Shown piece after piece: positions 1 to 64,000 of a stretch of 64,000 nucleotides of DNA (positions are counted from its first letter, which is position 1; every line of letters begins with the position of its first letter). The DNA is taken from NCBI GenBank assembly GCA_028284705.1, contig JANQRE010000010.1:62001-126000 (forward strand). The letters are read 5' to 3'. Position numbers and translations under genes: made by a program. The stretch comes from Paracoccaceae bacterium (lineage in GTDB: Bacteria > Pseudomonadota > Alphaproteobacteria > Rhodobacterales > Rhodobacteraceae). The notes beneath the pieces are model-generated. The model ran no database searches and was not told the origin of the DNA. It saw only the letters and a list, made by a program, of their open reading frames with translations.

Positions 1-16
1 CTATAAATATAGAATC

Positions 17-349
17 ATGAAAGTGTTTGAAGAGACCGACCTCTCCCTCGTCGAAGCCGCCAGCGCCTATGCCGCGCTTGGTTCTGAACAGCGTCTGGCC
101 CTGTTGCGGCATCTGACCCGCTCGGGCCAGGACGGCATATCCATCGGCGCGCTGGGTGAGGCGACGGGCCTGTCGGGCGCAAACCTGACCCATCATCTGA
201 AGATTTTGGCAGGCGCCGGTCTGATCCGTCAGGAGAAACAGGGCCGCTCGGTGATTTGTGCGGCGGCGGATTATGAGACCTTCAAGCGCTTGAACGATTT
301 TCTGATGGCCGAATGCTGCGCCGATATGGAAGAGCACGATCATGGCTGA
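17..349 (+). CDS. ArsR-family winged-helix regulator
   Basis: A 110-residue protein of the usual ArsR/SmtB length. Residues about 15-85 hold the winged helix, with LGSEQRLALLRHL as the first helix and LSGANLTHHLKILAGAGLI as the recognition helix region. The C-terminal tail carries a Cys-Cys pair and EEHDHG, which could bind arsenic or a metal. Family members repress efflux genes and release DNA when metal or metalloid binds. It overlaps the following permease gene by 8 bases, so the two are translated together and the regulator probably controls the permease. The window begins only 16 bases upstream, so its operator cannot be judged fully. Confidence 0.9.
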   Translation: MKVFEETDLSLVEAASAYAALGSEQRLALLRHLTRSGQDGISIGALGEATGLSGANLTHHLKILAGAGLIRQEKQGRSVICAAADYETFKRLNDFLMAECCADMEEHDHG

Positions 350-1376
350 CATCACCACTCCATCATCCACCCTGATGGGTGGCCTCTGGCGGCATGCGCG
401 CAGTGCCTGGGCGGTGATCATCGCGATCCTGATCGCGCTGGCGTTCTTCGATCCCGGCCAGTTGGGGCCGAGCCTGCAGAAGACTGTCGAAGCCTTTGGG
501 CATACGGCGATTTTCATCACCTTCGCGGTGCTCGCCATCGGGTATCTGAAAGCCAGCGGGGCGGAGGCGATGGTCGCGGAGGCCTTCAAGGGCAATGAGA
601 TGCGCATGATCCTCTTCGCCTCCGCGCTCGGTGGTCTGGCGCCGTTTTGCTCCTGCGAGGTTATTCCCTTTATCGCAGCGTTACTCGCCGCGGGCGCACC
701 GCTCTCGGCCGTCATGGCGTTCTGGCTGTCCTCACCGCTAATGGACCCGGCGATGTTTCTGATCACCTCCGGCACGCTTGGGTTCGAGTTTGCTGTTGCT
801 AAGACAATCTCAGCGGTCGGCATGGGGCTTCTGGGCGGCTTCGGCGTGATGCTCTTTGCGAAATCTGCCCTTTTTGCCGACCCGCTGCGCAGCGATGGTC
901 CGGTCGGCGGCTGCGGCTGTGGCTCGCCCTTCAAAGGCACACCTGTCTGGGCCTTTTGGGCAGAGCGCAAGCGCATCGAGACGTTCCGCAAGACCGTCAT
1001 CGACAACGCGCTGTTTCTAGGCAAATGGCTGCTTCTGGCCTATCTGTTGGAGAGCCTGATGCTGGTCTATGTGCCGGCGGAGTGGATCAGCACCTTCCTT
1101 GGCGGCATGGGTATCGGCCCGGTGATCCTTGGCGCCCTGGTCGGCGCGCCTGCCTACCTGAACGGTTATGCCGCCGTGCCGCTCATCGATGCGATGCTGA
1201 CGCAAGGCATGTCCAACGGCGCCGCGATGTCCTTCATGCTGGCCGGTGGCGTGAGTTGTATCCCCGCCGCTGTGGCGGTCTGGGCTTTGGTCAAACCACG
1301 CATCTTCGGCGCCTATCTGGGCTTTGCCTTCATCGGCGCGGTCATTGCGGGCCTGACCTGGAACATCCTCGCCTAG
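342..1376 (+). CDS. ArsP-like permease (UPF0718/COG0701)
   Basis: A 344-residue integral membrane protein with about eight hydrophobic segments. It has the family's cysteine motif PFCSCEVIPF at residues 101-110 and a Cys-rich cytoplasmic loop with CGCG at 191-194. Relatives include ArsP, which exports trivalent organoarsenicals, but most COG0701 proteins have no proven substrate. The start overlaps the ArsR gene, which supports a metalloid or thiophilic-metal export role. The substrate is an inference from the cysteines and the neighbour. Confidence 0.85.
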   Translation: MADITTPSSTLMGGLWRHARSAWAVIIAILIALAFFDPGQLGPSLQKTVEAFGHTAIFITFAVLAIGYLKASGAEAMVAEAFKGNEMRMILFASALGGLAPFCSCEVIPFIAALLAAGAPLSAVMAFWLSSPLMDPAMFLITSGTLGFEFAVAKTISAVGMGLLGGFGVMLFAKSALFADPLRSDGPVGGCGCGSPFKGTPVWAFWAERKRIETFRKTVIDNALFLGKWLLLAYLLESLMLVYVPAEWISTFLGGMGIGPVILGALVGAPAYLNGYAAVPLIDAMLTQGMSNGAAMSFMLAGGVSCIPAAVAVWALVKPRIFGAYLGFAFIGAVIAGLTWNILA

Positions 1377-1444
1377 TCACAGGGACGTCACACAGACGTG
1401 CCGTTGCTCCGCCCTGCCCCATGCTTTAAGCCCTATCGGACTGC

Positions 1445-2764
1445 ATGGGACTGCCGGAGTGGGGCATGTATCGCGTCTGGAACTTCGTGACGAACTATTC
1501 GCTGCTGCTGATTTTCGGCGCGCTGACCGCGCTGATCTGGGCGAATATCGATCCGCATGGCTATCACCACTTCGTTGAGACACCGCTGTGGTTCAACGAT
1601 CTGATCGGGCTCGATTACAGCTATTGGACCAAGACCTATGGCGAGGGCTACGAGAAATACGAAGTCGGCGACATCACCAAGGTCGTGACGCTGCATTATC
1701 TCGTGAATGATATGCTCATGGCCTTCTTCTTTGCCATTGCGGCAAAGGAGGTCTGGGAGGCAATTATTCTTAAGAACGGATCGTTGCGCGGGCGAAAGGC
1801 TGCAACGCCGTTGTTTGCAACGGCGGGCGGAATGTTCGGCCCGGTTGCGGTCTATCTGGGGCTCGCGCTCTTTCTGGGGTCAGACACCTATAATGCCGTT
1901 GCCAATGGCTGGGCGATCCCGACCGCGACGGATATCGCCTTCTCGTACCTTGTGGGCCGTGTCGTTTTCGGTGCCGGACACCCGGCGGTGCGCTTTCTGC
2001 TGCTTCTTGCGATTGCGGATGATGCGGCGGGGCTGATCATTCTTGCGGTGTTCTACCCGTCGGGAGACCTCGCCCCGGCTTGGCTGCTCCTTTCGCTGGG
2101 TGCGGCGGTGGGGGTGTTTGTCCTGTTCAACTGGCTGCCCCGCAGGTTGGATCGGCACAACCAGACCCGCCCGAACTCGACCTTTGTGCGCAAACGGCTG
2201 CATTTCGTACCCTACGCGATCGCCGCCGCGTTCAGCTGGTTTGGTTTTGCGCAGTCCGGTTTGCACCCGGCCCTTGGATTGCTGCCAATTGTGCCGACCA
2301 TCCCGCATGCAGATCGGGCGTTCGGGATCTTTGCCGAGGCTGAGCAGTATCTGACGGACCTGCTGAACCGGATCGAACATGCGCTCAAATATCCGGTGGA
2401 GATCATTCTGTTCTTCTTCGGCCTTCTGAACGCGGGCGTCGAGTTTTCGTCCATCGGGGATGCGACCTGGCTGGTTCTTGCAGGCCTTCTGGTCGGGAAA
2501 CCCGTCGGCATTTTGCTCTTTGGATGGATCGCGGCGAAACCTCTGAACCTCGGATTGCCGCAGGGGATGCGGATCGTCGATCTGGTGGTCATCGGATGCG
2601 TCGCGGCGATTGGCTTTACCGTGTCCCTCTTTGTGGCCTCGGTCGCCTTCGAGCCCGGCCAGATTCAGGATGCCGCCAAAATGGGTGCGCTGTTGAGCTT
2701 TTTTGCCGCCGTGATCTCGGTTGTCGCCGGACGATTGTTTCGCGTCGAGAAACAACACATGTGA
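1445..2764 (+). CDS. nhaA: Na+/H+ antiporter NhaA
   Basis: A 439-residue inner-membrane antiporter with about 12 hydrophobic segments. ATDIAFS at residues 161-167 and the two adjacent aspartates in ADDAAG (D192, D193) match the NhaA ion-binding site. It exchanges cytoplasmic Na+ for external H+ and fits a marine lifestyle. It is longer than E. coli NhaA (388), with an extra loop after the first helix (about residues 40-75). The ATG at 1466 is an alternative start. It stands alone between the permease and the capsule genes. Confidence 0.93.
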   Translation: MGLPEWGMYRVWNFVTNYSLLLIFGALTALIWANIDPHGYHHFVETPLWFNDLIGLDYSYWTKTYGEGYEKYEVGDITKVVTLHYLVNDMLMAFFFAIAAKEVWEAIILKNGSLRGRKAATPLFATAGGMFGPVAVYLGLALFLGSDTYNAVANGWAIPTATDIAFSYLVGRVVFGAGHPAVRFLLLLAIADDAAGLIILAVFYPSGDLAPAWLLLSLGAAVGVFVLFNWLPRRLDRHNQTRPNSTFVRKRLHFVPYAIAAAFSWFGFAQSGLHPALGLLPIVPTIPHADRAFGIFAEAEQYLTDLLNRIEHALKYPVEIILFFFGLLNAGVEFSSIGDATWLVLAGLLVGKPVGILLFGWIAAKPLNLGLPQGMRIVDLVVIGCVAAIGFTVSLFVASVAFEPGQIQDAAKMGALLSFFAAVISVVAGRLFRVEKQHM

Positions 2765-2967
2765 TCTGGGCGGTTGCGAGGCCGATTGTTTCTCGATTCG
2801 ACAGTAATCGCGCGGCAAATTTGCCTTATTCGCGCCATATTTACGGAAAGTTCATTGAAATTCAGGCCTATGCTCCGACATAATGCCGCCCAAAAGCTGA
2901 CCTAGAACGTCGGCAAGCTGCTCCGTGGGCTTAAATCGCGGAATATCCGAGGTGGGGCTGAGCCCGA

Positions 2968-3627
2968 ATGATAGAGTTTCGAAATGTCAGCAAGTCCTTC
3001 TGGACGGGCACGCAGCGCAAGGTGATCCTTGACCGCGCCTCGTTCCGTGTGGAACTGGGCAATTCGATTGGCATTCTGGCCCCGAACGGCACCGGCAAGA
3101 CAACGCTGATCAACATGATGGCGGGGCTTGAAAAGCCTGATGAGGGCGAGATTTTGCGCACCTCGCGCATCTCCTTCCCTTTAGGCTTCATGGGCGGAGT
3201 CGTTCCCAAACACACAGCGATGGAGAACTGCCGTTACATCGCACGGCTCTATTCGCTCGACCCCGACTACATCGAGGCTTTCTGTCGCTATTTGTGCGAT
3301 CTGGAAGAGTATTTCGACATGCCGGTCGGGACCTATTCGCAAGGCATGCGCGCGCGCTTCACATTTGCCCTGATGCTGGCGCTCGATTTCGACATTTATC
3401 TGATCGATGAAGGCATGCCGGCAACAACTGATGTGGAATTTAACCGAAAAGCAGGATCGATCCTTAAAGATCGTCTGCAACATGCAACCATTGTGGTGGT
3501 GTCGCACCAGGCAGATACGCTGGAAAAGTTCTGCAACTCCGCAGGTGTGCTTCTGAACGGTCAGTTGCACATGTTCGACACGCTGGAAGAGGCGAAGACG
3601 CTCTATGACTACGAAACCAAAAGCTAA
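2968..3627 (+). CDS. Capsular polysaccharide ABC exporter ATPase (KpsT-like)
   Basis: A 219-residue ABC ATPase of the polysaccharide-export subfamily. Walker A is APNGTGKTT at residues 38-46. The signature region reads YSQGMRARFTFAL, followed by the Walker B stretch DIYLIDEG, which is the KpsT form of these motifs. KpsT powers export of group 2-type capsule through a KpsM permease. The next gene (KpsE-like) overlaps it by 23 bases. No KpsM permease gene lies in the window, so the partner must be elsewhere. Confidence 0.88.
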   Translation: MIEFRNVSKSFWTGTQRKVILDRASFRVELGNSIGILAPNGTGKTTLINMMAGLEKPDEGEILRTSRISFPLGFMGGVVPKHTAMENCRYIARLYSLDPDYIEAFCRYLCDLEEYFDMPVGTYSQGMRARFTFALMLALDFDIYLIDEGMPATTDVEFNRKAGSILKDRLQHATIVVVSHQADTLEKFCNSAGVLLNGQLHMFDTLEEAKTLYDYETKS

Positions 3628-5311
3628 GAAGTATCGCATTCGTCGCAGCGAATTCAGCCCGCCCGCCACGGATGAGGCCAAGGCGGCCGCGCCTGCGCCG
3701 TCGAACTCTCCTGCCGCGCCCAAGGCGGCTGAAGCGGAGAGACCGGAAGCAGCCGTTGAAAAGATGTTCGCGCCTGGTGCGACGGATGATGGCTTTGGCA
3801 GCCAGACCTTTCCGACCAAGAACGAAGCAGCGCCGGAGCCTGCACCCTCTGCGCCCAAAGCTGCAGGGGACAGCCCGCTTTCCGTGCCAGCCGCCATTGA
3901 TGCGATCAAGCGTGAAGGGTTGACCGGACGGCAGTTGCGCATGGCGCGACGTGTGGCCCAGCGGCAGGGGCTGAGCCCGACCTCAGACTATGACGCCGTG
4001 CGGCTTCTGCGTGCCCAAGGCATCGATCCTTTCAAACAGGCAAACATGCTGGAGGTCGTCGCTTCCGAAAAAACGGCTGCGCAGAGCACGCAACGTATCG
4101 CGCAAGTGCCGTCGACAAAAATCCAGCAGCCTTCCCTGCCCTCGACGCAGGTCCTGACCCCCAATGATCGCGCGCAAGATATCATGGAGATTCAGCGCGA
4201 TATCGGTCGCAGACGGCGTCGGCGCGCCACGCTTCTGGCCATTCGCCTCGCGATCTTCGTACTGCTGCCCACCTTCGTGGCGGGGTACTACTATTACGCC
4301 GTTGCGACGCCGATGTATGCGACGAAGTCAGAGTTCGTGATCCAGCAGGCTGATGCCGCGGGCGGCGGCGGTCTGGGCTCAGGCCTTCTATCGGGAACGG
4401 GGCTTGCCAACTCGCAGGACTCCATCGCCGTGCAAGGTTATCTGCAGTCACGGGACGCGATGCTGCGCCTCGATGACGACCTTGGGTTCAAATCGCATTT
4501 CAGCGAAGCGGAAATCGATGATATCCAGCGCCTCGACACCGAAGCCACCAATGAGGCGGCGTATAAGGTGTATCAGAAACGCGTGCGCATCGGCTATGAT
4601 CCGACCGAAGGCATCCTGAAAATGGAGGTCGCGGCGGCAAGTCCTGATGTGTCCGCCGAGTTCTCCGAACGCCTGATTTCCTATGCAGAAGAGCGCGTCG
4701 ATCAGTTGAGTGCTCGAAAACGCGACGACCAATTGGCGGGAGCGGATGCGTCGCGCCGGGAGGCCAATGAGAAGATGGTCGCCGCCCAACAGCGCATTGT
4801 CGACCTGCAGGAGAAACTCGGCGTTCTGAGCCCAGAAACCGAGGTATCGACGATCTTCGCGCAAATCTCTCAATTGGAAAGCGCTCTGATCGAGGAACGC
4901 CTCGCGCTGCGGCAATTTTTGTCAAATGCACGGCCAAGCCAGCCCCGCGTGAACGCGGCAGAAAACAAAATCGCAGAGCTGGAAACCCTGATCGCTGAGA
5001 AGCGGGCACAACTGACGGAAAGCTCCACAGGGGCTGAATCTCTCGCACGCATTTCCGGCGAACTCTTAGTCGCCCAGACGGAGCTCACAACCCGTCAGGA
5101 ACTCCTGGCCCAGGCTGAAGCGGCCTACGAGGCCGCGCGGCTCGAGGCGAACCGTCAAGTGCGGTATCTCTCGGTCGCAGTCAGCCCCGTGGCACCGGAC
5201 GAACCCACCTACCCCCGCGCCTTTGAGAACACGATCCTCGCCTTCTTGATCTTCTCCGGCATTTACCTGATGGTCTCGCTCACGTCTTCGATCCTGCGCG
5301 AACAAGTGTGA
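3605..5311 (+). CDS. Capsule export inner-membrane protein (KpsE-like)
   Basis: A 568-residue protein. Residues 1-110 are Ala/Pro/Lys-rich and look disordered. About 90-150 form a small helical region with QLRMARRVAQRQGL. One transmembrane helix is at about 210-235 (AIRLAIFVLLPTFVAGYYYY), a long coiled-coil periplasmic domain runs to about 540, and a second transmembrane helix lies near the C-terminus. This layout is that of KpsE/Wzc-like polysaccharide co-polymerases that bridge the inner membrane and the outer-membrane exporter. The long N-terminal extension is larger than in E. coli KpsE. It overlaps kpsT upstream and kdsA downstream (GTGA), indicating one transcript. Confidence 0.82.
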   Translation: MTTKPKAKKYRIRRSEFSPPATDEAKAAAPAPSNSPAAPKAAEAERPEAAVEKMFAPGATDDGFGSQTFPTKNEAAPEPAPSAPKAAGDSPLSVPAAIDAIKREGLTGRQLRMARRVAQRQGLSPTSDYDAVRLLRAQGIDPFKQANMLEVVASEKTAAQSTQRIAQVPSTKIQQPSLPSTQVLTPNDRAQDIMEIQRDIGRRRRRRATLLAIRLAIFVLLPTFVAGYYYYAVATPMYATKSEFVIQQADAAGGGGLGSGLLSGTGLANSQDSIAVQGYLQSRDAMLRLDDDLGFKSHFSEAEIDDIQRLDTEATNEAAYKVYQKRVRIGYDPTEGILKMEVAAASPDVSAEFSERLISYAEERVDQLSARKRDDQLAGADASRREANEKMVAAQQRIVDLQEKLGVLSPETEVSTIFAQISQLESALIEERLALRQFLSNARPSQPRVNAAENKIAELETLIAEKRAQLTESSTGAESLARISGELLVAQTELTTRQELLAQAEAAYEAARLEANRQVRYLSVAVSPVAPDEPTYPRAFENTILAFLIFSGIYLMVSLTSSILREQV

Positions 5312-6150
5312 GTTTCATGAAAACCGTCGAATTCGGCCCTGTCCGAGCGAGCAATGACCTGCCCCTCACGGTCATTGCCGGCCCCTGTCAGTTGGAAAGC
5401 CGTGACCACGCACTGATGATCGCCGAGGCGATGGCGAAGGCCTGCGCGGAGGTCGGCGCTGGCTATGTGTTCAAAGCCTCTTACGACAAGGCAAACCGCA
5501 CCTCACTGTCGGGCAAACGTGGGCTCGGAATTGACGACGGACTGCGGGTTCTGGCCGACGTGAAGGCGGAGATCGGATGCCCAGCGCTAACGGATGTGCA
5601 CGCACCGGATCAATGTGCACCCGCTGCCGAGGCCGTTGATATATTGCAAATCCCCGCCTTCCTGAGCCGTCAGACCGACCTCTTGGTGGCCGCAGGCGAA
5701 ACCGGTGCCGTGGTCAACATCAAGAAGGGCCAGTTCCTCGCCCCCTGGGATATGCCGAACGTGATCTCGAAGGTCGAGAGCACCGGCAATACGCGCATTC
5801 TTCTGACCGAACGCGGCGCGTCCTTCGGCTACAACACACTTGTCGCCGATTTCCGCAGCCTGCCGACGATGGCCAAAACCGGCTACCCGGTGATCATGGA
5901 CGCCACCCATTCGGTGCAGCAGCCGGGCGGACAGGGTGGCTCCTCCGGCGGTCAGCGCGAATTTGCACCGGTGATGGCCCGAGCGGCTGTTTCGCTGGGC
6001 ATTGCCGGTGTCTTCATCGAGACACATCAGGACCCGGACACCGCCCCATCCGATGGTCCAAACATGATCCCGCTTGACCAGATGCCGACCCTTGTGGCGT
6101 CACTCATGGAGTTTGACAAACTGGCCAAAGCGGACCCGATGCGGGTCTAG
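5308..6150 (+). CDS. kdsA: 3-deoxy-8-phosphooctulonate synthase KdsA
   Basis: A 280-residue KDO-8-phosphate synthase that condenses phosphoenolpyruvate with arabinose-5-phosphate. Recognisable motifs are AGPCQLESRDHA near the N-terminus, FKASYDKANRTS, TDVHAPDQ, and PVIMDATHSVQQPGG. The GTG start overlaps the stop of the KpsE-like gene in GTGA; an ATG at 5317 is a possible alternative. Linkage to capsule export genes suggests that KDO here serves the capsule linker or a KDO-containing polymer as well as lipid A. Confidence 0.94.
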   Translation: MSFMKTVEFGPVRASNDLPLTVIAGPCQLESRDHALMIAEAMAKACAEVGAGYVFKASYDKANRTSLSGKRGLGIDDGLRVLADVKAEIGCPALTDVHAPDQCAPAAEAVDILQIPAFLSRQTDLLVAAGETGAVVNIKKGQFLAPWDMPNVISKVESTGNTRILLTERGASFGYNTLVADFRSLPTMAKTGYPVIMDATHSVQQPGGQGGSSGGQREFAPVMARAAVSLGIAGVFIETHQDPDTAPSDGPNMIPLDQMPTLVASLMEFDKLAKADPMRV

Positions 6151-7321
6151 CAGACCTGACCCGTGACCCAACCCGATGACCAGGCCCATTGGAAGTTGTA
6201 GCCGCCAAGCCATCCCGTGACATCCACGACTTCCCCGATGAAATAGAGCCCGGCACCTGCCGCGCCTCCATCGTTTTGTTGTCGAGCGCTGATGTATCGA
6301 CCCCGCCCAGCGTGACCTCCGCGGTGCGATAACCCTCGGTGCCGGTCGGCCACAAAACCCAGCTATGCACTGCCTCGTGGAGTGCATCGAGTTTGGCATT
6401 GTTTTGATCGGCCAGATTGCCAACGAGCCCGCTGCGCAAGGTGATCTGCGCTGCCAAGCGCTCCGGCACCAGGGTTGCAAGCGCATTCTTGATCGATTGC
6501 CGCCCATGGGATTGCCGCATGGCCACCAAAATCTCCGCGCAGTTTTGCCCGGCACAGAGGTCGACCAATATCGCGTCGCCTTCTCGCCAATAGGAGGAAA
6601 TCTGCAGGATCGACGGCCCCGAGAGCCCTCGATGGGTGAACAGCATCCCTTCATCGAAGTGCGCCTGTTTTGTCACAACTGACGCTTCCACAGACACGCC
6701 CGAGAGGGCCCGCATACCCTCCAGATCCTTGTCGCCGAAGGTGAGCGGCACGAGGGCCGGTCGTGTCTCGACGACAGGCAGGCCGAACTGCTCTGCCACG
6801 CGATACCCAAATGATGTCGCGCCCATTTTTGGAATGGATTTGCCGCCTGACGCGATGACGAGACTGGAGCAAGTCGCGGCCTGACCATCGAGTTCAAGGG
6901 CAAAGCCATCGCCTTGACGCCGAATGTTTGCGGCGGATGTCTGGAGCTTCATTTCTGCTCCGGCGTTCTTGAGATCATGCACCAGCAAATCGATGATTTG
7001 CCTCGAGGACCCATCACAAAAGAGCTGTCCCAGCGTCTTCTCATGCCAGGCGATGCCCGCCGCATCCACCCGCGCGATAAAGTCCCATTGTGTGAAGCGC
7101 GCCAATGGCGAGATCGCAAAATGCTGATTTTGGGACAAAAACCGTTCAGGAGTGATCTCCAGATTGGAAAAATTGCACCGGCCCCCACCGGAAATGCGGA
7201 TCTTCTCGCCGGGCGCTTTTGCGTGGTCGATGATCAGAACCCGCCGCCCGCGCCTGGCCGCCTCGACCGCACAAAACATCCCCGCGGCGCCCGCTCCGAT
7301 GACGATCACATCGTACTTCAT
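6147..7321 (-). pseudogene. BaiN/HI0933-type flavoprotein, single-base frameshift
   Basis: The protein begins MKYDVIVIGAGAAGMF (FAD-binding GxGxxG) and contains RISGGGRCNFSN, both typical of the HI0933/BaiN oxidoreductase family. The frame is lost near 6249-6251. After MEARQVPG the open frame becomes non-homologous, whereas the next frame reads LYFIGEVVDVTGWLGGYNFQ, the conserved family ending, and stops at 6147. One missing G in the run CCGGG (coding strand) explains it. Either the gene is broken or the base is a sequencing error. The unbroken open frame runs 6104-7354. Its restored stop overlaps kdsA convergently by four bases. Confidence 0.8.
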
Positions 7322-7412
7322 GGGCGCGGGATAGTGCGGTTGCTGGGGGCTCACAAGTCAACATTTTTGACTTGCAGCATCGCCTGGGCCACACTAAATC
7401 ACCTGACACAGT

Positions 7413-7487
7413 TGGGATGTAGCCAAGTGGTAAGGCAACTGTTTTTGGTACAGTGTATCGTAGGTTCGAATCCTACCATCCCAGCCA
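7413..7487 (+). tRNA. tRNA-Gln (anticodon TTG)
   Basis: The acceptor arms TGGGATG (7413-7419) and CATCCCA (7477-7483) pair fully. The anticodon stem-loop is ACTGT-TTTTGGT-ACAGT with anticodon TTG. The T arm contains GGTTCGAATCC, discriminator G is at 7484, and CCA is encoded at 7485-7487. An integrative remnant follows immediately, so this tRNA may have served as an insertion point. Confidence 0.95.
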
Positions 7488-7707
7488 GCACAAAAATTTT
7501 ATTTAATAACAAGTACTTAGCGGAAATTAAGGCCGTGTTTTCGGGGGCATGCAGGCAATCCGGCATCATACTCCGGTCTCAGAAGCTCGGTTTAGGGCCA
7601 GAATCCCTGGCTTGTCTCGGAATGCCCTGAAGACGCTAGCAGTTTGCAGAGAGTGCATCAGCCATGATGGCGGGCACGATCACAAGAATTTTGGGCTTAT
7701 TGCTAAT

Positions 7708-9384
7708 TCAGAGAGTGGCGAAGAGCTCGCGCTGCTCGCGCCAGCCAATTGGTATCTCGTTACGTAAAAGAAACTCGCTTGTCAGTCCGACGGGCTGCTG
7801 GCCTTCATGAATCCGCCGGACGATATCCGGTGCGAGAAATGCAAGCTCGATGAGATGCTGTATGCGGCGTTTGGAGATACATTCGGCCTCCGCAATCTCA
7901 GAGAACGTTTTGCCGCATTTTATCGCCGCAAGGTACTTGTGAGCCCTAGCGATATTCCGGAAGAGCTTTTCATCACGGGGACGAACATCACCTTCAATAA
8001 CAAGCTTGGTTTCGACACCACGCTTCCGGTGTTGAAAAGGAGCAATTACTTCAAGCGCCCGAGGGTCAATCGTCTCCTCCGCAATGTCGAACTCAGTCGA
8101 AAGAGCATGGGTCGAGAGGCTGATCTTGATCTGCCCTGGTTCGACGCTGACCTGGTCCACGAAACTAAGGATCAGACGACTCGGTCCAGAGTTGCCGGAA
8201 GGTACAACAGACGCGATTTTGGCGGTCTTGTTCCGGAGAGCCGCTATCGCCTCAGCAGACATCCCCGATGCAGCGTCGCGGATAAATTCAGGAGCTTCCA
8301 TTTTGCGATGCACCAGGCGTTCCACAAACGCCTCGAGTTCAGGCCCTGGCAGGCGCCAACCTGAATTGTCCTTCTTTCCGCGTTCTTTGATCAGTCGGTT
8401 TGAAACGTAGTAACGAAGCCTCGCCCCGGTTGCGGTTTTTGAGTGCGTTGCTGTCAGGCGATCACCGGTTTCATCGAAGACCTTGCCTGCAAGCAGTGAA
8501 ACCGGAGGCCTGCCGACACTGCGCCCCCGACCTCCCGGAAGTCGTGCTCTTGTAGATGCGGCCTGAAGCCTGACCTGGACTTCGTCCCATTCCTTCGGAT
8601 CGATGATCGGCGGATGCAGCCCGGCGTAGACATTGCCGTGGTGACGGATACGGCCTGCGTAAATGGGATTGCTGAGGATGTATTGAATGTTACTACGCGA
8701 GAATTTTACACCGCCGGTTCGCTCGCCCGACGATAGCTGTCGAATGCGCGTACGAAACCCACGCGCGTCGCATTCTTCCTTCACCAGCCGTATATTTCCA
8801 AAGTCCTGGTAGAGCCTGAAAATCGCCCGGACTAGTCCGGCATGGGACTCATTGATCTTGAGACTGCGACCGTCCGGATCGTAGCCGATCGGAACGTTTG
8901 CGCCCATCCAGAGGCCCTTTTTCTTAGAAGCCGCAAACTTGTCGCGGATACGCTCGGCAGTCACTTCGCGTTCAAACTGCGCGAAGGAAAGGAGCATGTT
9001 GAGCGTCAGCCGCCCCATACTGGTTGCCGTGTTGAAAGATTGTGTGACCGAGACGAACGAGGCACAGGCAGCATCGAGCCGGTCCACGATCTTCGCGAAA
9101 TCCGAAAGCGATCGCGTCAGTCGGTCGATCTTGTAGACGAGGATCTGGTCGATTTCTCCTTCGTCGATGGCGGTCAGTAGCCGGGTAAGTGCAGGCCGTG
9201 CCAACGTGCCGCCTGACAAGCCACCGTCGTCGTAGCGTTCAGGCAGCAGGATCCAGCCTTCGGCTTTCTGACTTGCGATATAGGCGACACAGGCTTCGTA
9301 CTGCGCATCAAGGGAATTGAAGTCCTGCTCCAGACCCTCTTCGGAGCTCTTCCGCGTATAGATGGCACACCTTATTCGCTTCAT
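7708..9384 (-). CDS. Large serine recombinase
   Basis: A 558-residue protein. The N-terminal resolvase domain (about 1-150) starts RCAIYTRKSSEEG with the catalytic Ser at 13 and contains the YKIDRLTRS and QFEREVTAERI motifs. A recombinase domain (about 160-270, IGYDPDGRSL and SNIQYILSNPIYAG) and a zinc-ribbon-like/coiled-coil region follow. Such enzymes integrate and excise phages and islands by cutting att sites through a phosphoserine bond. It overlaps the DUF2924 gene upstream by four bases. This recombinase-DUF2924-DUF3489 order recurs in alphaproteobacterial genomes. Confidence 0.93.
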   Translation of the reverse strand: MKRIRCAIYTRKSSEEGLEQDFNSLDAQYEACVAYIASQKAEGWILLPERYDDGGLSGGTLARPALTRLLTAIDEGEIDQILVYKIDRLTRSLSDFAKIVDRLDAACASFVSVTQSFNTATSMGRLTLNMLLSFAQFEREVTAERIRDKFAASKKKGLWMGANVPIGYDPDGRSLKINESHAGLVRAIFRLYQDFGNIRLVKEECDARGFRTRIRQLSSGERTGGVKFSRSNIQYILSNPIYAGRIRHHGNVYAGLHPPIIDPKEWDEVQVRLQAASTRARLPGGRGRSVGRPPVSLLAGKVFDETGDRLTATHSKTATGARLRYYVSNRLIKERGKKDNSGWRLPGPELEAFVERLVHRKMEAPEFIRDAASGMSAEAIAALRNKTAKIASVVPSGNSGPSRLILSFVDQVSVEPGQIKISLSTHALSTEFDIAEETIDPRALEVIAPFQHRKRGVETKLVIEGDVRPRDEKLFRNIARAHKYLAAIKCGKTFSEIAEAECISKRRIQHLIELAFLAPDIVRRIHEGQQPVGLTSEFLLRNEIPIGWREQRELFATL

Positions 9385-9821
9385 TTCTGTTGCCTCCGTG
9401 GAGAGAGCAGTCCGAAGAAGCGAGGTCCCGACCAGGTCGTGCCCGTGATCTTCCGTGAGATTGCCGACAGTGATTTGTACTCACGCCCGTCAAACTGAAA
9501 GCCCTCGCTCGTGACCTCGACCTGATAGCTGCGCCCGTTCCACTCCCTGATGAGGAGAGCGCCTGGTTTCAGATCGTGCGACACCTTGGTTGAAGTTACT
9601 CGATCGGCGGCTGCAGATTTCAATGCACGCACTAGGTAGGGGGGAATACCGCCAGCCACCGCGCTTTGCTCCTCCCAAAGGAGGACCTTCCTCATGAGGC
9701 CCATTGACGTGTAGTGCGGTGGCGCTTGGCCAAATTTCCTTTTCCATGCCTTGCAAAGTTCGGTGCGGCCGAGCTTTTTAAGCTCGACCGACCGGGCGGC
9801 CACATCAAATTCCGGCGTCAT
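9381..9821 (-). CDS. DUF2924 protein
   Basis: A 146-residue protein. It has the DUF2924 layout: an N-terminal helical part (LGRTELCKAWKRKFGQAPP, LMRKVLLWEEQ) and a C-terminal beta-rich part with GALLIREWNGRSYQVEV, EGFQFDGREYKSLSAIS and ITGTTWSGPRFFGL. The last segment resembles the small domain often met beside recombinases and is thought to bind DNA, though no function is proven. It overlaps both neighbours by four bases, so all three are one operon. Confidence 0.85.
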   Translation of the reverse strand: MTPEFDVAARSVELKKLGRTELCKAWKRKFGQAPPHYTSMGLMRKVLLWEEQSAVAGGIPPYLVRALKSAAADRVTSTKVSHDLKPGALLIREWNGRSYQVEVTSEGFQFDGREYKSLSAISRKITGTTWSGPRFFGLLSPRRQQK

Positions 9822-10099
9822 CCGGCAGGGCTCGCAGTGATCCGGTACTTCGTTGGTTTGCCGTTGCCGGCCCCCTCAGCCAACACTTGGTAGCCAGCCT
9901 TTCGCAGACCAGAGAGCGCTGCCCTCGTTGTGTGTGGTTGCCACTCGAGCTTGTTGCTGATGGCCGCAATATCTGCCCCGGACTTTCGGCTCAGCATCCC
10001 CACAAGAACGGACTTCTTCGTCTTCTTGTGCCCGGTGGTGCGTCTTTGTTTGACGGTTGTTGTGGTCTTCGGGGTGATTTCCGCACTAACTGTCTTCAT
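9818..10099 (-). CDS. DUF3489 winged-helix-like protein
   Basis: A 93-residue protein starting at an ATG preceded by AGGAGAG five bases upstream; longer readings to 10447 have no coding character. A basic Thr/Lys-rich tail of about 40 residues precedes the DUF3489 domain: VGMLSRKSGADIAAISNKL, WQPHTTRAALSGLRKAGY and KYRITA. The fold is probably a winged helix. It accompanies recombinases and may be a directionality or regulatory factor, which is inference. Confidence 0.82.
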   Translation of the reverse strand: MKTVSAEITPKTTTTVKQRRTTGHKKTKKSVLVGMLSRKSGADIAAISNKLEWQPHTTRAALSGLRKAGYQVLAEGAGNGKPTKYRITASPAG

Positions 10100-10301
10100 C
10101 GCTCTCTCCTGTTCCTGAGTGGCGGGCCCAGTGAGCGGCCCCGCTACCGGCGCGAGCCCGCAGTCCGGGCAGAGAGGAGCGACAACTATGCCTTTCCTTT
10201 TGAGCAGTACCGCTCTTCTGTGCGGTGAAGTCCAGTCAGAAGTTTGGTTTATCTCGCCTTTTTTAGGACTACGTGCGGTCTGCATCAAACGATGCACCTC
10301 T

Positions 10302-10326
10302 GGTTCGAATCCGACCCGGTCAGCCA
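10302..10326 (+). other. tRNA 3'-end-like fragment
   Basis: The 25 bases begin GGTTCGAATCC and end CAGCCA, matching the 3' end of the tRNA-Gln at 7413 in 20 of 25 positions. The T stem does not pair properly, so it is not a functional tRNA. It may be a leftover attachment site or the relic of another tRNA. The T-loop sequence is common to most tRNAs, so chance similarity is possible. Confidence 0.3.
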
Positions 10327-10553
10327 CCCGCTCTCCCAGACCCAGACTGTTCACGGTTGTACGCACATAGTCCCGCAAGATCAAATGCTTGCGCGGCGCC
10401 TGCCACAATCCGCTGTAAGGCCCGGCGCGTTGCGGCAGGCAAGTCACCCTGTGTCTTGCACTGTTGCTGAAAGCTGATCACTCGTCGCATGAAGGGTACC
10501 GAGAGATAGGCAGCTGGAGGCGATCCAAAGACCGCCTCCCAATCTTGCGACAC
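10320..10553 (-). pseudogene. Truncated DUF2924 copy
   Basis: The frame contains WEAVFGSPPAAYLSVPFMRR and LPAATRRALQRIVAG, which match the N-terminal half of DUF2924. The usual N-terminal helix is missing, and the C-terminal beta domain is absent. The only start is GTG at 10553 with no ribosome site. It sits between two DUF3489 copies, so it looks like the remains of a second DUF2924 from a tandem duplication of the module. Confidence 0.55.
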
Positions 10554-10575
10554 GGCAGGTCAGTCAGAACATGCC

Positions 10576-10878
10576 TCACCCGGCATGGGTCGTACCAGAA
10601 GTCGCCTCAACCGGTTCCAATGGTGGCTGCCCGACGATCCGATACGTCGAAGCTCCACCTTTCGAAGGCTTCCGCCCGGCAATCTCAAAGCCAGCCTTTC
10701 GCAACCCGCTCAACGCCTCCCACGTTGTATGTTGCTGCCAGCCAAGCTTGTCGCTTAGCGCTTTGATATCCAAGCCAGCCTTCCCGCTCAGCAGCTTGAT
10801 AAGCTGGTCCTTCTTGGTCGCTCGCGCGCCGTTACGCCCCCCACCCTTCGCCCATTTAATGTTCCCGGATTTGGTCAT
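10576..10878 (-). CDS. Second DUF3489 protein
   Basis: The protein of about 100 residues begins with a Gly/Lys-rich basic tail, then LIKLLSGKAGLDIKALSDKL, WQQHTTWEALSGLRKAGFEI and STYRIVG, paralogous to the protein at 9818-10099. Two ATGs lie close together; GGAG is six bases before the second (10878), which I prefer over 10884. It heads the recombinase operon. Confidence 0.78.
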   Translation of the reverse strand: MTKSGNIKWAKGGGRNGARATKKDQLIKLLSGKAGLDIKALSDKLGWQQHTTWEALSGLRKAGFEIAGRKPSKGGASTYRIVGQPPLEPVEATSGTTHAG

Positions 10879-11095
10879 CTTCATCTCCTCAGTTGATCAA
10901 CGGAAACATTCCGCTGCCACTGAGCAGAGCCCGGAGGTCCCGGGCCGCACCGCCGAATAGGGCCTGGCGCAAAGTCAGTACCGCCCAGATGGGTTGCGAG
11001 GTCCAGTGAAAACCTCTGCTTAGACGAAAATACCACTGCGCGCTCTTCGCGGGCAAAACCCTGCTGGATTGAGTCCGGGGCTCACGGCTGAAGTT

Positions 11096-11464
11096 CTACC
11101 GATCGAGTTCTTGAGCAATCTCGCGAAGAACCAAACGCGCACTCCTTTGGCACGCGTCCACTTCGACAACTAGCTTCCGTCTATCACCTTTGCTCAGTCG
11201 CGCCGACTGCCCGTCGGAAGCCCAGGTAGCGGCGTCCTCAAACAGGCAGGTGAGCCGCGCAAACGCTTCGCCGTAGCCACTTATGGCTGCACGCTCTCGT
11301 CGGTACTGATCACTCAACGTCCGCTTTAGAGAAGCTGCGTTGCCGCATCGCCTGACCGTAGCAACGGCCGCTATGGGCCGGGAAATAGCCCAACTAAGGC
11401 TACAACTCCATGTCAGCCATTTCGTCCGTGGAATTTTGCGCTTGCCCCAAACGCAGCAATTCAA
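11096..11464 (-). CDS. Hypothetical protein, doubtful
   Basis: The C-terminal 65 residues (FARLTCLFEDAATWAS, LVVEVDACQRSARLVLREIA) look protein-like, but the N-terminal part overlaps the 3' end of the COG0523 gene and does not. A true start may be internal, near 11330. No family is recognised. The stretch 10885-11095 upstream of the DUF3489 gene shows nothing else. Confidence 0.3.
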   Translation of the reverse strand: MNCCVWGKRKIPRTKWLTWSCSLSWAISRPIAAVATVRRCGNAASLKRTLSDQYRRERAAISGYGEAFARLTCLFEDAATWASDGQSARLSKGDRRKLVVEVDACQRSARLVLREIAQELDR

Positions 11465-12590
11465 GGCTACTCCGAATTTCGGACTGATTCAGATTGCGCC
11501 CGATCAGTACGATCCGAGTTCGGCGATCATCTCCGGTCCAGTTTTTGAGAGGGACAGGGGGGTCAAAAATGTGCTGGACGCCATGGAAGGCGAACGGCGT
11601 ATCGATGCCTCTGAGAAACAGGATGCCTTTAACGCGCAGGATATCGTCACCTTTATGCGCGATCAATGCATCAAACCACTTATCGAAAACAACGTCGTCC
11701 AGCGGCTCATCCAGAATGATCGACATCGACGAGATGCCGTCGTGATCATGGTGATGATGGTGCCCGTGATCATGATCGTCATCGTGATGATGATGGTGGT
11801 GGTGGTCATGGTCTTGACTATGGCCGTGATGATGATCGTCGCTCGCGTTGGCCTCACTTGGGTGCGCGGCATGATCGGAGCCAGTATCTTTGGGCGTGGT
11901 CCAAGCGATGGCGTCGCTTGTAAGCGCATCCTGCCGCATGCTGGTCAAGTTCTGCAACTTGGCAGGGGAGAATTCAGGAGCTAGCGTGTGCAGAATGTCT
12001 GCAGTTGCATTAATGCTCCGAACCCTCTCGGCAATTGCGTCCGACTTAGCCTCGGAGACGAGATCGGTTTTGCTCAACAACAATAGGTCGGCCATCGCGA
12101 CCTGAGATACGGCCTCTGCCTGAGCATCCAAAGTGGCCAAGCCGTTGGCGGCGTCCACGACCGTCACGATACCGTCCATCCGAGTATTCCGACCAAGGAA
12201 CGGGTCCACAAGGAGTGTTTGCAGGATCGGCCCTGGGTCCGCCAATCCTGTCGTCTCAATGACCACGCGATCGAAGTTGAGCATGCCCCTGTCATGCTTG
12301 GCCAACAGTTTCACGAAGGTGTTGGAAAGATCGCCACGAATAGAGCAGCACAGACACCCCGATGGCATCAGCATGATGTCAGTGTCTGGATCCATCGTTT
12401 CGATCATTTCATGATCGAGACCCGTTTCACCAAACTCGTTCACGATCACCGCAATCGGCCCGTACGAGGCGTCCTTCAGTATTCGGTTTAGCAAAGTTGT
12501 CTTGCCGGCACCGAGAAAACCGGTCAGCAACGTTACAGGAATACGGGGATCGTCGGGCGTGTCAGGCGAGGCTTCCGAAGCATAGGTCAC
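11400..12590 (-). CDS. COG0523 metallochaperone GTPase, His-rich (copy 1)
   Basis: A 396-residue member of the CobW/COG0523 GTPases. Walker A is GFLGAGKTT (24-32) and the hallmark metal motif CLCC is at 79-82. The usual NKxD is SKTD. Residues about 240-290 form a His/Asp-rich metal-binding loop, then the CobW C-terminal domain (ILRVKGILFLRG, RRTRIVLIGRNL). Zinc-linked family members (ZigA, YciC, ZNG1) deliver zinc to client enzymes when zinc is scarce. A zinc-type operator lies 21 bases upstream, and znuA and a NicO transporter precede it on the same strand. Confidence 0.92.
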   Translation of the reverse strand: MTYASEASPDTPDDPRIPVTLLTGFLGAGKTTLLNRILKDASYGPIAVIVNEFGETGLDHEMIETMDPDTDIMLMPSGCLCCSIRGDLSNTFVKLLAKHDRGMLNFDRVVIETTGLADPGPILQTLLVDPFLGRNTRMDGIVTVVDAANGLATLDAQAEAVSQVAMADLLLLSKTDLVSEAKSDAIAERVRSINATADILHTLAPEFSPAKLQNLTSMRQDALTSDAIAWTTPKDTGSDHAAHPSEANASDDHHHGHSQDHDHHHHHHHDDDHDHGHHHHHDHDGISSMSIILDEPLDDVVFDKWFDALIAHKGDDILRVKGILFLRGIDTPFAFHGVQHIFDPPVPLKNWTGDDRRTRIVLIGRNLNQSEIRSSLELLRLGQAQNSTDEMADMEL

Positions 12591-12610
12591 AAGAACTGTC
12601 GTCCTATAGT

Positions 12611-12625
12611 TGTAATGTTGTTACA
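12611..12625. promoter_or_regulatory. Putative Zur box upstream of COG0523 copy 1
   Basis: The site TGTAATGTTGTTACA has fully complementary five-base arms. It lies between the NicO gene end and the COG0523 start and shares the TGT-N9-ACA plan with the other island sites. It implies an extra Zur-controlled promoter inside the znuA-NicO-COG0523 strand. Confidence 0.75.
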
Positions 12626-12628
12626 AAT

Positions 12629-13618
12629 CTATTGAAAAACAATCCCGCTGTCCATGTAGCTCCAGGCGAGGCTGGCACTTACAACGGCAATAAGCAGCCC
12701 ACCGGCGACATGAATGGTTGCGGAAAACCGCCGCATCGCGAGACCATCGAGCGGAAATGCTGCCAGACGCCGCGCGGTTACGCCTGAAAATGCGACGATC
12801 AAATTTAGGGAGGCGGTCCCCATGGCCATTGTTCCAACGGCAAGGCAGCCAACGACGAAAATGTCCATCCGCAAGGCAATCACCAAGAGGAATAACGCAC
12901 CAGTGCAGGGCCGCAGTGCAATACTGCCTACGATTCCAAGCCCGTCCCGTACAGAGTTCAGGCCTTGCAGCTGAGACGCCGTAGGTCCGTGTGGGTGGCC
13001 GCAACCGCAGGCATCTAAGTCATTCGCATTTGCGTTGGGCCGCGTTGTCATCCAGGCGCGCAAGCCGCGCAGGATGAGAAGAACACCGATGCTGGCTATC
13101 GCAATGGCACTCGCTGGTGCGAGCCAAGCTTCAGTCAACCCCACGAGGTCCCGGGTGGCCCAGCCAAGCAAGACGCCGCCCACAAGAACGAGCAGAATGG
13201 CCGAGGCGGCCTGCGCGAGGCTGGAGGCCACCGTCAACACCGTCATGCGCCGCATGGTGACGCCACTCGCTAGAGCGGCGCCACCGAGGAGCACTTTGCC
13301 GTGCCCAGGTCCGAGCGCGTGAACGAAACCATAGGCTGCCGTCGCGCTGCACAACGTCAAGATCGCAAGGCCATCTCCGCCTCGGATCGCCCGAAGCGAG
13401 CCTGCCATCATCTTTTGAAAGGCGCGCTGTTCCTGTGCGGCCCAGGTCAGGACGTTGGTCCAATGCGCAAGACCGTAAGAGAGGAGGGATATCGCGCAAA
13501 GCGCTGCAACCAAGGCAAAAAGCAGCCAGTTAATCGACGACTTTTCGACTTCTTGAGCTCGATACGCGGCCGCCGCCCGGGCGGCGACCGAAGGAGTCGT
13601 GGTTCGACCTACAGGCAT
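12629..13618 (-). CDS. NicO/RcnA-type metal transporter
   Basis: A 329-residue membrane protein with six or seven hydrophobic segments. The family metal motif HALGPGHGKV follows the second helix, and a Cys/His loop (CGCGHPHG) lies mid-protein. NicO-family proteins move nickel or cobalt. Here the gene overlaps the znuA stop by ten bases and sits in a zinc operon, so zinc or another divalent metal is more likely than nickel. Direction of transport cannot be read from the sequence. Confidence 0.82.
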   Translation of the reverse strand: MPVGRTTTPSVAARAAAAYRAQEVEKSSINWLLFALVAALCAISLLSYGLAHWTNVLTWAAQEQRAFQKMMAGSLRAIRGGDGLAILTLCSATAAYGFVHALGPGHGKVLLGGAALASGVTMRRMTVLTVASSLAQAASAILLVLVGGVLLGWATRDLVGLTEAWLAPASAIAIASIGVLLILRGLRAWMTTRPNANANDLDACGCGHPHGPTASQLQGLNSVRDGLGIVGSIALRPCTGALFLLVIALRMDIFVVGCLAVGTMAMGTASLNLIVAFSGVTARRLAAFPLDGLAMRRFSATIHVAGGLLIAVVSASLAWSYMDSGIVFQ

Positions 13619-14694
13619 TCCGCCAAGGAGTTCGCCATATTCCGGATGAGCTGCGGATAGAGGGCTGCACCCGGCTCAAGGTTGGCTCCGAGTGGATCAA
13701 TCACACTTGTGCCAGCGTCAGTGCCTTCCAGAACTGTCGCGACAAGGTCTGGATTGAATTGTGGTTCTGCCAGAACACAATCCACACCTTCGTCGCGGAT
13801 ACGGCCCTGGATTTCGGCAATGCGGGCCGGGCTTGGGTCGGATGCGTCACCAATGGAGATTGCACCGGAGGCCGGGAAATCAAAATCGGTTTCGAAATAT
13901 TGGTAGGCATCGTGGAAGACTATGAAGCTGCCGCCACGCACCGGTTCGAGTGTTGCATTGACCTCGACGGAAAGCGCTTCTAGCTCAGTGCGAGCCGCGG
14001 CTGCGTTGGCAAAATATGCGCTGGCGTTTTCAGGATCTGTCTCAGATAGCTGAGCCGCAATGACATTCAGCCAAACGCTCGCGTTCTTGGGAGACAGCCA
14101 GGCGTGCGGATCATGGTCCCCATGGTCATGGCCTTCGTGACCGGCGTGTTCCTCATGATCATCATGGTCATGGTCGTCGTGCTCGGCATGCTCATCATCC
14201 CCATGATCATCGTGGCCGTGTTCCTCGTGGTCATGATCGTGGTCGTCTTTTTCCGCGTGCTCTTCCTCAGCGTGATCGTGATCATCATGGCCGTGGTCAT
14301 CATGATCGTCATGATCCCCGTGATCATGCGCATCGAACAGGGCCCCTTCGCGGAAGTCGAGCAGGGCAATGCCGTCAACCTCGAGCAACTCTGTGACCGC
14401 CGCGTCTTCGGCAAGCGTTTCAATCGCATCGTCCAATTGCGGGGTCAGATCATGTCCAACCCAGAACACAACATCGGCGTTTTGCAAAGCCTCAGCAGAG
14501 GAGGGGCGCATGCTAAAACCATGAGGCGACTCGCCTGACGGAATGACAAGGTCCGGCGTGCCAACACCATCCATCACGCGTGCCACGAGCGAATGAACTG
14601 GAGCGATGTCAACCGCGACGCTGGGCACGTCAGCCAGTGCGGTCCCTCCGATAAGTGCGGCAGAAGCAGAGAGAGATAGAAGCGTCCTAGACAT
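13609..14694 (-). CDS. znuA: Zinc ABC transporter substrate-binding protein ZnuA
   Basis: A 361-residue periplasmic protein. A Sec signal peptide (about 1-21, ending TALA) is followed by the cluster A-I fold. Metal ligands include the His in APVHSL and in ESPHGF, plus FIVFHDAYQY. Residues about 120-195 are a very long His/Asp/Glu-rich loop, which is typical of ZnuA and thought to collect Zn2+. It is divergent from zur, with a Zur-type palindrome between them. Permease and ATPase genes follow zur on the other strand. Confidence 0.95.
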   Translation of the reverse strand: MSRTLLSLSASAALIGGTALADVPSVAVDIAPVHSLVARVMDGVGTPDLVIPSGESPHGFSMRPSSAEALQNADVVFWVGHDLTPQLDDAIETLAEDAAVTELLEVDGIALLDFREGALFDAHDHGDHDDHDDHGHDDHDHAEEEHAEKDDHDHDHEEHGHDDHGDDEHAEHDDHDHDDHEEHAGHEGHDHGDHDPHAWLSPKNASVWLNVIAAQLSETDPENASAYFANAAAARTELEALSVEVNATLEPVRGGSFIVFHDAYQYFETDFDFPASGAISIGDASDPSPARIAEIQGRIRDEGVDCVLAEPQFNPDLVATVLEGTDAGTSVIDPLGANLEPGAALYPQLIRNMANSLAECL

Positions 14695-14705
14695 TGGAAC
14701 TACCC

Positions 14706-14720
14706 TGTGATTTTATTACA
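14706..14720. promoter_or_regulatory. Putative Zur box between znuA and zur
   Basis: The site TGTGATTTTATTACA fits the island's TGT-N9-ACA consensus and is nearly symmetrical. It lies 12 bases upstream of znuA and 16 bases upstream of the preferred zur start, so it could shut both directions. Confidence 0.75.
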
Positions 14721-14735
14721 TTACAAACGACTTAC

Positions 14736-15269
14736 ATGATCGCAATTCTCGTGACAAGCAATCAGCCAAGCACAGTCGGCAATGAGGCGCCACCGGTGGG
14801 GTTCCGTGAGCACGATCACGACATATGTGTAGCAAACGCTTTGGACTCGGCAGAAACGCGATGCACTGAGGAAGGACTGAGATTTACTCCGGTCCGTCGG
14901 AAGGTTCTGGAACTGTTATTGCAAGAGCATCGCGCTCTAGGTGCCTATGCGTTGTTGGACTTGCTTAGGGAAGCCGGATTTGGCTCGCAACCCAACGTGG
15001 CCTACCGCGCGCTTGATTTTCTGACAGAGAATGGGTTTGCGCATAAGATTGAGCGATTGAACGCCTTTGTGGCCTGCAGCCACCCAGGCGAAAACCACTC
15101 TCCGGCCTTCATGATCTGCCGAAAATGCGACTCTGTGGCCGAGGCGTATTCTGCGCCGGCGCGGGGCGCTTTGGGCGCCGCGGCAAAGGCCATGGGATTT
15201 CAGATCGAAAGAACAGTTGTTGAAGCGGAAGGGGTTTGCCCTGACTGTTTGGACAAGGTCGGTATATGA
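14736..15269 (+). CDS. zur: Zinc uptake regulator Zur (Fur family)
   Basis: A 177-residue Fur-family repressor. The winged helix contains RFTPVRRKVLELLLQEH and PNVAYRALDFLTENGFAHKI. The dimerisation domain has CSHPGENHSP, CRKCD and CPDC, the two Cys pairs that hold structural zinc. The start at ATG 14736 lies just after the Zur box; a TTG at 14694 would place the operator inside the gene. The stop overlaps znuC (ATGA). With zinc bound it should repress znuA, znuCB and the other boxed genes. Confidence 0.92.
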   Translation: MIAILVTSNQPSTVGNEAPPVGFREHDHDICVANALDSAETRCTEEGLRFTPVRRKVLELLLQEHRALGAYALLDLLREAGFGSQPNVAYRALDFLTENGFAHKIERLNAFVACSHPGENHSPAFMICRKCDSVAEAYSAPARGALGAAAKAMGFQIERTVVEAEGVCPDCLDKVGI

Positions 15270-15997
15270 CGCTTATCAATGTTAGAAATCTGAGCGTTGC
15301 CTACGGCGCCAATACGGTGCTGCGTGACGTCGACCTGACCGTGTCGCCCGGAGAAATTGTGACCATTGTAGGCCCAAACGGGTCAGGCAAGACCAGTCTA
15401 CTCAGGGCGATCATTGGTGCAACGCCGCCCGCGCAGGGGTCTGTTGACCTCAAACCGCAGCTCAAGATCGGCTATGTTCCCCAGCGGCTTCACATTGATC
15501 AAACCCTGCCCATAACGGTCGAGCGTTTCATGCGATTGACCGATCGCGCCTCGAGAAACACATGCAAAGATGCGCTTGATGCCGCCGGTGTGCCCGATTT
15601 GCTGGATCGCCAGATGACGCAATTGTCTGGAGGCCAGTTTCAACGTGTCTTACTCGCCCGCGCCCTGATCAACTCGCCGGACATTTTACTGCTTGATGAG
15701 GCCACACAAGGCCTCGATCAACCCGGCTCGGCGGCGTTTTATCGTCAGATTGAGACGGTGCGGGCCCAAACCGGGTGCGCAATTCTGATGATCAGTCACG
15801 ATTTACACGTCGTGATGAGCGCTTCAGATCGTGTCATCTGCCTGAATGGTCACGTCTGTTGTCAGGGAACGCCAGCTTTTGTTGCCTCTGCCCCGGAATA
15901 TCGCGCGTTGTTTGGTGCCGGGACAGGAGGCGCTTTGGCGCTTTACCGTCACGACCACGACCAACACCACGATCACAACCGAAATGCAGCTGAGTAA
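15266..15997 (+). CDS. znuC: Zinc ABC transporter ATPase ZnuC
   Basis: A 243-residue ABC ATPase. Walker A is GPNGSGKTS, the signature is LSGGQFQRVLLARAL and Walker B is DILLLDEA, followed by SHDLHVVMSASDRVICLNGHV. The C-terminus ends in a His-rich tail (HDHDQHHDHN), as ZnuC proteins often do. It overlaps zur upstream and shares one base with znuB downstream, forming zur-znuC-znuB. Confidence 0.95.
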   Translation: MTLINVRNLSVAYGANTVLRDVDLTVSPGEIVTIVGPNGSGKTSLLRAIIGATPPAQGSVDLKPQLKIGYVPQRLHIDQTLPITVERFMRLTDRASRNTCKDALDAAGVPDLLDRQMTQLSGGQFQRVLLARALINSPDILLLDEATQGLDQPGSAAFYRQIETVRAQTGCAILMISHDLHVVMSASDRVICLNGHVCCQGTPAFVASAPEYRALFGAGTGGALALYRHDHDQHHDHNRNAAE

Positions 15998-16794
15998 TGC
16001 TTGACGATTTCATGACCCGCGCAACGCTCGCCGGGATCGGTGTCGCCTGCGCCGCCGCGCCATTGGGATGTTTTGTTGTTTGGCGACGGATGGCGTATTT
16101 CGGCGATGCAACGGCACATGCCGCGATTTTGGGTGTGGCTCTATCACTTGCTTTTGAGCTGTCAATCTTTCCTGGTGTCTTGGCCGTTGCCTTGATCATG
16201 GCTCTCGTGGTGACCCAGCTTGCGGGGCGCGGCTATGCGATGGATACGCTTTTGGGTGTGATGGCCCACTCGGCTCTGGCCTTTGGTCTTGTTGCCGTAT
16301 CGTTCCTATCGGGCATCCGGATTGATCTGATGGCCTACCTGTTCGGAGACATTCTCGCCGTATCCCGAACCGATCTGCTGGTGATCTGGGGCGGTGCAGC
16401 CTTGGTCATCGGGCTCATCACGTGGCGGTGGTCTGGACTGTTGGCCTCAACTCTGAACGAGGATCTGGCCCATGCTAGTGGTTTTGACCCCAGGCGGGAG
16501 CAACTCATCCTGACATTGTGCCTCGCGATTACGGTTGCGGTGGCGATCAAGGTAGTCGGCGTTCTGCTTATTGCAGCACTGTTGATCATACCAGCTGCAG
16601 CGGCGCGGGTGGCGGCACGCACCCCAGAGACGATGGCGGCAATTGCCGCCGTGATTGGCACTGTGTCCGCTGTCGTAGGACTACGAGGTGCTTACGTGTT
16701 GGACACGCCCGCAGGTCCAACGATCGTGTGCGTTGCCGCGATCATTTTTGCGGCTCTTAACCTGGTGCGGTTTCGCGGGCACCGGCCCACTTGA
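15997..16794 (+). CDS. znuB: Zinc ABC transporter permease ZnuB
   Basis: A 265-residue membrane protein of the ABC-3 family with about eight transmembrane segments. Typical motifs are WRRMAYFGDATAHAAILGVA near the N-terminus and VGVLLIAALLIIPAAAARV near the middle. It forms the zinc channel used by ZnuA and ZnuC. Confidence 0.94.
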   Translation: MLDDFMTRATLAGIGVACAAAPLGCFVVWRRMAYFGDATAHAAILGVALSLAFELSIFPGVLAVALIMALVVTQLAGRGYAMDTLLGVMAHSALAFGLVAVSFLSGIRIDLMAYLFGDILAVSRTDLLVIWGGAALVIGLITWRWSGLLASTLNEDLAHASGFDPRREQLILTLCLAITVAVAIKVVGVLLIAALLIIPAAAARVAARTPETMAAIAAVIGTVSAVVGLRGAYVLDTPAGPTIVCVAAIIFAALNLVRFRGHRPT

Positions 16795-16859
16795 TCGCCG
16801 GTGCCGTCTATTTCCAGCTTATGCGCGTGGCTTGCAGGTTTTGCCTTGCGCAGCTTTGA

Positions 16860-17108
16860 TTATTGATTGGAGTTCGGGTCTGCCACGGGCGGCACAGGAT
16901 CGATCCCGGACCCGCCCCATGGGTTACATCTCGCCAGTCGGCACATCGTCAACCATAGGCCGCGCACAGGGCCATGGGTCTCCAACGCTTCGATGGCATA
17001 TACAGAACAGCTGGGTTGAAACCGGCAGGAGTGACCGACCCAAGGTGACAGAACGAGTCTGTACGCCCGGATCGGTAAAATCAGGAACCATGTGACCACC
17101 GCCCTCAT
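16860..17108 (-). CDS. yidD: Membrane protein insertion efficiency factor YidD
   Basis: An 82-residue protein with the complete YidD pattern: [33 protein letters not shown], then [17 protein letters not shown]. YidD aids YidC-dependent insertion of membrane proteins. It normally sits with rpmH-rnpA-yidC, so its place beside zinc genes is unusual and may be chance or mark a paralogue. Confidence 0.92.
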
Positions 17109-17162
17109 ATTCTGTTCGCCGACCCCCTTTACATTGTCGTCATCCTACGCGACATGAACTTA

Positions 17163-17177
17163 TGTTATACTGTTACA
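17163..17177. promoter_or_regulatory. Putative Zur box upstream of hisI-like gene
   Basis: The site TGTTATACTGTTACA matches the island consensus and is near-palindromic. It is 18 bases before the preferred ATG. Its position rules against the upstream start at 17154. Confidence 0.72.
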
Positions 17178-17195
17178 CCTCGCAAGGATGACTCC

Positions 17196-17669
17196 ATGGG
17201 CAACGTCGAATTTCGAACCAGACAATCGGTCGAGCAAGTCGAGGAGAGCACGGATTTTGCGCCGAAGTTTGATCGTGATGGTTTGCTCCCCTGTATCACA
17301 AGCGATGCGAAGACCGGCGAAGTGCTGATGTTGGGTTGGATGAATGCAGAAGCGCTGCGGCTTACCATCGAAACCGGTGAGGCCCATTACTATAGCCGAG
17401 CGCGGCGAGTTCTTTGGCACAAAGGTGCGACCTCAGGTCTTGTCCAGAACGTGATCGAAGCGCGGATCGATGATGACCAAGATGCAATCTGGCTGCGGGT
17501 CGAAGTAGCTGGATCGGGGGCGTCTTGCCATGTGGGTTACCGGTCCTGTTTCTATCGCGCTGTGCCAACCGCGGATGAGGCGGGTAAACCGTTGACCTTC
17601 TTGGAGCACCAAAAGACCTTCGACCCCGACGACGTCTACGGAGATGCACCCAATCCGACGCAGGTCTGA
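17196..17669 (+). CDS. HisI-like phosphoribosyl-AMP cyclohydrolase, zinc site altered
   Basis: A 157-residue protein. The ATG at 17196 has AAGGA eight bases upstream. Family motifs are [32 protein letters not shown] and [11 protein letters not shown]. HisI opens the purine ring of PR-AMP in histidine synthesis and needs Zn2+ held by three Cys. The latter two are present (C111, C118), but the Cys of the DCDxD motif is Asp here (D93 in IDDDQD). It stands outside any his operon behind a Zur-type box. It therefore looks like a low-zinc paralogue of HisI; whether it works without zinc is inference. Confidence 0.88.
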
Positions 17670-17764
17670 TTTGGATGAGCCACTGCTTACGTCCATCAGT
17701 CCGAAGTGAGCTTTTAAGGTTCCGCTTGGGTGCCGTCGCAACATCGACACCGCATGGTCTATTG

Positions 17765-19189
17765 TCAGGCGCTGTGCCACCAAAGGAATTCACAAGCTGG
17801 CGGAATTCTCGCCTCAAGCGCTTGCATCGCATCCACGATCAGGTCCTCACGCCATCTGCGCCCTACAATTTGAACGCCTATGGGCTGTGGGCCATCCGGC
17901 AAGTCGGCGATATGCGTTGGCAGATTGCCAGCCGGCAGGCCTGTGAAATTCATAATGAAGGACCAAAGTGAGCATCCCAGGGCTTCTCGTACGCCGTCAG
18001 CTCCTTCCGCATCTCGCCCAGGACGGAAGAAGGGTTTCAACAAGAACGGAGTGAGTACCAGAGGGTAGTCCTCGAGAAAGAGCGACCATGCCCGCGCATA
18101 GTGGGATCGCTGCGCCAGCATTGTGAGAAGCTCCGCCCCTTCATAGGGGGGGAACTGGCGGTAGTATTCGTCGAAAATCGCATTGATTTCGTCTGACCCG
18201 TACGCACGAATATCAGGGCCAAGCAGTTCATTTACCTCACTCAAGAGCGTCCGATAGCCAACCTCTCCAGTTTCTCGGGCAAGCGGCGGCTCAACCGCTT
18301 CGACAGCATATCCGGCGTCGGACAGAGCGGAGGCCGCCTTGTCGAGCGCTGCTGCAACGGCCGGATGAATACCGAAGCCGAAATCGTCACGGGCCACAGC
18401 GACACGAAGGGGTGCATCAGGTGGTGGACCACGCCACGGCATTGGGATGTGAAATGGGTCCTGCGCATTTGGCGCGATCAAGGCAGGCATGGACAGGTTC
18501 AGATCGGACGCGTTTCGCGCGAGCACTCCTTGAACCGACATGGATTGAGCCAAGATACCGCGTTCCGTCCTCTGGCTGGGGTTGAAAGCAGGCACCCGTC
18601 CCAAGCCGGGTTTGACCGTCACAGCCCCGTTCGCGGAGGCCGGAAACCGGAGCGATCCACCAATATCGTTTCCATGCGCAAGCGCGCCGATACCAGCCAT
18701 CACGGCCGCACCCGCTCCGCCGGAAGAGCCACCCGCTGAGATGTGCGGTCCCCAAGGGTTATGCGTTCGACCATAGAGCGGATTGTCTGTGTCCGCCCGA
18801 AACGAGAATTCAGGTGTGTTCGTGCGGCCAATAACAACCGCACCTGCAGCCTTCAGGTTGCGGACAACGGGCGCGTCTTCCGAGGCAATAACGTCTTTGA
18901 AGGCCGCCACGCCGTTTGATGTCGCATGGCCTTTCTGATCCACATTGATCTTGATCGTCACGGGAACGCCATGCAGTGGACCTTTCGGCACACTGCCGTC
19001 ATCGAGCGCCGCCGCTTCCCATCGCGCCTCATCTGCAAGGTTCTCGACCACTGCATTCAGTTGGGGATTGACTGCCTCCATGCGCGCAATCGCCGCTTCG
19101 GTGGCTTCCGTGGCCGAGAGTGTGCCGCTCCGTGTTGCCGCAGCAATGTCGGATGCACTCCATTGCCACAAGGGATGCTTGTCAGTCAT
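17765..19189 (-). CDS. Amidase-signature family hydrolase
   Basis: A 474-residue enzyme. The Ser-cisSer-Lys triad is visible: Lys in GVPVTIKINVD, the Gly/Ser loop AGGSSGGAGAA, and the nucleophile Ser in DIGGSLRFPAS. These enzymes hydrolyse amides without metal. The substrate is unknown. It follows the Rrf2 regulator by 22 bases on the same strand. A metal-free amidase within a zinc island may stand in for a zinc amidohydrolase, but nothing in the sequence proves that. Confidence 0.9.
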   Translation of the reverse strand: MTDKHPLWQWSASDIAAATRSGTLSATEATEAAIARMEAVNPQLNAVVENLADEARWEAAALDDGSVPKGPLHGVPVTIKINVDQKGHATSNGVAAFKDVIASEDAPVVRNLKAAGAVVIGRTNTPEFSFRADTDNPLYGRTHNPWGPHISAGGSSGGAGAAVMAGIGALAHGNDIGGSLRFPASANGAVTVKPGLGRVPAFNPSQRTERGILAQSMSVQGVLARNASDLNLSMPALIAPNAQDPFHIPMPWRGPPPDAPLRVAVARDDFGFGIHPAVAAALDKAASALSDAGYAVEAVEPPLARETGEVGYRTLLSEVNELLGPDIRAYGSDEINAIFDEYYRQFPPYEGAELLTMLAQRSHYARAWSLFLEDYPLVLTPFLLKPFFRPGRDAEGADGVREALGCSLWSFIMNFTGLPAGNLPTHIADLPDGPQPIGVQIVGRRWREDLIVDAMQALEARIPPACEFLWWHSA

Positions 19190-19211
19190 CTCGCTGAACG
19201 GGCCCTTTTAG

Positions 19212-19625
19212 CTAAAGCCGTGCTGATCTCTGGATTTCGGCAATTGTTGTGGTCGAAAGCCGCGCGACAAGGTCAGCTTCAACCTCCTGCATGATGTCCG
19301 AGATCCGATCCCCCAAGGCACGCTCCACAGAACAGATCTTCGTGTCAGCTGTGGGCCTCGTCGCCACGAAGCTCTCCTCCAACGCAATGTAAACATCAGC
19401 GAGGGTGATGCTATCCGGGTCACGAAGAAGTCGCCACCCACCGAAATGCCCGCGCTCAGACGCGACAAGGCCTGCCTCTCGCAATTTGCCAAGCACCCGG
19501 CGCACAACAACTGGATTGGTGCCCGCATGCTCTGCAATTTCAGCTGATGTCTGTGCCTCATCGGCACCATAGGCCATGTGGCTGAGAGCGTGCAAAGCGA
19601 GCGACAAGCGCGAATTTCGTTTCAT
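19212..19625 (-). CDS. Rrf2-family regulator
   Basis: A 137-residue winged-helix protein beginning MKRNSRLSLALHALSHMA, with TSAEIAEHAGTNPVVVRRVL as the helix-turn-helix and GGWRLLRDPDSITLADVY as the wing. Only one Cys (in KICSVE) lies where IscR-type members have three, so an Fe-S cluster is unlikely. It probably controls the amidase downstream, itself, and maybe the divergent DUF1826-adhC pair. Confidence 0.9.
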   Translation of the reverse strand: MKRNSRLSLALHALSHMAYGADEAQTSAEIAEHAGTNPVVVRRVLGKLREAGLVASERGHFGGWRLLRDPDSITLADVYIALEESFVATRPTADTKICSVERALGDRISDIMQEVEADLVARLSTTTIAEIQRSARL

Positions 19626-19667
19626 TCTTTCGCTCCGAGATCACCGATCACTCTCGCAACTCCCATT

Positions 19668-19686
19668 GTTGCGAACGTTTCGTAAC
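19668..19686. promoter_or_regulatory. Imperfect palindrome, possible Rrf2 operator
   Basis: GTTGCGAACGTTTCGTAAC is near-symmetric and lies 43 bases upstream of the Rrf2 start and 58 before the divergent DUF1826-like gene. It does not match the Zur boxes. Autoregulation by the Rrf2 protein is the simplest reading. Confidence 0.4.
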
Positions 19687-19743
19687 TCAACTAGTTTCAT
19701 TTTACTAACATGATGCCGCCCATTCTGTTCGGACCGTATTTGG

Positions 19744-20397
19744 ATGACAATACAAAACGCACGGCTGACTTCACCACCTGTCGAGATTGCAGTCGCGGAT
19801 ACGCCCAGCGTCTTGTCAAAGATTAACACAGCACCCTGCATTGCAACCGTTTGGCGACGGCAACCCCTTAGCTCTTTTCAGACTTGGCTGGATGACCTTG
19901 ATGTAGCTGTTTTGCCGCAAGCGCGTTTGATCCTACCCGCCGAGGCTGTGAATGACGCGCTAACACATGTGTGCCGACAAGCCGGAATGCCGAACTGCCC
20001 TGAACGTGCCATGCTCGCGGGTGACATCGCAGCGCTGGCACATATGTTTTGTGACGTGGCTTTGTGCGACTATCTCCGTGTTCGCTTGACCGTGCTGAAC
20101 GGTGACCCGAGTTTCACCCAACAAGAGATTGAGAATGGCAGACGCCTAATTTGCGTTTATCGGGGGCCGAGACTGGCCATAGGCCAAGCCGCATCAGAGA
20201 TGGCCTCGTACATACCAGTTTCAAACGGCGTTCCATTTATCATGCGTAGAGAGAGCTCAAGCTCACTCCGATCCAACATCCTTCGTTGCAGGGTTCTTCC
20301 TTCTGACGGCGCGCCGTTGACGAGCCTCGTTCTCGCTCTCGACCCCGTCAGCGCCTCGGAAAGAACACCTGATCTCAAAGCCAAAAGACGTCATTGA
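19744..20397 (+). CDS. DUF1826-like protein with degenerate motif
   Basis: A 217-residue soluble protein. The early part (APCIATVWRRQPL) and the later LRVRLTVLNG, RRLICVYRGPRLAIG and MRRES pattern resemble DUF1826, a family found beside COG0523 genes in zinc operons of proteobacteria. The Cys/His/Asp cluster that I expect between these strands (CPRFHxD-like) reads DPSFTQQE, so likely metal ligands are lost. The function is unknown. It lies 19 bases before the adhC-like gene and is probably cotranscribed with it. Confidence 0.55.
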   Translation: MTIQNARLTSPPVEIAVADTPSVLSKINTAPCIATVWRRQPLSSFQTWLDDLDVAVLPQARLILPAEAVNDALTHVCRQAGMPNCPERAMLAGDIAALAHMFCDVALCDYLRVRLTVLNGDPSFTQQEIENGRRLICVYRGPRLAIGQAASEMASYIPVSNGVPFIMRRESSSSLRSNILRCRVLPSDGAPLTSLVLALDPVSASERTPDLKAKRRH

Positions 20398-20416
20398 TTA
20401 ATGGGAGGACAAAATC

Positions 20417-21580
20417 ATGAAAACGCGTGCCGCTATCGCTTGGGGACCAAATCAGCCCTTAGAAATCGAGGAAATAGACTTGGAGGGCCCGAAGGACGGC
20501 GAGGTGCTTGTCCGGATTGTCACCACTAGCCTATGCCACACAGATGTCTTCACGCTGTCCGGTGAAGACCCGGAGGGCCTGTTTCCCTGTATCCTCGGCC
20601 ATGAGGGCTGCGGAATTGTCGAGGAGGTCGGCAAAGGCGTGACCTCGGTCAAACCCGGTGACCATGTGATCCCGCTCTACGTGCCCGAAGACCCAGAATG
20701 CCCTTACATTAAGTCAGGAAAAACGAACCTATGTCAGACAATCCGCGCGACCCAAGGGGCCGGCGTCATGCCCGACGGTACCTCGCGTTTTTCGTACAAG
20801 GGCAAACAGATCCTGCACTACATGGGCACCAGCACTTTCAGTGAATACACCGTTCTGCCCGAAATCTCGGTTGCCAAGATCTCCAAGGAAGCGCCCCTGT
20901 CCAAGGCGTCTGTGATGGGCTGTGCGGTGCCGACTGGCATTGGCGCCGTCCGCAACACTGCGAAGGTTGAGGCTGGCGCAACTGTCGCGGTCTTCGGGCT
21001 GGGCGCTGTGGGGATGGCCGTCATTCAGGGTGCCGTCTTGAAGGGCGCATCCCGTATCATTGGAGTCGATATCAACCCAAACAAATTCCCGCTCGCCAAA
21101 TCACTCGGAGCCACCGAGTGCCTAAATCCCAAAGATCACTCTGCGCCGATCCACGAAGTGTTGATCGAGATGACGAACGGCGGGTTGGACTATACCTTCG
21201 AAGCTGTCGGCAATGTGGAACTCATGCGATCGGCGCTGGAGGCCTGTCACAAGGGTTGGGGCGAATGCACTGTCATCGGTGTCGCCGGCGCAGGCCAGGA
21301 AATCTCGACGCGGCCGTTTCAACTTGTGACTGGTCGCGTCTGGAGGGGGACTGCGTTCGGCGGAGTCTTGGGCCGCAGCCAGTTGCCCGGAATGGTCGAT
21401 GAATGGTTGCGCGGAGACTTCGACGTCGATCCCTACATCACGCATCACATGCATCATGACCAGATCAACACAGCGTTTGATCTGCTCAAGGCTGGTGAGT
21501 CCATTCGGTCCGTTATCCATTTCCAGCCCGAAGCGACGATGACAGTCAATTCACTGCCGGGGCAAATCGTACCCAGATAG
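20417..21580 (+). CDS. Class III alcohol dehydrogenase, structural zinc site half lost
   Basis: A 387-residue S-(hydroxymethyl)glutathione dehydrogenase-type protein. Catalytic zinc ligands are intact: C40 (SLCHTD), H62 (LGHEG) and C169 (VMGCAVPTG). The NAD site GLGAVG and the class III motif [17 protein letters not shown] are present. The structural zinc site, four Cys in E. coli FrmA, is reduced: D92, C95, I98, C106. Loss of two ligands means that the structural zinc is probably absent. Next to zinc-uptake genes this suggests a formaldehyde-detoxifying isozyme that uses one zinc rather than two. Expression is likely coupled to the DUF1826-like gene. Confidence 0.93.
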
Positions 21581-21735
21581 GCTCAGACTAGAGACGGCAT
21601 ACCTTGCGCCATTGGTTCAGGCGACCCAATTGGCGTGGGGTTTGGTGAAACACTTCTACGCGACCAAGTGATTTGAGTGGGCTTCGTCCGCAGGTGTTCT
21701 CGTGAACTGATCGCAAGCGAGGGCGAGATAAGTAT

Positions 21736-22116
21736 CTACCCCAGCAAGACAAAACTCATCTTATTGCCATCAAGATCGCGGACATAAGCGCCGTAGAAAT
21801 CAGGCCCATACATTGGCCGTGGACCAGGATCGCCCTCATTTGCGCCGCCCTCGGCCAGAGCGATCTGATGCGCGGCATCGACCTCCTCTTTGCTCTCACA
21901 TGAAAACCCAACCATGTTACCGTTTCCACAAGCGGCGGTGTCCTTATTGTATGGAGTTGCAACCCAGACGCGCCCGCCCCCTCGCAATTCGTAGCAAAAA
22001 GCGTGCGGCATATATTCTGCCGTCAACTTGCCGCCGATGGCAGGCAAAACGGCGTCGTAAAACTTGCGAGCTTCTTTGACATCATTTGAGCCAAGCATGA
22101 CGTAGTTAAGAGACAT
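21736..22116 (-). CDS. VOC/glyoxalase-fold protein
   Basis: A 126-residue single-module protein. MSLNYVMLGSNDVKEARKFYD begins the family fold and GPDFYGAYVRDLDGNKMSF ends it with the usual Asp-Gly-Asn turn. The substrate is unknown. It lies 66 bases downstream of the iota-carbonic-anhydrase-like gene and is probably in the same Zur-linked transcript. Confidence 0.88.
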   Translation of the reverse strand: MSLNYVMLGSNDVKEARKFYDAVLPAIGGKLTAEYMPHAFCYELRGGGRVWVATPYNKDTAACGNGNMVGFSCESKEEVDAAHQIALAEGGANEGDPGPRPMYGPDFYGAYVRDLDGNKMSFVLLG

Positions 22117-22182
22117 AAGGTGAAACCCTCCGCAGGAAGTGTCGTCGCTGAATTCTGTTCAAGGCTTTCTCAAGCCGCCGGA

Positions 22183-22644
22183 TTAGCCATCCACCGGCGG
22201 GAACCAGGTGAGCGATGAATGATGCAGCGAAATTAAAACGCGACCATCTAGCTTATGATACGCGAACGTGTAATCGGCCCGCGTTGCATTCCCTGCACCA
22301 TCTACAAATGTGTAGTGACCCATGTCCTTGTACCCCAGACCACCCGCCTTCAGGATTGGACCAACCGCGCTTTGGAATTCGACGTTCTTCCAGCCGCGCT
22401 TCAGAAAACCACTGTCTTGCGGATAGTCGGGGTCACCTCCGACAAAGTACGCTTTCGCCCCCTTCTGATCTAGGCGGATCACGTCTGCCAAAGTGGGTTT
22501 GAACAAAAGTGGTTCGTCAGGGTCGCCAAAATCATAGAGTTCGAGTAACCCGTCCACGTCTTGATCAGTCACACACTTCGCCCAGGCGCGTTGCGCAGTC
22601 ACAACCTCGGCTTTGGTCATCGGCTCGAATTTTCGGTCAGTCAT
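22183..22644 (-). CDS. Candidate iota-carbonic anhydrase (COG4337, NTF2-like)
   Basis: A 153-residue protein of the NTF2/SnoaL-like fold. The order LLFKPT (46-51), YFVGG (66-70), DSGFLKRGW, MGHYTF (108-113), ADYTF (123-127) and ISLHHSS (138-144) is the pattern that I know from COG4337 proteins, the group holding iota-carbonic anhydrases. Some of those work without any metal. The HHSS ending also occurs in other SgcJ/EcaC-type proteins, so the call is not certain. No signal peptide is seen, implying a cytoplasmic protein. A Zur-type box 43 bases upstream suggests use under zinc shortage in place of zinc carbonic anhydrase. Confidence 0.68.
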   Translation of the reverse strand: MTDRKFEPMTKAEVVTAQRAWAKCVTDQDVDGLLELYDFGDPDEPLLFKPTLADVIRLDQKGAKAYFVGGDPDYPQDSGFLKRGWKNVEFQSAVGPILKAGGLGYKDMGHYTFVDGAGNATRADYTFAYHKLDGRVLISLHHSSLTWFPPVDG

Positions 22645-22687
22645 CTGTTGGTTGGTCTCGTCAGGTTGAATTCGTCTTCCTTGAGTA

Positions 22688-22702
22688 TGGCATAACGTAA
22701 CA
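22688..22702. promoter_or_regulatory. Putative Zur box between iota-CA-like gene and thrS
   Basis: TGGCATAACGTAACA differs from the island consensus in one outer base and resembles the 30604 site closely (ACGT centre). It lies 43 bases before the carbonic-anhydrase-like gene and 144 before thrS, so it could serve both. Confidence 0.6.
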
Positions 22703-22846
22703 TTTGAAGTTGCGAAACACTCGCTGCTCGGCTAGCAGCAATTGCAAATGCCAAGAAATGAAGCTGATGCGCAACCCTCGACGGACGAAACCGTCACTGA
22801 AATTGCGCCCCGCTCGCAGTAAGATTGATGGCAAGGACGTGAGAAA

Positions 22847-24778
22847 ATGATCCATGTGAACCTTCCCGATGGCGCAACGCGCACTCTGTCTGAAGATACG
22901 ACCGCTGCCGGACTTGCATCTGACATTAGCAAGAGCCTTGCCAAACGCACCGTTGCCGCAGTCGTAGACGGCGTTTTGTCCGATTTGTCGGCACCTCTTC
23001 CCGATGGCGCAACCGTTGAACTGATTGACCGTGATGATCCGCGAGCGCTTGAACTCATCCGACATGACCTGGCGCATATTTTGGCTGAAGCAGTGCAAAG
23101 CATCTGGCCCGGCACTAAGACGGCGATTGGCCCGGCGATTGAGCATGGATTCTACTACGACTTCGAGCGCGACACGCCTTTCACACCCGAGGACCTTCCG
23201 GTAATTGAGAGAAAGATGCGTGAGATCATCGCCGCGCGTATGCCGTTCACTTGCGAAGTCTGGAAACGAGATCAGGCCAAGGCGCATTTCGAAGACGCTG
23301 GAGAGACGTGGAAACTCGCTCTGCTGGATGCAATCCCTGAAGGCGAGCCAGTAAAAATTTACCGCCAAGGCGACTGGCTTGATCTCTGCCGTGGGCCGCA
23401 CATGCGCCATACCGGGGATGTTGGAAGCGCATTCAAGCTGACACATGTGGCCGGCGCGTACTGGCGCGGAGATGCAAAGAACCCGATGCTCAGCCGCATC
23501 TACGGCATCGCCTTTGCAGACATAGAAGCGTTAGGTACCCACGAGATGATGGTGGCCGAGGCCGAAAAGCGCGACCATCGTCGTCTCGGCCGCGAAATGG
23601 ACCTGTTTCATTTCGAGGAGGTGGCTCCTGGGTCCGTGTTTTGGCATCCCCGCGGATGGCGACTGTTCCAGACGTTGATTGGCTATATGCGCGACCGTCA
23701 GGAAGAGGTTGGCTATGTCGAAGTGAACTCACCGGACATCATGGATCGCGCGCTCTGGGAAACATCTGGCCACTGGCAGAACTATCGCGAGAACATGTTT
23801 CTCGCGCAGACCCAAGATGATCGCGACTATGCCCTGAAGCCGATGAACTGTCCGGGTCACATGTTGATTTATGGTCAAGGGGTGAAAAGCTATCGCGATT
23901 TGCCGCTAAAGATCGCCGAGTTCGGCAAAGTCCACCGCTATGAACCATCTGGCGCATTGCACGGGCTTTTGCGCGTGCGAAGTTTCACCCAGGATGACGC
24001 CCATATTTACTGCACGGACGAGCAGTTGACCGAGGAGTGTCTCAAGGTCAACAATCTCGTTTTGTCGATCTATCGCGACTTCGGCTTCGACGACGTGCAC
24101 ATCAAGCTTTCCACGCGGCCTGAGCAACGTATCGGCAGCGAAGAACGATGGGACCGTGCCGAGGAATCGTTGCGGACAGTCCTGGACCAGGCGGGGCACG
24201 CTTATACGATCTTCGATGGTGAAGGCACGTTCTACGGGCCGAAGCTCGAGTACGTCTTGCGTGACGCCATTGGGCGCGACTGGCAATGTGGAACCCTGCA
24301 GGTAGATTTCAATCTGCCCGAGCGTTTCGGCACAACCTATGTGGCGTCCTCCGGGGAAAAGCTGCCACCGGTCATGCTGCACCGGGCCCTGTTTGGGTCG
24401 CTTGAGCGGTTCACCGGTGTCTTGATCGAACACCATGCGGGGCATCTGCCGCTTTGGCTTGCCCCCGTCCAGATCGTGGTTGCGACGGTGACCGGCGCAG
24501 CCGATGAGTATGCTGAACACGTGGCCCAAACCATGAAGCGTGCCGGTCTCCGTGTAGAGACTGATTTGCGAAATGAGAAGCTCAGCTACAAGGTGCGCGA
24601 ACATGCACTGAAGAAAGTTCCAATCCAAATCGCAGTAGGTGCAAGAGAAACAGATGAGCAGTCCGTTTCCATGCGACGCCGCGGGAAGAAGGAAAACCAG
24701 ACCATGAAGCTGGAAGACGCAGTTGCGATGTTGGTCGAAGACGCGAAAACGCCACGTCAGAGCGACGCTGTCTCTTAA
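22847..24778 (+). CDS. thrS: Threonyl-tRNA synthetase
   Basis: A 643-residue ThrRS of full length: TGS domain (1-62), editing domain with the HDLAHIL and [10 protein letters not shown] motifs, class II catalytic core and anticodon-binding domain (about 535-643). The catalytic zinc ligands C335, H386 and H512 correspond to E. coli C334, H385 and H511 and are all kept. It lies beside a Zur-type box, and zinc-regulated ThrRS duplicates are known in COG0523 neighbourhoods. It may therefore be a second ThrRS rather than the housekeeping one. The window cannot show whether another copy exists. Confidence 0.95.
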
Positions 24779-24800
24779 AGCACCACCTTGGGGATCTGCC

Positions 24801-25973
24801 GTGAATACATTCAACATGGGGCAAGTTCCGCCCGTTACATTGGGCGCTGGTCGGATCAGTAAGTTACCAGCGATTGCAGCCCGCTTGGGCGGCGGTCCGG
24901 TGCTTGTGGTTGCGGACGCGATATTGGCTAATCTGGGCGTGACGGAAAAGCTGGCAGGTCAGATGTCCGAAAAGGGTCTGCCTGTCGAGATCGCAGCCGA
25001 TGTATCGGGTGAGCCGAAGGAAACGCTTGTTGATGCGCTGTGTGATCGGGCGCGTCAAGCCGGGGCCAAGGTCGTCGTCGGACTGGGCGGCGGTGCTGCC
25101 ATGGATGCGGCCAAACTGGTCGCGGCGATTGCCACGAGCAACCAACCTGCACACGACTTTGCCTTGGCCGCACAGCCCCTGCCGCGGAGCGGGCTGCCAG
25201 CCATTGCAATCCCGACGACGGCCGGGACCGGTTCCGAAGTTACGCGAACATCGGTCATCTCGACATCGGACGGGTCGAAGATCTGGTTTTGGGGTGAGGA
25301 GTTAATGTTCTCGCAGGCGATCCTGGACCCCGAGTTAACGCTCACCTTGCCGCCAAAGCTCACCGCTTGGACCGGTATCGATGCAGTTGCCCATGCCTTG
25401 GAAGGATCCACCGCGAAAAACACCAGCCCCGCCGGTCTTCTCTATGGATTGGAAGCACTGCGCATTCTCGTGGAGGCTCTTCCGGGCGCTGTGGACAATG
25501 GCGCGGATATTGAACTGCGTAGTAAGGTTCTATGGGGCAGCATGGTCGCAGGTCTCGCGCTTCACAACTGCAACACGCATATGGGGCACAACATCAGCCA
25601 CGCTCTTGGATCACTGGCGCGCGTTCACCATGGTCTGGCCACAGGTCTCGCGTTGGAAGTAAGCTTGCCTTGGCTGGTCTCGAAACAGGACGGACATGCG
25701 AACTATGCGCAGGCAGCGCAAGCATTGGGTGGTCCTGCCAAAGCGGAGGCCTTACCTGAAGCGTTCTCGGATTTGATGCGCCGATGCCAGATAGCGGCTG
25801 AATTGCCCAAGGGATGCGAGGGCGTCACTGGAACGGCTCTGGCGGATGCAATGCGAAATGCGGCGAATATCGGAATGGCGCGAAACGCAATGTGCTATAT
25901 CACTGACAGCGACTTTCAAGAGCTAGCTTCTAGGGTAACAAGCCTGCCGGTCGCAGCCACCGCCTCCTCATAA
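24801..25973 (+). CDS. Iron-type alcohol dehydrogenase
   Basis: A group III (iron-dependent) alcohol dehydrogenase of about 390 residues. The NAD site GLGGGAAMDAAK, the strand TTAGTGSEVT, and metal ligands in TGIDAVAHALEG, GHNISHALG and VHHGLATG are all seen. It starts at GTG 24801 or ATG 24816; upstream sequence overlapping thrS has no coding look. It follows thrS by 22 bases, so expression is likely linked. Using iron in place of zinc fits the theme of the island. The substrate is unknown. Confidence 0.9.
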   Translation: MNTFNMGQVPPVTLGAGRISKLPAIAARLGGGPVLVVADAILANLGVTEKLAGQMSEKGLPVEIAADVSGEPKETLVDALCDRARQAGAKVVVGLGGGAAMDAAKLVAAIATSNQPAHDFALAAQPLPRSGLPAIAIPTTAGTGSEVTRTSVISTSDGSKIWFWGEELMFSQAILDPELTLTLPPKLTAWTGIDAVAHALEGSTAKNTSPAGLLYGLEALRILVEALPGAVDNGADIELRSKVLWGSMVAGLALHNCNTHMGHNISHALGSLARVHHGLATGLALEVSLPWLVSKQDGHANYAQAAQALGGPAKAEALPEAFSDLMRRCQIAAELPKGCEGVTGTALADAMRNAANIGMARNAMCYITDSDFQELASRVTSLPVAATASS

Positions 25974-26147
25974 CAATAGCGGGCCAATAGGTGAGCACCA
26001 GATCTAACTGGCTTTGATGGTCTGCAGTTGCAACAAATGGCAGCAATTCTGGCTGCAACTGCAGCATTGGTGACGCTCACCGAATGTCTCTTTTGGGTTG
26101 GGATCGATCAATTGACCGAAGTTGTTAGGTGCCACGACGTAGCTTTC

Positions 26148-26567
26148 CTACTTCATGCTAACATACGCAATGAGGCCTTCAATTGACTGCGGAAGCACAC
26201 CGGCTTTTTCCGCCAGCCCCAAATTGGTTACTGATCCAAATGGCTGCCAACGTCGTTTGGCCGCTTGTTGCACCCTGGCATCGTGGACCGAAGTAGCTAA
26301 TGCCATTAGCCAATTCTTTAGCGTTTCTGGTCTCGCCTTTTGCTGGTCCACTATGGTTGCGAATACCCTTCGGCCGTCTGTGGACAGCTCCACTGGAATG
26401 CCAACGCCCGACATTGCAAATCCGAGGTTCTGCTCAACAAACCAATGCTCTAATCTATCGCACATGTCTTCGAGGTTGCGGAACACTGCAACGTCCCCCG
26501 GTTGATCGAAATGATGGCTTTCATTCAATACCACAACATCCGATAGCCAGCTATTTGGGGACATCAC
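26148..26567 (-). CDS. Hypothetical protein
   Basis: A 139-residue protein with good coding character and no signal peptide or membrane segment. Segments such as FRNLEDMCDRLEHWFVEQN and LSTDGRRVFATIVDQQKARP look like an alpha/beta fold, but no family is recognised. It is followed upstream on the same strand by the SAP-domain gene, 80 bases away. Confidence 0.6.
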   Translation of the reverse strand: MMSPNSWLSDVVVLNESHHFDQPGDVAVFRNLEDMCDRLEHWFVEQNLGFAMSGVGIPVELSTDGRRVFATIVDQQKARPETLKNWLMALATSVHDARVQQAAKRRWQPFGSVTNLGLAEKAGVLPQSIEGLIAYVSMK

Positions 26568-26647
26568 TCACGATCCATTTTGTCGCCTGTCTCCATTGAT
26601 TTAGCAGCTCGGCACACATTTGGCGAAGGTCAGCTTGCCAGCCCCAA

Positions 26648-27313
26648 TCAACCCTTCTCAGAAAGCTGCAAATCGGACCGCTTGTAGACATGTCGACCGT
26701 CAGAGGATGGTAGTTTGATCTTTAGAGCCCAAACTCTCCGCACATCCACCATTCCCAACTCGGGGTTATCCTGCAGGAAGTCACGAGTATATTGGTTGAA
26801 CTGATTGTGGCTCTTGATCTTGGTCTTGAAGCCGGGCGCATTTGATTGCGCCTGAATGGCCCGATACGCCTCACAAGCGTCAGCAAGTGTTCTACCAACA
26901 TTGTCCTTCATCCAGTCCATCAGCGCGATATTGAAGCGAAAATGGGCTCCGACTTCCGATTGGAAAAAGGCGCGCACATTCTGGGTGTTTTTGTAGTTAT
27001 CGGTGATTTTTGTAGCTGGCGACAAAGGGGCATTTCGCCAATCAAAATTGGATTTGGGCCTCGGTTCAGTGTCTGTTGGAAGAGCCCGCTCACCTGTGTC
27101 CAGGAAATGGGCGATGCGGTCGAGTATCACAAACTTGCCCGCGCCGGTCTTTATCCCCAAATCGCGCGCATGAGCAACGAGTTCATCCTTGCGCCAATAC
27201 CACTTCCGAAGCTCTGAACCGGTTCTGATCGAGCCAATGTCCGGTCGCGCGCCCATATTCCCAACAGTCCCTTTTTGCGAATTACCGGCGAGCATCGCTA
27301 GCAGGTTCGCCAA
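26648..27313 (-). CDS. SAP/DUF6434-like protein
   Basis: A 221-residue protein. Residues about 30-75 look like a SAP DNA-binding motif (YWRKDELVAHARDLGIKTGA). They are followed by FDWRNAPLSPATKITDNYKN, VRAFFQSEVGAHFRFN and WMKDNVGRTLADACEAY, the DUF6434-type pattern. The ATG at 27256 (MGARPDIGS) is a possible start. The role is unknown; a nucleic-acid-binding function is inferred from the SAP-like part. Confidence 0.65.
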   Translation of the reverse strand: MANLLAMLAGNSQKGTVGNMGARPDIGSIRTGSELRKWYWRKDELVAHARDLGIKTGAGKFVILDRIAHFLDTGERALPTDTEPRPKSNFDWRNAPLSPATKITDNYKNTQNVRAFFQSEVGAHFRFNIALMDWMKDNVGRTLADACEAYRAIQAQSNAPGFKTKIKSHNQFNQYTRDFLQDNPELGMVDVRRVWALKIKLPSSDGRHVYKRSDLQLSEKG

Positions 27314-27847
27314 AGAATGTGAACGCAGCGAAGTCCGTGATCTGTGAGTTCAACCATGTTCAGAATTTGCTCATGCAGCGAACGGCAGGTTTGATGCGCG
27401 CACCGTAGCAGATTAAATGGTCAGTGAAGTGCCGGTTTGGACCGGACTGTTGAGGCAGTCAATTTGCGGGCTGATCGATCGTCAAGCGTGTTTGGATCAA
27501 GTCTTTTATCGGAGGCTTCAGCCGCTCTATCCATTCGGCCGTTCGATTGCGATGAGCAGAAAGCCACAGACGAGGATCTCGCCCAACATCGTCGTGCGGC
27601 CACCTAGTCACTTCTAAGATGACTGTTTCACCCAGCATCTTGAAATGCCAATGGGTGCATCACGGGTACTTCTTGAGAGTTGTCCTCTGTACTGCCCGGA
27701 GATGCGTGCGAGCGCACCCCTGCTCGACAACTGCGGGCACAATCCTCGTGTTGAGCGTGTCAGGCAGGCTGATTTCGAGCTCCGTCATTTCTCTTGTATG
27801 CTCTGCACGATCCTGATCGCGCTTCGCCGTTACCGAATGCGGCAACA
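27314..27847. other. Region without a convincing gene
   Basis: Open frames here overlap each other on both strands and lack ribosome sites or recognisable motifs. I see no RNA gene or strong hairpin. Confidence 0.5.
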
Positions 27848-28108
27848 TCAGGCAATCGACAAGGCAAGAATGACATCAGCTTCCTCAATCTCCGCAAGAG
27901 GCTTGTGTACTTTCCATGTGCGTCGTTCGCCTTCAGCATCATGAACGGTTAGCACGGTCTCAACTGGTGGGCAGTCAGGTTCGTGACAGGCCAGTTCGGC
28001 CACAGATACCAGATCAGCCTCACTGAGATCGAGCCGCTGCTCTACCCAGGCTTTCACTTCACTCGATCGTCCTCGCGGAGCTCTTTGACGATCAAACAAC
28101 TTCCTCAT
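27848..28108 (-). CDS. Small conserved-looking protein of COG0523 operon
   Basis: An 86-residue protein starting at ATG 28108, which overlaps the WD40 stop in ATGA; the longer start at 28135 is unlikely. It reads DLSEADLVSVAELACHEPDC, then ETVLTVHDAEGERRTWKVHK. The His and two Cys in CHEPDC could bind metal. No family name can be given. Translational coupling to the WD40 and COG0523 genes suggests a common task. Confidence 0.7.
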   Translation of the reverse strand: MRKLFDRQRAPRGRSSEVKAWVEQRLDLSEADLVSVAELACHEPDCPPVETVLTVHDAEGERRTWKVHKPLAEIEEADVILALSIA

Positions 28109-29160
28109 TTTTCGCCTCCGCCCAATTGAACCCATAGGATACGGCCAGACTCCTCACCGACGAATAGCCACGCGTCCGATGTAATGGCGAGAGCTGCAAT
28201 AGGAGATCCGCTGGAACCCTTTACGACAAAGTCCTCTGCGTCTTCAGATGCTCGACCAGCCAACACTGCCCCGTCAGCAAAGCCTGCAAGGATTGCATCA
28301 TGGCCAAGCATCCCTGTCACAGCGGTGCAGACTTGCTTGCCGCCATAGCAACAGGTTGCAGGTGAGCGGCCCATCGGACCGTCCTTGCCGTCGAACGGCC
28401 AGCAGATTGCTTCGTCGGCACCAGAGGTCGCCAGAAATGGGGCGCCGCCCATCCAGATGAAGTCCTTCACCTTTGCCGGGTAACCAGACATCTGCATGTC
28501 TGCCTTATCGCGCAAACGCCAACCGTGCATCGCATTCTCTTGCATTGATGTGACGACGCATTTTCCATCGGGACTAAATGTCACCGCCCCATGCGAGCCC
28601 TTCCATCTGAGATTGGTCGACTTCCAGCGACGATTGCCTCTTTCCCAAACCGTGGCGCCCCCATAATGACCAACGGCCAATCGACGTCCTTTCGGATCGA
28701 AGGCCAGTCCGCCGACAGTACTTGGATGTTCGAATGTACGAGGTTGGGTCTCACCATCGCTCCACACCGTAGCGGTCTTGCCGGAAGAGCAAGCGAACAG
28801 TTTTGGCCCGGCAGCCACGCAGTCTACCCAGCGGCTCCCAAAACACGCGATCTCTTCGACTGTGCCATCCGCTGAGGTTCTAAGGAACCGCCCATCATCG
28901 CCGCCGGTGAAGATGGCGCGCGCCTCTGGATCAGCGGTGGTGCAAAGAATGGCACCGTGATGGGCTTTAACCACTTTAGGCGGGCTATCCGGCTCGAAGA
29001 TGAGTATTGTACCGTCACCCAATCCAGCCGCAACGGACGACCCCACAACTGCCGCGCCTGTCACAGGCGCACCAGTGTCAAGATTTAGACCTTCTCGCTC
29101 CAATTGCGTGGAAGCGAAGCCGTCGCGCCTCGGGTTGGTCCGAACGGCTTCCGCTGTCAT
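28105..29160 (-). CDS. WD40-repeat protein
   Basis: A 351-residue beta-propeller. Repeated units such as [51 protein letters not shown] and [14 protein letters not shown] are WD40-like. The start at ATG 29160 overlaps the COG0523 stop by four bases, preferred over 29172. No signal peptide, so a cytoplasmic scaffold is likely. WD40 genes are a known neighbour of some alphaproteobacterial COG0523 genes; a role in client recognition is inference. Confidence 0.82.
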
Positions 29161-30125
29161 GCTGCCCGGCACGCGGCAAACCCGTCCTCAAGACCCATTG
29201 TGTCAAGGTCACGACCAATGAACACGATCCGGGATTGTCGATCGCCATCGGGCCAAGTTCCCATCGGCGCACCATCCATCAGCATGTGCACACCCTGAAA
29301 GACGTATCGATCCTCCTCACCCTGAAAGTCCAAGATGCCTTTAGATCGCAGGATGTCTTGGCCACGTGTCTGGAGAAGCTGCCCGAACCACCTCTGGAAC
29401 TTGTCGAGGTCGAGAGGGGTGTCTGAGGTCAACGAGATGCTTTTCACATCGTCATCGTGCTCATGATCATGATCTGAGGTCAGGAAATCAGGCTCCACCT
29501 CAAGGACGCGGTCCAGACTGAATGCATTAAGACCGAGCACTTCCTCCAGATCAGCTCCACAGTGCTCGGTGCGGATGATCTTCGCATAAGGATTGATTTT
29601 GCGAATGCGATCCTCAACGCGGCCAAGCCCGTCAGCCTCAACCAAATCAGTCTTATTCAGCAACACGATATCCGCGAATGCGATCTGCTCTTCGGCTTCA
29701 TGATGTTCGCCCAGCTGGTCGCTTAGATGCACAGCATCCGCGACAGTTACGATGGCATCAAGGCGCGTCCGGTCTGCGACATCCTGGTCGACGAAGAATG
29801 TCTGCGCCACCGGAGCCGGATCAGCGAGACCGGTGGTCTCAACGATGATTGCGTCGAACTTGTCGGCGCGCTTCATCAAACCGCCAAGAATACGGATCAG
29901 ATCGCCACGAACCGTGCAGCAGATGCAGCCGTTGTTCATCTCGAAGACTTCTTCGTCGGCATCAACTACGAGATCGTTGTCGATCCCTTCCTCGCCGAAC
30001 TCATTCACGATAACGGCGTATTTTTTGCCATGGCGCTCGGTCAGAATGCGGTTGAGTAGTGTGGTTTTCCCAGCTCCAAGAAAGCCGGTCAGAACGGTGA
30101 CAGGAACCTGAGCAGTTTTTTCCAT
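29157..30125 (-). CDS. COG0523 metallochaperone GTPase (copy 2)
   Basis: A 322-residue CobW/COG0523 protein. Walker A is GFLGAGKTT (14-22), the metal motif CICC is at 67-70, and NKTD is intact. A short His/Asp stretch ([10 protein letters not shown]) precedes the C-terminal domain. AAGGA lies seven bases before ATG 30125; the in-frame ATG at 30140 overlaps the Fur-type gene. It is the second such GTPase in 18 kb, but less His-rich than the first, so the two may serve different clients. Confidence 0.92.
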
Positions 30126-30136
30126 TGGATATCCTT

Positions 30137-30541
30137 TCAATGAGAGGGCACAGCTGTGCTGCAGTCGCTGCAGCGGCCGTGAAGTTCGAGAACTGAATGA
30201 TTGGGGGCGAAGCCTGTTCGTTTAGACAAGCCTGCTATACTGTCTGCAAAGTCGTTATCGACATGCTCGGTCACAGTTCCGCAGTCGTCGCATATGGCAA
30301 AAACCGGTGTCTTTCCGTCATGCCCGCCGCAGCAAACTGTCCATGCATTGAGCGACTCGATGCGGTGGACCTTCCCCGCTTCCAGGAGCTTTTCCAAAGC
30401 ACGATAGATTGTTGTTGACGCCGTCACGCCGTCGTCACGGAGCCCTTCCAGAATGTCGTAGGCAGATACCGGACGATCCTGTTTCTGCAAATACTTGAAC
30501 ACACGATCCGCATGCGTGACGCGCTTTGAGCGTTTCTCCAC
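30137..30541 (-). CDS. Second Fur/Zur-type regulator
   Basis: A 134-residue Fur-family protein. It has [20 protein letters not shown] as the recognition region and [15 protein letters not shown] and CSDC as Cys motifs in the metal domain. The Cys pairs match Zur-type structural zinc sites. It lies upstream of COG0523 copy 2 in one operon and diverges from DUF1636 across a Zur-type palindrome. It may act alongside the Zur at 14736 or answer a different zinc range. Confidence 0.88.
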
Positions 30542-30603
30542 AGCATTGCCTCCCGAAACTCTGGCTCTTGACGATACGTAACAAGCGCAGTTACTAAACG
30601 CAA

Positions 30604-30618
30604 TGTTACAACGTTACA
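30604..30618. promoter_or_regulatory. Putative Zur box between Fur-type gene and DUF1636
   Basis: TGTTACAACGTTACA is a strong near-palindrome with flanking A/T. It is 63 bases upstream of the Fur-type gene and 20 bases upstream of DUF1636, so it could govern both divergent operons. Confidence 0.75.
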
Positions 30619-30637
30619 TCTTGGGGGCGTTCTTGCT

Positions 30638-31057
30638 ATGGAGTCAGCCAAACCAATCCTATCGATTTGCATGACCTGTCGCGATGGCCGCGAAGGTGCC
30701 TGTGATACTCGTGGTGGATCTCGTTTGGCCCGGCGCGTAGCCGAAAAGCTGGCGCGAGATAGCGATCCACAAATGCAGTTGCGTGGCGTGGAATGCATGA
30801 GCCAATGCAAGCGATCCTGCATCGTGTCATTGGCGGATGAGGGTCGGTTCACATATGTGTTCGGCGAGCTTGACCCTCACGATGACACACATATCGACGC
30901 ACTTTTCGAACTGGTCACTCAGTATTCGAAAGCACCTGAGGGCTTTCTTGAGCGAAAGGATCGACCCGCTCCACTGCAAGCGAGTATTCTAGGTCGGCTA
31001 CCGCCACCAGATAGCCAATCCCCGCTCGTTTCAGATCTAACGCTGGCTGAGACATGA
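30638..31057 (+). CDS. DUF1636 Cys-rich metal-binding protein
   Basis: A 139-residue protein with a thioredoxin-like ferredoxin pattern: C11, C14, C22, then C53, C57 and C61 (CMTC, CMSQCKRSC). DUF1636/COG5469 proteins are predicted metal or Fe-S binders found near CobW and cobalamin genes. The stop overlaps the ABC ATPase gene by four bases, so it belongs to the importer operon. A proline-rich tail follows the domain. Confidence 0.85.
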   Translation: MESAKPILSICMTCRDGREGACDTRGGSRLARRVAEKLARDSDPQMQLRGVECMSQCKRSCIVSLADEGRFTYVFGELDPHDDTHIDALFELVTQYSKAPEGFLERKDRPAPLQASILGRLPPPDSQSPLVSDLTLAET

Positions 31058-31887
31058 AGGATTTCGCTGAGGATATGTCTCTTTCCGGAAGCACCGACGC
31101 CAAACCCACACACGGCGCGTGTCTTTCCGTCAAGGACGCGAGTTGGCATACACCTAGCAGCCGCAAACCAGTCCTGCATCCAATCAGTTTTGATCTCTCG
31201 CCCGGCCAGGTCCTCGGTATTGTTGGTCCCAACGGCGCAGGGAAGTCCACGCTGCTCAGACTGCTCTACCGGTATTATCGCCCCACAAGTGGCTCGGTCG
31301 AAATTGATGACAACGATATTTGGCGGCTCTCAGCGCGAGACACGGCGCGCAAGGTCGCAGCAGTCCTGCAAGAGCAGCCAACAGATTTTGCGCTGACTGT
31401 TCGCGAGATCGTTGCCCTCGGACGCACGCCGCATCGGACTGGATTTGGTGGTGCTTCAGGTCGGAGAGACGCTGAAATTATTGCAAGCGCGCTAGAACGT
31501 CTGGGCCTTGGTGGTTTCGCGGAACGACATCTGGGTACTTTGTCTGGTGGTGAGCGTCAGCGTGTGATGGTCGCCCGTTCGCTCGCTCAAGAACCGCAGC
31601 TTTTGATCTTGGATGAACCCACCAACCACCTCGACATTCGGCACCAGCTTGAGGTTCTGAAATTGATCCGGGACCTCCCCCTGACGATTGTCACCTCGCT
31701 GCACGATCTAAACATGGCAGCAGATGTTTGCGACCATGTGCTGCTGCTGGATGACGGAAAAGCCGTCGGTTTTGGCGCGCCACTAGACGTGTTCTCGGAG
31801 ATCGCGATTTCGAAGGCCTTTCATGTGACAGCGCGGCACGAACTCCTTGCACCGAGCAATACGAAACATATGACATTCCATCTCTAG
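31054..31887 (+). CDS. FecE/BtuD-type ABC importer ATPase
   Basis: A 277-residue ATPase. Walker A is GPNGAGKST, the Q-loop region is LQEQPTDFALTVREIVALGR, the signature is LSGGERQRVMVARSL and Walker B is LLILDEPTNHLD. This is the metallophore/cobalamin uptake class. It is cotranscribed with DUF1636, a binding protein and a FecCD permease. Substrate is unknown; context favours a chelated metal, maybe zinc. Confidence 0.9.
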   Translation: MKDFAEDMSLSGSTDAKPTHGACLSVKDASWHTPSSRKPVLHPISFDLSPGQVLGIVGPNGAGKSTLLRLLYRYYRPTSGSVEIDDNDIWRLSARDTARKVAAVLQEQPTDFALTVREIVALGRTPHRTGFGGASGRRDAEIIASALERLGLGGFAERHLGTLSGGERQRVMVARSLAQEPQLLILDEPTNHLDIRHQLEVLKLIRDLPLTIVTSLHDLNMAADVCDHVLLLDDGKAVGFGAPLDVFSEIAISKAFHVTARHELLAPSNTKHMTFHL

Positions 31888-31902
31888 AACAGGACCAACC
31901 AG

Positions 31903-32838
31903 ATGAAACATAACGCATTTGGCGCAGTAGCGCTCAGCCTCAGCGCGAGTATGGCCGTCGCGGACACGACGGTACAAAGCTGCAACCGAACTGTGACGTT
32001 CGACGCCCCGCCAGAGCGCGCAATCTCGAACGACGTGAACCTGACGGAAATGATGCTTGTTCTCGGTCTTGCCGACCGCATGGTCGGCTATACCGGAATT
32101 TCCGGCTGGAAAACGCTGGATGAAGAAATGACAGCGGGCGTCGAAGAACTGCCCGAACTCTCCGCAAAATACCCCTCGAAAGAGGTAATCGTCGGCGCCG
32201 ACGCAGACTTCTTCTTCGCAGGTTGGAACTACGGCATGAAGGTCGGCGGCGAAGTTACGCCTGAAACGCTCGAACCCTTCGGCGTGCAAGTCTACGAACT
32301 CACTGAGTCCTGCACCCACATCATGGATAAGGAAAAAGCCAGCATTGAGGACATGTACATTGACCTGACCAACCTTGGTGCCATCTTTGGGGTCGAAGGC
32401 AAGGCCGCAGAACTGGTCGACGGCTACCGGGCAGAGCTTGCAGCCTTCACCAGTGAGCTGGAAACTGGCGACCCCCTGCGCGTCTTTGTCTACGACAGCG
32501 GTGAAGACACGCCCTTTACCGCAGGCCGCTACGCCATGCCCACCGCACTGATTGAGGCCGCCGGCGGTGTCAACATCATGGACGACTTCGAGAAAAGCTG
32601 GGCAACCGTCACTTGGGAAGAAGTGGTCGAGCGGAATCCGGAAGTCATTTTGATCGTCAACTACGGCGAAGTGACCGCCGAACAAAAGCGCGCATTCATG
32701 ATGTCGAACCCGGCCTTTGCCGATCTCGACGCGGTGAAGAACGACCGCTTCGTGACGTTGGAATATGTTGAGGCCACACCGGGGCCGCGCAACATTCAGG
32801 CAATCAAGACCCTCGCCGAAGCCTTCTGGGCTGAATAG
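31903..32838 (+). CDS. FecB/BtuF-type periplasmic binding protein
   Basis: A 311-residue class III binding protein. A signal peptide of about 20 residues ends at AVADT. ISNDVNLTEMMLVLGLADRM and NPEVILIVNYGE are typical of the fold's two lobes. It has no lipobox Cys, so it is probably soluble in the periplasm. A conserved-looking Cys pair (C25 near the start and TESCTH) could form a disulphide. The ligand cannot be told. Confidence 0.88.
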   Translation: MKHNAFGAVALSLSASMAVADTTVQSCNRTVTFDAPPERAISNDVNLTEMMLVLGLADRMVGYTGISGWKTLDEEMTAGVEELPELSAKYPSKEVIVGADADFFFAGWNYGMKVGGEVTPETLEPFGVQVYELTESCTHIMDKEKASIEDMYIDLTNLGAIFGVEGKAAELVDGYRAELAAFTSELETGDPLRVFVYDSGEDTPFTAGRYAMPTALIEAAGGVNIMDDFEKSWATVTWEEVVERNPEVILIVNYGEVTAEQKRAFMMSNPAFADLDAVKNDRFVTLEYVEATPGPRNIQAIKTLAEAFWAE

Positions 32839-32841
32839 GTC

Positions 32842-33894
32842 ATGAGTGAGACCACCAGCGCACATCCCACAACTCGCCGCCGCGTCGGCGTTTCATCTTT
32901 CCTGTTGGGTGGGGTTGCCCTGCTGTTGGTCTCGATGTCCTTTGCCGTATCGGTGGGGGCGGTCCCTGTCCCCCTCGGTACGGTCTGGAGCATCTTGCTA
33001 AACAAAATCAGCCCCGGACTAATCGAGCAAACCTGGAGCCAGGGGCGCGAGGCGATTGTCTGGGAGATCCGTTTCCCAAGGGCCATCCTGGCAATGATGG
33101 TCGGGGCGGGTCTGGCGATGGTGGGTGCAAGCCTGCAGTCCGTCACCCGCAACCCCCTCGCGGACCCGCATTTGTTAGGGATCTCATCCGGCGGGGCCCT
33201 TGGGGCGATCTTGGCACTCCTGCACACTGGCCTGTTCATCGGCCTCCTCACCGTTCCGCTTCTGGCCTTCCTCGGGGCGCTTGGAGCCACAGCCATCGTG
33301 CTCGGCGTGTCGCGTCTTGCAGACGCGATGAGCGCGGATCGCCTTGTGCTAGCCGGTGTCGCCGTGTCCTTCATCATCATGGCCGGCGCCAATGTGCTGA
33401 TCTTCCTCGGCGACCCCAAAGCGACCCATGTGGTGGTTTTCTGGATGCTCGGCGGGCTTGGCCTCGCGCAGTGGAGCCAGTTGATCTATCCGCTGGTTGT
33501 GCTTGTCGCCAGTGCAGCGTGGCTGCTTGCACGCGCGACTGAGCTGAATGCGATGACCGTGGGTGACGAAACCGCCTCAACCCTCGGCATTCCTGCCGCC
33601 CGCTTCCGGCTTGCGGTCTTTGTGGCCGGAGCACTGATCACCGGCGTGATGGTCGCCTTCTCAGGCATCATCGGCTTCGTCGGCCTCATGGTCCCACACG
33701 TGGCCCGCATGCTGGTCGGCGGCGACTACCGACGTGTCCTTCCAGCGTCGGCCTTCCTGGGGGCGATCTTCCTGCTTTGGGCGGACATCACGGCACGTAC
33801 CATCATGGCCCCCGAAGACATGCCAATCGGCATCGTTACCGGGCTCGTAGGTGGTGTCTTCTTTGTTTGGCTTCTGAGCCGACGTCAGGCGTAG
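32842..33894 (+). CDS. FecCD-type ABC importer permease
   Basis: A 350-residue permease with about ten transmembrane helices. IRFPRAILAMMVGAGLAMVG, QSVTRNPLADPHLLGISSGG and GLMVPHVARMLVGGDYRRVL are the family motifs, including the coupling-helix region. It starts three bases after the binding protein stop and completes the importer. Confidence 0.92.
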   Translation: MSETTSAHPTTRRRVGVSSFLLGGVALLLVSMSFAVSVGAVPVPLGTVWSILLNKISPGLIEQTWSQGREAIVWEIRFPRAILAMMVGAGLAMVGASLQSVTRNPLADPHLLGISSGGALGAILALLHTGLFIGLLTVPLLAFLGALGATAIVLGVSRLADAMSADRLVLAGVAVSFIIMAGANVLIFLGDPKATHVVVFWMLGGLGLAQWSQLIYPLVVLVASAAWLLARATELNAMTVGDETASTLGIPAARFRLAVFVAGALITGVMVAFSGIIGFVGLMVPHVARMLVGGDYRRVLPASAFLGAIFLLWADITARTIMAPEDMPIGIVTGLVGGVFFVWLLSRRQA

Positions 33895-33913
33895 CGTATT
33901 TCAAAACAGGCTG

Positions 33914-34483
33914 ATGCAGCTACCAAACAAACAGATAATTGAGACCGAACGTCTTCGCCTTCGACGCTGGGACAACAGCGACATTCATCAACTTCGCCTG
34001 TTGCTGGCTGATCCAGACGTCATGCAATTCAGCGAACACGGCGCGCTGAGTGAGCATGATCAGATTACTTGGTTTCAACGTGCAACAACGCAGCAGCCGA
34101 AAAGTGCTTTGCCCGGCTGCCTTGCGATTGAACGAAAGAAAGATAACCGAGTGATTGGGTATGTCAGCTTGACCCAGGATCTTGGGAGAGTTCAATCGGG
34201 CGACGTCGAAATCGGTTTTCGTTTGATGAAGAGTGTTTGGGGTCGAGGATACGCAGCTGAAGCCGCATACCGATTGATCTACACAACACAACTACGCGGC
34301 AGCTTCGACCGTATCGTTGGCATTGTCGATCCAGCTAACTGCCGCTCAGTCCGACTGCTAAAGAAACTTGGGATGACGTTGATCGGGGGCATCATGCTGG
34401 ACGGATACACCTATGCTGATCACCTATACGCAGTGGATGTGAGCGACATTGATGGATTGTCGGAAATCACACCGCGAACCTGA
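33914..34483 (+). CDS. GNAT acetyltransferase (RimJ/RimL type)
   Basis: A 189-residue protein with ETERLRLRRWDNSDIHQLRL at the start, GDVEIGFRLMKSVWGRGYAA as the acetyl-CoA motif, and VDPANCRSVRLLKKLGM near the end. These are marks of the RimJ-type Acetyltransf_3 group. It starts 19 bases after the permease. The substrate is unknown and a link with metal uptake is not evident. Confidence 0.9.
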   Translation: MQLPNKQIIETERLRLRRWDNSDIHQLRLLLADPDVMQFSEHGALSEHDQITWFQRATTQQPKSALPGCLAIERKKDNRVIGYVSLTQDLGRVQSGDVEIGFRLMKSVWGRGYAAEAAYRLIYTTQLRGSFDRIVGIVDPANCRSVRLLKKLGMTLIGGIMLDGYTYADHLYAVDVSDIDGLSEITPRT

Positions 34484-34897
34484 AGCCTAGAAGGCTCAGG
34501 CTTAATAACGCGATCGTGGCCCCCGAAAAAAAGCTGAACTCCGGGCATGACAACACCCCAACCTTGGTGGATTTCAACTGTTCGTGAAGCGACGTTTCAA
34601 ACAGTCAAAGTGCTGATCGGCTTGGCGGACCTATCGGTGGCTCTGTTGATCTTGGCGACCTTCCCAATATCTCGAAAAGTGCTGGTGCTCGCTGAGTAGT
34701 CCACGAATGCCGCAGATCTCACAATGCAGCCATTGAAAACAAAAGGTGGAGACGCCGGCTAAGTCCCCCTACTGCGAGTTCGATCACCTAAGGTCTTCGC
34801 ATGCGCGGCGAATGTCAGCTAAGCGAGCTGCCGGCGCAGCATTTGAGAACTGCCCTGATAGTTTGCAAAGGACCGCCCTCTCGAGCGGCTCCATTGG
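34484..34897. other. Intergenic region without a convincing gene
   Basis: No open frame with coding character is seen. This stretch separates the zinc island from the tyrosine recombinase and may be scar sequence. Confidence 0.5.
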
Positions 34898-35530
34898 TTA
34901 GATTTCAATGGCCTCTGCGATTGCCAAGGCATCGTCGAGTTCGACCCCAAGGTACTGGACTGTGCTGTCCATCTTTGTGTGCCCAAGCAGAAGCTGAACC
35001 GCCCTCAGGTTGCCTGTCTTCTTGTAGATTTGCGTGACCTTGGTGCGCCGCATGGAATGGGTGCCGTAGGCACTCGCCTCTAGGCCGATCGACGTGACCC
35101 AGTCGCGGACTATCCGTGCGTATTGGCGGGTCGAGATGTGCAGGCGCTCATGAAATCGACCTGGCCAAAGGTACTCGGAACCAACCATCAACTCGTCTTC
35201 CATCCACTTCTCGACCGAGGCCCGAGTGCCTTCGGTGATCTCAAAGCGCACAGGTTTCTGAGTTTTGCTTTGCAGGACGGACGCGCGCTCTTTGATCTGA
35301 CCCGAAGACATCACATCCACGACTTTCATTTTCACCAGATCACAACCGCGAAGCTTGCTGTCGATTGCCATATTGAAGAGCGCGAGATCTCGGTGGTTCT
35401 CGGCCAATTCAAGCCTCACTCGGATCGCCCAGACGTGCTTTGGTTTCAGTGGGCGTTTCTGACCGACGATACGGCCCTTGTTCCATGCTGGGCGAAGGGC
35501 GCGAATGGCAGGTAAATTTGGTGTTTCCAT
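34898..35530 (-). CDS. Compact tyrosine recombinase
   Basis: A 210-residue catalytic-domain-only integrase starting at METPNLPAIR. The catalytic set is visible: Arg in DSKLRGCDL, HSMRR (H-x-x-R), LGHTKMDSTVQY with the second His and the Tyr following. It lacks the usual N-terminal core-binding domain. Close relatives of this short form are widespread in Alphaproteobacteria on mobile DNA. The longer frame to 35620 is unlikely to be translated. It marks the edge between the zinc island and the next block. Confidence 0.9.
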   Translation of the reverse strand: METPNLPAIRALRPAWNKGRIVGQKRPLKPKHVWAIRVRLELAENHRDLALFNMAIDSKLRGCDLVKMKVVDVMSSGQIKERASVLQSKTQKPVRFEITEGTRASVEKWMEDELMVGSEYLWPGRFHERLHISTRQYARIVRDWVTSIGLEASAYGTHSMRRTKVTQIYKKTGNLRAVQLLLGHTKMDSTVQYLGVELDDALAIAEAIEI

Positions 35531-35692
35531 GACTGATCCTCCGATCCGCCATACCCTCCCAAAACGACAACCAAACGCTGACGTCTCATGGTAGCATGCA
35601 GTCCTGCAGTGCACGCGCATCTACATCTTCATGCAGTGCCGCCTCGAAGTGGCTCGGTGATATCTCGCATTGGAACGTGCGCAGCGTCTGCG

Positions 35693-36919
35693 TTATGCTT
35701 CGTATCGGATCGAGATCCGCTTGATTGTCTGTTCGAGAACATCGACCGCTGCACCCATGCTCACGGCGTCAGCGTATTCGTCCGGGCGGTGGCTCACACC
35801 CGCGCGGCAGGGTATGAAAAGCATGGCGACAGGGCAGAGGTCGGCCATGGCGGAGGCATCGTGAGTGGCGCCGGACATGAGCCGCAGGGACGCATGACCG
35901 GTTTCTTTGGTCGCCTCGGCGAGCGCTACCATGAGACCTTCATCACTGGGGACGGCGCGTTGTTCATACGTCCGCGTGATCGACACCCGTAGGCCCGCCG
36001 CGCTGCACGTCTCCTTTGCGAAGGCGGTGATGTCATCGGCAAAACGGTCGCGACGCGCGTCGTCGTCGGCACGCACTTCGAGGGTAAAATCGACAACGCT
36101 CGGTACTGCGTTCACGGCCCCAGGCTTCACAGAGATCGTACCGACGGTTGCTCGAAGGTTTGTGTCGGCCACTGCGCGCGTGTTGATCTCGCCGATCAGG
36201 CGGGCGGCCCCGACAAGCGCATCGCGGCGGCCTTTCATCGGGACGGTTCCGGCGTGGCCGGCTTCGCCCGTGACCGCGACGGTGAAGCGGGCAATGCCGC
36301 AGATGGCCGTCACGATGCCGATGGGCACTTTCGCGGCTTCAAGAACCGGGCCCTGTTCGATATGGGCTTCGAGATACCCCGCGATCGTTGCCGGATCCCG
36401 CCTAAGCGTCATAGCGTCATCGGGGTTGATCCCGAACGCGCCCATTGCAGCGCGCATCGCGACACCCTGTCCGTCGGTCATCTCGAACACGGCGGGGTCA
36501 AGCGTACCTGCGAGCGCGCGCGGACCGATCAGGGCTGTCGGGAACCTAACGCCCTCTTCGTCTGCGAATGCCAGGACCTCGATGCCAACAGGAAGCTCGT
36601 CCCAATGGCCGTTGAATCGCTTGGCCGCGAGACAGGCGAGAGCAATCCCCATGATCCCGTCGAAGTGGCCTCCGTTTGGAACGCTGTCTTGATGCGAGCC
36701 CATCAGAATGACGGGCTTTCCGGCGGCATTTGGTGACCGCCCGACAAGAGTACCGGCGGCATCTAGTTCAGCTGTAAGCCCGGCGTCTTCCATCCAGCGG
36801 GTTATCTCGCGCAGTGCGGCCTGATGTTCGGGAGTCCAAGGCAGGCGCGTGACGCCTTCCTCGCTTGCGCTACAGGCGGAAATGGCCGAGAGGCGCTCAG
36901 CGGCGATACTACCGTTCAT
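35693..36919 (-). CDS. M20-family N-carbamoyl amino acid/allantoate amidohydrolase
   Basis: A 408-residue enzyme starting at ATG 36919 with AAGGA eight bases upstream. GSHQDSVPNGGHFDG supplies the first metal ligands, FADEEGVRFP the bridging Glu, and YLEAHIEQGPVLE and SGATHDAS the others. The metal dimer is normally Zn, Mn or Ni. It hydrolyses carbamoyl or ureide nitrogen compounds. It diverges from the GntR gene across a perfect palindrome, and peptide-transport and glutaminase genes nearby suggest organic nitrogen scavenging. Confidence 0.9.
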   Translation of the reverse strand: MNGSIAAERLSAISACSASEEGVTRLPWTPEHQAALREITRWMEDAGLTAELDAAGTLVGRSPNAAGKPVILMGSHQDSVPNGGHFDGIMGIALACLAAKRFNGHWDELPVGIEVLAFADEEGVRFPTALIGPRALAGTLDPAVFEMTDGQGVAMRAAMGAFGINPDDAMTLRRDPATIAGYLEAHIEQGPVLEAAKVPIGIVTAICGIARFTVAVTGEAGHAGTVPMKGRRDALVGAARLIGEINTRAVADTNLRATVGTISVKPGAVNAVPSVVDFTLEVRADDDARRDRFADDITAFAKETCSAAGLRVSITRTYEQRAVPSDEGLMVALAEATKETGHASLRLMSGATHDASAMADLCPVAMLFIPCRAGVSHRPDEYADAVSMGAAVDVLEQTIKRISIRYEA

Positions 36920-36932
36920 GATATTTTCCTTG

Positions 36933-36950
36933 AATTTATCATGATAAATT
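36933..36950. promoter_or_regulatory. Perfect palindromic operator (GntR candidate)
   Basis: The 18 bases AATTTATCATGATAAATT are perfectly self-complementary. They lie between the divergent amidohydrolase and GntR genes. The same core recurs before the ABC transporter at 39411. Confidence 0.8.
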
Positions 36951-36971
36951 GATTCCATGGTGTAACGGCGA

Positions 36972-37766
36972 ATGCGCCGTGACGCTACCAAAAAGGCAAA
37001 GGGCGCCATGGCCTCGCGGAAAACTCAGTCGAAACCGAAGAGGTCGCGCCCCTTTCAGGTCGCCGATGAAATCAAGTCGTGGGTGGTCGAGCAGGGTCTT
37101 CAACCGGGAGACCGACTGCCGAGTGAGCCTGAGATGATCGAGCGGTTTCAGATGTCAAAAGGGACGATCCGCGAAGCCATGCGACTTTTGCAGGCGCAGG
37201 GCTTGGTCGCGACAAAAACAGGCCCCGGCGGCGGTAGCTTTGTCGGGGAAGTGTCAACCGAACGCGCGCACGCGCTGTTGGCGAATTTCTTCTATTTCAA
37301 GAACGTCTCCATCGACGACATCTATCAGGTACGTGTCGCGCTTGAGCCGGAGAACGCAGCATCGCTCGCGGGGCGACTGTCAGCCCAGCAACTCCAGGAG
37401 CTACGCGGGATCATGGCGCGATATGAGGCTCCAGCGGAAACGGCGGAGGAAGAGCGTGCCCAGCATATCGACTCGCTTCTGTTCCACGCCAAGCTGGCAG
37501 AGTTTGCCGACAATGCGATCCTTGGCTTCATGATCGGATTTCTGGCGGAAATTCTGACCGAGCTGACAGTCTACAAGCGCCTCTATTCCAAACCTAACCA
37601 CGAGCTTTGGCGCGAAGGTCGCGACCATCAGGTCGCGCTACTCAATGCTTTGCGAGAAGATGATCCGAACCAAGCTCGCAGTGTCATGCTGGAACATATG
37701 GAACTCGCTCGCCGCCTGATGGAGGATCAGGAGGCCGTGGTCATGAAGCGTTTCATCGCGGAGTGA
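36972..37766 (+). CDS. FadR-subfamily GntR regulator
   Basis: A 264-residue protein; ATG 37008 (MASRKTQ) is an alternative start. The winged helix has GDRLPSEPEMIERFQMSKGT and IREAMRLLQAQGLV. The C-terminal helical FCD domain has IDDIYQVRVALEPENAASLA and FHAKLAEFADNAIL, where His and Asp usually bind a metal and an organic acid. It probably represses the amidohydrolase and transporter promoters through the shared palindrome. It overlaps glsA in ATGA. Confidence 0.92.
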   Translation: MRRDATKKAKGAMASRKTQSKPKRSRPFQVADEIKSWVVEQGLQPGDRLPSEPEMIERFQMSKGTIREAMRLLQAQGLVATKTGPGGGSFVGEVSTERAHALLANFFYFKNVSIDDIYQVRVALEPENAASLAGRLSAQQLQELRGIMARYEAPAETAEEERAQHIDSLLFHAKLAEFADNAILGFMIGFLAEILTELTVYKRLYSKPNHELWREGRDHQVALLNALREDDPNQARSVMLEHMELARRLMEDQEAVVMKRFIAE

Positions 37767-38695
37767 TGCCTACCACAGCCACCAGTTTGCTACGGATCGC
37801 CGAGCGGGGCGTTGAAGAAGCGATGGCAATGGCCGACTGGGGGCAAGTAGCAACCTATATCCCTGAACTGGCCTCAGTGTCCTCGGAACAGGTCGGGGTC
37901 GCGATGGCGTTACGGGACGGGACGGTCGTGCGGGCCGGGCAGGCGAGTAAACCTTTCTCCATTCAGAGTGTGTCGAAAGTATTTGCGTTGGCTGCGGTTC
38001 TCGGACGTGTTGGCGACGATCTTTGGTTGCGTGTCGGGCGCGAACCCTCCGGAACCGCATTTGACAGCATGGTGTTGCTCGAGCGCGAGGCCGGGCGCCC
38101 GCGCAATCCGTTCATCAACGCGGGCGCGTTGGTGACCACGGATGCGATGATTGGTGGCCGCGAGCCGAAGGATGCTCTTGCCGAACTCGTGCGGTTTGTG
38201 CGCGCTGCAGCGCAGGACGACGCTATCCATATCAATGCCCGCGTCGCGGAGTCGGAAAAAGCGACAGGGCATCGGAACCTTGCGCTCACACATTACCTCA
38301 AGTCTCACGGAAATCTACAAAACGCTCCGGATAGGGTCTTCGGCACCTACTGTCACCAATGCGCTATTGAGATGAGTTGCGTGCAACTTGCGCGAGCCGG
38401 TTCAGTTTTGGCGCAGTTCCATGATGCGACCGGTCTGATCTCCGAGAAACGCGCGCGTCGGATTTGCGCGCTTATGATGACCTGCGGTCACTACGACGGA
38501 TCGGGCGAGTTCGCGTTCCGCGTCGGCCTACCCGGCAAAAGCGGTGTCGGCGGTGGTATCCTCATCATCGCGCCCGGTCGTGCATCGATTGCAGTCTGGT
38601 CTCCGGGTCTCGATCACTACGGTAACTCGAAGGCCGGCACCAGACTTGCGGAATTTATCGCCGATCAAACAGGTTGGTCGGCCTTCTCAAAGTAG
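37763..38695 (+). CDS. glsA: Glutaminase
   Basis: A 310-residue serine-dependent beta-lactamase-fold glutaminase. The S-x-x-K nucleophile motif is in PFSIQSVSKVF (S69, K72), with NPFINAGALV and GTYCHQCAIEM downstream. It releases ammonia from glutamine. Its start overlaps the GntR stop, and its 3' end overlaps the convergent DUF1028 gene by 31 bases. Confidence 0.94.
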   Translation: MMPTTATSLLRIAERGVEEAMAMADWGQVATYIPELASVSSEQVGVAMALRDGTVVRAGQASKPFSIQSVSKVFALAAVLGRVGDDLWLRVGREPSGTAFDSMVLLEREAGRPRNPFINAGALVTTDAMIGGREPKDALAELVRFVRAAAQDDAIHINARVAESEKATGHRNLALTHYLKSHGNLQNAPDRVFGTYCHQCAIEMSCVQLARAGSVLAQFHDATGLISEKRARRICALMMTCGHYDGSGEFAFRVGLPGKSGVGGGILIIAPGRASIAVWSPGLDHYGNSKAGTRLAEFIADQTGWSAFSK

Positions 38696-39354
38696 GGCTC
38701 TGCACGCTCCGGATTGTCGAGAGTCGGCACGAGCGAGGCCCACTCGGCATAGGCGCCGGACGTTGCGGCTCTATAGAGCGCCCGAAGGTCGCCGATCGGC
38801 GTAGCGGACTTGTCAATGCGCAACGAGAGCGGAGCGGTGCTGCGGTTTACGACCAACAAGGCCGCGGACAGGAGCCCGCGACTGTCGCCGCCCTTGCGTG
38901 CAGCAGCGTCGAGGGCTGCGATGAGACGCTCTGCCAATGTGCCATCAGCTGAGTGAAAGCCGTCGAAACAGGCATCGATCACATCCTCGTTCTCCAGAAG
39001 ATTCCCGGCGACGATGACACCGGTGCCCGAACGGCTGCCTGCCACAGGGATGCTCTCTTCGCCGGTAAAAGCGAACACTCCACCTTTCCGGTCAAGCGCT
39101 GCAAGTTGCCTTTGCGCGCGTCCCGAATCCACATTTACGACACCCAAGACGGCATCCTCGGCACATTCCCCGGCCCGCATTGCGGCGAGTGTTTCAGTCC
39201 CCCACATCGTCGATGGCAAGGAGCCTTGCGATGCAGATAGCCCTGATTCGGCGTCTCCGCGAAGCACCCATCCCCCGACGCAGAGGCTTCCCGTAGTTGC
39301 CGCGCCTCCATAACTGCCTGTTTTTTCGTCATAAGCGAGGATCGAGATTGTCAC
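38665..39354 (-). CDS. DUF1028 family protein
   Basis: A 229-residue protein beginning VTISILAYDEKTGSYGGAAT, where the second residue Thr may be the Ntn-type nucleophile. Later motifs are SASQGSLPSTMWG and VAGNLLEN. GGGAGGTG precedes the GTG at 39354, so I prefer this to the ATG at 39372. DUF1028 members occur beside amidohydrolases and peptide transporters and may be amidases of the Ntn type; this is not proven. Confidence 0.88.
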   Translation of the reverse strand: MTISILAYDEKTGSYGGAATTGSLCVGGWVLRGDAESGLSASQGSLPSTMWGTETLAAMRAGECAEDAVLGVVNVDSGRAQRQLAALDRKGGVFAFTGEESIPVAGSRSGTGVIVAGNLLENEDVIDACFDGFHSADGTLAERLIAALDAAARKGGDSRGLLSAALLVVNRSTAPLSLRIDKSATPIGDLRALYRAATSGAYAEWASLVPTLDNPERAEPYFEKADQPV

Positions 39355-39381
39355 TTGGGCACCTCCCTGCATGTGGGCTTG

Positions 39382-39426
39382 AATTTATCATGAAAATTTG
39401 CCCTGATGCTATTTATCATGATAAAT
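39382..39426. promoter_or_regulatory. Tandem operator pair (GntR candidate)
   Basis: A half-degenerate copy AATTTATCATGAAAATTT (39382-39399) is followed by a perfect ATTTATCATGATAAAT (39411-39426). Centres are 28 bases apart. The pair lies between the divergent DUF1028 gene and the transporter operon. Confidence 0.78.
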
Positions 39427-39458
39427 ACTCTACGAACATAACAGCGGAGGTAAAGCAA

Positions 39459-41036
39459 ATGTCGCTCTTTTCTTTCACACGTCGGACACTGCTGGCTTCG
39501 GGTGCGGCGATTGCGCTGACCCTCGGGGGAGTGGGCGGCGCCGCAGCGCAGACGCCGCCGGGCGTTCTCATTGTCGGTCAGATCGCGGAGCCGAAAGCGC
39601 TCGACCCGGCGGCGGTTACGGCGGTCAACGACTTCCGCATTCTGATGAACGTTTACGACGGGCTCGTCCGTTACAAGGACGGCACGCTGGAGGTCGAGCC
39701 CGCGCTCGCGACAGACTGGACGATTTCCGAGGACGGCACGGAATACACGTTCAACCTGCGTGACGGCGTGGTTTTTCACGACGGCAGCGCGTTTAATGCC
39801 GAAGCCGTGAAATTCAATTTCGACCGTATGCTGGACGAAGAACACCCGTTCCACAACACGGGTCCGTTCCCGCTCGCGTTCTTCTTCTCTGCTGTCGAGA
39901 ACATCGAGGTGATCGACGATTTGACGGTGAAGTTCACATTGAACGCGCCCTACGCACCCTTCCTGTCAAATCTCGCGTATCCCACGGGCCTGATCGTCTC
40001 GCCCGCTGCGGTCGAGCAACACGGCGCCGATTTCGGGCGCAACCCGTCCGGCACTGGCCCGTTCACCTTCGCCGAGTGGCGCTCGAACGAAGCCGTCGTG
40101 GTCGAGGGCAACCCAGACTACTGGGACGGCGCGCCGTCGCTTCAGGCGGTCGTCTTCCGACCAATCACGGACGCCAATACGCGGACGGCGGAAATGCTCG
40201 CAGGCGGCATTGACCTGATGGTCGAGGTCCCGCCCGTCGCTTTGAGCCAGTTCGAGGGGGATCTGTATACCGTTCACGAACAGGCCGGACCGCATGTCTG
40301 GTTCCTGATCCTGAACGCGAAAGAGGGGCCGTTCGCGGACGTCCGTGTGCGGCAGGCCGCGAACTATGCGATCAACAAGGAGGCGATCGTAAACGATGTC
40401 CTCGAAGGCACCGCCGACGTCGCCGCCGGACCGACACCGCCCGCGTTCGCCTGGGCATACAATCCCGATCTGGAACCCTATCCCTACGACCCAGACAAGG
40501 CGCGCGAGCTGATCGCCGAGGCCGGTGTCGAGGGGGCGGAACTGACGTTCTATGTGACCGAGGGTGGCTCGGGCATGCTCGACCCTGTCGCCATGGGTAC
40601 CGCGATGCAGGCCGATCTGGAGGCCGTGGGATTCGATGTGAAGATCGAGACCTATGAGTGGAACACCTTCCTCGGCAACGTGAACCCGGGGCTCGAAGGC
40701 AAGGCCGACATGGCGCAGATGGCGTGGATGACGAACGACCCCGACACGCTGCCGTTCCTTGCGCTCCGCACCTCGGCCTGGCCGGATGAAGGCGGGTTCA
40801 ACTCGGGCTACTATTCTAACCCGAGAGTCGACGAACTGCTGGAAGCGGCTCGTGCCGCGACAGACCAGAAAGAACGCGCATCGCTCTACAAAGAGATGCA
40901 GACCATCGTACAGAAAGACGCACCCTGGGTGTTCGTGGCAAATTGGAAACAGAACGCCGTCACAAGCGACCGCGTCGAAGGCTTCGCGCTTCAGCCGTCG
41001 TTCTTTCTGCTGCTCGACGATGTCGTGAAAAACTGA
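39459..41036 (+). CDS. Peptide/nickel-type ABC substrate-binding protein
   Basis: A 525-residue family 5 binding protein. ATG 39459 is preceded by GGAGG; the signal sequence TRRTLLASGAAIALTLGG ends at AAAQ. Motifs include NVYDGLVRYKDGTLEVEPAL and GTGPFTFAEW. The twin Arg may allow Tat or Sec export. It should deliver a peptide or ureide-like ligand to the permeases encoded next. Confidence 0.92.
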   Translation: MSLFSFTRRTLLASGAAIALTLGGVGGAAAQTPPGVLIVGQIAEPKALDPAAVTAVNDFRILMNVYDGLVRYKDGTLEVEPALATDWTISEDGTEYTFNLRDGVVFHDGSAFNAEAVKFNFDRMLDEEHPFHNTGPFPLAFFFSAVENIEVIDDLTVKFTLNAPYAPFLSNLAYPTGLIVSPAAVEQHGADFGRNPSGTGPFTFAEWRSNEAVVVEGNPDYWDGAPSLQAVVFRPITDANTRTAEMLAGGIDLMVEVPPVALSQFEGDLYTVHEQAGPHVWFLILNAKEGPFADVRVRQAANYAINKEAIVNDVLEGTADVAAGPTPPAFAWAYNPDLEPYPYDPDKARELIAEAGVEGAELTFYVTEGGSGMLDPVAMGTAMQADLEAVGFDVKIETYEWNTFLGNVNPGLEGKADMAQMAWMTNDPDTLPFLALRTSAWPDEGGFNSGYYSNPRVDELLEAARAATDQKERASLYKEMQTIVQKDAPWVFVANWKQNAVTSDRVEGFALQPSFFLLLDDVVKN

Positions 41037-41047
41037 TCCTCCCTGAG

Positions 41048-41073
41048 AGGGGCGGGCCTTCGGGCTTGCCCCT
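41048..41073 (+). terminator. Intercistronic GC hairpin
   Basis: AGGGGCGGGCC-TTCG-type hairpin with arms of 11 bases, followed by CCTCCTT. It stands between the binding-protein gene and the permease gene, where such hairpins usually lower downstream expression or protect the upstream mRNA. Confidence 0.65.
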
Positions 41074-41106
41074 CCTCCTTAATTCTCATGCGCTTGGGGG
41101 CGATTG

Positions 41107-42054
41107 ATGACTGGCTACATTCTCAAACGACTGCTTTCTGCAATCCCAGTTTTGTTTGGTATCACGATCATCGTTTTCCTCATCATGGCGCTCATCCCGG
41201 GAGACCCCGCAACTGCAATCCTCGGCAGCTTTGCAACACCGGAGAACGTCGAGAAGCTTAACCGCGACCTAGGGCTCGATAAGTCTCTGGTGCAACAGTA
41301 TTTCATTTGGCTCGGCAATATGTTGACCGGTGACTTCGGGACGTCGTTCGCTCTCAATCGCCCGGTCATCGACGAGGTGCTGGAGCGGTTCAACGCGACG
41401 CTCGTCCTCGCCGGGACGGCGTTTGTACTTTGCTCGCTCTTTGGTGTAGCGGCTGGCGTGATTTCCGCGGCGAACCAGTATGGCTGGGCCGACAAGGGGA
41501 TCACGTTTGTTGTTCTCCTCGGCATTTCCATCCCGTCCTTTTTCCTCGGCATGATGATGATCCTCTTCTTTGCGGTGAACCTCCGCTGGTTCCCGGTATC
41601 CGGAATGTGGCCAATCTACGGGGACCGCGACTTTGGCGCGCTCATCTCCCATCTGACACTACCGGCCATAGCCCTCGCGGTTGTTGCTACCGGCGTGATC
41701 GCGCGACTTGCACGTTCGGCGATGTTGGAGGTCTTGCGGCAGGACTTCATCCGCACCGCCCGTGCCAAGGGTGTCGACGAACGCGGCGTGATCTGGCGGC
41801 ATGCGCTTAAGGCGGCGATGGTGTCAATCATTCCGGTCCTTGGCATCCAGGCGGGCTTCGTCCTGTCGGGCGCCGTCTATATCGAGATCGTCTTCCAATG
41901 GCCCGGCGTTGGCCGAATGCTCGTCGACGCGATCCTCAAGCGTGACATTCTGCTGGTGCAGGGTGGGGTCGTCTTCGTGGCGGCCTGTTACGTCCTGTTT
42001 AACATCGCGGTCGATGTCGCGCAGAGCCTCCTCGATCCGAGGATCAAGACATGA
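41107..42054 (+). CDS. DppB-type ABC permease
   Basis: A 315-residue permease with six transmembrane segments. It opens YILKRLLSAIPVLFGITIIV and has the coupling motif RTARAKGVDERGVIWRHALK. An ATG at 41104 directly precedes. It overlaps the fusion gene downstream by four bases. Confidence 0.93.
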   Translation: MTGYILKRLLSAIPVLFGITIIVFLIMALIPGDPATAILGSFATPENVEKLNRDLGLDKSLVQQYFIWLGNMLTGDFGTSFALNRPVIDEVLERFNATLVLAGTAFVLCSLFGVAAGVISAANQYGWADKGITFVVLLGISIPSFFLGMMMILFFAVNLRWFPVSGMWPIYGDRDFGALISHLTLPAIALAVVATGVIARLARSAMLEVLRQDFIRTARAKGVDERGVIWRHALKAAMVSIIPVLGIQAGFVLSGAVYIEIVFQWPGVGRMLVDAILKRDILLVQGGVVFVAACYVLFNIAVDVAQSLLDPRIKT

Positions 42055-43934
42055 TGGCGTTTCTAACACTCCTCGCGCGGAACCGGCTGGCCATGGCGGG
42101 CGGGATCGTGTTGTCACTGGTGATCCTGCTGGTACTGCTGACGCCCATTCTCCCACTTGCCGATCCGGACGTGACCGACACCGGCAACCGCTTCAAACCA
42201 CCGTTCTCCGAAGGCGCGCTCCTCGGGACGGACCATCTCGGTCGCGATCTCCTGTCACGCCTACTCTGGGGCACGCAGCTTTCGCTCGCCGTCGGCTTTT
42301 CTGCTGCAATCATCGCAGCGACCCTCGGCGCCGCCATCGGGATCATCGCCGGCTTCTACGGCGGACGTACGGACAACATCATCATGCGCGGCGTCGATAT
42401 GCTGATGGCGTTTCCCTATATCCTGCTGGCGCTTGCCATTGTTGCTGCGTTGGGGCCGGGCCTCTTCAACGCGCTCATCGCCGTTGCCGCGGTCAACGTG
42501 CCGTTCTTCGCGCGCAACATTCGTGGCATCACTGTCGGCATCGCGCACAAGGAGTTCGTTGATGCTGCGCGGTTGGCAGGCATGTCGAATGCGCGCATTA
42601 TCCTGACTGAAGTTCTGCCCAATGTGATCCCTGTCATCATCATCGCGATGTCCACGACCATCGGCTGGATGATCCTAGAGACGGCGGGCCTTTCGTTTCT
42701 CGGCCTCGGATCGCAGCCGCCACAGGCTGACCTCGGCTCGATGCTTGGCGAAGCGCGTTCAGCGCTCATTACAAACCCGCACACGTCGATCGTGCCGGGC
42801 GTCATGATCCTTATCATCGTGATGTCGATCAACCTGCTCGGCGACGGTGTCCGCGATGCGCTCGACCCGCGCCTGAAATCCGGTGCTCTGTCGCGTCCGA
42901 TGGCGGCGACCATGGTCAAGCGTGAGGCGCCTGCTCCGACCTCCGAAGGCAAGGGGCTCCTCGAAGCACAGGAGTTGCAGACGCAGTTTCACGTCAAAGA
43001 TCGCGTGTACCGTGCGGCCGGGGGGGTCTCGCTTCATGTCGAAAAGGGCGAGTGCCTCGGCATCATCGGCGAGTCCGGCTCCGGCAAGTCGGTGACCGCG
43101 CTCTCAGTGATGGGTCTCGTCGCCTCGCCGCCGGGCGTCATCACGGGCGGCGCGGTGCGCTATGAGGGCAAGGACCTGATCGGCGTGCCTTACAAACAAC
43201 TCCGCGACATGCGCGGGCGAAATGTGGCCTACATTTTTCAGGACCCGCTGGCGACCCTTCACCCGCTCTATCGCGTCGGTGATCAGCTTATCGAAGCCAT
43301 CCGGTCGCACCGACCAATCGGCAAGGAGGAAGGCCGCGCGAAGGCGATCGAACTCCTCGAAGCCGTGCGCATTCCGAACGCTGCAAAGCGGATCACCGAC
43401 TATCCGCACGAGATGTCGGGCGGGATGCGACAGCGTGTCGGGATTGCCATGGCGCTGGCCAATGACCCGGACGTGATCATCGCCGACGAGCCGACGACCG
43501 CGCTCGACGTGACGGTGCAGGCGCAGATCCTCGCGCTGCTCGACGATCTTCGAAAGTCGCGGGGGCTGGCCATCGTCTTCATCACGCATGACTTCGGCGT
43601 CGTCGCGCAACTCTGCGACCGGGTGGCAGTCATGTACGCGGGGCGTATCGTCGAGGAAGGTCAGACCGCCGACATTCTCGACAACCCGCGCCATCCCTAC
43701 ACGGCCCGCCTCATGGCCTGCGTGCCGGAACTCGGCGAAGGCAAGCGGCGGCTCGAAGCCATTCCCGGCCTGCCGCCGGTGGTCGACAAACTGCCCGCTG
43801 GTTGCGCGTTCGCCGACCGCTGCGACAAGGTGCAGGATGCCTGCCGACAGGGCGACATACCCTTGGAGCGGAACGGCGCGCGAGCTGTGCGATGCCTTTT
43901 CCCTGAAACACCTCTTAAGGAGGCGGCGGAATGA
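42051..43934 (+). CDS. Fused DppC permease and DppD ATPase
   Basis: A 627-residue two-part protein. Residues 1-285 are a DppC-type permease ([36 protein letters not shown]). After a linker near 285-305, an ATPase has [13 protein letters not shown]-type [18 protein letters not shown] and [14 protein letters not shown], and ends with the oligopeptide-type Cys motif ([14 protein letters not shown]). Normally these are separate genes; the fusion forces 1:1 assembly. No stop or slip site separates the parts. Confidence 0.93.
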
Positions 43935-44893
43935 GCGATGCCCTGACACTCGATAACCTGTCGAAGACCTTCCCCGTCGGGAAAAGCCTTTTCGGCGCGG
44001 CGACGGCTTCGGTGAAGGCGGTCCACCCGATCACCTTGTCGGTCCGCAAGAACGAAACCCTCGGCATCGTCGGCGAGTCGGGCTGCGGCAAGTCAACCCT
44101 TGCGCGGATGCTCGTCGGACTTTTACCGCCGTCGACCGGTTCGATACAGATCGAAGGGGCGGCGCTCAACAATGCGGACCCGGCGGATTTCGGCAAGCGG
44201 ATTCAGTATGTGTTCCAAGACCCGATTTCTTCGCTCAACCCTCGAAAAACCATCCGCCAGATCATGGAAGCGCCGCTGAAACAGCTTCACGGAATGGTGA
44301 AACCCGAGCGCGACAAAAGGATCGCTGAGATTTTCGCGAGCGTAAACCTCCGGGAAGAATTCCTCGAGCGCTATCCGCATGAGTTTTCAGGCGGGCAGGC
44401 GCAGCGGATTGGGATCGCGAGGGCGTTGGCGGCGAAGGCGCGCATCCTCATCCTAGACGAACCAGTCTCTGCGCTCGATGTCTCGGTCCAGGCGCAGGTG
44501 CTGAACCTGCTCGCCGACCTCAAAAAGGAATTTGACCTGACGTATCTCTTCATCAGCCATGACCTTGCGGTCGTCGAAGCGGTCAGTGATCGGATCGCAG
44601 TCCTCTATTTTGGCTCTGTGGTAGAATTGGGTCCCGCCGAGGTCGTCTTCGCGAACCCGCGTCACCCCTACACCAAGCTTCTCGCCGACAGTGCTCCGGT
44701 GGTCGGTCGTCCTTTGACCGCGCCGGAGGCAAAAGGGACTGAACTTCCGAACCCACTGGACCCTCCGCCCGGCTGTGCGTTTGCGGCCAGGTGCCCACAC
44801 GCTACCGATCAGTGCCGAACTCAAATCCCCGTTCTGGAGGATACCGAAAGCGGCACTCAGGTCGCTTGCTTTTATCCGCTTGCCGATACCTGA
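43931..44893 (+). CDS. DppF-type ABC ATPase
   Basis: A 320-residue ATPase. Walker A is GESGCGKST, the signature is EFSGGQAQRIGIARALA and Walker B is ILILDEPVSALDVS, with the C-terminal CAFAARCPHATDQC cluster of oligopeptide ATPases. It pairs with the ATPase half of the upstream fusion to form the heterodimeric motor. Confidence 0.93.
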   Translation: MSDALTLDNLSKTFPVGKSLFGAATASVKAVHPITLSVRKNETLGIVGESGCGKSTLARMLVGLLPPSTGSIQIEGAALNNADPADFGKRIQYVFQDPISSLNPRKTIRQIMEAPLKQLHGMVKPERDKRIAEIFASVNLREEFLERYPHEFSGGQAQRIGIARALAAKARILILDEPVSALDVSVQAQVLNLLADLKKEFDLTYLFISHDLAVVEAVSDRIAVLYFGSVVELGPAEVVFANPRHPYTKLLADSAPVVGRPLTAPEAKGTELPNPLDPPPGCAFAARCPHATDQCRTQIPVLEDTESGTQVACFYPLADT

Positions 44894-45468
44894 ACGCGAA
44901 TTTTAGGTAGCCAAGGAATAATCGTCGACTGACAGCTGGGCCACGAAGTTTCGCACACAGCGAACGGCGGCTTTGCGGGCTGCAACTGCAGCAACTAAGC
45001 CGGATGCTCAAGGTCGGCTTTGGGCCGCAAGCCGCCATCGGCCAAGCGTTTGCGCCGCTGCGGTGCGGCCCGTCAGACCGGACTTTCGCTGCGACAGCGA
45101 AGTGGGCGGTCTAGTGAACTGACAGATCGGACATAATGCTACCGCTGGCCGGGGCGCGGTGGAGGCGAGCAGTAATATTTCAGTGCGCAGAAGGGGGCCT
45201 CAGCGAGGTCGATCAGCGACCCAAGCCCGACATTGAACTGTCACCGCGATGCAGCAATACGGCACCGAAATCCGGACTTTGAGCGGGGACCAGCGTGATT
45301 TCTCCCGGCTGGAGACTTGGACGCCAGTCATGCAGCGGTCGTCCCCCAACCTGCGCTTGCCCGGGTGATTTCGAGCTGCCGCCTGTGCCATGATCCGAAT
45401 TTCAGAGGACAGTTTCATGCAGTGTCGTCGAAGCAGAGCGCCAACCCCGAGGCGCTTTGGGCTACCTT
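44894..45468. other. Intergenic region without a convincing gene
   Basis: Short frames on both strands lack ribosome sites. The part 44960-45050 is rich in GCTGCAACTGCAG and GCGGCTT motifs like those near 26030 and 27370, which may be remnants of a dispersed intergenic element. Confidence 0.45.
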
Positions 45469-46413
45469 TTAGTATGGCTTCAACTGAACAACAAAATACG
45501 GCACACCTCTGAAGAAGGTTGCGCTCGTACGAAGTTCGAAATGGACCAGGATCTGATTACGAGACCCAATTACTCGGCTAACTGTTGCCGACTCAGCTTT
45601 GGCATGAGCTTCGGCATTGGCAGGTAGCTCTATGTCGATGTCGCAGTACTCGGAAATGTGGCTTCGAGGCAAAGTTGGTTCGCCAAAGAAACGGCGCGCG
45701 GATGCGTTTGCGTACATCAATAGGCCATCTCCGTTGGCGACAAGCGCGGGGTCTGGCAGAACCTCCAGCCCTGCTCGCAACTCGTTCTCTGGGACGTTTA
45801 CGGCGGCAATCATCTGAATCTGACCAGCTTCGTCCACCAATGGGAAAATAAGTCTGCGCCACACAGTTGCGAACACACCCAAAGGTGGCACGTGAACGCT
45901 CAGGACACTTTGTTTGCGAACAAGCACGGCAGAATAGAGCGCAATAAAGAACTCGGAGATATGCCCGCCAATTTCCGATGTGCAATGGCCAGTCAAGTCT
46001 CGGCCAAACATGGCAGCAATCTCAGACCCATACTTCAAGTACCTGAAATCCGATTGGTTGTGTACCGGTTCCAGCACCATGGTCCAGGGTTCAAAGGAAA
46101 GGGTTTCGATTTGAGCAAACTTTCCTTCCTCAAACGCCTTCGTCTCTGCGCCCCCGGCTAGCATGAATTCCGCGAAACTCTTGATTACTGGGTGCGAGAT
46201 ATCGAACATGGATGGGTTCCACAAAACCGTTGGGGAGCCCGTCTGGTTTTGGGCGAACAAATCGCTCACAGCGCTGAAATCCATATTGATAAGAGTGTCG
46301 GTGAGTACGCACTCTGCCCGGAAGCTCTTTCCGTTCTTTGGTTTTGCCAAACCGTCGCTCCTATGCATGGCGCAGCATAAACTAGTTGCAATCAGAGGAC
46401 GATCCAACGTCAT
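45469..46413 (-). CDS. PAS-domain protein
   Basis: Up to 314 residues. The first recognisable part (about 60-200) with LYSAVLVRKQSVLSVHVPP resembles a PAS_5-type sensor, and about 215-290 is a second PAS-like unit (LPDPALVANGDGLLMYANAS, ARRFFG). No output domain follows, so it must act through partners. The start is unclear; ATG 46284 (MDFSAVSDL) is the most natural because residues before it look non-coding. Confidence 0.7.
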   Translation of the reverse strand: MTLDRPLIATSLCCAMHRSDGLAKPKNGKSFRAECVLTDTLINMDFSAVSDLFAQNQTGSPTVLWNPSMFDISHPVIKSFAEFMLAGGAETKAFEEGKFAQIETLSFEPWTMVLEPVHNQSDFRYLKYGSEIAAMFGRDLTGHCTSEIGGHISEFFIALYSAVLVRKQSVLSVHVPPLGVFATVWRRLIFPLVDEAGQIQMIAAVNVPENELRAGLEVLPDPALVANGDGLLMYANASARRFFGEPTLPRSHISEYCDIDIELPANAEAHAKAESATVSRVIGSRNQILVHFELRTSATFFRGVPYFVVQLKPY

Positions 46414-46546
46414 TTCGAATGCTGATTACTCTTCCAAGCAATGACGGATTTGGCACTTCCAGGGTCAGGCGGCACCCGTTTAATCGCGTTTTTGACCGCA
46501 AGACGTCACAGACCACTCATCGCAAATAGAGTTTTTGACGCTTGGA

Positions 46547-48031
46547 CTACGACTTCGGCAGGAATAATGACACCGTCGTCCCTTTCCCAACGCTGCTTTC
46601 CAAGGAGACTTCACCTCCTGATTGCTGCGCGAAACCAAGCACCATGGCGAGGCCAAGCCCACTTCCTTTGCCCTGATCTTTGGTTGTGTAGAAAGGGTCG
46701 AAGATGCGATCTTGTGTTTCTTTTGGAATTCCTGTGCCTGTATCGCGCACAAAGAACTCTGCATACTTTCCAGATATGCCGGCCAACTTCGGTGGAATTT
46801 CGGCAGGTTTGCTGGTGAACCCGATCAACATAGAGCCTCCGTCAGGCATCGCATCACGCGCGTTAACAACAAGGTTCAACAGGGCGGACTGCAGCATGGC
46901 TTCGTCGGCTAAGACCCGATGATGATCGGCATCAACAGTGAATTCGGAGATTATGTTCGATGGAATGACCCGCTTCGTCAGTGCCGCGATTTCATCAATG
47001 ATCTTTTCGGGGTCTAGCTCCTTGACGTCATGCGGTTGCCCACGCGCGTATTGTGTAAGCTGCTTGGTCAGAGTTGCTCCTCGCTGAATAGCGCTTAGCG
47101 CTTCCTGAATATACGTATCCCGAAACTTTGAACTGGGATCAATTTCAAGAAGCTCAAGGTTGCCTCGCGCAGCGCTCAATAGGTTGTTGAAATCGTGCGC
47201 AATCCCGGCGGTCAGCGTTCCAATCGCTTCATTTTTTTGAACAATTGCAAATTGACGTCTTGCACTGTCGAGCTCTCTATTCCTTCTGTGAGCTTCCCAA
47301 ATAGAAATGCCAAAATAGATTGACACACAGGACGCAAGCAAAGTTGCTGACCAGAACTTGGCGCCTCCGTACGGTCCCTCAAAAAAATCGAATGAGATGA
47401 CAAAAAATGCAGCGCATATCGGAACAAGATACGCGACGCCAATTTCCCAAGTGCGTGACCTCAGCAAGAAGACGTTGAGTACGCCGCCAATCATGGCCGC
47501 CATGGCTCCCATCTGCCATATGTCCGCACCGCGGTTCCACAAGTAAATCGGCAGCCAAGCAAACACAGACCCAATTAAGAAACTGACTACAAGCAGAGCG
47601 CCAAATTGAATGTTTGAGTTTCGCGGTTCACCAAACTTCAAGATGCTCTTTTCGACGGTGACTAGAGCATAATAGATCGCCACCCAGTAAGGCAGCGCCT
47701 CAGCGCCGAGAACCAACCAACCCACTGCAGCGGTGCCTATCACCACAGCCAAGCGAAGCAGGAACTCGACGCTCTTTACTGCCTCAGCATTGCGGAGCTC
47801 AATTATCTTTTTCCTCGAGCAGGCTGTTTCCAGGACTGAGCCCTTTCCCGGTCGCGCCGTTATCGGCTTTGCATTTTTGGTGGAGGCGTCGATGAGTTGC
47901 GTGCAGCTGGAACGCTGGCCACGGTTCGAAACGCGGGCGTGTTTATGCCCGTCGCCATTGATCGAGTTTTTACCATGTACTTCTGTACTTTGCACGATGA
48001 GAAATCCCCAACTCGTCGTGCCAAGAAACAT
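46547..48031 (-). CDS. Membrane sensor histidine kinase
   Basis: About 400-494 residues with five or six transmembrane segments in about 90-250, then the HisKA motif TLTAGIAHDFNNLLSAARGN, N box LNLVVNARDAMPDGG, G1 box VRDTGTGIPKE, F box FDPFYTTK and G2 box GSGLGLAMV. The FNNLL form is that of orthodox kinases often paired with separate receivers. The N-terminal 80 residues look non-coding, so a later start is likely. No response regulator is adjacent on its strand. Confidence 0.85.
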   Translation of the reverse strand: MFLGTTSWGFLIVQSTEVHGKNSINGDGHKHARVSNRGQRSSCTQLIDASTKNAKPITARPGKGSVLETACSRKKIIELRNAEAVKSVEFLLRLAVVIGTAAVGWLVLGAEALPYWVAIYYALVTVEKSILKFGEPRNSNIQFGALLVVSFLIGSVFAWLPIYLWNRGADIWQMGAMAAMIGGVLNVFLLRSRTWEIGVAYLVPICAAFFVISFDFFEGPYGGAKFWSATLLASCVSIYFGISIWEAHRRNRELDSARRQFAIVQKNEAIGTLTAGIAHDFNNLLSAARGNLELLEIDPSSKFRDTYIQEALSAIQRGATLTKQLTQYARGQPHDVKELDPEKIIDEIAALTKRVIPSNIISEFTVDADHHRVLADEAMLQSALLNLVVNARDAMPDGGSMLIGFTSKPAEIPPKLAGISGKYAEFFVRDTGTGIPKETQDRIFDPFYTTKDQGKGSGLGLAMVLGFAQQSGGEVSLESSVGKGTTVSLFLPKS

Positions 48032-48102
48032 GACCTTGGCTGAATGGCCTTAGAACCGCCTGTTCATCCTGTGTTCATATTCAATACAGTAACCGCCAGC
48101 GG

Positions 48103-48807
48103 ATGATGAGAATTGGGATCGCATCTCTGATATTGGCCGTTGTGTTCGCAAATGCCGGCACTGCAGAGCCCGTGCGCGAGCTTGGCCAAACCGAATTGCG
48201 CCAGCTTGCAAAATCCCGGAAGGCAATCAGCCTGAAGGCTGTAATCAACGCGTTGGATCGTTCACTCGATGCAGATACCATTGAAGCGCGCGCCTTCACT
48301 TCGGGCGACGTCTACTATCGAATTGTTCTCAAGCGCCCTAACGGACGGCTTGTCAGCGTTATTCTCAACGCTCGTACTGGTGTGCAAGTTCCTAACTCTT
48401 CGACAGTTGGACTTGCGATCTCGGACGCTGCCTCCGCGTCCGCCGGAGGAACATCTCATTCATCCAATTCGACTGCCGGTAATGGGAGCGACGGTGGGAC
48501 CAACAGCGACGACACGAATGTCGGCGGCAATGGGAATGGGAACGGCGGCAGCAACGGAAACGGCAATGGGAATGGGAACGGCAGCGGCAACGGAAACGGC
48601 AATGGGAATGGAAACGGGAACGGCAACGGCGGCGGAAACGGTAATGGAAATGGCAACGGCGGCGGCAATGGGAACGGCGGCGGCAACGGGAATGGCAACG
48701 GAAACGGGAACGGCGGTGGCAACGGAAATGGCAACGGAAACTGCAATGGGAATGGGAATGGGAATGGGAATGGGAATGGGAATGGGAATGGGAATGGGAA
48801 TGGTTGA
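48103..48807 (+). CDS. Exported PepSY-like protein with Asn-Gly repeat tail
   Basis: A 234-residue protein. A signal peptide of about 20 residues ends at GTAEP. Residues 25-100 read like a PepSY domain (RAFTSGDVYYRIVLKRPNGR, SVILNARTGVQV). From about 140 to the end it is almost wholly Asn-Gly dipeptides with some Gly-Gly and Ser, ending right before the stop. The tail is encoded by hexanucleotide repeats and may vary in length. It precedes a two-component pair, a common PepSY arrangement. Confidence 0.8.
   Translation: MMRIGIASLILAVVFANAGTAEPVRELGQTELRQLAKSRKAISLKAVINALDRSLDADTIEARAFTSGDVYYRIVLKRPNGRLVSVILNARTGVQVPNSSTVGLAISDAASASAGGTSHSSNSTAGNGSDGGTNSDDTNVGGNGNGNGGSNGNGNGNGNGSGNGNGNGNGNGNGNGGGNGNGNGNGGGNGNGGGNGNGNGNGNGGGNGNGNGNCNGNGNGNGNGNGNGNGNGNG
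48524..48804 (+). repeat. Hexanucleotide AATGGG/AACGGN repeat tract
   Basis: About 280 bases built on a six-base unit. The 3' part (48745-48798) is nine perfect AATGGG copies; the rest are variants with C for T or GGC for GGG. Slippage would add or remove Asn-Gly pairs without changing the frame. Confidence 0.9.
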
Positions 48808-48893
48808 GGCAATTGGCGTGGTGGCGTCAACGAAGCAGGCAAATCAAAGTTTGGCCATAAAAACACCAACTTCCGACGGTATTCCCGTACGTC

Positions 48894-49553
48894 ATGAGAG
48901 TTTTGCTTGCCGAGGATGAACTGGTCTTGTCAGATCAGATTAAGTCGCTGCTGGTCGCAGAAGGACGAGCTGTCGATGTCGTTCTTGATGGAGACGAAGC
49001 ACACTTTTTGGGCTCAACGGAACCATATGACATCATCATTCTCGATCTCGGATTGCCAAATCGGGATGGCATCTCGGTACTTAAGAATTGGCGTCGTGAA
49101 GGTGTTGACACCCCAGTTTTGATACTGACCGCACGTGATACCTGGTCAGAGCGCGTTGATGGCCTTGATGCTGGCGCAGATGACTACATGACAAAGCCAT
49201 TCAATATGTCTGAACTCGCTGCTCGTGTGCGGGCTATGCTGCGTCGCAAATCAGGTCAAACGAATCCGGTCTTCGAAGTCGATGACATTATTTTCGACTC
49301 CCGAAATGGGCGCGTATCAAAGAATGGAATCCCGGTCGATCTTACCACTCAGGAAGTGGCGGTGCTGTCATATCTGATCCATAATTCGGGACGTCTGATT
49401 TCACGAACAGAACTTTCCGAGCACATTTATGAATACGATGGAGACAGAGACTCGAACACGATTGCGGTGTTCGTTGCACGTCTACGGAAAAAGCTCGGAC
49501 CGAACATAATTCGAACCATTCGCGGCCGTGGATACCTGATTGACGCCACATGA
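48894..49553 (+). CDS. OmpR-family response regulator
   Basis: A 219-residue regulator. The receiver has MRVLLAEDELVLSD, the phospho-acceptor Asp in DIIILDLGLPNRDG (Asp51) and a conserved Lys in YMTKPF. The C-terminal winged helix has LTTQEVAVLSYLIHN and TRTIRGRGYLID-like RTIRGRGYLIDAT. It overlaps the kinase gene by four bases and forms a pair with it, reading PhoP/QseB-like. Confidence 0.93.
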   Translation: MRVLLAEDELVLSDQIKSLLVAEGRAVDVVLDGDEAHFLGSTEPYDIIILDLGLPNRDGISVLKNWRREGVDTPVLILTARDTWSERVDGLDAGADDYMTKPFNMSELAARVRAMLRRKSGQTNPVFEVDDIIFDSRNGRVSKNGIPVDLTTQEVAVLSYLIHNSGRLISRTELSEHIYEYDGDRDSNTIAVFVARLRKKLGPNIIRTIRGRGYLIDAT

Positions 49554-50911
49554 AACTGTCGCTTCGCACCAGAGCGCTCATTGGCGGTGTCATTTCAGCC
49601 TTTGCAGCGGTTGGCGTAGGCGTCGTCCTTCTGAACTCATACATTGACCAAGTCGTCATGAAACGCTTCGATCAAGCACTTCTTGATCGCCACACACAGG
49701 TGGTGGTTGCATTGAGTTATTCAGCCACCAACCCGTTGCGCGTGAACGATATGGTTTTTGATCCGGGTTTTGAGAGGCCCTACTCCGGTCGCTACTGGCA
49801 AATCTCCAAATCCAACGGCGAGGTTTTTACTTCCAACTCATTGTTGGGCGAGGCGCTCGCCGAAACGGGCAAAACTGCCCAGATTACTGTCAAGGATGCA
49901 GTTGCATTTGGAGGCGAGCCGATACGCGTTGCATCTCAGAGGGTCACCCTGGAAGACGGCACAGAGTGGGGAGTCACTGTAGCAGAAACAAAGGTCGAAT
50001 TGACCGCAGAACGGCGTCGGACCCAGCAGAGTCTGTTTCTTGCATTTGCACTCGTTGGATTGCTCGGCGTCGCCGGAGCATTTGTACAAACGATGGCGAT
50101 TACTCGTCCGTTACAAATTCTCAGAGCCGATGTCGCACAACGATGGGAAAGAGATGAAGAACTTCGAGCAAATGATTATCCCGACGAAGTTTCGCCACTG
50201 GTTGAAGACATCAACCGACTGCTGGAGCGAAATCGAGAGATCGTCTCTCGGGCTCGACGCCAGGCGGCCGATCTCGCGCACGCTCTGAAAACGCCAAGCG
50301 CGATACTGCGAAACGAGTTGACTGCCCTGTCGGAACGCGAGCTTGAGATTGACGCATCACTGGACGCCTTAGATCGGATTGATGCGCAACTCAGTCGGTC
50401 GCTTGCACGCATGCGATCTGCCAATTCAGGTTTCGCAACCAAGTCTTCGGCGAGCGTGAACGAGTCTGTGCAACGTTTCGCTCCATTGTTCAGCGCCGTT
50501 GCCGAACGCGCAGGAAAAACGCTTCAAATTGACTGTGTCGAAGATCATTCCGTGCGAATGGACTCGCAGGATCTCGAGGAAGTCCTCGGCAATATTCTCG
50601 ACAACGCGGTCAAATGGTCGAATTCTCAAGTGAACCTATCGGCTGCAGTGTTCCAGGGCACTCTTGAGATCTTAGTTGAAGACGATGGCCCCGGTATCCC
50701 TGAGGAAGCAAAACGCGAAGCGTTGCGATCTGGTGGACGTTTGGACTGCTCTACACCTGGAAGTGGTCTCGGCTTGGCAATCGCGACGGATATCCTGCAA
50801 GCTTACGGTGCACGTCTCGAATTGGGTGTCTCCAAGGGACTGGGCGGCCTGGCCGCGCGAATCATATTGCCAGACACCGTGCGAATAGCCCCTTCGGTCG
50901 CGAACTGTTGA
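49550..50911 (+). CDS. Sensor histidine kinase, partner of the regulator at 48894
   Basis: A 453-residue kinase with transmembrane helices at about 10-32 and 165-185, a periplasmic domain between, and a HAMP-like linker. The phospho-acceptor region is RRQAADLAHALKTPSAILRN, and ATP-lid motifs are LGNILDNAVKWS, EDDGPGIPEE and GSGLGLAIATDIL. This is the PhoQ/QseC-like class. The exported PepSY protein upstream may modulate it. Confidence 0.92.
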   Translation: MKLSLRTRALIGGVISAFAAVGVGVVLLNSYIDQVVMKRFDQALLDRHTQVVVALSYSATNPLRVNDMVFDPGFERPYSGRYWQISKSNGEVFTSNSLLGEALAETGKTAQITVKDAVAFGGEPIRVASQRVTLEDGTEWGVTVAETKVELTAERRRTQQSLFLAFALVGLLGVAGAFVQTMAITRPLQILRADVAQRWERDEELRANDYPDEVSPLVEDINRLLERNREIVSRARRQAADLAHALKTPSAILRNELTALSERELEIDASLDALDRIDAQLSRSLARMRSANSGFATKSSASVNESVQRFAPLFSAVAERAGKTLQIDCVEDHSVRMDSQDLEEVLGNILDNAVKWSNSQVNLSAAVFQGTLEILVEDDGPGIPEEAKREALRSGGRLDCSTPGSGLGLAIATDILQAYGARLELGVSKGLGGLAARIILPDTVRIAPSVANC

Positions 50912-51190
50912 GGCAAGCCTACCTTTCCGCATCGATGATCGAAGACTGCTGGCACGGCAATTCGTCAGGTGAACTTTCGGGATGTTGTGTTCCCTCGCTG
51001 ACACTTTCGCTCAGACATTGCTGCAACTCTACATGCCAGAGTGAACACAGCATTGGCAGACATATGTCCCAATATTCTGAGCCCTAGTCGGCAAACATGG
51101 GATGCCACCGGTTACGTCTTAGGGGGATTGCAGAAAGTCAACTCTGGTCACCAAATCTCACTTCGAGACCTGGTAAATGCAAAATCTCAG

Positions 51191-52297
51191 TCAGAGATGG
51201 GCGGCCGTGGTCAGTCTTGGCTCATTGTTTGCATTTGCCATTTCGATCCGCCGCTCATTCAGATCCGCAATGATTGAGTGGGCCATCGGGTGGCGCAGAT
51301 ATTTCATTACCTGCTTCACTCGAAGACATGGTCGAGCGAGCGGACCATTCAAGTACTCTGTGGCTCTGGAGGTCTGCGGATAGCAGACTTTCAAGGTCGC
51401 CATTTGGCCTGCACTCAAATCAGCCATCACCATCGGACCAAGGAGCATCGACTCCGCATGGCAGCCATTGGCGGAGACGACATCGTGCCGCGCCAACGAG
51501 AAATGGTGCCAGGTGATCTGCTTTTTCCCACGCATGTGCCGAATGCCTCTGAGCTGGGTCAGTGCTTTAGCCGGCACAAACACCTCTCGCGGGAAACTGG
51601 AGACCAATTGACCGTGACCACCCACTAAGATTCTGTGTTGCGGAGATACGATCAAATCGCTTTCCGGTCGTCCGGGTCCAAGCGCGTCTGTTGCGATCAG
51701 CACCGGCCGCTTTGTGTCATCGAGTATCGAAAATTGCTGTTTTTGTTCGAAGACCCAGCGGATCTGTTGTCGACCACGATCCAAGGTCCACACGGAATCG
51801 CCAGGCTGAAGTTGCTCAATCGGCATGGGCCCCGTTGGTGTATCAATCTTGGTGCCAGCCGCGTAGCAGGCCATCCGGTAGGTCTCGGCGCTGTTTTGGT
51901 CGCTCGTCCAGAAGGCGTTTGGGCTCGAGGGGCCACCGCCATTGTCCCAATACCATTGCTCGAGGTCGAACCCCGGCGTCCAAACCATTTGGAAGGCTTC
52001 GCCGGTGAGTGAGTTTGTTCCCTCAAAGACGATCGCACCCTGACCCGGACCAACGTAGTCACTGCGGATGATCACCGCGTCTTCCATGATCCCGCCCCCA
52101 TGGCCGGACCACGTGATGTCGTAAGTTTCACCAACATCAAACTGAAATGGTTCGTCGTCGTCCACATTTGCGGTGATGGTCAAATCCTTTGTCGAGTTTG
52201 GTGGGTGATCAAAGTAACTGTAACTAGGTGATACATTGACATTGTCGCCTGAGGCAGCGGCAAACTCATTGTCTTCGGCGTAAAAGGTGACCAGCAT
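51191..52297 (-). CDS. Hint-domain protein
   Basis: A 368-residue protein; ATG 52297 has CAGGAGAA upstream. Residues 1-145 form a beta-rich N-terminal domain (FDVGETYDITWSGHGGG). From CYAAGTKIDTPTGPMPIEQL onward is a Hint domain with the nucleophile Cys, the block LIVSPQHRILV and the HHFSLARHDVVSANG ending. Hint domains self-cleave or self-splice; this rhodobacteral group is often linked to secreted proteins and its cargo is unclear. Confidence 0.85.
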   Translation of the reverse strand: MLVTFYAEDNEFAAASGDNVNVSPSYSYFDHPPNSTKDLTITANVDDDEPFQFDVGETYDITWSGHGGGIMEDAVIIRSDYVGPGQGAIVFEGTNSLTGEAFQMVWTPGFDLEQWYWDNGGGPSSPNAFWTSDQNSAETYRMACYAAGTKIDTPTGPMPIEQLQPGDSVWTLDRGRQQIRWVFEQKQQFSILDDTKRPVLIATDALGPGRPESDLIVSPQHRILVGGHGQLVSSFPREVFVPAKALTQLRGIRHMRGKKQITWHHFSLARHDVVSANGCHAESMLLGPMVMADLSAGQMATLKVCYPQTSRATEYLNGPLARPCLRVKQVMKYLRHPMAHSIIADLNERRIEMANANNEPRLTTAAHL

Positions 52298-52639
52298 GGT
52301 ATTCTCCTGGACCACCCTGGCGATAGCGAAGACTCGTTTAAAAAGCCTGAACTGATAGTTCTGGACCCGATGAAGTGAAGGCGGCACGGAATTGCCCTGC
52401 CCCCATCCCTGCGAACACGTCAAACTGCCCACCATAGCCGCTTGAGGTGTACCCTGGTCGACAGTGATTTGTTACGCCGACGCGGCCGGTTCAGTTGCTT
52501 TTCGAAAGAACCGCTGAACCTGCCACGCTTTCGGGTGCGCCATCATTCCCGAAGTTCGTCCGGATTGATTCATCAAGATTGAACCTTTGGCAGTGTACCA
52601 ATGCAATGAAGAGAACCCGAGCCAATGTAAGAAAACCCA
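52298..52639. other. Intergenic region, promoters only
   Basis: Divergent spacer between the Hint gene and the HEPN-like gene. No further gene or strong repeat is visible. Confidence 0.45.
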
Positions 52640-53140
52640 ATGTATCCAATTAGCAATGGTTATGGCGAGGTTGTGACACGCCTAGAGGATCTAACTGAAA
52701 ACGGGCACCACGCGGAGGCGCTGCTTGCTGCGGTTTTTGCAATCGAGAAGACGCTGAGGCGCGCCCTCCGATTCTGTATGATTAACAGGGGATTTACGTC
52801 GAAACATTGCAACTCATTGCTGGCGAGATCAGGCTTCGGCGATATGCAGAACTACTGGCCCGTATTTGACAAAGCGCACCGAACATTGCCGGAAGTGATT
52901 GGTAGCAAAAACTGCCAATTGGTTTCCGACGCGGTCAAAATGCGCAATCAAATGGTTCACGGGCTCAGAGTCTTGAAACTCGAAGAGTGCCAGGATGCTG
53001 TGTCTAGTGTCCGCAACGCAATGGATGTTCTCAGACGCCGATCAATATCCGAGTTGGATTTTGACCCTTGGTCCACAATGCCGAGGAAGATCAAGCCGTC
53101 TCTAACTTGGCTGTCGATACAACAACCGACAATGCAATAG
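52640..53140 (+). CDS. HEPN-like helical protein
   Basis: A 166-residue all-helical protein. AEALLAAVFAIEKTLRRALR and the late MRNQMVHGLRV give the R-x4-H motif typical of HEPN ribonuclease domains. An RNA-targeting activity is possible but no antitoxin (MNT) gene is adjacent. It lies upstream of, and convergent with, the CtrA-like gene. Confidence 0.55.
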   Translation: MYPISNGYGEVVTRLEDLTENGHHAEALLAAVFAIEKTLRRALRFCMINRGFTSKHCNSLLARSGFGDMQNYWPVFDKAHRTLPEVIGSKNCQLVSDAVKMRNQMVHGLRVLKLEECQDAVSSVRNAMDVLRRRSISELDFDPWSTMPRKIKPSLTWLSIQQPTMQ

Positions 53141-53290
53141 TGGGCAGCGCTGCCACACAATGAAGCCGAGCCTAAGATGCCAGTTCTTCTGCAAGGACCA
53201 CAGTCGTAGGTTGGCGCAATTGTCCAGGTTTGTTCATTCAATTGGGGTGCGCCAACCAGCGAGCGAGATTGGTCCTGCCAAGTGGCTCAA

Positions 53291-53986
53291 TCAGGCAGCG
53301 ACGAGTTCCGGTTCGATGTCTTGGAGTACGTAGCCGCGCCCCCAAACCGTTTGGATATATCCTGATCGCCCAGTTGCTTGTTCAAGTTTCTTGCGGAGCT
53401 TGCAGATGAATACGTCGATGATCTTAACTTCTGGCTCATCAAGACCACCATAGAGGTGGTTGAGGAACATTTCTTTGGTTAGTGTCGTGCCTTTGCGTAA
53501 GCTCAATAACTCCAGAATACCGTATTCCTTTCTAGTGAGCCTGAGCGGAGAGCCATTCACTTCGACGGTTTTGGAATCGAGGTTCAGCGCGATGGCGCCA
53601 GTGCGAATGACCGACTGTGAGTGGCCTTTCGAACGACGGATGATTGCGTGGATGCGTGCAATCAATTCCTCACGATGAAAGGGTTTGGTGAGATAGTCGT
53701 CTGCACCGCCGCCCAAACCCCGCAGCTTGTTGTCGGTATCGTCTGCACCACTGAGCACAAGAACTGGGGTCTCAACCTTGGACGCCCGCAACTCGCGGAG
53801 AACCTCGTGACCACTTATGTCGGGCAGCATCATATCGAGGAGAATAAGGTCATAGTCGTACATTCTTGCCAGCTCGACCCCCTCTTCGCCCAGTTCTGTC
53901 GCGTAGACATTGAGATTTGCGCGAGTCAGCATCATCTCAATTGCTTTGGTCGTGTTGTGGTCATCCTCAATCAGCAATATTCGCAT
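53291..53986 (-). CDS. CtrA-like response regulator
   Basis: A 231-residue OmpR-type regulator strikingly like Ctr[11 protein letters not shown], the phospho-Asp D51 in [51 protein letters not shown] and [13 protein letters not shown] are near-identical to CtrA. It departs at usually fixed places (GLGGGADDY for [18 protein letters not shown] for LTGKEYQML). It is therefore either a diverged CtrA or a second copy. CtrA controls division, motility and gene-transfer-agent genes in Rhodobacterales. Perfect CtrA boxes within 2-6 kb suggest local targets. Confidence 0.88.
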
Positions 53987-54316
53987 GGTCAGTCCCCTAG
54001 ATGAAATTTAAGCAACAGAACCGTTAATGCCTTATTGGTTAACAAATTGTTTATGTGGCCTGGATTGCCCAATCCACAGGGTGCATAAGAATTAGGTTGA
54101 TTGCCTTTTGGGCGCAGGATGTTCGTACCGATGTTGACGTTCTCGCTGGGCATCGAACATCATCTGGACATACTCGCTTGTGTTTTTGGGGACGTGTCTC
54201 AGCCATGGCCAAGCTGAGGGAAACGCCTCGCAAGTAGATTCCAAAACCACGCTCACATTGAGTTTGTCGGCAGCAGCAATCACGGCTTTAGGGTCATTGT
54301 CTTCGGGCCAAAGGTC

Positions 54317-54505
54317 CATGCCGACTGTGACCTATGCACAATTTCTGTGTGCTCGCGGTTTGATTTGGGCTGTGTCTATGGGCTGGAAGCAATGGCGCCC
54401 GACCTGCTCGATCAGCTATCATCGCGCAATTGCAACAAGGCATTGGCCGACACCCACAATCTACACAACCGCTGCAAGGCGTTCTTCTACAGGGGGCCAC
54501 CATGA
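54317..54505 (+). pseudogene. N-terminally truncated CxxC small-protein gene
   Basis: The frame reads CDLCTISVCSRFDL, VYGLEAMAPDLLDQLSS and ADTHNLHNRCKAFFYRGPP before a TGA at 54503. It matches the right-arm gene at 59881 but lacks its start and first residues. The 3' end is intact. It belongs to an alphaproteobacterial family of short proteins with a CxxC and an HDxCK-like ending. Confidence 0.6.
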
Positions 54506-54741
54506 CTTAGGGGCTGAGAATCTATTGGCCGCTGGTTGCAGCCTTCCGTGATCAACATCCCAGTGGCAATCATTCCAAGAACGCCGCCCACGGCATGGGT
54601 CAACAGTATGAGAAGAATGCCACCGCCCAAGAGAGCTGTCGCGGAAGCGCAAATCATTCCACAAGCAATTCCGGCCAGCCAAATGCCTAAAATGGGGTTG
54701 TTAGAGTGCATCCTGAATTCCGAATTTGCGATTTTGATCAT
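54487..54741 (-). CDS. Small two-helix membrane protein
   Basis: Up to 84 residues; ATG 54708 (MHSNNPILGIWL) is a good alternative start. Two hydrophobic stretches, ILGIWLAGIACGMICASATA and GILLILLTHAVGGVLGMIAT, imply two transmembrane helices. The tail (LITEGCNQRPIDSQPL) is shared with a fragment in the right arm. It follows the next gene by two bases, so the pair is an operon. Function unknown. Confidence 0.65.
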   Translation of the reverse strand: MIKIANSEFRMHSNNPILGIWLAGIACGMICASATALLGGGILLILLTHAVGGVLGMIATGMLITEGCNQRPIDSQPLSHGGPL

Positions 54742-54743
54742 GC

Positions 54744-54947
54744 CTAATCAGCCATCGTGGCCATTTTTTGACCCGCGCGCGTCAATATGAATCCAGCGGC
54801 CACCATCGTGGTAATGCCGGAAAGCGAATACGCGGCAACGGCCAGCCAAAACCCTGCTCCCAATGCCAGCACAATGAGAACGGTCAAGAGTCCAACAACG
54901 CCTCCTAGAATGAGCATTGTCGGTATCGGTGAATAATGTTCGGTCAT
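54744..54947 (-). CDS. Small two-helix membrane protein
   Basis: A 67-residue protein with helices PTMLILGGVVGLLTVLIVLA and FWLAVAAYSLSGITTMVAAG. It starts 25 bases from a perfect CtrA box and heads a two-gene membrane-peptide operon. Function unknown. Confidence 0.7.
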   Translation of the reverse strand: MTEHYSPIPTMLILGGVVGLLTVLIVLALGAGFWLAVAAYSLSGITTMVAAGFILTRAGQKMATMAD

Positions 54948-54971
54948 GCCGTGAAGATTTGAGAATGTTGG

Positions 54972-54986
54972 TTAAGAAATGCTTAA
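54972..54986 (-). promoter_or_regulatory. CtrA full site upstream of membrane-peptide operon
   Basis: TTAAGAAATGCTTAA is a perfect TTAA-N7-TTAA. It is 25 bases before the start at 54947, close enough to overlap the promoter. Confidence 0.75.
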
Positions 54987-55044
54987 GATTGGATCGTATC
55001 CAGAGCATTCACGATTCATTAACCAGTTCTTGGCCAAATAGAGG

Positions 55045-55188
55045 AATCATACCCGCGTCTGTCACACTCGTTGTCGAGTGGCTCCCCCCAAAGGCAGACA
55101 GGCGCGGGTTGTTTGGTGAGAACCGGACCGATACATGCACCCCCCCTCGCACTACCTAGCGATTCGGTTCTCACCACTGTCTTTTTTT
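55045..55188 (+). ncRNA. Candidate structured sRNA with C-rich loops
   Basis: Hairpin 1 pairs 55051-55063 with 55097-55109 (13 pairs) and encloses a tetraloop stem (CACTCG-TTGT-CGAGTG) and an unpaired GCTCCCCCC. Hairpin 2 pairs 55115-55125 with 55165-55175 (11 pairs), exposes a run of seven C and is followed by seven T at 55182-55188. The T run makes hairpin 2 a possible terminator. Exposed C-rich loops are a feature of alphaproteobacterial sRNAs that bind ribosome sites. No open frame fits here. Confidence 0.6.
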
Positions 55189-55353
55189 CGCGTGATCATT
55201 CAGGTTCGAGTTCAAGGGCAATCTGCGCTCACGGGACAATCCAAGCGCGGGGAGAATTCCGACCGCTACATTTCGAAGATGACGTTAGGTAAACTCAAGA
55301 TGTGGTGATCGCTGCTCACGAATAGGCGAGATTTGGCCGATGCGAACGGTACG

Positions 55354-55368
55354 TTAACCGCTGGTTAA
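55354..55368 (+). promoter_or_regulatory. CtrA full site upstream of SmA-1
   Basis: TTAACCGCTGGTTAA is a perfect TTAA-N7-TTAA, 41 bases before ATG 55410. Confidence 0.8.
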
Positions 55369-55409
55369 GGTTTCTGGTTCAATTTTCAATAAGTCTAGGA
55401 GTGGCCGTT

Positions 55410-55592
55410 ATGACGCATATTGACCTTTTGCATCGCACCAAAATTGCAATTGCCGACGCAGAGTCGCTCGGGTTTGAAGGAACCGCTAAGGCGCTGTCTG
55501 AAATCTTGGCAGACCTTGAGAATGAGAAGTCACGCTTCTCCAAATCTGAAAGGGCTGGTCAGGAACTCGCCCCTTTGACAGTGAAGGCCTAG
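55410..55592 (+). CDS. Small protein SmA-1
   Basis: A 60-residue helical protein; ATG 55410 has AGGAG eight bases upstream and agrees with the paralogue start (MTHIDLLHRTK against MTEMDLMHRTK). The core LGFEGTAKALSEILADLE is shared with 59361-59534 and in weaker form with 58888-59082. No family is recognised. The CtrA box upstream suggests cell-cycle or CtrA-linked expression. It abuts the convergent SmB-1 gene with a four-base overlap. Confidence 0.75.
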   Translation: MTHIDLLHRTKIAIADAESLGFEGTAKALSEILADLENEKSRFSKSERAGQELAPLTVKA

Positions 55593-55795
55593 TTCACCAA
55601 TGCCAAGTGGCTAGGTCTGGAATTGGCATCATCGAAAGCTCTGAGGCAGGGATTTTCGTAGCACGACATCCGCAGTTCTTTTCGGTAAGTATTTTTGGCA
55701 TCAATAACGCGTTTCAGCAGTTCAGCGTTATTTGTTGATTTGGCCACGAGCTTAATGTCATCGAGAAGCTCGACGAAGTTATCACGATTTTTCAT
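55589..55795 (-). CDS. Small protein SmB-1
   Basis: A 68-residue helical protein: NFVELLDDIKLVAKSTNNAE, LLKRVIDAKNTYRKEL, then a tail with CYENPC. The same plan is seen at 57184-57363 and 59160-59348. No family is recognised. A near-perfect CtrA site lies 64 bases upstream, the same distance as for the paralogue at 59160. Confidence 0.68.
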   Translation of the reverse strand: MKNRDNFVELLDDIKLVAKSTNNAELLKRVIDAKNTYRKELRMSCYENPCLRAFDDANSRPSHLALVN

Positions 55796-55859
55796 GGTGT
55801 CCCTGTCAGCAGCAGTTAATTGAACCCTTCAATCCCTCAACAAACTTTGGCCACAATGG

Positions 55860-55874
55860 TTAACCAAAGGTTAC
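55860..55874 (-). promoter_or_regulatory. Near-perfect CtrA site upstream of SmB-1
   Basis: TTAACCAAAGGTTAC on the plus strand departs from TTAA-N7-TTAA in one base. It lies 64 bases before the SmB-1 start. Confidence 0.6.
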
Positions 55875-55989
55875 CTTTGCTGAGTTTTTGGTCAATTCGG
55901 ATGCTTTCAGCTTCTCGGGCCCACGCGATTGCTCCCTGTGTTCGATTAATTTTCGGGGTCCTCACCTTAATTTGACGACTGTCGATAGG

Positions 55990-56144
55990 TCCATATTTCT
56001 CCTTGCCCATAGCTGCGAAGTAATTGCCTCAAGTTGTCCCTATTCAAATCTTGATTTGCTGCTGGAATTAGTCGAACTAGCGCCCGTCATCACACTGACA
56101 AAACCTTCCACGGGTCCCGCCTTTCGCTCGGCGGGACCCGTTTT
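55990..56144 (+). ncRNA. Candidate sRNA ending at intrinsic terminator (left copy)
   Basis: This stretch is closely repeated, inverted, at about 58546-58700. Both copies share TTGTCCCxATTCAAxTCTTGATTTG-like sequence, CATCACACTGACAAAACC and the terminator. Conservation of the noncoding parts and the terminator favours an RNA gene; the overlapping open frame is not preceded by a ribosome site. The 5' end is not defined. Confidence 0.5.
56110..56144 (+). terminator. Rho-independent terminator (left)
   Basis: ACGGGTCCCGC (56110-56120) pairs fully with GCGGGACCCGT (56131-56141) and is followed by T residues. Confidence 0.85.
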
Positions 56145-56287
56145 CTGTTGGACAGCAAACTTACAACTCATGCATGTGTTCAAAATCGTCGGCGCTAACC
56201 TGAAATTAATCTGGCCCGCCTAAAACCTCTGACAGAACTCAAGCTTCGTTTTTTTCTCCCGATACTGTCAGAAGCGTGAGGTCACGA

Positions 56288-56346
56288 GTGAGAGCCGGGC
56301 TGCCGATCATGGCAAGCCTCCTCAGCAAGGGCCGCCCGGCTCTCAC
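56288..56346. repeat. GTGAGA-type hairpin (left arm)
   Basis: GTGAGAGCCGGGC pairs perfectly over 13 bases with GCCCGGCTCTCAC. The 33-base loop contains GCCTCCTC on the plus strand. Related stems occur at 55115-55175 and 58350-58408. Confidence 0.75.
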
Positions 56347-56764
56347 TGCCGATCCATGACCCTAGATCCTCTTTGGTAGGGCTGGCCCCTCCAGAATCCG
56401 CTCTGGTAATTGACCTGCTGGCGTATTTCCTTGGCGATCATCGCAATTTAATGTTCCCTTTTGTGGCCAGTGTGGTGACCCCGTTCCAGGGGGACAGGAC
56501 ATAAAAGTAGATTTCCATCTCAAATGGCTAGCGCGCTCGATTCATCCGAACCGCCCCAAATGCTTCGTTGTCGATGGGAGTGGTGCCTCCCTTGATGGCC
56601 TTTCGCTGCCAGAACCGCTCCTGGATATGGCCCACAGTTGATTGGCTTCGTTTTTGGTTAGGTTAAGTGTTTCAAGCTCAATCCAGGCATTGCCCGACCT
56701 GGGGAAACCGTCCAATCTGAATTCTTTCTCAGATTTTTCTTCCTCCCAATTGGCAGGTCCACGA

Positions 56765-57100
56765 CTAGCGGACCTTCCGACCATTATCTTCAAACACCCC
56801 GCTAATACGAACATTCAAATACTCACCTTCGGCAAGTGGCCAGTTGGCCAAACCGGGAGGTGTCCTGCTGCGCGGCGGATGAAACGTGTGGAATTCGACA
56901 AATTGCTTACCGCTGGGAGAGTTGCCCGAATTCATACGCCTGAAGAGCGTTTGAAAATCACCTTCGTAGGCCCGGACACCAGTACCGCCTCCTGCGATGC
57001 CCCTCGCTTCAGTTGATACTAAGCGCTGAAAACGGATGATATCGTTGAGACCGCCTTTATTGATTCCGTGAACAAACGGTCCGTGCATCGCAGACCACAA
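56765..57100 (-). CDS. Hypothetical protein, possibly frameshifted
   Basis: A 111-residue frame (FVHGINKGGLNDIIRFQRLV, FQTLFRRMNSGNSPS) overlaps a second frame at 56542-56814 that reads ANWEEEKSEKEFRLDGFPRS. The two may be parts of one broken gene. Neither resembles a family I know. The region 56347-56541 shows nothing clear. Confidence 0.3.
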   Translation of the reverse strand: MWSAMHGPFVHGINKGGLNDIIRFQRLVSTEARGIAGGGTGVRAYEGDFQTLFRRMNSGNSPSGKQFVEFHTFHPPRSRTPPGLANWPLAEGEYLNVRISGVFEDNGRKVR

Positions 57101-57183
57101 AAAATGGCATTAGAATATGCACCGATTTCCAACGAAATAGGCGGGCAATTCAAGTCATGCTAGGAGAGGAGCCGCCGGGACCT

Positions 57184-57363
57184 TCAGTGAACTGGTTTGC
57201 CAGGTCCGCAATCATCCTTGTCACAGAGCGCCTTCTGCTTGCGATCCTCAGTGAGTGCGGATTTGGCCGCATCCACCTTGTGCATCAGCTCGTCTAGGTC
57301 GTTCTGCTTAGCGTAGGCTGCAAGATCATCCAAAACATGTTCCAGCCAGCAATCATTTTGCAT
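57184..57363 (-). CDS. Small protein SmB-2
   Basis: A 59-residue protein: WLEHVLDDLAAYAKQNDLDE, LMHKVDAAKSALTEDRKQK, then CDKDDCGPGKP. The helical plan and the Val-x-x-Ala-Lys core match SmB-1 and SmB-3, and the two Cys in the tail recall SmB-1. It lies in the spacer between the two duplicated arms. No perfect CtrA site precedes it; only a degenerate TTAA-containing stretch at 57370-57395. Confidence 0.6.
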   Translation of the reverse strand: MQNDCWLEHVLDDLAAYAKQNDLDELMHKVDAAKSALTEDRKQKALCDKDDCGPGKPVH

Positions 57364-57494
57364 CGTTTCCCCCTGAATTAACTTCTTTGAATTGAGGGCC
57401 TTCTAATTGCGGGACGGTATCATGACACGGGGAATTCGGAACAATTTTCCTCATCGTTGAGCAGTGGTGTCGCCAAATGGCACACGGGACCAAG

Positions 57495-57620
57495 TCACTT
57501 TTGGTCGTCTTCGAAGTCCTTCAGAACTTCTCTCGCAAGGGGTAATAATCCGTATCGCTGCACGTATTCCAGCAGGGCCTGTTCGAGCGCTTTTTCGCGC
57601 TCAGTCTTCTTGTCTTCCAT
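57495..57620 (-). CDS. 41-residue charged small protein
   Basis: The frame starts MEDKKTEREKALEQALLEYV and continues QRYGLLPLAREVLKDFEDD. The amphipathic helical character and codon choice look real, but no clear ribosome site is seen. No family is recognised. Confidence 0.42.
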   Translation of the reverse strand: MEDKKTEREKALEQALLEYVQRYGLLPLAREVLKDFEDDQK

Positions 57621-57980
57621 CAACGGGGTCGCTCGTTTGCTGCCTCATCCCGAAAAGGAAGCTATTCCCTCCGACAATGACGTTCGCGGGGAAAAGAGCT
57701 GCTCAAACTGCATCAAACTCGGCGGGAAGCCACACCAAGATTTGCGGCACGTAGTTAAGTACAGCGTCCCACGCGAACCAAATCCGGGTCGGTTCGAGTT
57801 GTAGCGCTACGCCTCGGCTTGTGGGAGCGGTTTCGACGCAATCAGTTCCTTGCTCATGAAGTCTATGAAACTGCACACATGTACCGTGCGACACAGTTTC
57901 TGACATCAGCACCTGTGGCCCTGATTGGGGAACTGCATGATGGAGGGCTTCTGGCTCATCTAAACCATCAAGGAGTTAAT

Positions 57981-58325
57981 ATGAGACGGAAAGCCGGAAC
58001 TGATTTGTGCAGCGGAGGGATTGGCGTGAAGGGACTTGAACGCTTCATCAAACTGAAAGAGCGCCGGGTGCTGGCGAAGGACACCGCGTCGCCGCACAAT
58101 CGGTTGCATCAGCATCTTGAGCAAACATTTGCAGGAATTGGCTTCGACGAAATTACCGAGGAATGGCTCAATAGGCAGTCGCCGATCACCGTGCTTTCCG
58201 TCGCACTATTCGAGGACTGGCCACCTGACCAAATGGTTAATGACAAGCTGGCGATGATCGCCAAGGAAAACACACCAGCGGGCAAACTATCTGAGCGGAT
58301 TTCGGAGAGTGCTGCCCGGCCTTAA
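57981..58325 (+). CDS. Hypothetical protein
   Basis: A 114-residue protein; ATG 57981 has AAGGAG six bases upstream, so the longer frame from 57819 is rejected. It reads GLERFIKLKERRVLAKDTAS, then RLHQHLEQTFAGIGFDEITE and ITVLSVALFEDWPPDQM. No membrane segment and no family recognised. It ends just before the right-arm hairpin. Confidence 0.65.
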   Translation: MRRKAGTDLCSGGIGVKGLERFIKLKERRVLAKDTASPHNRLHQHLEQTFAGIGFDEITEEWLNRQSPITVLSVALFEDWPPDQMVNDKLAMIAKENTPAGKLSERISESAARP

Positions 58326-58349
58326 TGGCGCCAAGTCCATGGGTCGGCG

Positions 58350-58408
58350 GTGAGAACTGAGCCGCCCCTTCTTCGGAGGCTTGCCATGTCAGGCGACCCA
58401 GCTCTCAC
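58350..58408. repeat. GTGAGA-type hairpin (right arm)
   Basis: The ends GTGAGAACTGAGCCGCC and GGCGACCCAGCTCTCAC pair with several G-T contacts. Compensating differences from the left-arm hairpin keep the stem, which suggests selection for the RNA fold. Confidence 0.65.
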
Positions 58409-58545
58409 CCGTGACCTCGCGCTTCTGGCAGTATCGAGAAAAAGAAGCCCGAGTTCTATCAGCGGTCTTAGGCGGGCCAGATTAATTTCGGGTTAGCGCC
58501 GGCGATTTTGAACGCATGAATGAGTGGTGAGTTTATTGTCCAACA

Positions 58546-58580
58546 GAAACGGGTCCCGCTTTTTGCTCGGCGGGACCCGT
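58546..58580 (-). terminator. Rho-independent terminator (right)
   Basis: ACGGGTCCCGC (58549-58559) and GCGGGACCCGT (58570-58580) pair fully; on the minus strand the stem is followed by TTTC. The stem equals the left copy while the loop differs. Confidence 0.8.
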
Positions 58581-58825
58581 GGAAGGTTTTGTCAGTGTGA
58601 TGATGGGCGATTGTTCGACCAATTCCGGTCGCAAATCAAGACTTGAATGGGGACAACTTGAAGCGACTTTTCTCAGCCGTGAGGCGCTAGATCGGTGAGT
58701 TACAATCATACGACGGGCTCCCAGAACATCGCTCTTTCGAGCTTTGGGACGATCCGGCGAAGTTACCCACAAGCGAATGAAAAATCTGTGAAAAGATCAG
58801 AAAACCGGCGAGGTGGCTACATTCG

Positions 58826-58840
58826 TTAACCTTCCGTTAA
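58826..58840 (+). promoter_or_regulatory. CtrA full site upstream of SmA-2
   Basis: TTAACCTTCCGTTAA is a perfect TTAA-N7-TTAA, 47 bases before ATG 58888. Confidence 0.8.
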
Positions 58841-58887
58841 GGTCTCCCTCTCAGAACTCGTGGGATCAACAAGCTGGGGAGTTTGTT

Positions 58888-59082
58888 ATGTTGAAGAATA
58901 CGACTGTGCGGCAGCTGTTGCTTGCCGCCGAAAGAGCGCGTCTTGATGGTTTTGAACAAACCGCAGAAGCGCTCATTGGGATCGCTCACCACATGAATGA
59001 GCACTGTCATTGCCAAAGTGCAACAACATTGAGTTCAAGTTTGCCCGTTTCACAGGCGGAACTTCGAAAAACCACGGCGTAA
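58888..59082 (+). CDS. Small protein SmA-2
   Basis: A 64-residue protein beginning MLKNTTVRQLLLAAERARLD, followed by GFEQTAEALIGIAHHMNEHC. The GFExTAEAL core links it to SmA-1 and SmA-3. The His/Cys cluster HHMNEHCHC could bind a metal. Start chosen for the ATG after GGGGAG and because the CtrA box lies upstream of it. Confidence 0.72.
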   Translation: MLKNTTVRQLLLAAERARLDGFEQTAEALIGIAHHMNEHCHCQSATTLSSSLPVSQAELRKTTA

Positions 59083-59094
59083 AGGTTTGGTTAA
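59080..59094 (+). promoter_or_regulatory. CtrA-like site upstream of SmB-3
   Basis: TAAAGGTTTGGTTAA is one base off TTAA-N7-TTAA and mirrors the site in front of SmB-1, at the same distance of about 65 bases from the start. Confidence 0.58.
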
Positions 59095-59159
59095 CCATTG
59101 TGGCAAAGATTGTTCGTCGGGAATCGAAGGGATAACGGTTTGTCACGAACAGGGACACA

Positions 59160-59348
59160 ATGGAAAAGCTGGATTGGATTGTCGAACTCATAAGAGAACT
59201 TGAGGAATACGCAAGAACCCGAGGCGATGCTGCATTGCTAGAAAGAGTGACCGCGACCAAGATTGCGTTCAGAACAGAATTTCACCGAAAATATCACAGT
59301 GAGGATATGCGGCAGTTGCTCGGCGTAAACATTCTATCCGCGCCCTGA
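59160..59348 (+). CDS. Small protein SmB-3
   Basis: A 62-residue helical protein: LDWIVELIRELEEYARTRGD, AALLERVTATKIAFRTEF, then a short tail without Cys. It is the right-arm partner of SmB-1. Function unknown. Confidence 0.7.
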   Translation: MEKLDWIVELIRELEEYARTRGDAALLERVTATKIAFRTEFHRKYHSEDMRQLLGVNILSAP

Positions 59349-59360
59349 TCGAGCCACCTT

Positions 59361-59534
59361 TCAGCTTGCAGCACGGCTTTCAGCCGCCTCCGGCGCAGTG
59401 TTTGGGTTGCACATGCGCGACTTCTTCAGCCCCTTGAGGATTTCCTTGAGTGCCTCAGCGGTTCCTTCGAACCCGAGCGTCTCCGCGTCGACGATTGCCT
59501 GTTTGGTGCGGTGCATTAAGTCCATTTCCGTCAT
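59361..59534 (-). CDS. Small protein SmA-3
   Basis: A 57-residue protein starting MTEMDLMHRTKQAIVDAETL and continuing GFEGTAEALKEILKGLKKS. It is the mirrored partner of SmA-1, identical over most of the first 33 residues. The perfect CtrA box at 59576 lies 41 bases upstream, matching the spacing at SmA-1. Confidence 0.72.
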   Translation of the reverse strand: MTEMDLMHRTKQAIVDAETLGFEGTAEALKEILKGLKKSRMCNPNTAPEAAESRAAS

Positions 59535-59575
59535 GGCGTTAACTCCTGAACTAGCGTCAAATTGCGCTCAATTTC

Positions 59576-59590
59576 TTAATGGGTTCTTAA
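59576..59590 (-). promoter_or_regulatory. CtrA full site upstream of SmA-3
   Basis: TTAATGGGTTCTTAA is a perfect TTAA-N7-TTAA. Its half-sites are conserved with the box at 55354 although most spacer bases differ. Confidence 0.8.
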
Positions 59591-59789
59591 CGCACCGTTC
59601 GCATCGGCCAAATCTCGCCTATTCGTGAGCAACGATCACCACATCTTGAGTTTACCTTGCGTCACCTTCGAAATGTAGCGGTACGATTTCACCCCGCCTT
59701 TGGACCGACCACTGAGCGCTGCTTGCGGACTGAGTTGTGCATCCGTGACTGGGATATTGGTCGGTTGCATGCCGCTGAGGCTGTTGGTC

Positions 59790-59899
59790 CATGCCCTGGC
59801 CGCGTACTTGGAATGATTGCCGCTGGGATGTTGATTGCGGGAGGTCGCGACCAGAGGTCAGTAAGTTCTCCGCCCCTTGGTCACTGTGGACCCCTGTAG
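59790..59899 (+). pseudogene. C-terminal fragment of small membrane-protein gene
   Basis: The frame reads VLGMIAAGMLIAGGRDQRSV and PPLGHCGPL before TAG 59897, matching the end of the membrane protein at 54487-54741. Its N-terminal half is missing. Confidence 0.6.
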
Positions 59900-60116
59900 A
59901 AGAACGCCTTGCAGCGGTGTGCAGATTGTGGGTGTCGGCAAACGCCTTGTTGCACCGGCGCGATGCCATCCGACCAAGCACGTCGGGCGCCAACGCATCC
60001 AGCCCATAGACACGTGCTAATTCAAACCTCGTGCAAACTGCTATGCGCTGGCACTCCCAGCACAAAATGACGATTGGCTCGTCTTTCAGGTCTCGAATCC
60101 GAAGTGCTCCACCCAT
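59881..60116 (-). pseudogene. CxxC small-protein gene with late frameshift
   Basis: The frame starting MGGALRIRDLKDEPIVIL has CWECQRIAVCTRFELARVYG and ADTHNLH, then loses frame near 59918, where one T (plus strand) is missing relative to the left copy. Restoring it gives NRCKAFFYRGPQ and a TGA at 59881. Uncorrected, the frame runs on to 59652. The start might also be at 60134. Confidence 0.6.
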
Positions 60117-60190
60117 ATGGGTGAATAGGAACATAAGTGGAACAAAAGCAAGCATTGGAGCGCGCTGTTGAGCACTTCGGTCGGGCCAGC

Positions 60191-60847
60191 CTAGACCGGC
60201 TCCTCCTTCATACCGATGCCTTCCCCGATCAAAGAAAGCTCTCCAGGATAGGGTTGCAGCATGGCAAAGGCTTCATCGGTCTCTGCTCTTAGCCATATCT
60301 CGTATTGCTCGGGATCGAGGATCACCGGCATCCGCGTGTGGTATTTCGAGGCAAACTCGTTAGGCGATGTCGTCACCATCGAATGGAATATACCTTCCAC
60401 TTCGGTGTCGCCAACGAGACCCTTCCGATATTGCCATATCCCTGCGAAGGCGAAGGCATCAGCTCCTGATGGGCGAAACCAGTGGTAGGTGGCAGGATTG
60501 CGACCGGTGGCTTCGGCATATGCCGTGGCTGGGATGAGGCAGCGCCGTTCTTCAAATGACTTGCGCCAAAGGCCGGAGGTTCTGATCTTGTCGTCTCTTG
60601 TATTGTTCAAGGCCTGGGGCTTGATCCAGTTGCCTGTCTTCTTGCTCTTGTTGGGTGTCAGGAATCCCCAGCTCGACCGTACAAGCGCCCGATCATCTGA
60701 TCTTCCAATGGCAACAATCGGTGCTTCGCCTTTCGGGTAAATCGCAGGCAGGGCGGGCATGTTTCCTAGGTTGGCGTTTTCGACGCTGACATCAAAGAGT
60801 TGACGCATCGCTTCGTGGGTTGTGAGGTTGGAATGAAGGTTACACAT
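60191..60847 (-). CDS. SRAP-domain protein (YedK/HMCES type)
   Basis: A 218-residue protein starting MCNLHSN, so that Cys2 becomes N-terminal and can crosslink to abasic DNA. Other motifs are the Asn in NNTRDDK, ERRCLIPATAYAEAT with the catalytic Glu, and KYHTRMPVILDPEQYEIWL with the active-site His. It shields abasic sites in single-stranded DNA. The frame upstream to 60970 would bury the Cys, so that start is rejected. Confidence 0.92.
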   Translation of the reverse strand: MCNLHSNLTTHEAMRQLFDVSVENANLGNMPALPAIYPKGEAPIVAIGRSDDRALVRSSWGFLTPNKSKKTGNWIKPQALNNTRDDKIRTSGLWRKSFEERRCLIPATAYAEATGRNPATYHWFRPSGADAFAFAGIWQYRKGLVGDTEVEGIFHSMVTTSPNEFASKYHTRMPVILDPEQYEIWLRAETDEAFAMLQPYPGELSLIGEGIGMKEEPV

Positions 60848-60881
60848 CAGGCCATTTTGAAGCCGAGGTGTCAAAGGTGCA

Positions 60882-61154
60882 ATGCGGAGGGATGCGGTGT
60901 TGAACTGGCGCAGAGGATTGAAAGAGCTTCCAGGGCCCAGCGACCAACCCAATGACAGACCTATCATCATTGCAGAATGGATAGACGATCATTGGGACTA
61001 CCAAGTGTTTCATTGGTGGCCTGAATTCCAAGATTACGGCGAATGGGTCGATGAAATCGACGGGTTCTTACCTGCCACGACAAGGTATAGCTATCTCACG
61101 GGAAGAATTGTGTGCTGGACAGACTTTGATGAGCCAATGGCTTTGCATGCGTGA
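60882..61154 (+). CDS. Hypothetical protein, divergent from SRAP gene
   Basis: A 90-residue frame rich in Trp and acidic residues (IIIAEWIDDHWDYQVFHWWP, EFQDYGEWVDEIDGFL). The composition looks coding but there is no recognised family. A shorter start is possible. Confidence 0.45.
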   Translation: MRRDAVLNWRRGLKELPGPSDQPNDRPIIIAEWIDDHWDYQVFHWWPEFQDYGEWVDEIDGFLPATTRYSYLTGRIVCWTDFDEPMALHA

Positions 61155-61325
61155 AGTCACATGTCCTGGATGAGCCTTGTCTGTAAATTCAAGCAACTGC
61201 CGTCGGCAACAGAACCGAAGCTTAGCGGGCGATCATGCAGGCCTTGCTTGTTATGGCCGTCGCCATCATGCAATTCTAGTCGTCACCAGGGTACTGCTGG
61301 TTGCGCAGTGAAGACCACAAATCGC

Positions 61326-61436
61326 TTATTGCTCGGGCCGACGCGACAACTCGCTGTACGCTACGACCGCAATCGCCAATGCTATCATGGCTAGATCAAC
61401 CCATTGGTCCGCCACTAAATCTATAACGCCGCTCAT
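61326..61436 (-). CDS. 36-residue single-helix membrane peptide
   Basis: GGAGG lies eight bases before ATG 61436. The peptide MSGVIDLVADQWVDLAMIAL continues as a hydrophobic helix and ends YSELSRRPEQ, a positive-inside style tail. It is too short for ordinary gene finders. Function unknown. Confidence 0.55.
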   Translation of the reverse strand: MSGVIDLVADQWVDLAMIALAIAVVAYSELSRRPEQ

Positions 61437-62310
61437 TTTCAATTCCTCCAACTAAATCGAAACCCCAGTGGCAATCCCACCGAAGTCTTTACGGCAAATC
61501 AATGATACTATGCCATGAAATTGTCTTTTGGGTTTTTAGACAATTGTAGCCATGCGTCTGAGCCCGTTCCCGACACGTGAATTTCAATCGGTCGACTATT
61601 CCACCCAGAAGCCCGCGTTTTGGAATCTGCTCGGGACCGTTCTGTTGCCCCATCCGACGGTCCTGGATTTTTTCTCACTTTTGAGCGCCACCCCAACTAC
61701 GTCGATGTACTGAAGAATGGCGCCCATCACAAACTGGCCACTTTGCGTGCTAATCGAACTGTGTCGTCGCTGACCAGCTGATCTCTCGGGCCGCCGTATT
61801 GCAGCATCAGGACGTCGTTGGATTGTCTCATTTGGGCTCTCTCCAGACACTGGCTAGTCATCAATCAAGGCTACAAGATTGGATCGGTAAAAAAGACCTC
61901 GAGAAACACATACGCATCAGTTGCTGGCGACATGATAAGAATAGGTCCATTTGACGCAGAGAGCGCTGTGATTTTGGAGCGACGCTTGGCGGATCGATGA
62001 CTCGAAGGCTCAGGGTTACCAGATGGGCGGGCAATTCACGTCTCCTGGTGTCCTTCTTCACGACCGAAAGGACTGCTGGACGCACATCCACTGTCCTCGT
62101 GGACTGCTAGGTTGCATCATGCGAAGTGGCGCCAAAAACCAAGAAAGGATGACGAATAGTCGCCCTGGGTAGGACATTGGCATTCGATCACAGCAGAGCA
62201 TGCGCTGTTGGGTCCGGAGCAGGCCTTCGATTTGCGGACAGCCCACCATTTATATATGGACTGGGGATGTCAGGTCTTGGTTTACTGGAGGTCGCATCTA
62301 TGGGTCATCC
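61437..62310. other. Region without a convincing gene
   Basis: Several short frames occur on both strands, among them a 34-codon minus-strand frame at 61727-61831, but none has both a ribosome site and coding character. No repeat or RNA gene is evident. Confidence 0.45.
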
Positions 62311-63060
62311 ATGTCAGAATTCGTCCGACAATCCCAATCACCCCTCCCGCTGCGGACGCAATATTTGGCGTCCCTGGAAGAGCCCCAGGAATGGTTCCTA
62401 GAGAAGCTTGTTGCTCTAGGACAGATCTGGACGCACGAAGACGGAACCTATGCCGTCACACATGAACAAACTTTGGTCGAGTTTTTTGGTGCCAATCCCG
62501 CGCGTACAAAAGAACAGCTGCGTGATTTTCAAAGCCAGCATGGGTTCTCGGTGGCGCTGGTTAAGTCATATGACCGGGATTTAGTGCGATCCTGCGCGCA
62601 ACTCGGTTGGACACCAAATGTGGGAGGATATCTCTTCAGAAAGCGAAATCCACAGCCGCAAATAAGTTTTCAGGGAGCAGCAATACGCGCGACAACTTCC
62701 GCAGATGTGCATGCGATTTGGCAGATCAATGATGCCTTCTTCTGCAGCGAGGATGAAGTTGCTAGTCTGGCAACGTCAAACAAGCTTTGGACAGTCACAG
62801 TAGAAGGAGAAATTGCGGGGTGTGGTGTGTCTATTCGCGTCATCGCAGGCGGTGACGCGGTAGATATCGGAATGATGGTCGCCCCACATCATCGCCGCAG
62901 AGGATTAGGGACCTATGTCGTCAACGCCATTGCCCACCAGGTAGAGAGAGATGGCTCGCGTCCGATATGTGGATGTGGGGCCGCAAATGTTGCGTCGAAG
63001 GCGACGCTTGAAAAGGCCGGCTTCGTTTCCGAGCATCAGCTCGTGTCATTCACTCCATGA
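62311..63060 (+). CDS. GNAT acetyltransferase with N-terminal extension
   Basis: A 249-residue protein starting MSEFVRQSQSP. Residues 1-110 form an unassigned domain; the C-terminal half is a GNAT fold with VDIGMMVAPHHRRRGLGTYV as the acetyl-CoA site and ANVASKATLEKAGFVSEHQL. The substrate is unknown. A start further upstream (62200) has no ribosome site. Confidence 0.82.
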   Translation: MSEFVRQSQSPLPLRTQYLASLEEPQEWFLEKLVALGQIWTHEDGTYAVTHEQTLVEFFGANPARTKEQLRDFQSQHGFSVALVKSYDRDLVRSCAQLGWTPNVGGYLFRKRNPQPQISFQGAAIRATTSADVHAIWQINDAFFCSEDEVASLATSNKLWTVTVEGEIAGCGVSIRVIAGGDAVDIGMMVAPHHRRRGLGTYVVNAIAHQVERDGSRPICGCGAANVASKATLEKAGFVSEHQLVSFTP

Positions 63061-63431
63061 CACCCACGGAGACTCAAATAGACACGCGTCACATGGCAGA
63101 ATTTGGGGATGCGGGGCACCAATAAAACAATGGTTGTCTATTCAGGATTGCTCCTGACGCGCAGTTTGGTGTGGACGAATTCCTGTTGAATTGGTTAGTT
63201 AGTAGTTAACACGTGCTGGCAAGTCTTTCTCCCAGGTGGGCCTTGTTAGTTCTTGCAGTTTTGCTGCCGAGAATCCGGTTTCGAAATAGCTTTTCTATCC
63301 CGGAAATATTCGACTTTCTGGATGTGATGGGTTACATCGCGATGGGCGCACCCAAGGCGCCCAATGCAGGCTGCTTCAATCAAGTGCTGTGGGATTGAAT
63401 TTGGCTGATCCTTCAGCTTGTCGCTATTGTC
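63061..63431. other. Region without a convincing gene
   Basis: A frame at 63213-63398 (hydrophobic start, then PEIFDFLDVMGYIAMGAP) may be a displaced N-terminus of the Hint gene that follows. Nothing else is seen. Confidence 0.35.
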
Positions 63432-63969
63432 GTGACGATCATCGGTTTTTGTATTCATATAGGTGGCGGCGGCGGATTGCTGCCTATTACGTCCAATGAG
63501 GGCACCATTCCAGCCTGTTATGCGCGAGGAACGCGCATAGCGACGCCCCATGGAATTGCTCTGGTTGTGAATTCTGGTGACCTCATCATCACATGGAATA
63601 GGGTCGTGCAGCCGGTCCGTTGGGTCTGGTCTGGGTATCAGCGGTTCGATGGTGCCGAATTTCACCAGAAACCTGTTTCGATCGCCAAACACGCATTTGG
63701 ACACGGGTTTCCAGATCATGACCTCGTTGTGTGGGGTCAACACCGCATCTTTGCGGGCATTCCTGGGCAACTAAACCAGAGCCTTTCTGAGCCAGCTTCT
63801 GTTCCTGCGAAATCACTGACCGGAATCCCAAGCATCCGGCATATGGCGGGAAAAATCGATTCAGTGGTATCATCTCGTTTGTGACGAACACTGTGTCGTC
63901 AAAGCCAACAATATCGCGTCGGAAACCCACCAGCTCTTCGCTCATAGAACCGGCATTGTCAGAAGGTGA
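63432..63969 (+). pseudogene. Hint-domain gene with frameshift
   Basis: CYARGTRIATPHGIALVVNS, HDLVVWGQHRIFAGIPG and SIRHMAGK follow the Hint pattern of the gene at 51191. After GGAAAAATCG near 63851 the frame reads out, while the shifted frame gives SIQWYHLVCDEHCVVKAN, the expected next block, and ends at TGA 63967. One extra A in the A5 run explains it. The gene is either broken or misread in the homopolymer. Confidence 0.7.
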
Positions 63970-64000
63970 TGCTCAAGTGTTGCGCGAATGGGCGATGCTG

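Follow-up and report, generated by a model that had tools for sequence, protein, structure and literature searches.

A gene in the window (the whole stretch of DNA that was analysed, 64,000 nucleotides long) probably encodes a Zur-repressed, zinc-free backup carbonic anhydrase of the iota class (iota-CA). The activity of the protein, the absence of metal, the binding of Zur, the derepression and the physiological role are what we infer from homology and gene context. Carbonic anhydrase is a textbook example of a zinc enzyme. Most of the backups for zinc famine that were proposed earlier swap one metal for another, whereas the window iota-CA would remove the metal altogether. The relevant features are as follows, with bit scores from the Zur matrix described below.

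11400..12590 (-), COG0523/CobW GTPase (cobW1) with a His-rich stretch
12608..12628, predicted Zur box ahead of cobW1, 14.8 bits
12629..13618 (-), metal transporter of the NicO type (match at the family cut-off)
13609..14694 (-), znuA
14703..14728, predicted overlapping Zur boxes between znuA and zur, 18.3 and 13.5 bits
14736..15269 (+), Zur (FUR family); the ORF opens at 14694 and the start at 14736 is inferred
15266..15997 (+), znuC-type ATPase
15997..16794 (+), znuB-type permease
17160..17180, predicted Zur box before the inferred hisI2 start, 17.3 bits
17196..17669 (+), phosphoribosyl-AMP cyclohydrolase paralogue hisI2; the ORF opens at 17154 and the start at 17196 is inferred
19744..20397 (+), DUF1826 protein
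20417..21580 (+), class III alcohol dehydrogenase (S-hydroxymethylglutathione dehydrogenase)
21736..22116 (-), VOC/glyoxalase-family protein, 66 bp downstream of iota-CA
22183..22644 (-), iota-CA, COG4337 type, 153 aa, ATG start
22685..22705, Zur-type box with a 15-bp core at 22688-22702, between iota-CA and thrS2
22847..24778 (+), second threonyl-tRNA synthetase thrS2, divergent from iota-CA
24723..25973 (+), iron-type alcohol dehydrogenase; the listed ORF overlaps the thrS2 end
29157..30541 (-), second CobW GTPase (cobW2, 29157-30140) and Fur-family regulator (30137-30541)
30601..30621, Zur-type box before fur-like/cobW2 and DUF1636, 16.7 bits

The protein is a COG4337-type iota-CA

When the protein was compared with all PDB chains by phmmer, the best matches were 7c5x (E 3e-35), a three-domain chain of the Bigelowiella natans iota-CA, and 7c5v (E 5e-17), the Anabaena iota-CA, followed by the COG4875-type 3h51 at E 0.0025. 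Among the matches listed, 7c5v and 7c5x were well separated from other NTF2-like folds, and the identity to the characterised enzymes was approximately 33-37% over aligned positions. The earlier note had called the protein a COG4337-like iota-CA and had named a best match to an unrelated SnoaL/NTF2 enzyme as the outcome that would speak against it. The results bore out the name: the C-terminal end of the product is ISLHHSSLTWFPPVDG, and an unrelated SnoaL/NTF2 enzyme was rejected, since the crystallised iota-CAs were far ahead and no Pfam family matched at E up to 1. The COG4875 metalloform was also rejected, since PF08332 (CaMKII_AD), which we take to be the model behind COG4875-type iota-CAs, had no match in the whole genome at E 0.001 and 3h51 reached only E 0.0025.

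The earlier note had also proposed a profile search and a structure prediction. The sole NCBIfam match was NF047901, ‘metal-independent carbonic anhydrase’ (E 8e-20), but its 71 bits fall short of the naming cut-off of 350 bits, which places the protein in the wider COG4337 group only and not in the NF047901 equivalog. The same cut-off is missed by the relatives L176 (192 bits), L184 (partial, 129 bits), and L050 (81 bits). The predicted fold is an alpha+beta cone that is closest to the iota-CA structures, but the pLDDT is below 50 at residues 49-53, the catalytic Thr51 included.

By alignment and spacing, residues T106, Y124, F138, H197, and S199 of Anabaena all2909 correspond to T51, Y66, F80, H141, and S143 of the window iota-CA. 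All 45 aligned sequences share the four residues essential in all2909, with the active-site T51, Y66, H141, and S143 and the HHSS end present throughout (45/45), and the mean column identity of the alignment is 84%. Thus, to judge from its sequence, the window protein is almost certainly a member of the COG4337 (metal-free) iota-CA group. The parts of PMC8132391 consulted describe all2909 and B. natans Bn86287 as COG4337 iota-CAs, report that ICP-OES showed none of six metals in these two tested enzymes and that both stayed active after chelation, and give the COG4875-type iota-CA of T. pseudonana as Mn-dependent. By homology to the two tested enzymes, the window iota-CA would likewise be independent of metal. 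The same parts state that prokaryotic iota-CA forms are predicted to carry a signal peptide; inspection of the 153 residues by eye showed none.

A Zur-type box precedes the iota-CA gene

The box core, TGTTACGTTATGCCA, reads on the minus strand from 22702 to 22688. It ends 43 bp before the iota-CA ATG, as the earlier note had placed it, and lies approximately 142 bp from the thrS2 start; the box centre is 51 bp upstream of the iota-CA start. Of its two halves, TGTTACG makes a good Zur half-site, and TATGCCA agrees with TATAACA at five of seven positions. No consensus (sigma-70-like) promoter was found in 22600-22860.

We scored the window with a symmetric 21-bp Zur matrix that was built from 53 sites in 28 zur-znuA regions, all from other genomes in the same family, with the own genome and the iota-CA-bearing loci L002 and L003 left out; its consensus is ACATGTTATAATATAACATGT. 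With this independent matrix the box scored 14.2 bits and ranked sixth among 63,980 window positions, the next non-overlapping site having 9.4 bits. Four of the five sites that outscore it precede zinc-related genes. The fifth is the top site of the window (7494-7514, 20.9 bits), which lies just past a tRNA-Gln gene without a zinc gene and is probably an AT-rich chance match; a high score alone is thus no proof of function.

Scores of at least 14.2 bits were found at a fraction of 3.1e-5 of 735,058 positions (80 loci). When the 202-bp intergenic region was dinucleotide-shuffled 5000 times, 4 of the shuffles attained the box score; of 363 equally long stretches taken from 22 other loci of the own genome, none did, and their maximum was 8.4 bits. 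Five published Zur sites of P. denitrificans ranked the box sixth among 127,972 positions on both strands; according to the consulted part of PMC5387054, the P. denitrificans sites come from MEME/MAST analysis of zinc-responsive promoters, and binding to such promoters was observed by EMSA. In each of 31 zur-znuA regions the best site (16.9-27.3 bits) outscores the box, and second sites in such regions are as low as 10.4 bits. A chance origin was rejected on the basis of the matrix rank, the shuffles, the own-genome stretches, and the rank with the published sites, and it is very likely that the predicted Zur box before iota-CA is real.

Literal matching of the box was uninformative by itself, since the 15-mer with up to three mismatches had 27 places in the genome as compared with 32 for the reversed-pattern control; the degenerate palindrome with one mismatch (105 matches against 130 in the control) was equally uninformative. 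Only the weighted matrix separates Zur sites from controls, and even the matrix is blind to some species. On the Paracoccus aestuarii plasmid p190534, an iota-CA relative and a fur/znuA pair lie approximately 6 kb apart, but the whole 16 kb, znuA included, had no matrix site of at least 10 bits, so that absent boxes are weak evidence. In the plasmid loci L216 and L218 no site reached 10 bits, and the plasmid locus L217 had five sites of 10.2-12.4 bits.

Zinc-related genes surround the iota-CA gene

The zinc neighbourhood, which was absent from the earlier note, strengthens its reading that iota-CA is placed under Zur. Several genes of the block have counterparts elsewhere in the genome: a ThrRS on contig C43 is 54% identical to thrS2, a HisI on C17 is 45% identical to hisI2, and a second match to the class III alcohol dehydrogenase on C9 (58% identical) contains two stop codons. 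C43 also carries a second zur-znuA locus, with a second Zur match at C43:3722-4228 (54% identity) that has stop codons inside the aligned stretch. There is one beta-class carbonic anhydrase in the genome, outside the zinc block. The second ThrRS retains the C/H/H set of residues, which we take to be the zinc ligands of ThrRS, and genes in the zinc block therefore need not be zinc-free. As a set, they are ‘spare copies’ and not all zinc-free. The consulted part of PMC2770081 lists HisI, ThrRS, gamma-class carbonic anhydrase (gamma-CA), and COG0523 as Zur-linked, and DUF1826 is named there in the legend of a figure on a Zur-regulated COG0523 cluster.

The VOC gene is perhaps co-transcribed with iota-CA, and the same gene pair is present in the closest relative, L001. 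Class III alcohol dehydrogenases (82-95% identical) occur alongside iota-CA, DUF1826, cobW, or thrS in L009, L036, L054, L161, L181, and L184, a company which suggests that formaldehyde detoxification may belong to the zinc-famine set.

On one side the zinc block is bounded by tRNA-Gln (7413-7487), a serine recombinase (7708-9384), DUF2924, and DUF3489, and on the other by a phage-type integrase (34898-35620), so that the stretch 7413-35620 may be a genomic island; a direct repeat of the tRNA-Gln gene (at least 12 bases) was not found elsewhere in the window. The Fur-like gene, cobW2, DUF1636, and an iron/B12-type ABC transporter (30137-33894) share the box region at 30601 and are possibly a separate metal or cobalamin cluster.

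Recurrence among relatives

A scan of GTDB genomes gave relatives, mostly in MAGs, of which the best 80 of 84 are 73-93% identical and span Alpha- and Gammaproteobacteria, Planctomycetes, Myxococcota, and other phyla. In the own family, a relative occurs in 28 of 295 genomes and a close one in six of these, the own genome being included in both counts. We counted as zinc genes the matches to CobW, ZnuA, Zur, HisI, DUF1826, and ThrRS by tblastn at E up to 1e-8; the count has no identity floor and thus includes housekeeping copies and fragments, and ABC ATPases, alcohol dehydrogenases, amidase, VOC, Rrf2, and NicO were left out of it.

A zinc gene flanked iota-CA in 21 of the best 80 of 84 relatives, and in 6/27 family loci, five of these six being among the 23 distant loci of the family; in 59 of the 80 the scanned flanks held none. 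None of 31 control stretches contained a zinc gene (0/12 offset stretches of 12.4 kb and 0/19 other own-genome stretches around loose box-pattern matches, the latter of only approximately 3 kb each as compared with up to 12.4 kb for the iota-CA loci). Boxes of at least 14 bits were found in 15 of the best 80 of 84 relatives and in 4/27 family loci, against 0 and 0 in the controls, and were lacking in 65 of the 80. Column-permuted matrices gave a mean of 3.0 such boxes per 80 loci and shuffled loci a mean of 3.7, with at most 8 in either case. The loci L193, L194, and L196 are repeats of L001, L036, and L041; they were left out of the tree and are counted within the 27 family loci and within the 107 loci (104 distinct) considered below, and L194 is among the 6/27 loci with a zinc gene while its twin L036 is among the 21/80.

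The closest relative, L001 (93% identical), has no box, its best promoter-region score being -4.3 bits, and L002 and L003 have none within 300 bp of iota-CA, though a znu/zur cluster lies in their flanks. In a tree of 105 iota-CA proteins made by a quick method, 54 of the 102 inner branches had a value under 80, and the zinc-neighbour label required 24 changes as compared with 24.2-24.3 when shuffled. Since the label is no more clustered than the shuffles on this poorly resolved tree, the link looks scattered and not confined to one clade. Zinc linkage of iota-CA thus comes and goes, and many of the relatives are likely to be under other control.

In 11 of the 107 loci, iota-CA itself or the co-oriented gene run that includes it is preceded by a box of at least 15 bits. 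It directly precedes iota-CA in L050 and L078 and lies 388 bp ahead of it in L066. The order is box-hisI-iotaCA in L061, box-folE-hisI-iotaCA in L027 and L038 (folE was called by Pfam in L027, and the L038 gene belongs to the same cluster), box-cobW-orf-iotaCA in L023, box-orf-DUF1007-iotaCA in L006, box-cobW-cobW-DUF1826-iotaCA in L176, and box-cobW-...-thrS-...-iotaCA, with hisI divergent, in L181 and L184. Small opposite-strand ORFs overlap the gene run in L023, L061, and L184. The loci L176, L181, and L184 sit in the other, all2909-like branch of the tree, with matches to 7c5x of 9e-73 (L176) and 5e-57 (L184). In L033 and L057 the box ahead of iota-CA is weaker (12-13 bits), and L043, L062, L173, and L178 have a site upstream with opposite-strand genes in between.

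Proposed role and alternatives

The gene context points to a cytoplasmic, metal-free carbonic anhydrase that would be kept as a backup for zinc famine. Under zinc sufficiency, Zn-loaded Zur on the box would block the transcription of iota-CA and perhaps also that of the divergent thrS2. As zinc falls, Zur would be released, and the ZnuABC importer, the COG0523 GTPase, the spare HisI and ThrRS, and iota-CA would be made. The iota-CA would then hydrate CO2 without zinc through Thr51 and Tyr66, helped by Ser143, and bicarbonate-dependent carboxylations could continue while the beta-class enzyme of the cell starves.

It is conceivable, although we regard it as unlikely, that the box serves thrS2 only and that iota-CA is a passenger under unrelated control, for example by CO2 or pH. 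One box is common to two divergent genes, L001 has iota-CA without a box, and the scanned flanks of most of the best 80 of 84 relatives (59/80) are free of zinc genes, all of which would fit such an arrangement. The box is, however, nearer to the iota-CA start (43 bp) than to that of thrS2 (approximately 142 bp), a strong box stands directly before iota-CA in L050 and L078, and one heads a co-oriented run with iota-CA in L027, L038, L061, L176, L181, and L184.

Two further readings concern the protein itself, and we give each of them only a slim chance. An NTF2-like protein with an iota-CA pocket might have another task in zinc famine, such as ligand binding or the conversion of another substrate, given the many functions among NTF2-like folds, the identity of approximately 33-37% to the characterised enzymes over aligned positions, and the 71 bits against the 350-bit cut-off of NF047901; such a task is at odds with the retention of all four all2909-essential residues in 45/45 sequences, the 84% mean column identity, and the distance of 7c5v and 7c5x from other NTF2-like folds among the matches listed. 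Alternatively, the iota-CA might bind Mn or Fe in place of zinc; reliance on such a metal is reported for the T. pseudonana enzyme and has been proposed for the Zur-linked gamma-CA, and the logic of a stand-in would hold with any metal but zinc. The window sequence nevertheless groups with COG4337 and not with the COG4875 type to which the Mn-dependent enzyme belongs, and both COG4337 enzymes tested were free of the six metals assayed and active after chelation, according to the consulted part of PMC8132391.

Beyond the Zur-repressed, metal-free backup proposed for the window, we lean, with some reserve, towards the view that Zur regulons have repeatedly recruited metal-free iota-CAs, from no fewer than two branches that lie deeply apart (the window type and the all2909 type), and that these enzymes replace zinc-dependent carbonic anhydrase without any need of zinc themselves. 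On this view, a shortage of zinc would be among the main causes of the persistence of a metal-less carbonic anhydrase in bacteria. A Zur-controlled substitute enzyme is of a known kind, and the new part is the metal-free carbonic anhydrase class in that role. It would give the bacterial metal-free iota-CA a physiological role, is open to simple testing in marine bacteria that grow in culture, and has a bearing on the bacterial CO2/bicarbonate balance where zinc is scarce.

Relation to known systems

Cyanobacterial thrS2 is a Zur-controlled second ThrRS, which the window thrS2 resembles in its place in a zinc regulon; we know of no iota-CA neighbour of the cyanobacterial gene. The carbonic anhydrase YtiB is of the beta class, hence a zinc enzyme, and its fold is other than that of iota-CA. 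In the part of PMC6103462 consulted, ytiB is a carbonic anhydrase gene in the Zur regulon of B. subtilis, to which the window gene is alike in this respect, and the label thrS2 appears there as well. A zinc-depletion COG0523 cluster of Burkholderia with a carbonic anhydrase gene, class unspecified, is found in the consulted part of PMC10563805.

The parallel with the gamma-CA of the Pseudomonas zinc operon, drawn by the earlier note, proved apt, since gamma-CA is among the Zur-linked paralogues in the part of PMC2770081 consulted. The gamma-CA (Cam) of the gamma/beta-proteobacterial COG0523 clusters is likewise a backup carbonic anhydrase with COG0523, HisI, and ThrRS paralogues under predicted Zur control, but it is of the gamma class, has an unrelated fold, and needs a metal (Fe is proposed there). 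The same source proposes that Zur-linked paralogues use another metal or none.

The window iota-CA resembles all2909 and Bn86287, as described in the consulted part of PMC8132391, in sequence, NTF2-like cone fold, T/Y/H/S site, and HHSS end. Unlike these enzymes, it is a single 153-aa domain in which no signal peptide was seen by eye, and its gene belongs to a zinc island and has a Zur-type box in front of it. The parts of PMC8132391 and PMC8425729 consulted showed no zinc regulation of iota-CA. The earlier note knew of no described link between Zur and iota-CA, and our search of open-licence literature, as far as its texts were accessible, agrees, with no statement of such a link found by spellings other than the Greek letter iota.

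Additional observations

Perfect Zur-like palindromes elsewhere in the genome lie near another cobW (L220, C18:34947), a family-5 solute-binding protein gene (L223, C43:154928), and a hemerythrin/HNH gene pair (L219, C12:57473). Inspection by eye of the regions upstream of iota-CA showed TTGACCAATCG in three planctomycete loci (L067, L071, L074) and a TGGCATCCTG-like stretch in L010, L011, L021, L025, L037, L043, and L080; these stretches are perhaps the site of another regulator or a transferred promoter. The COG4337 relatives on plasmids of Paracoccus aestuarii, Asticcacaulis, and Agarilytica (L215, L216, and L217) are annotated as ‘phosphoribosyl-AMP cyclohydrolase’, which is apparently a wrong name.
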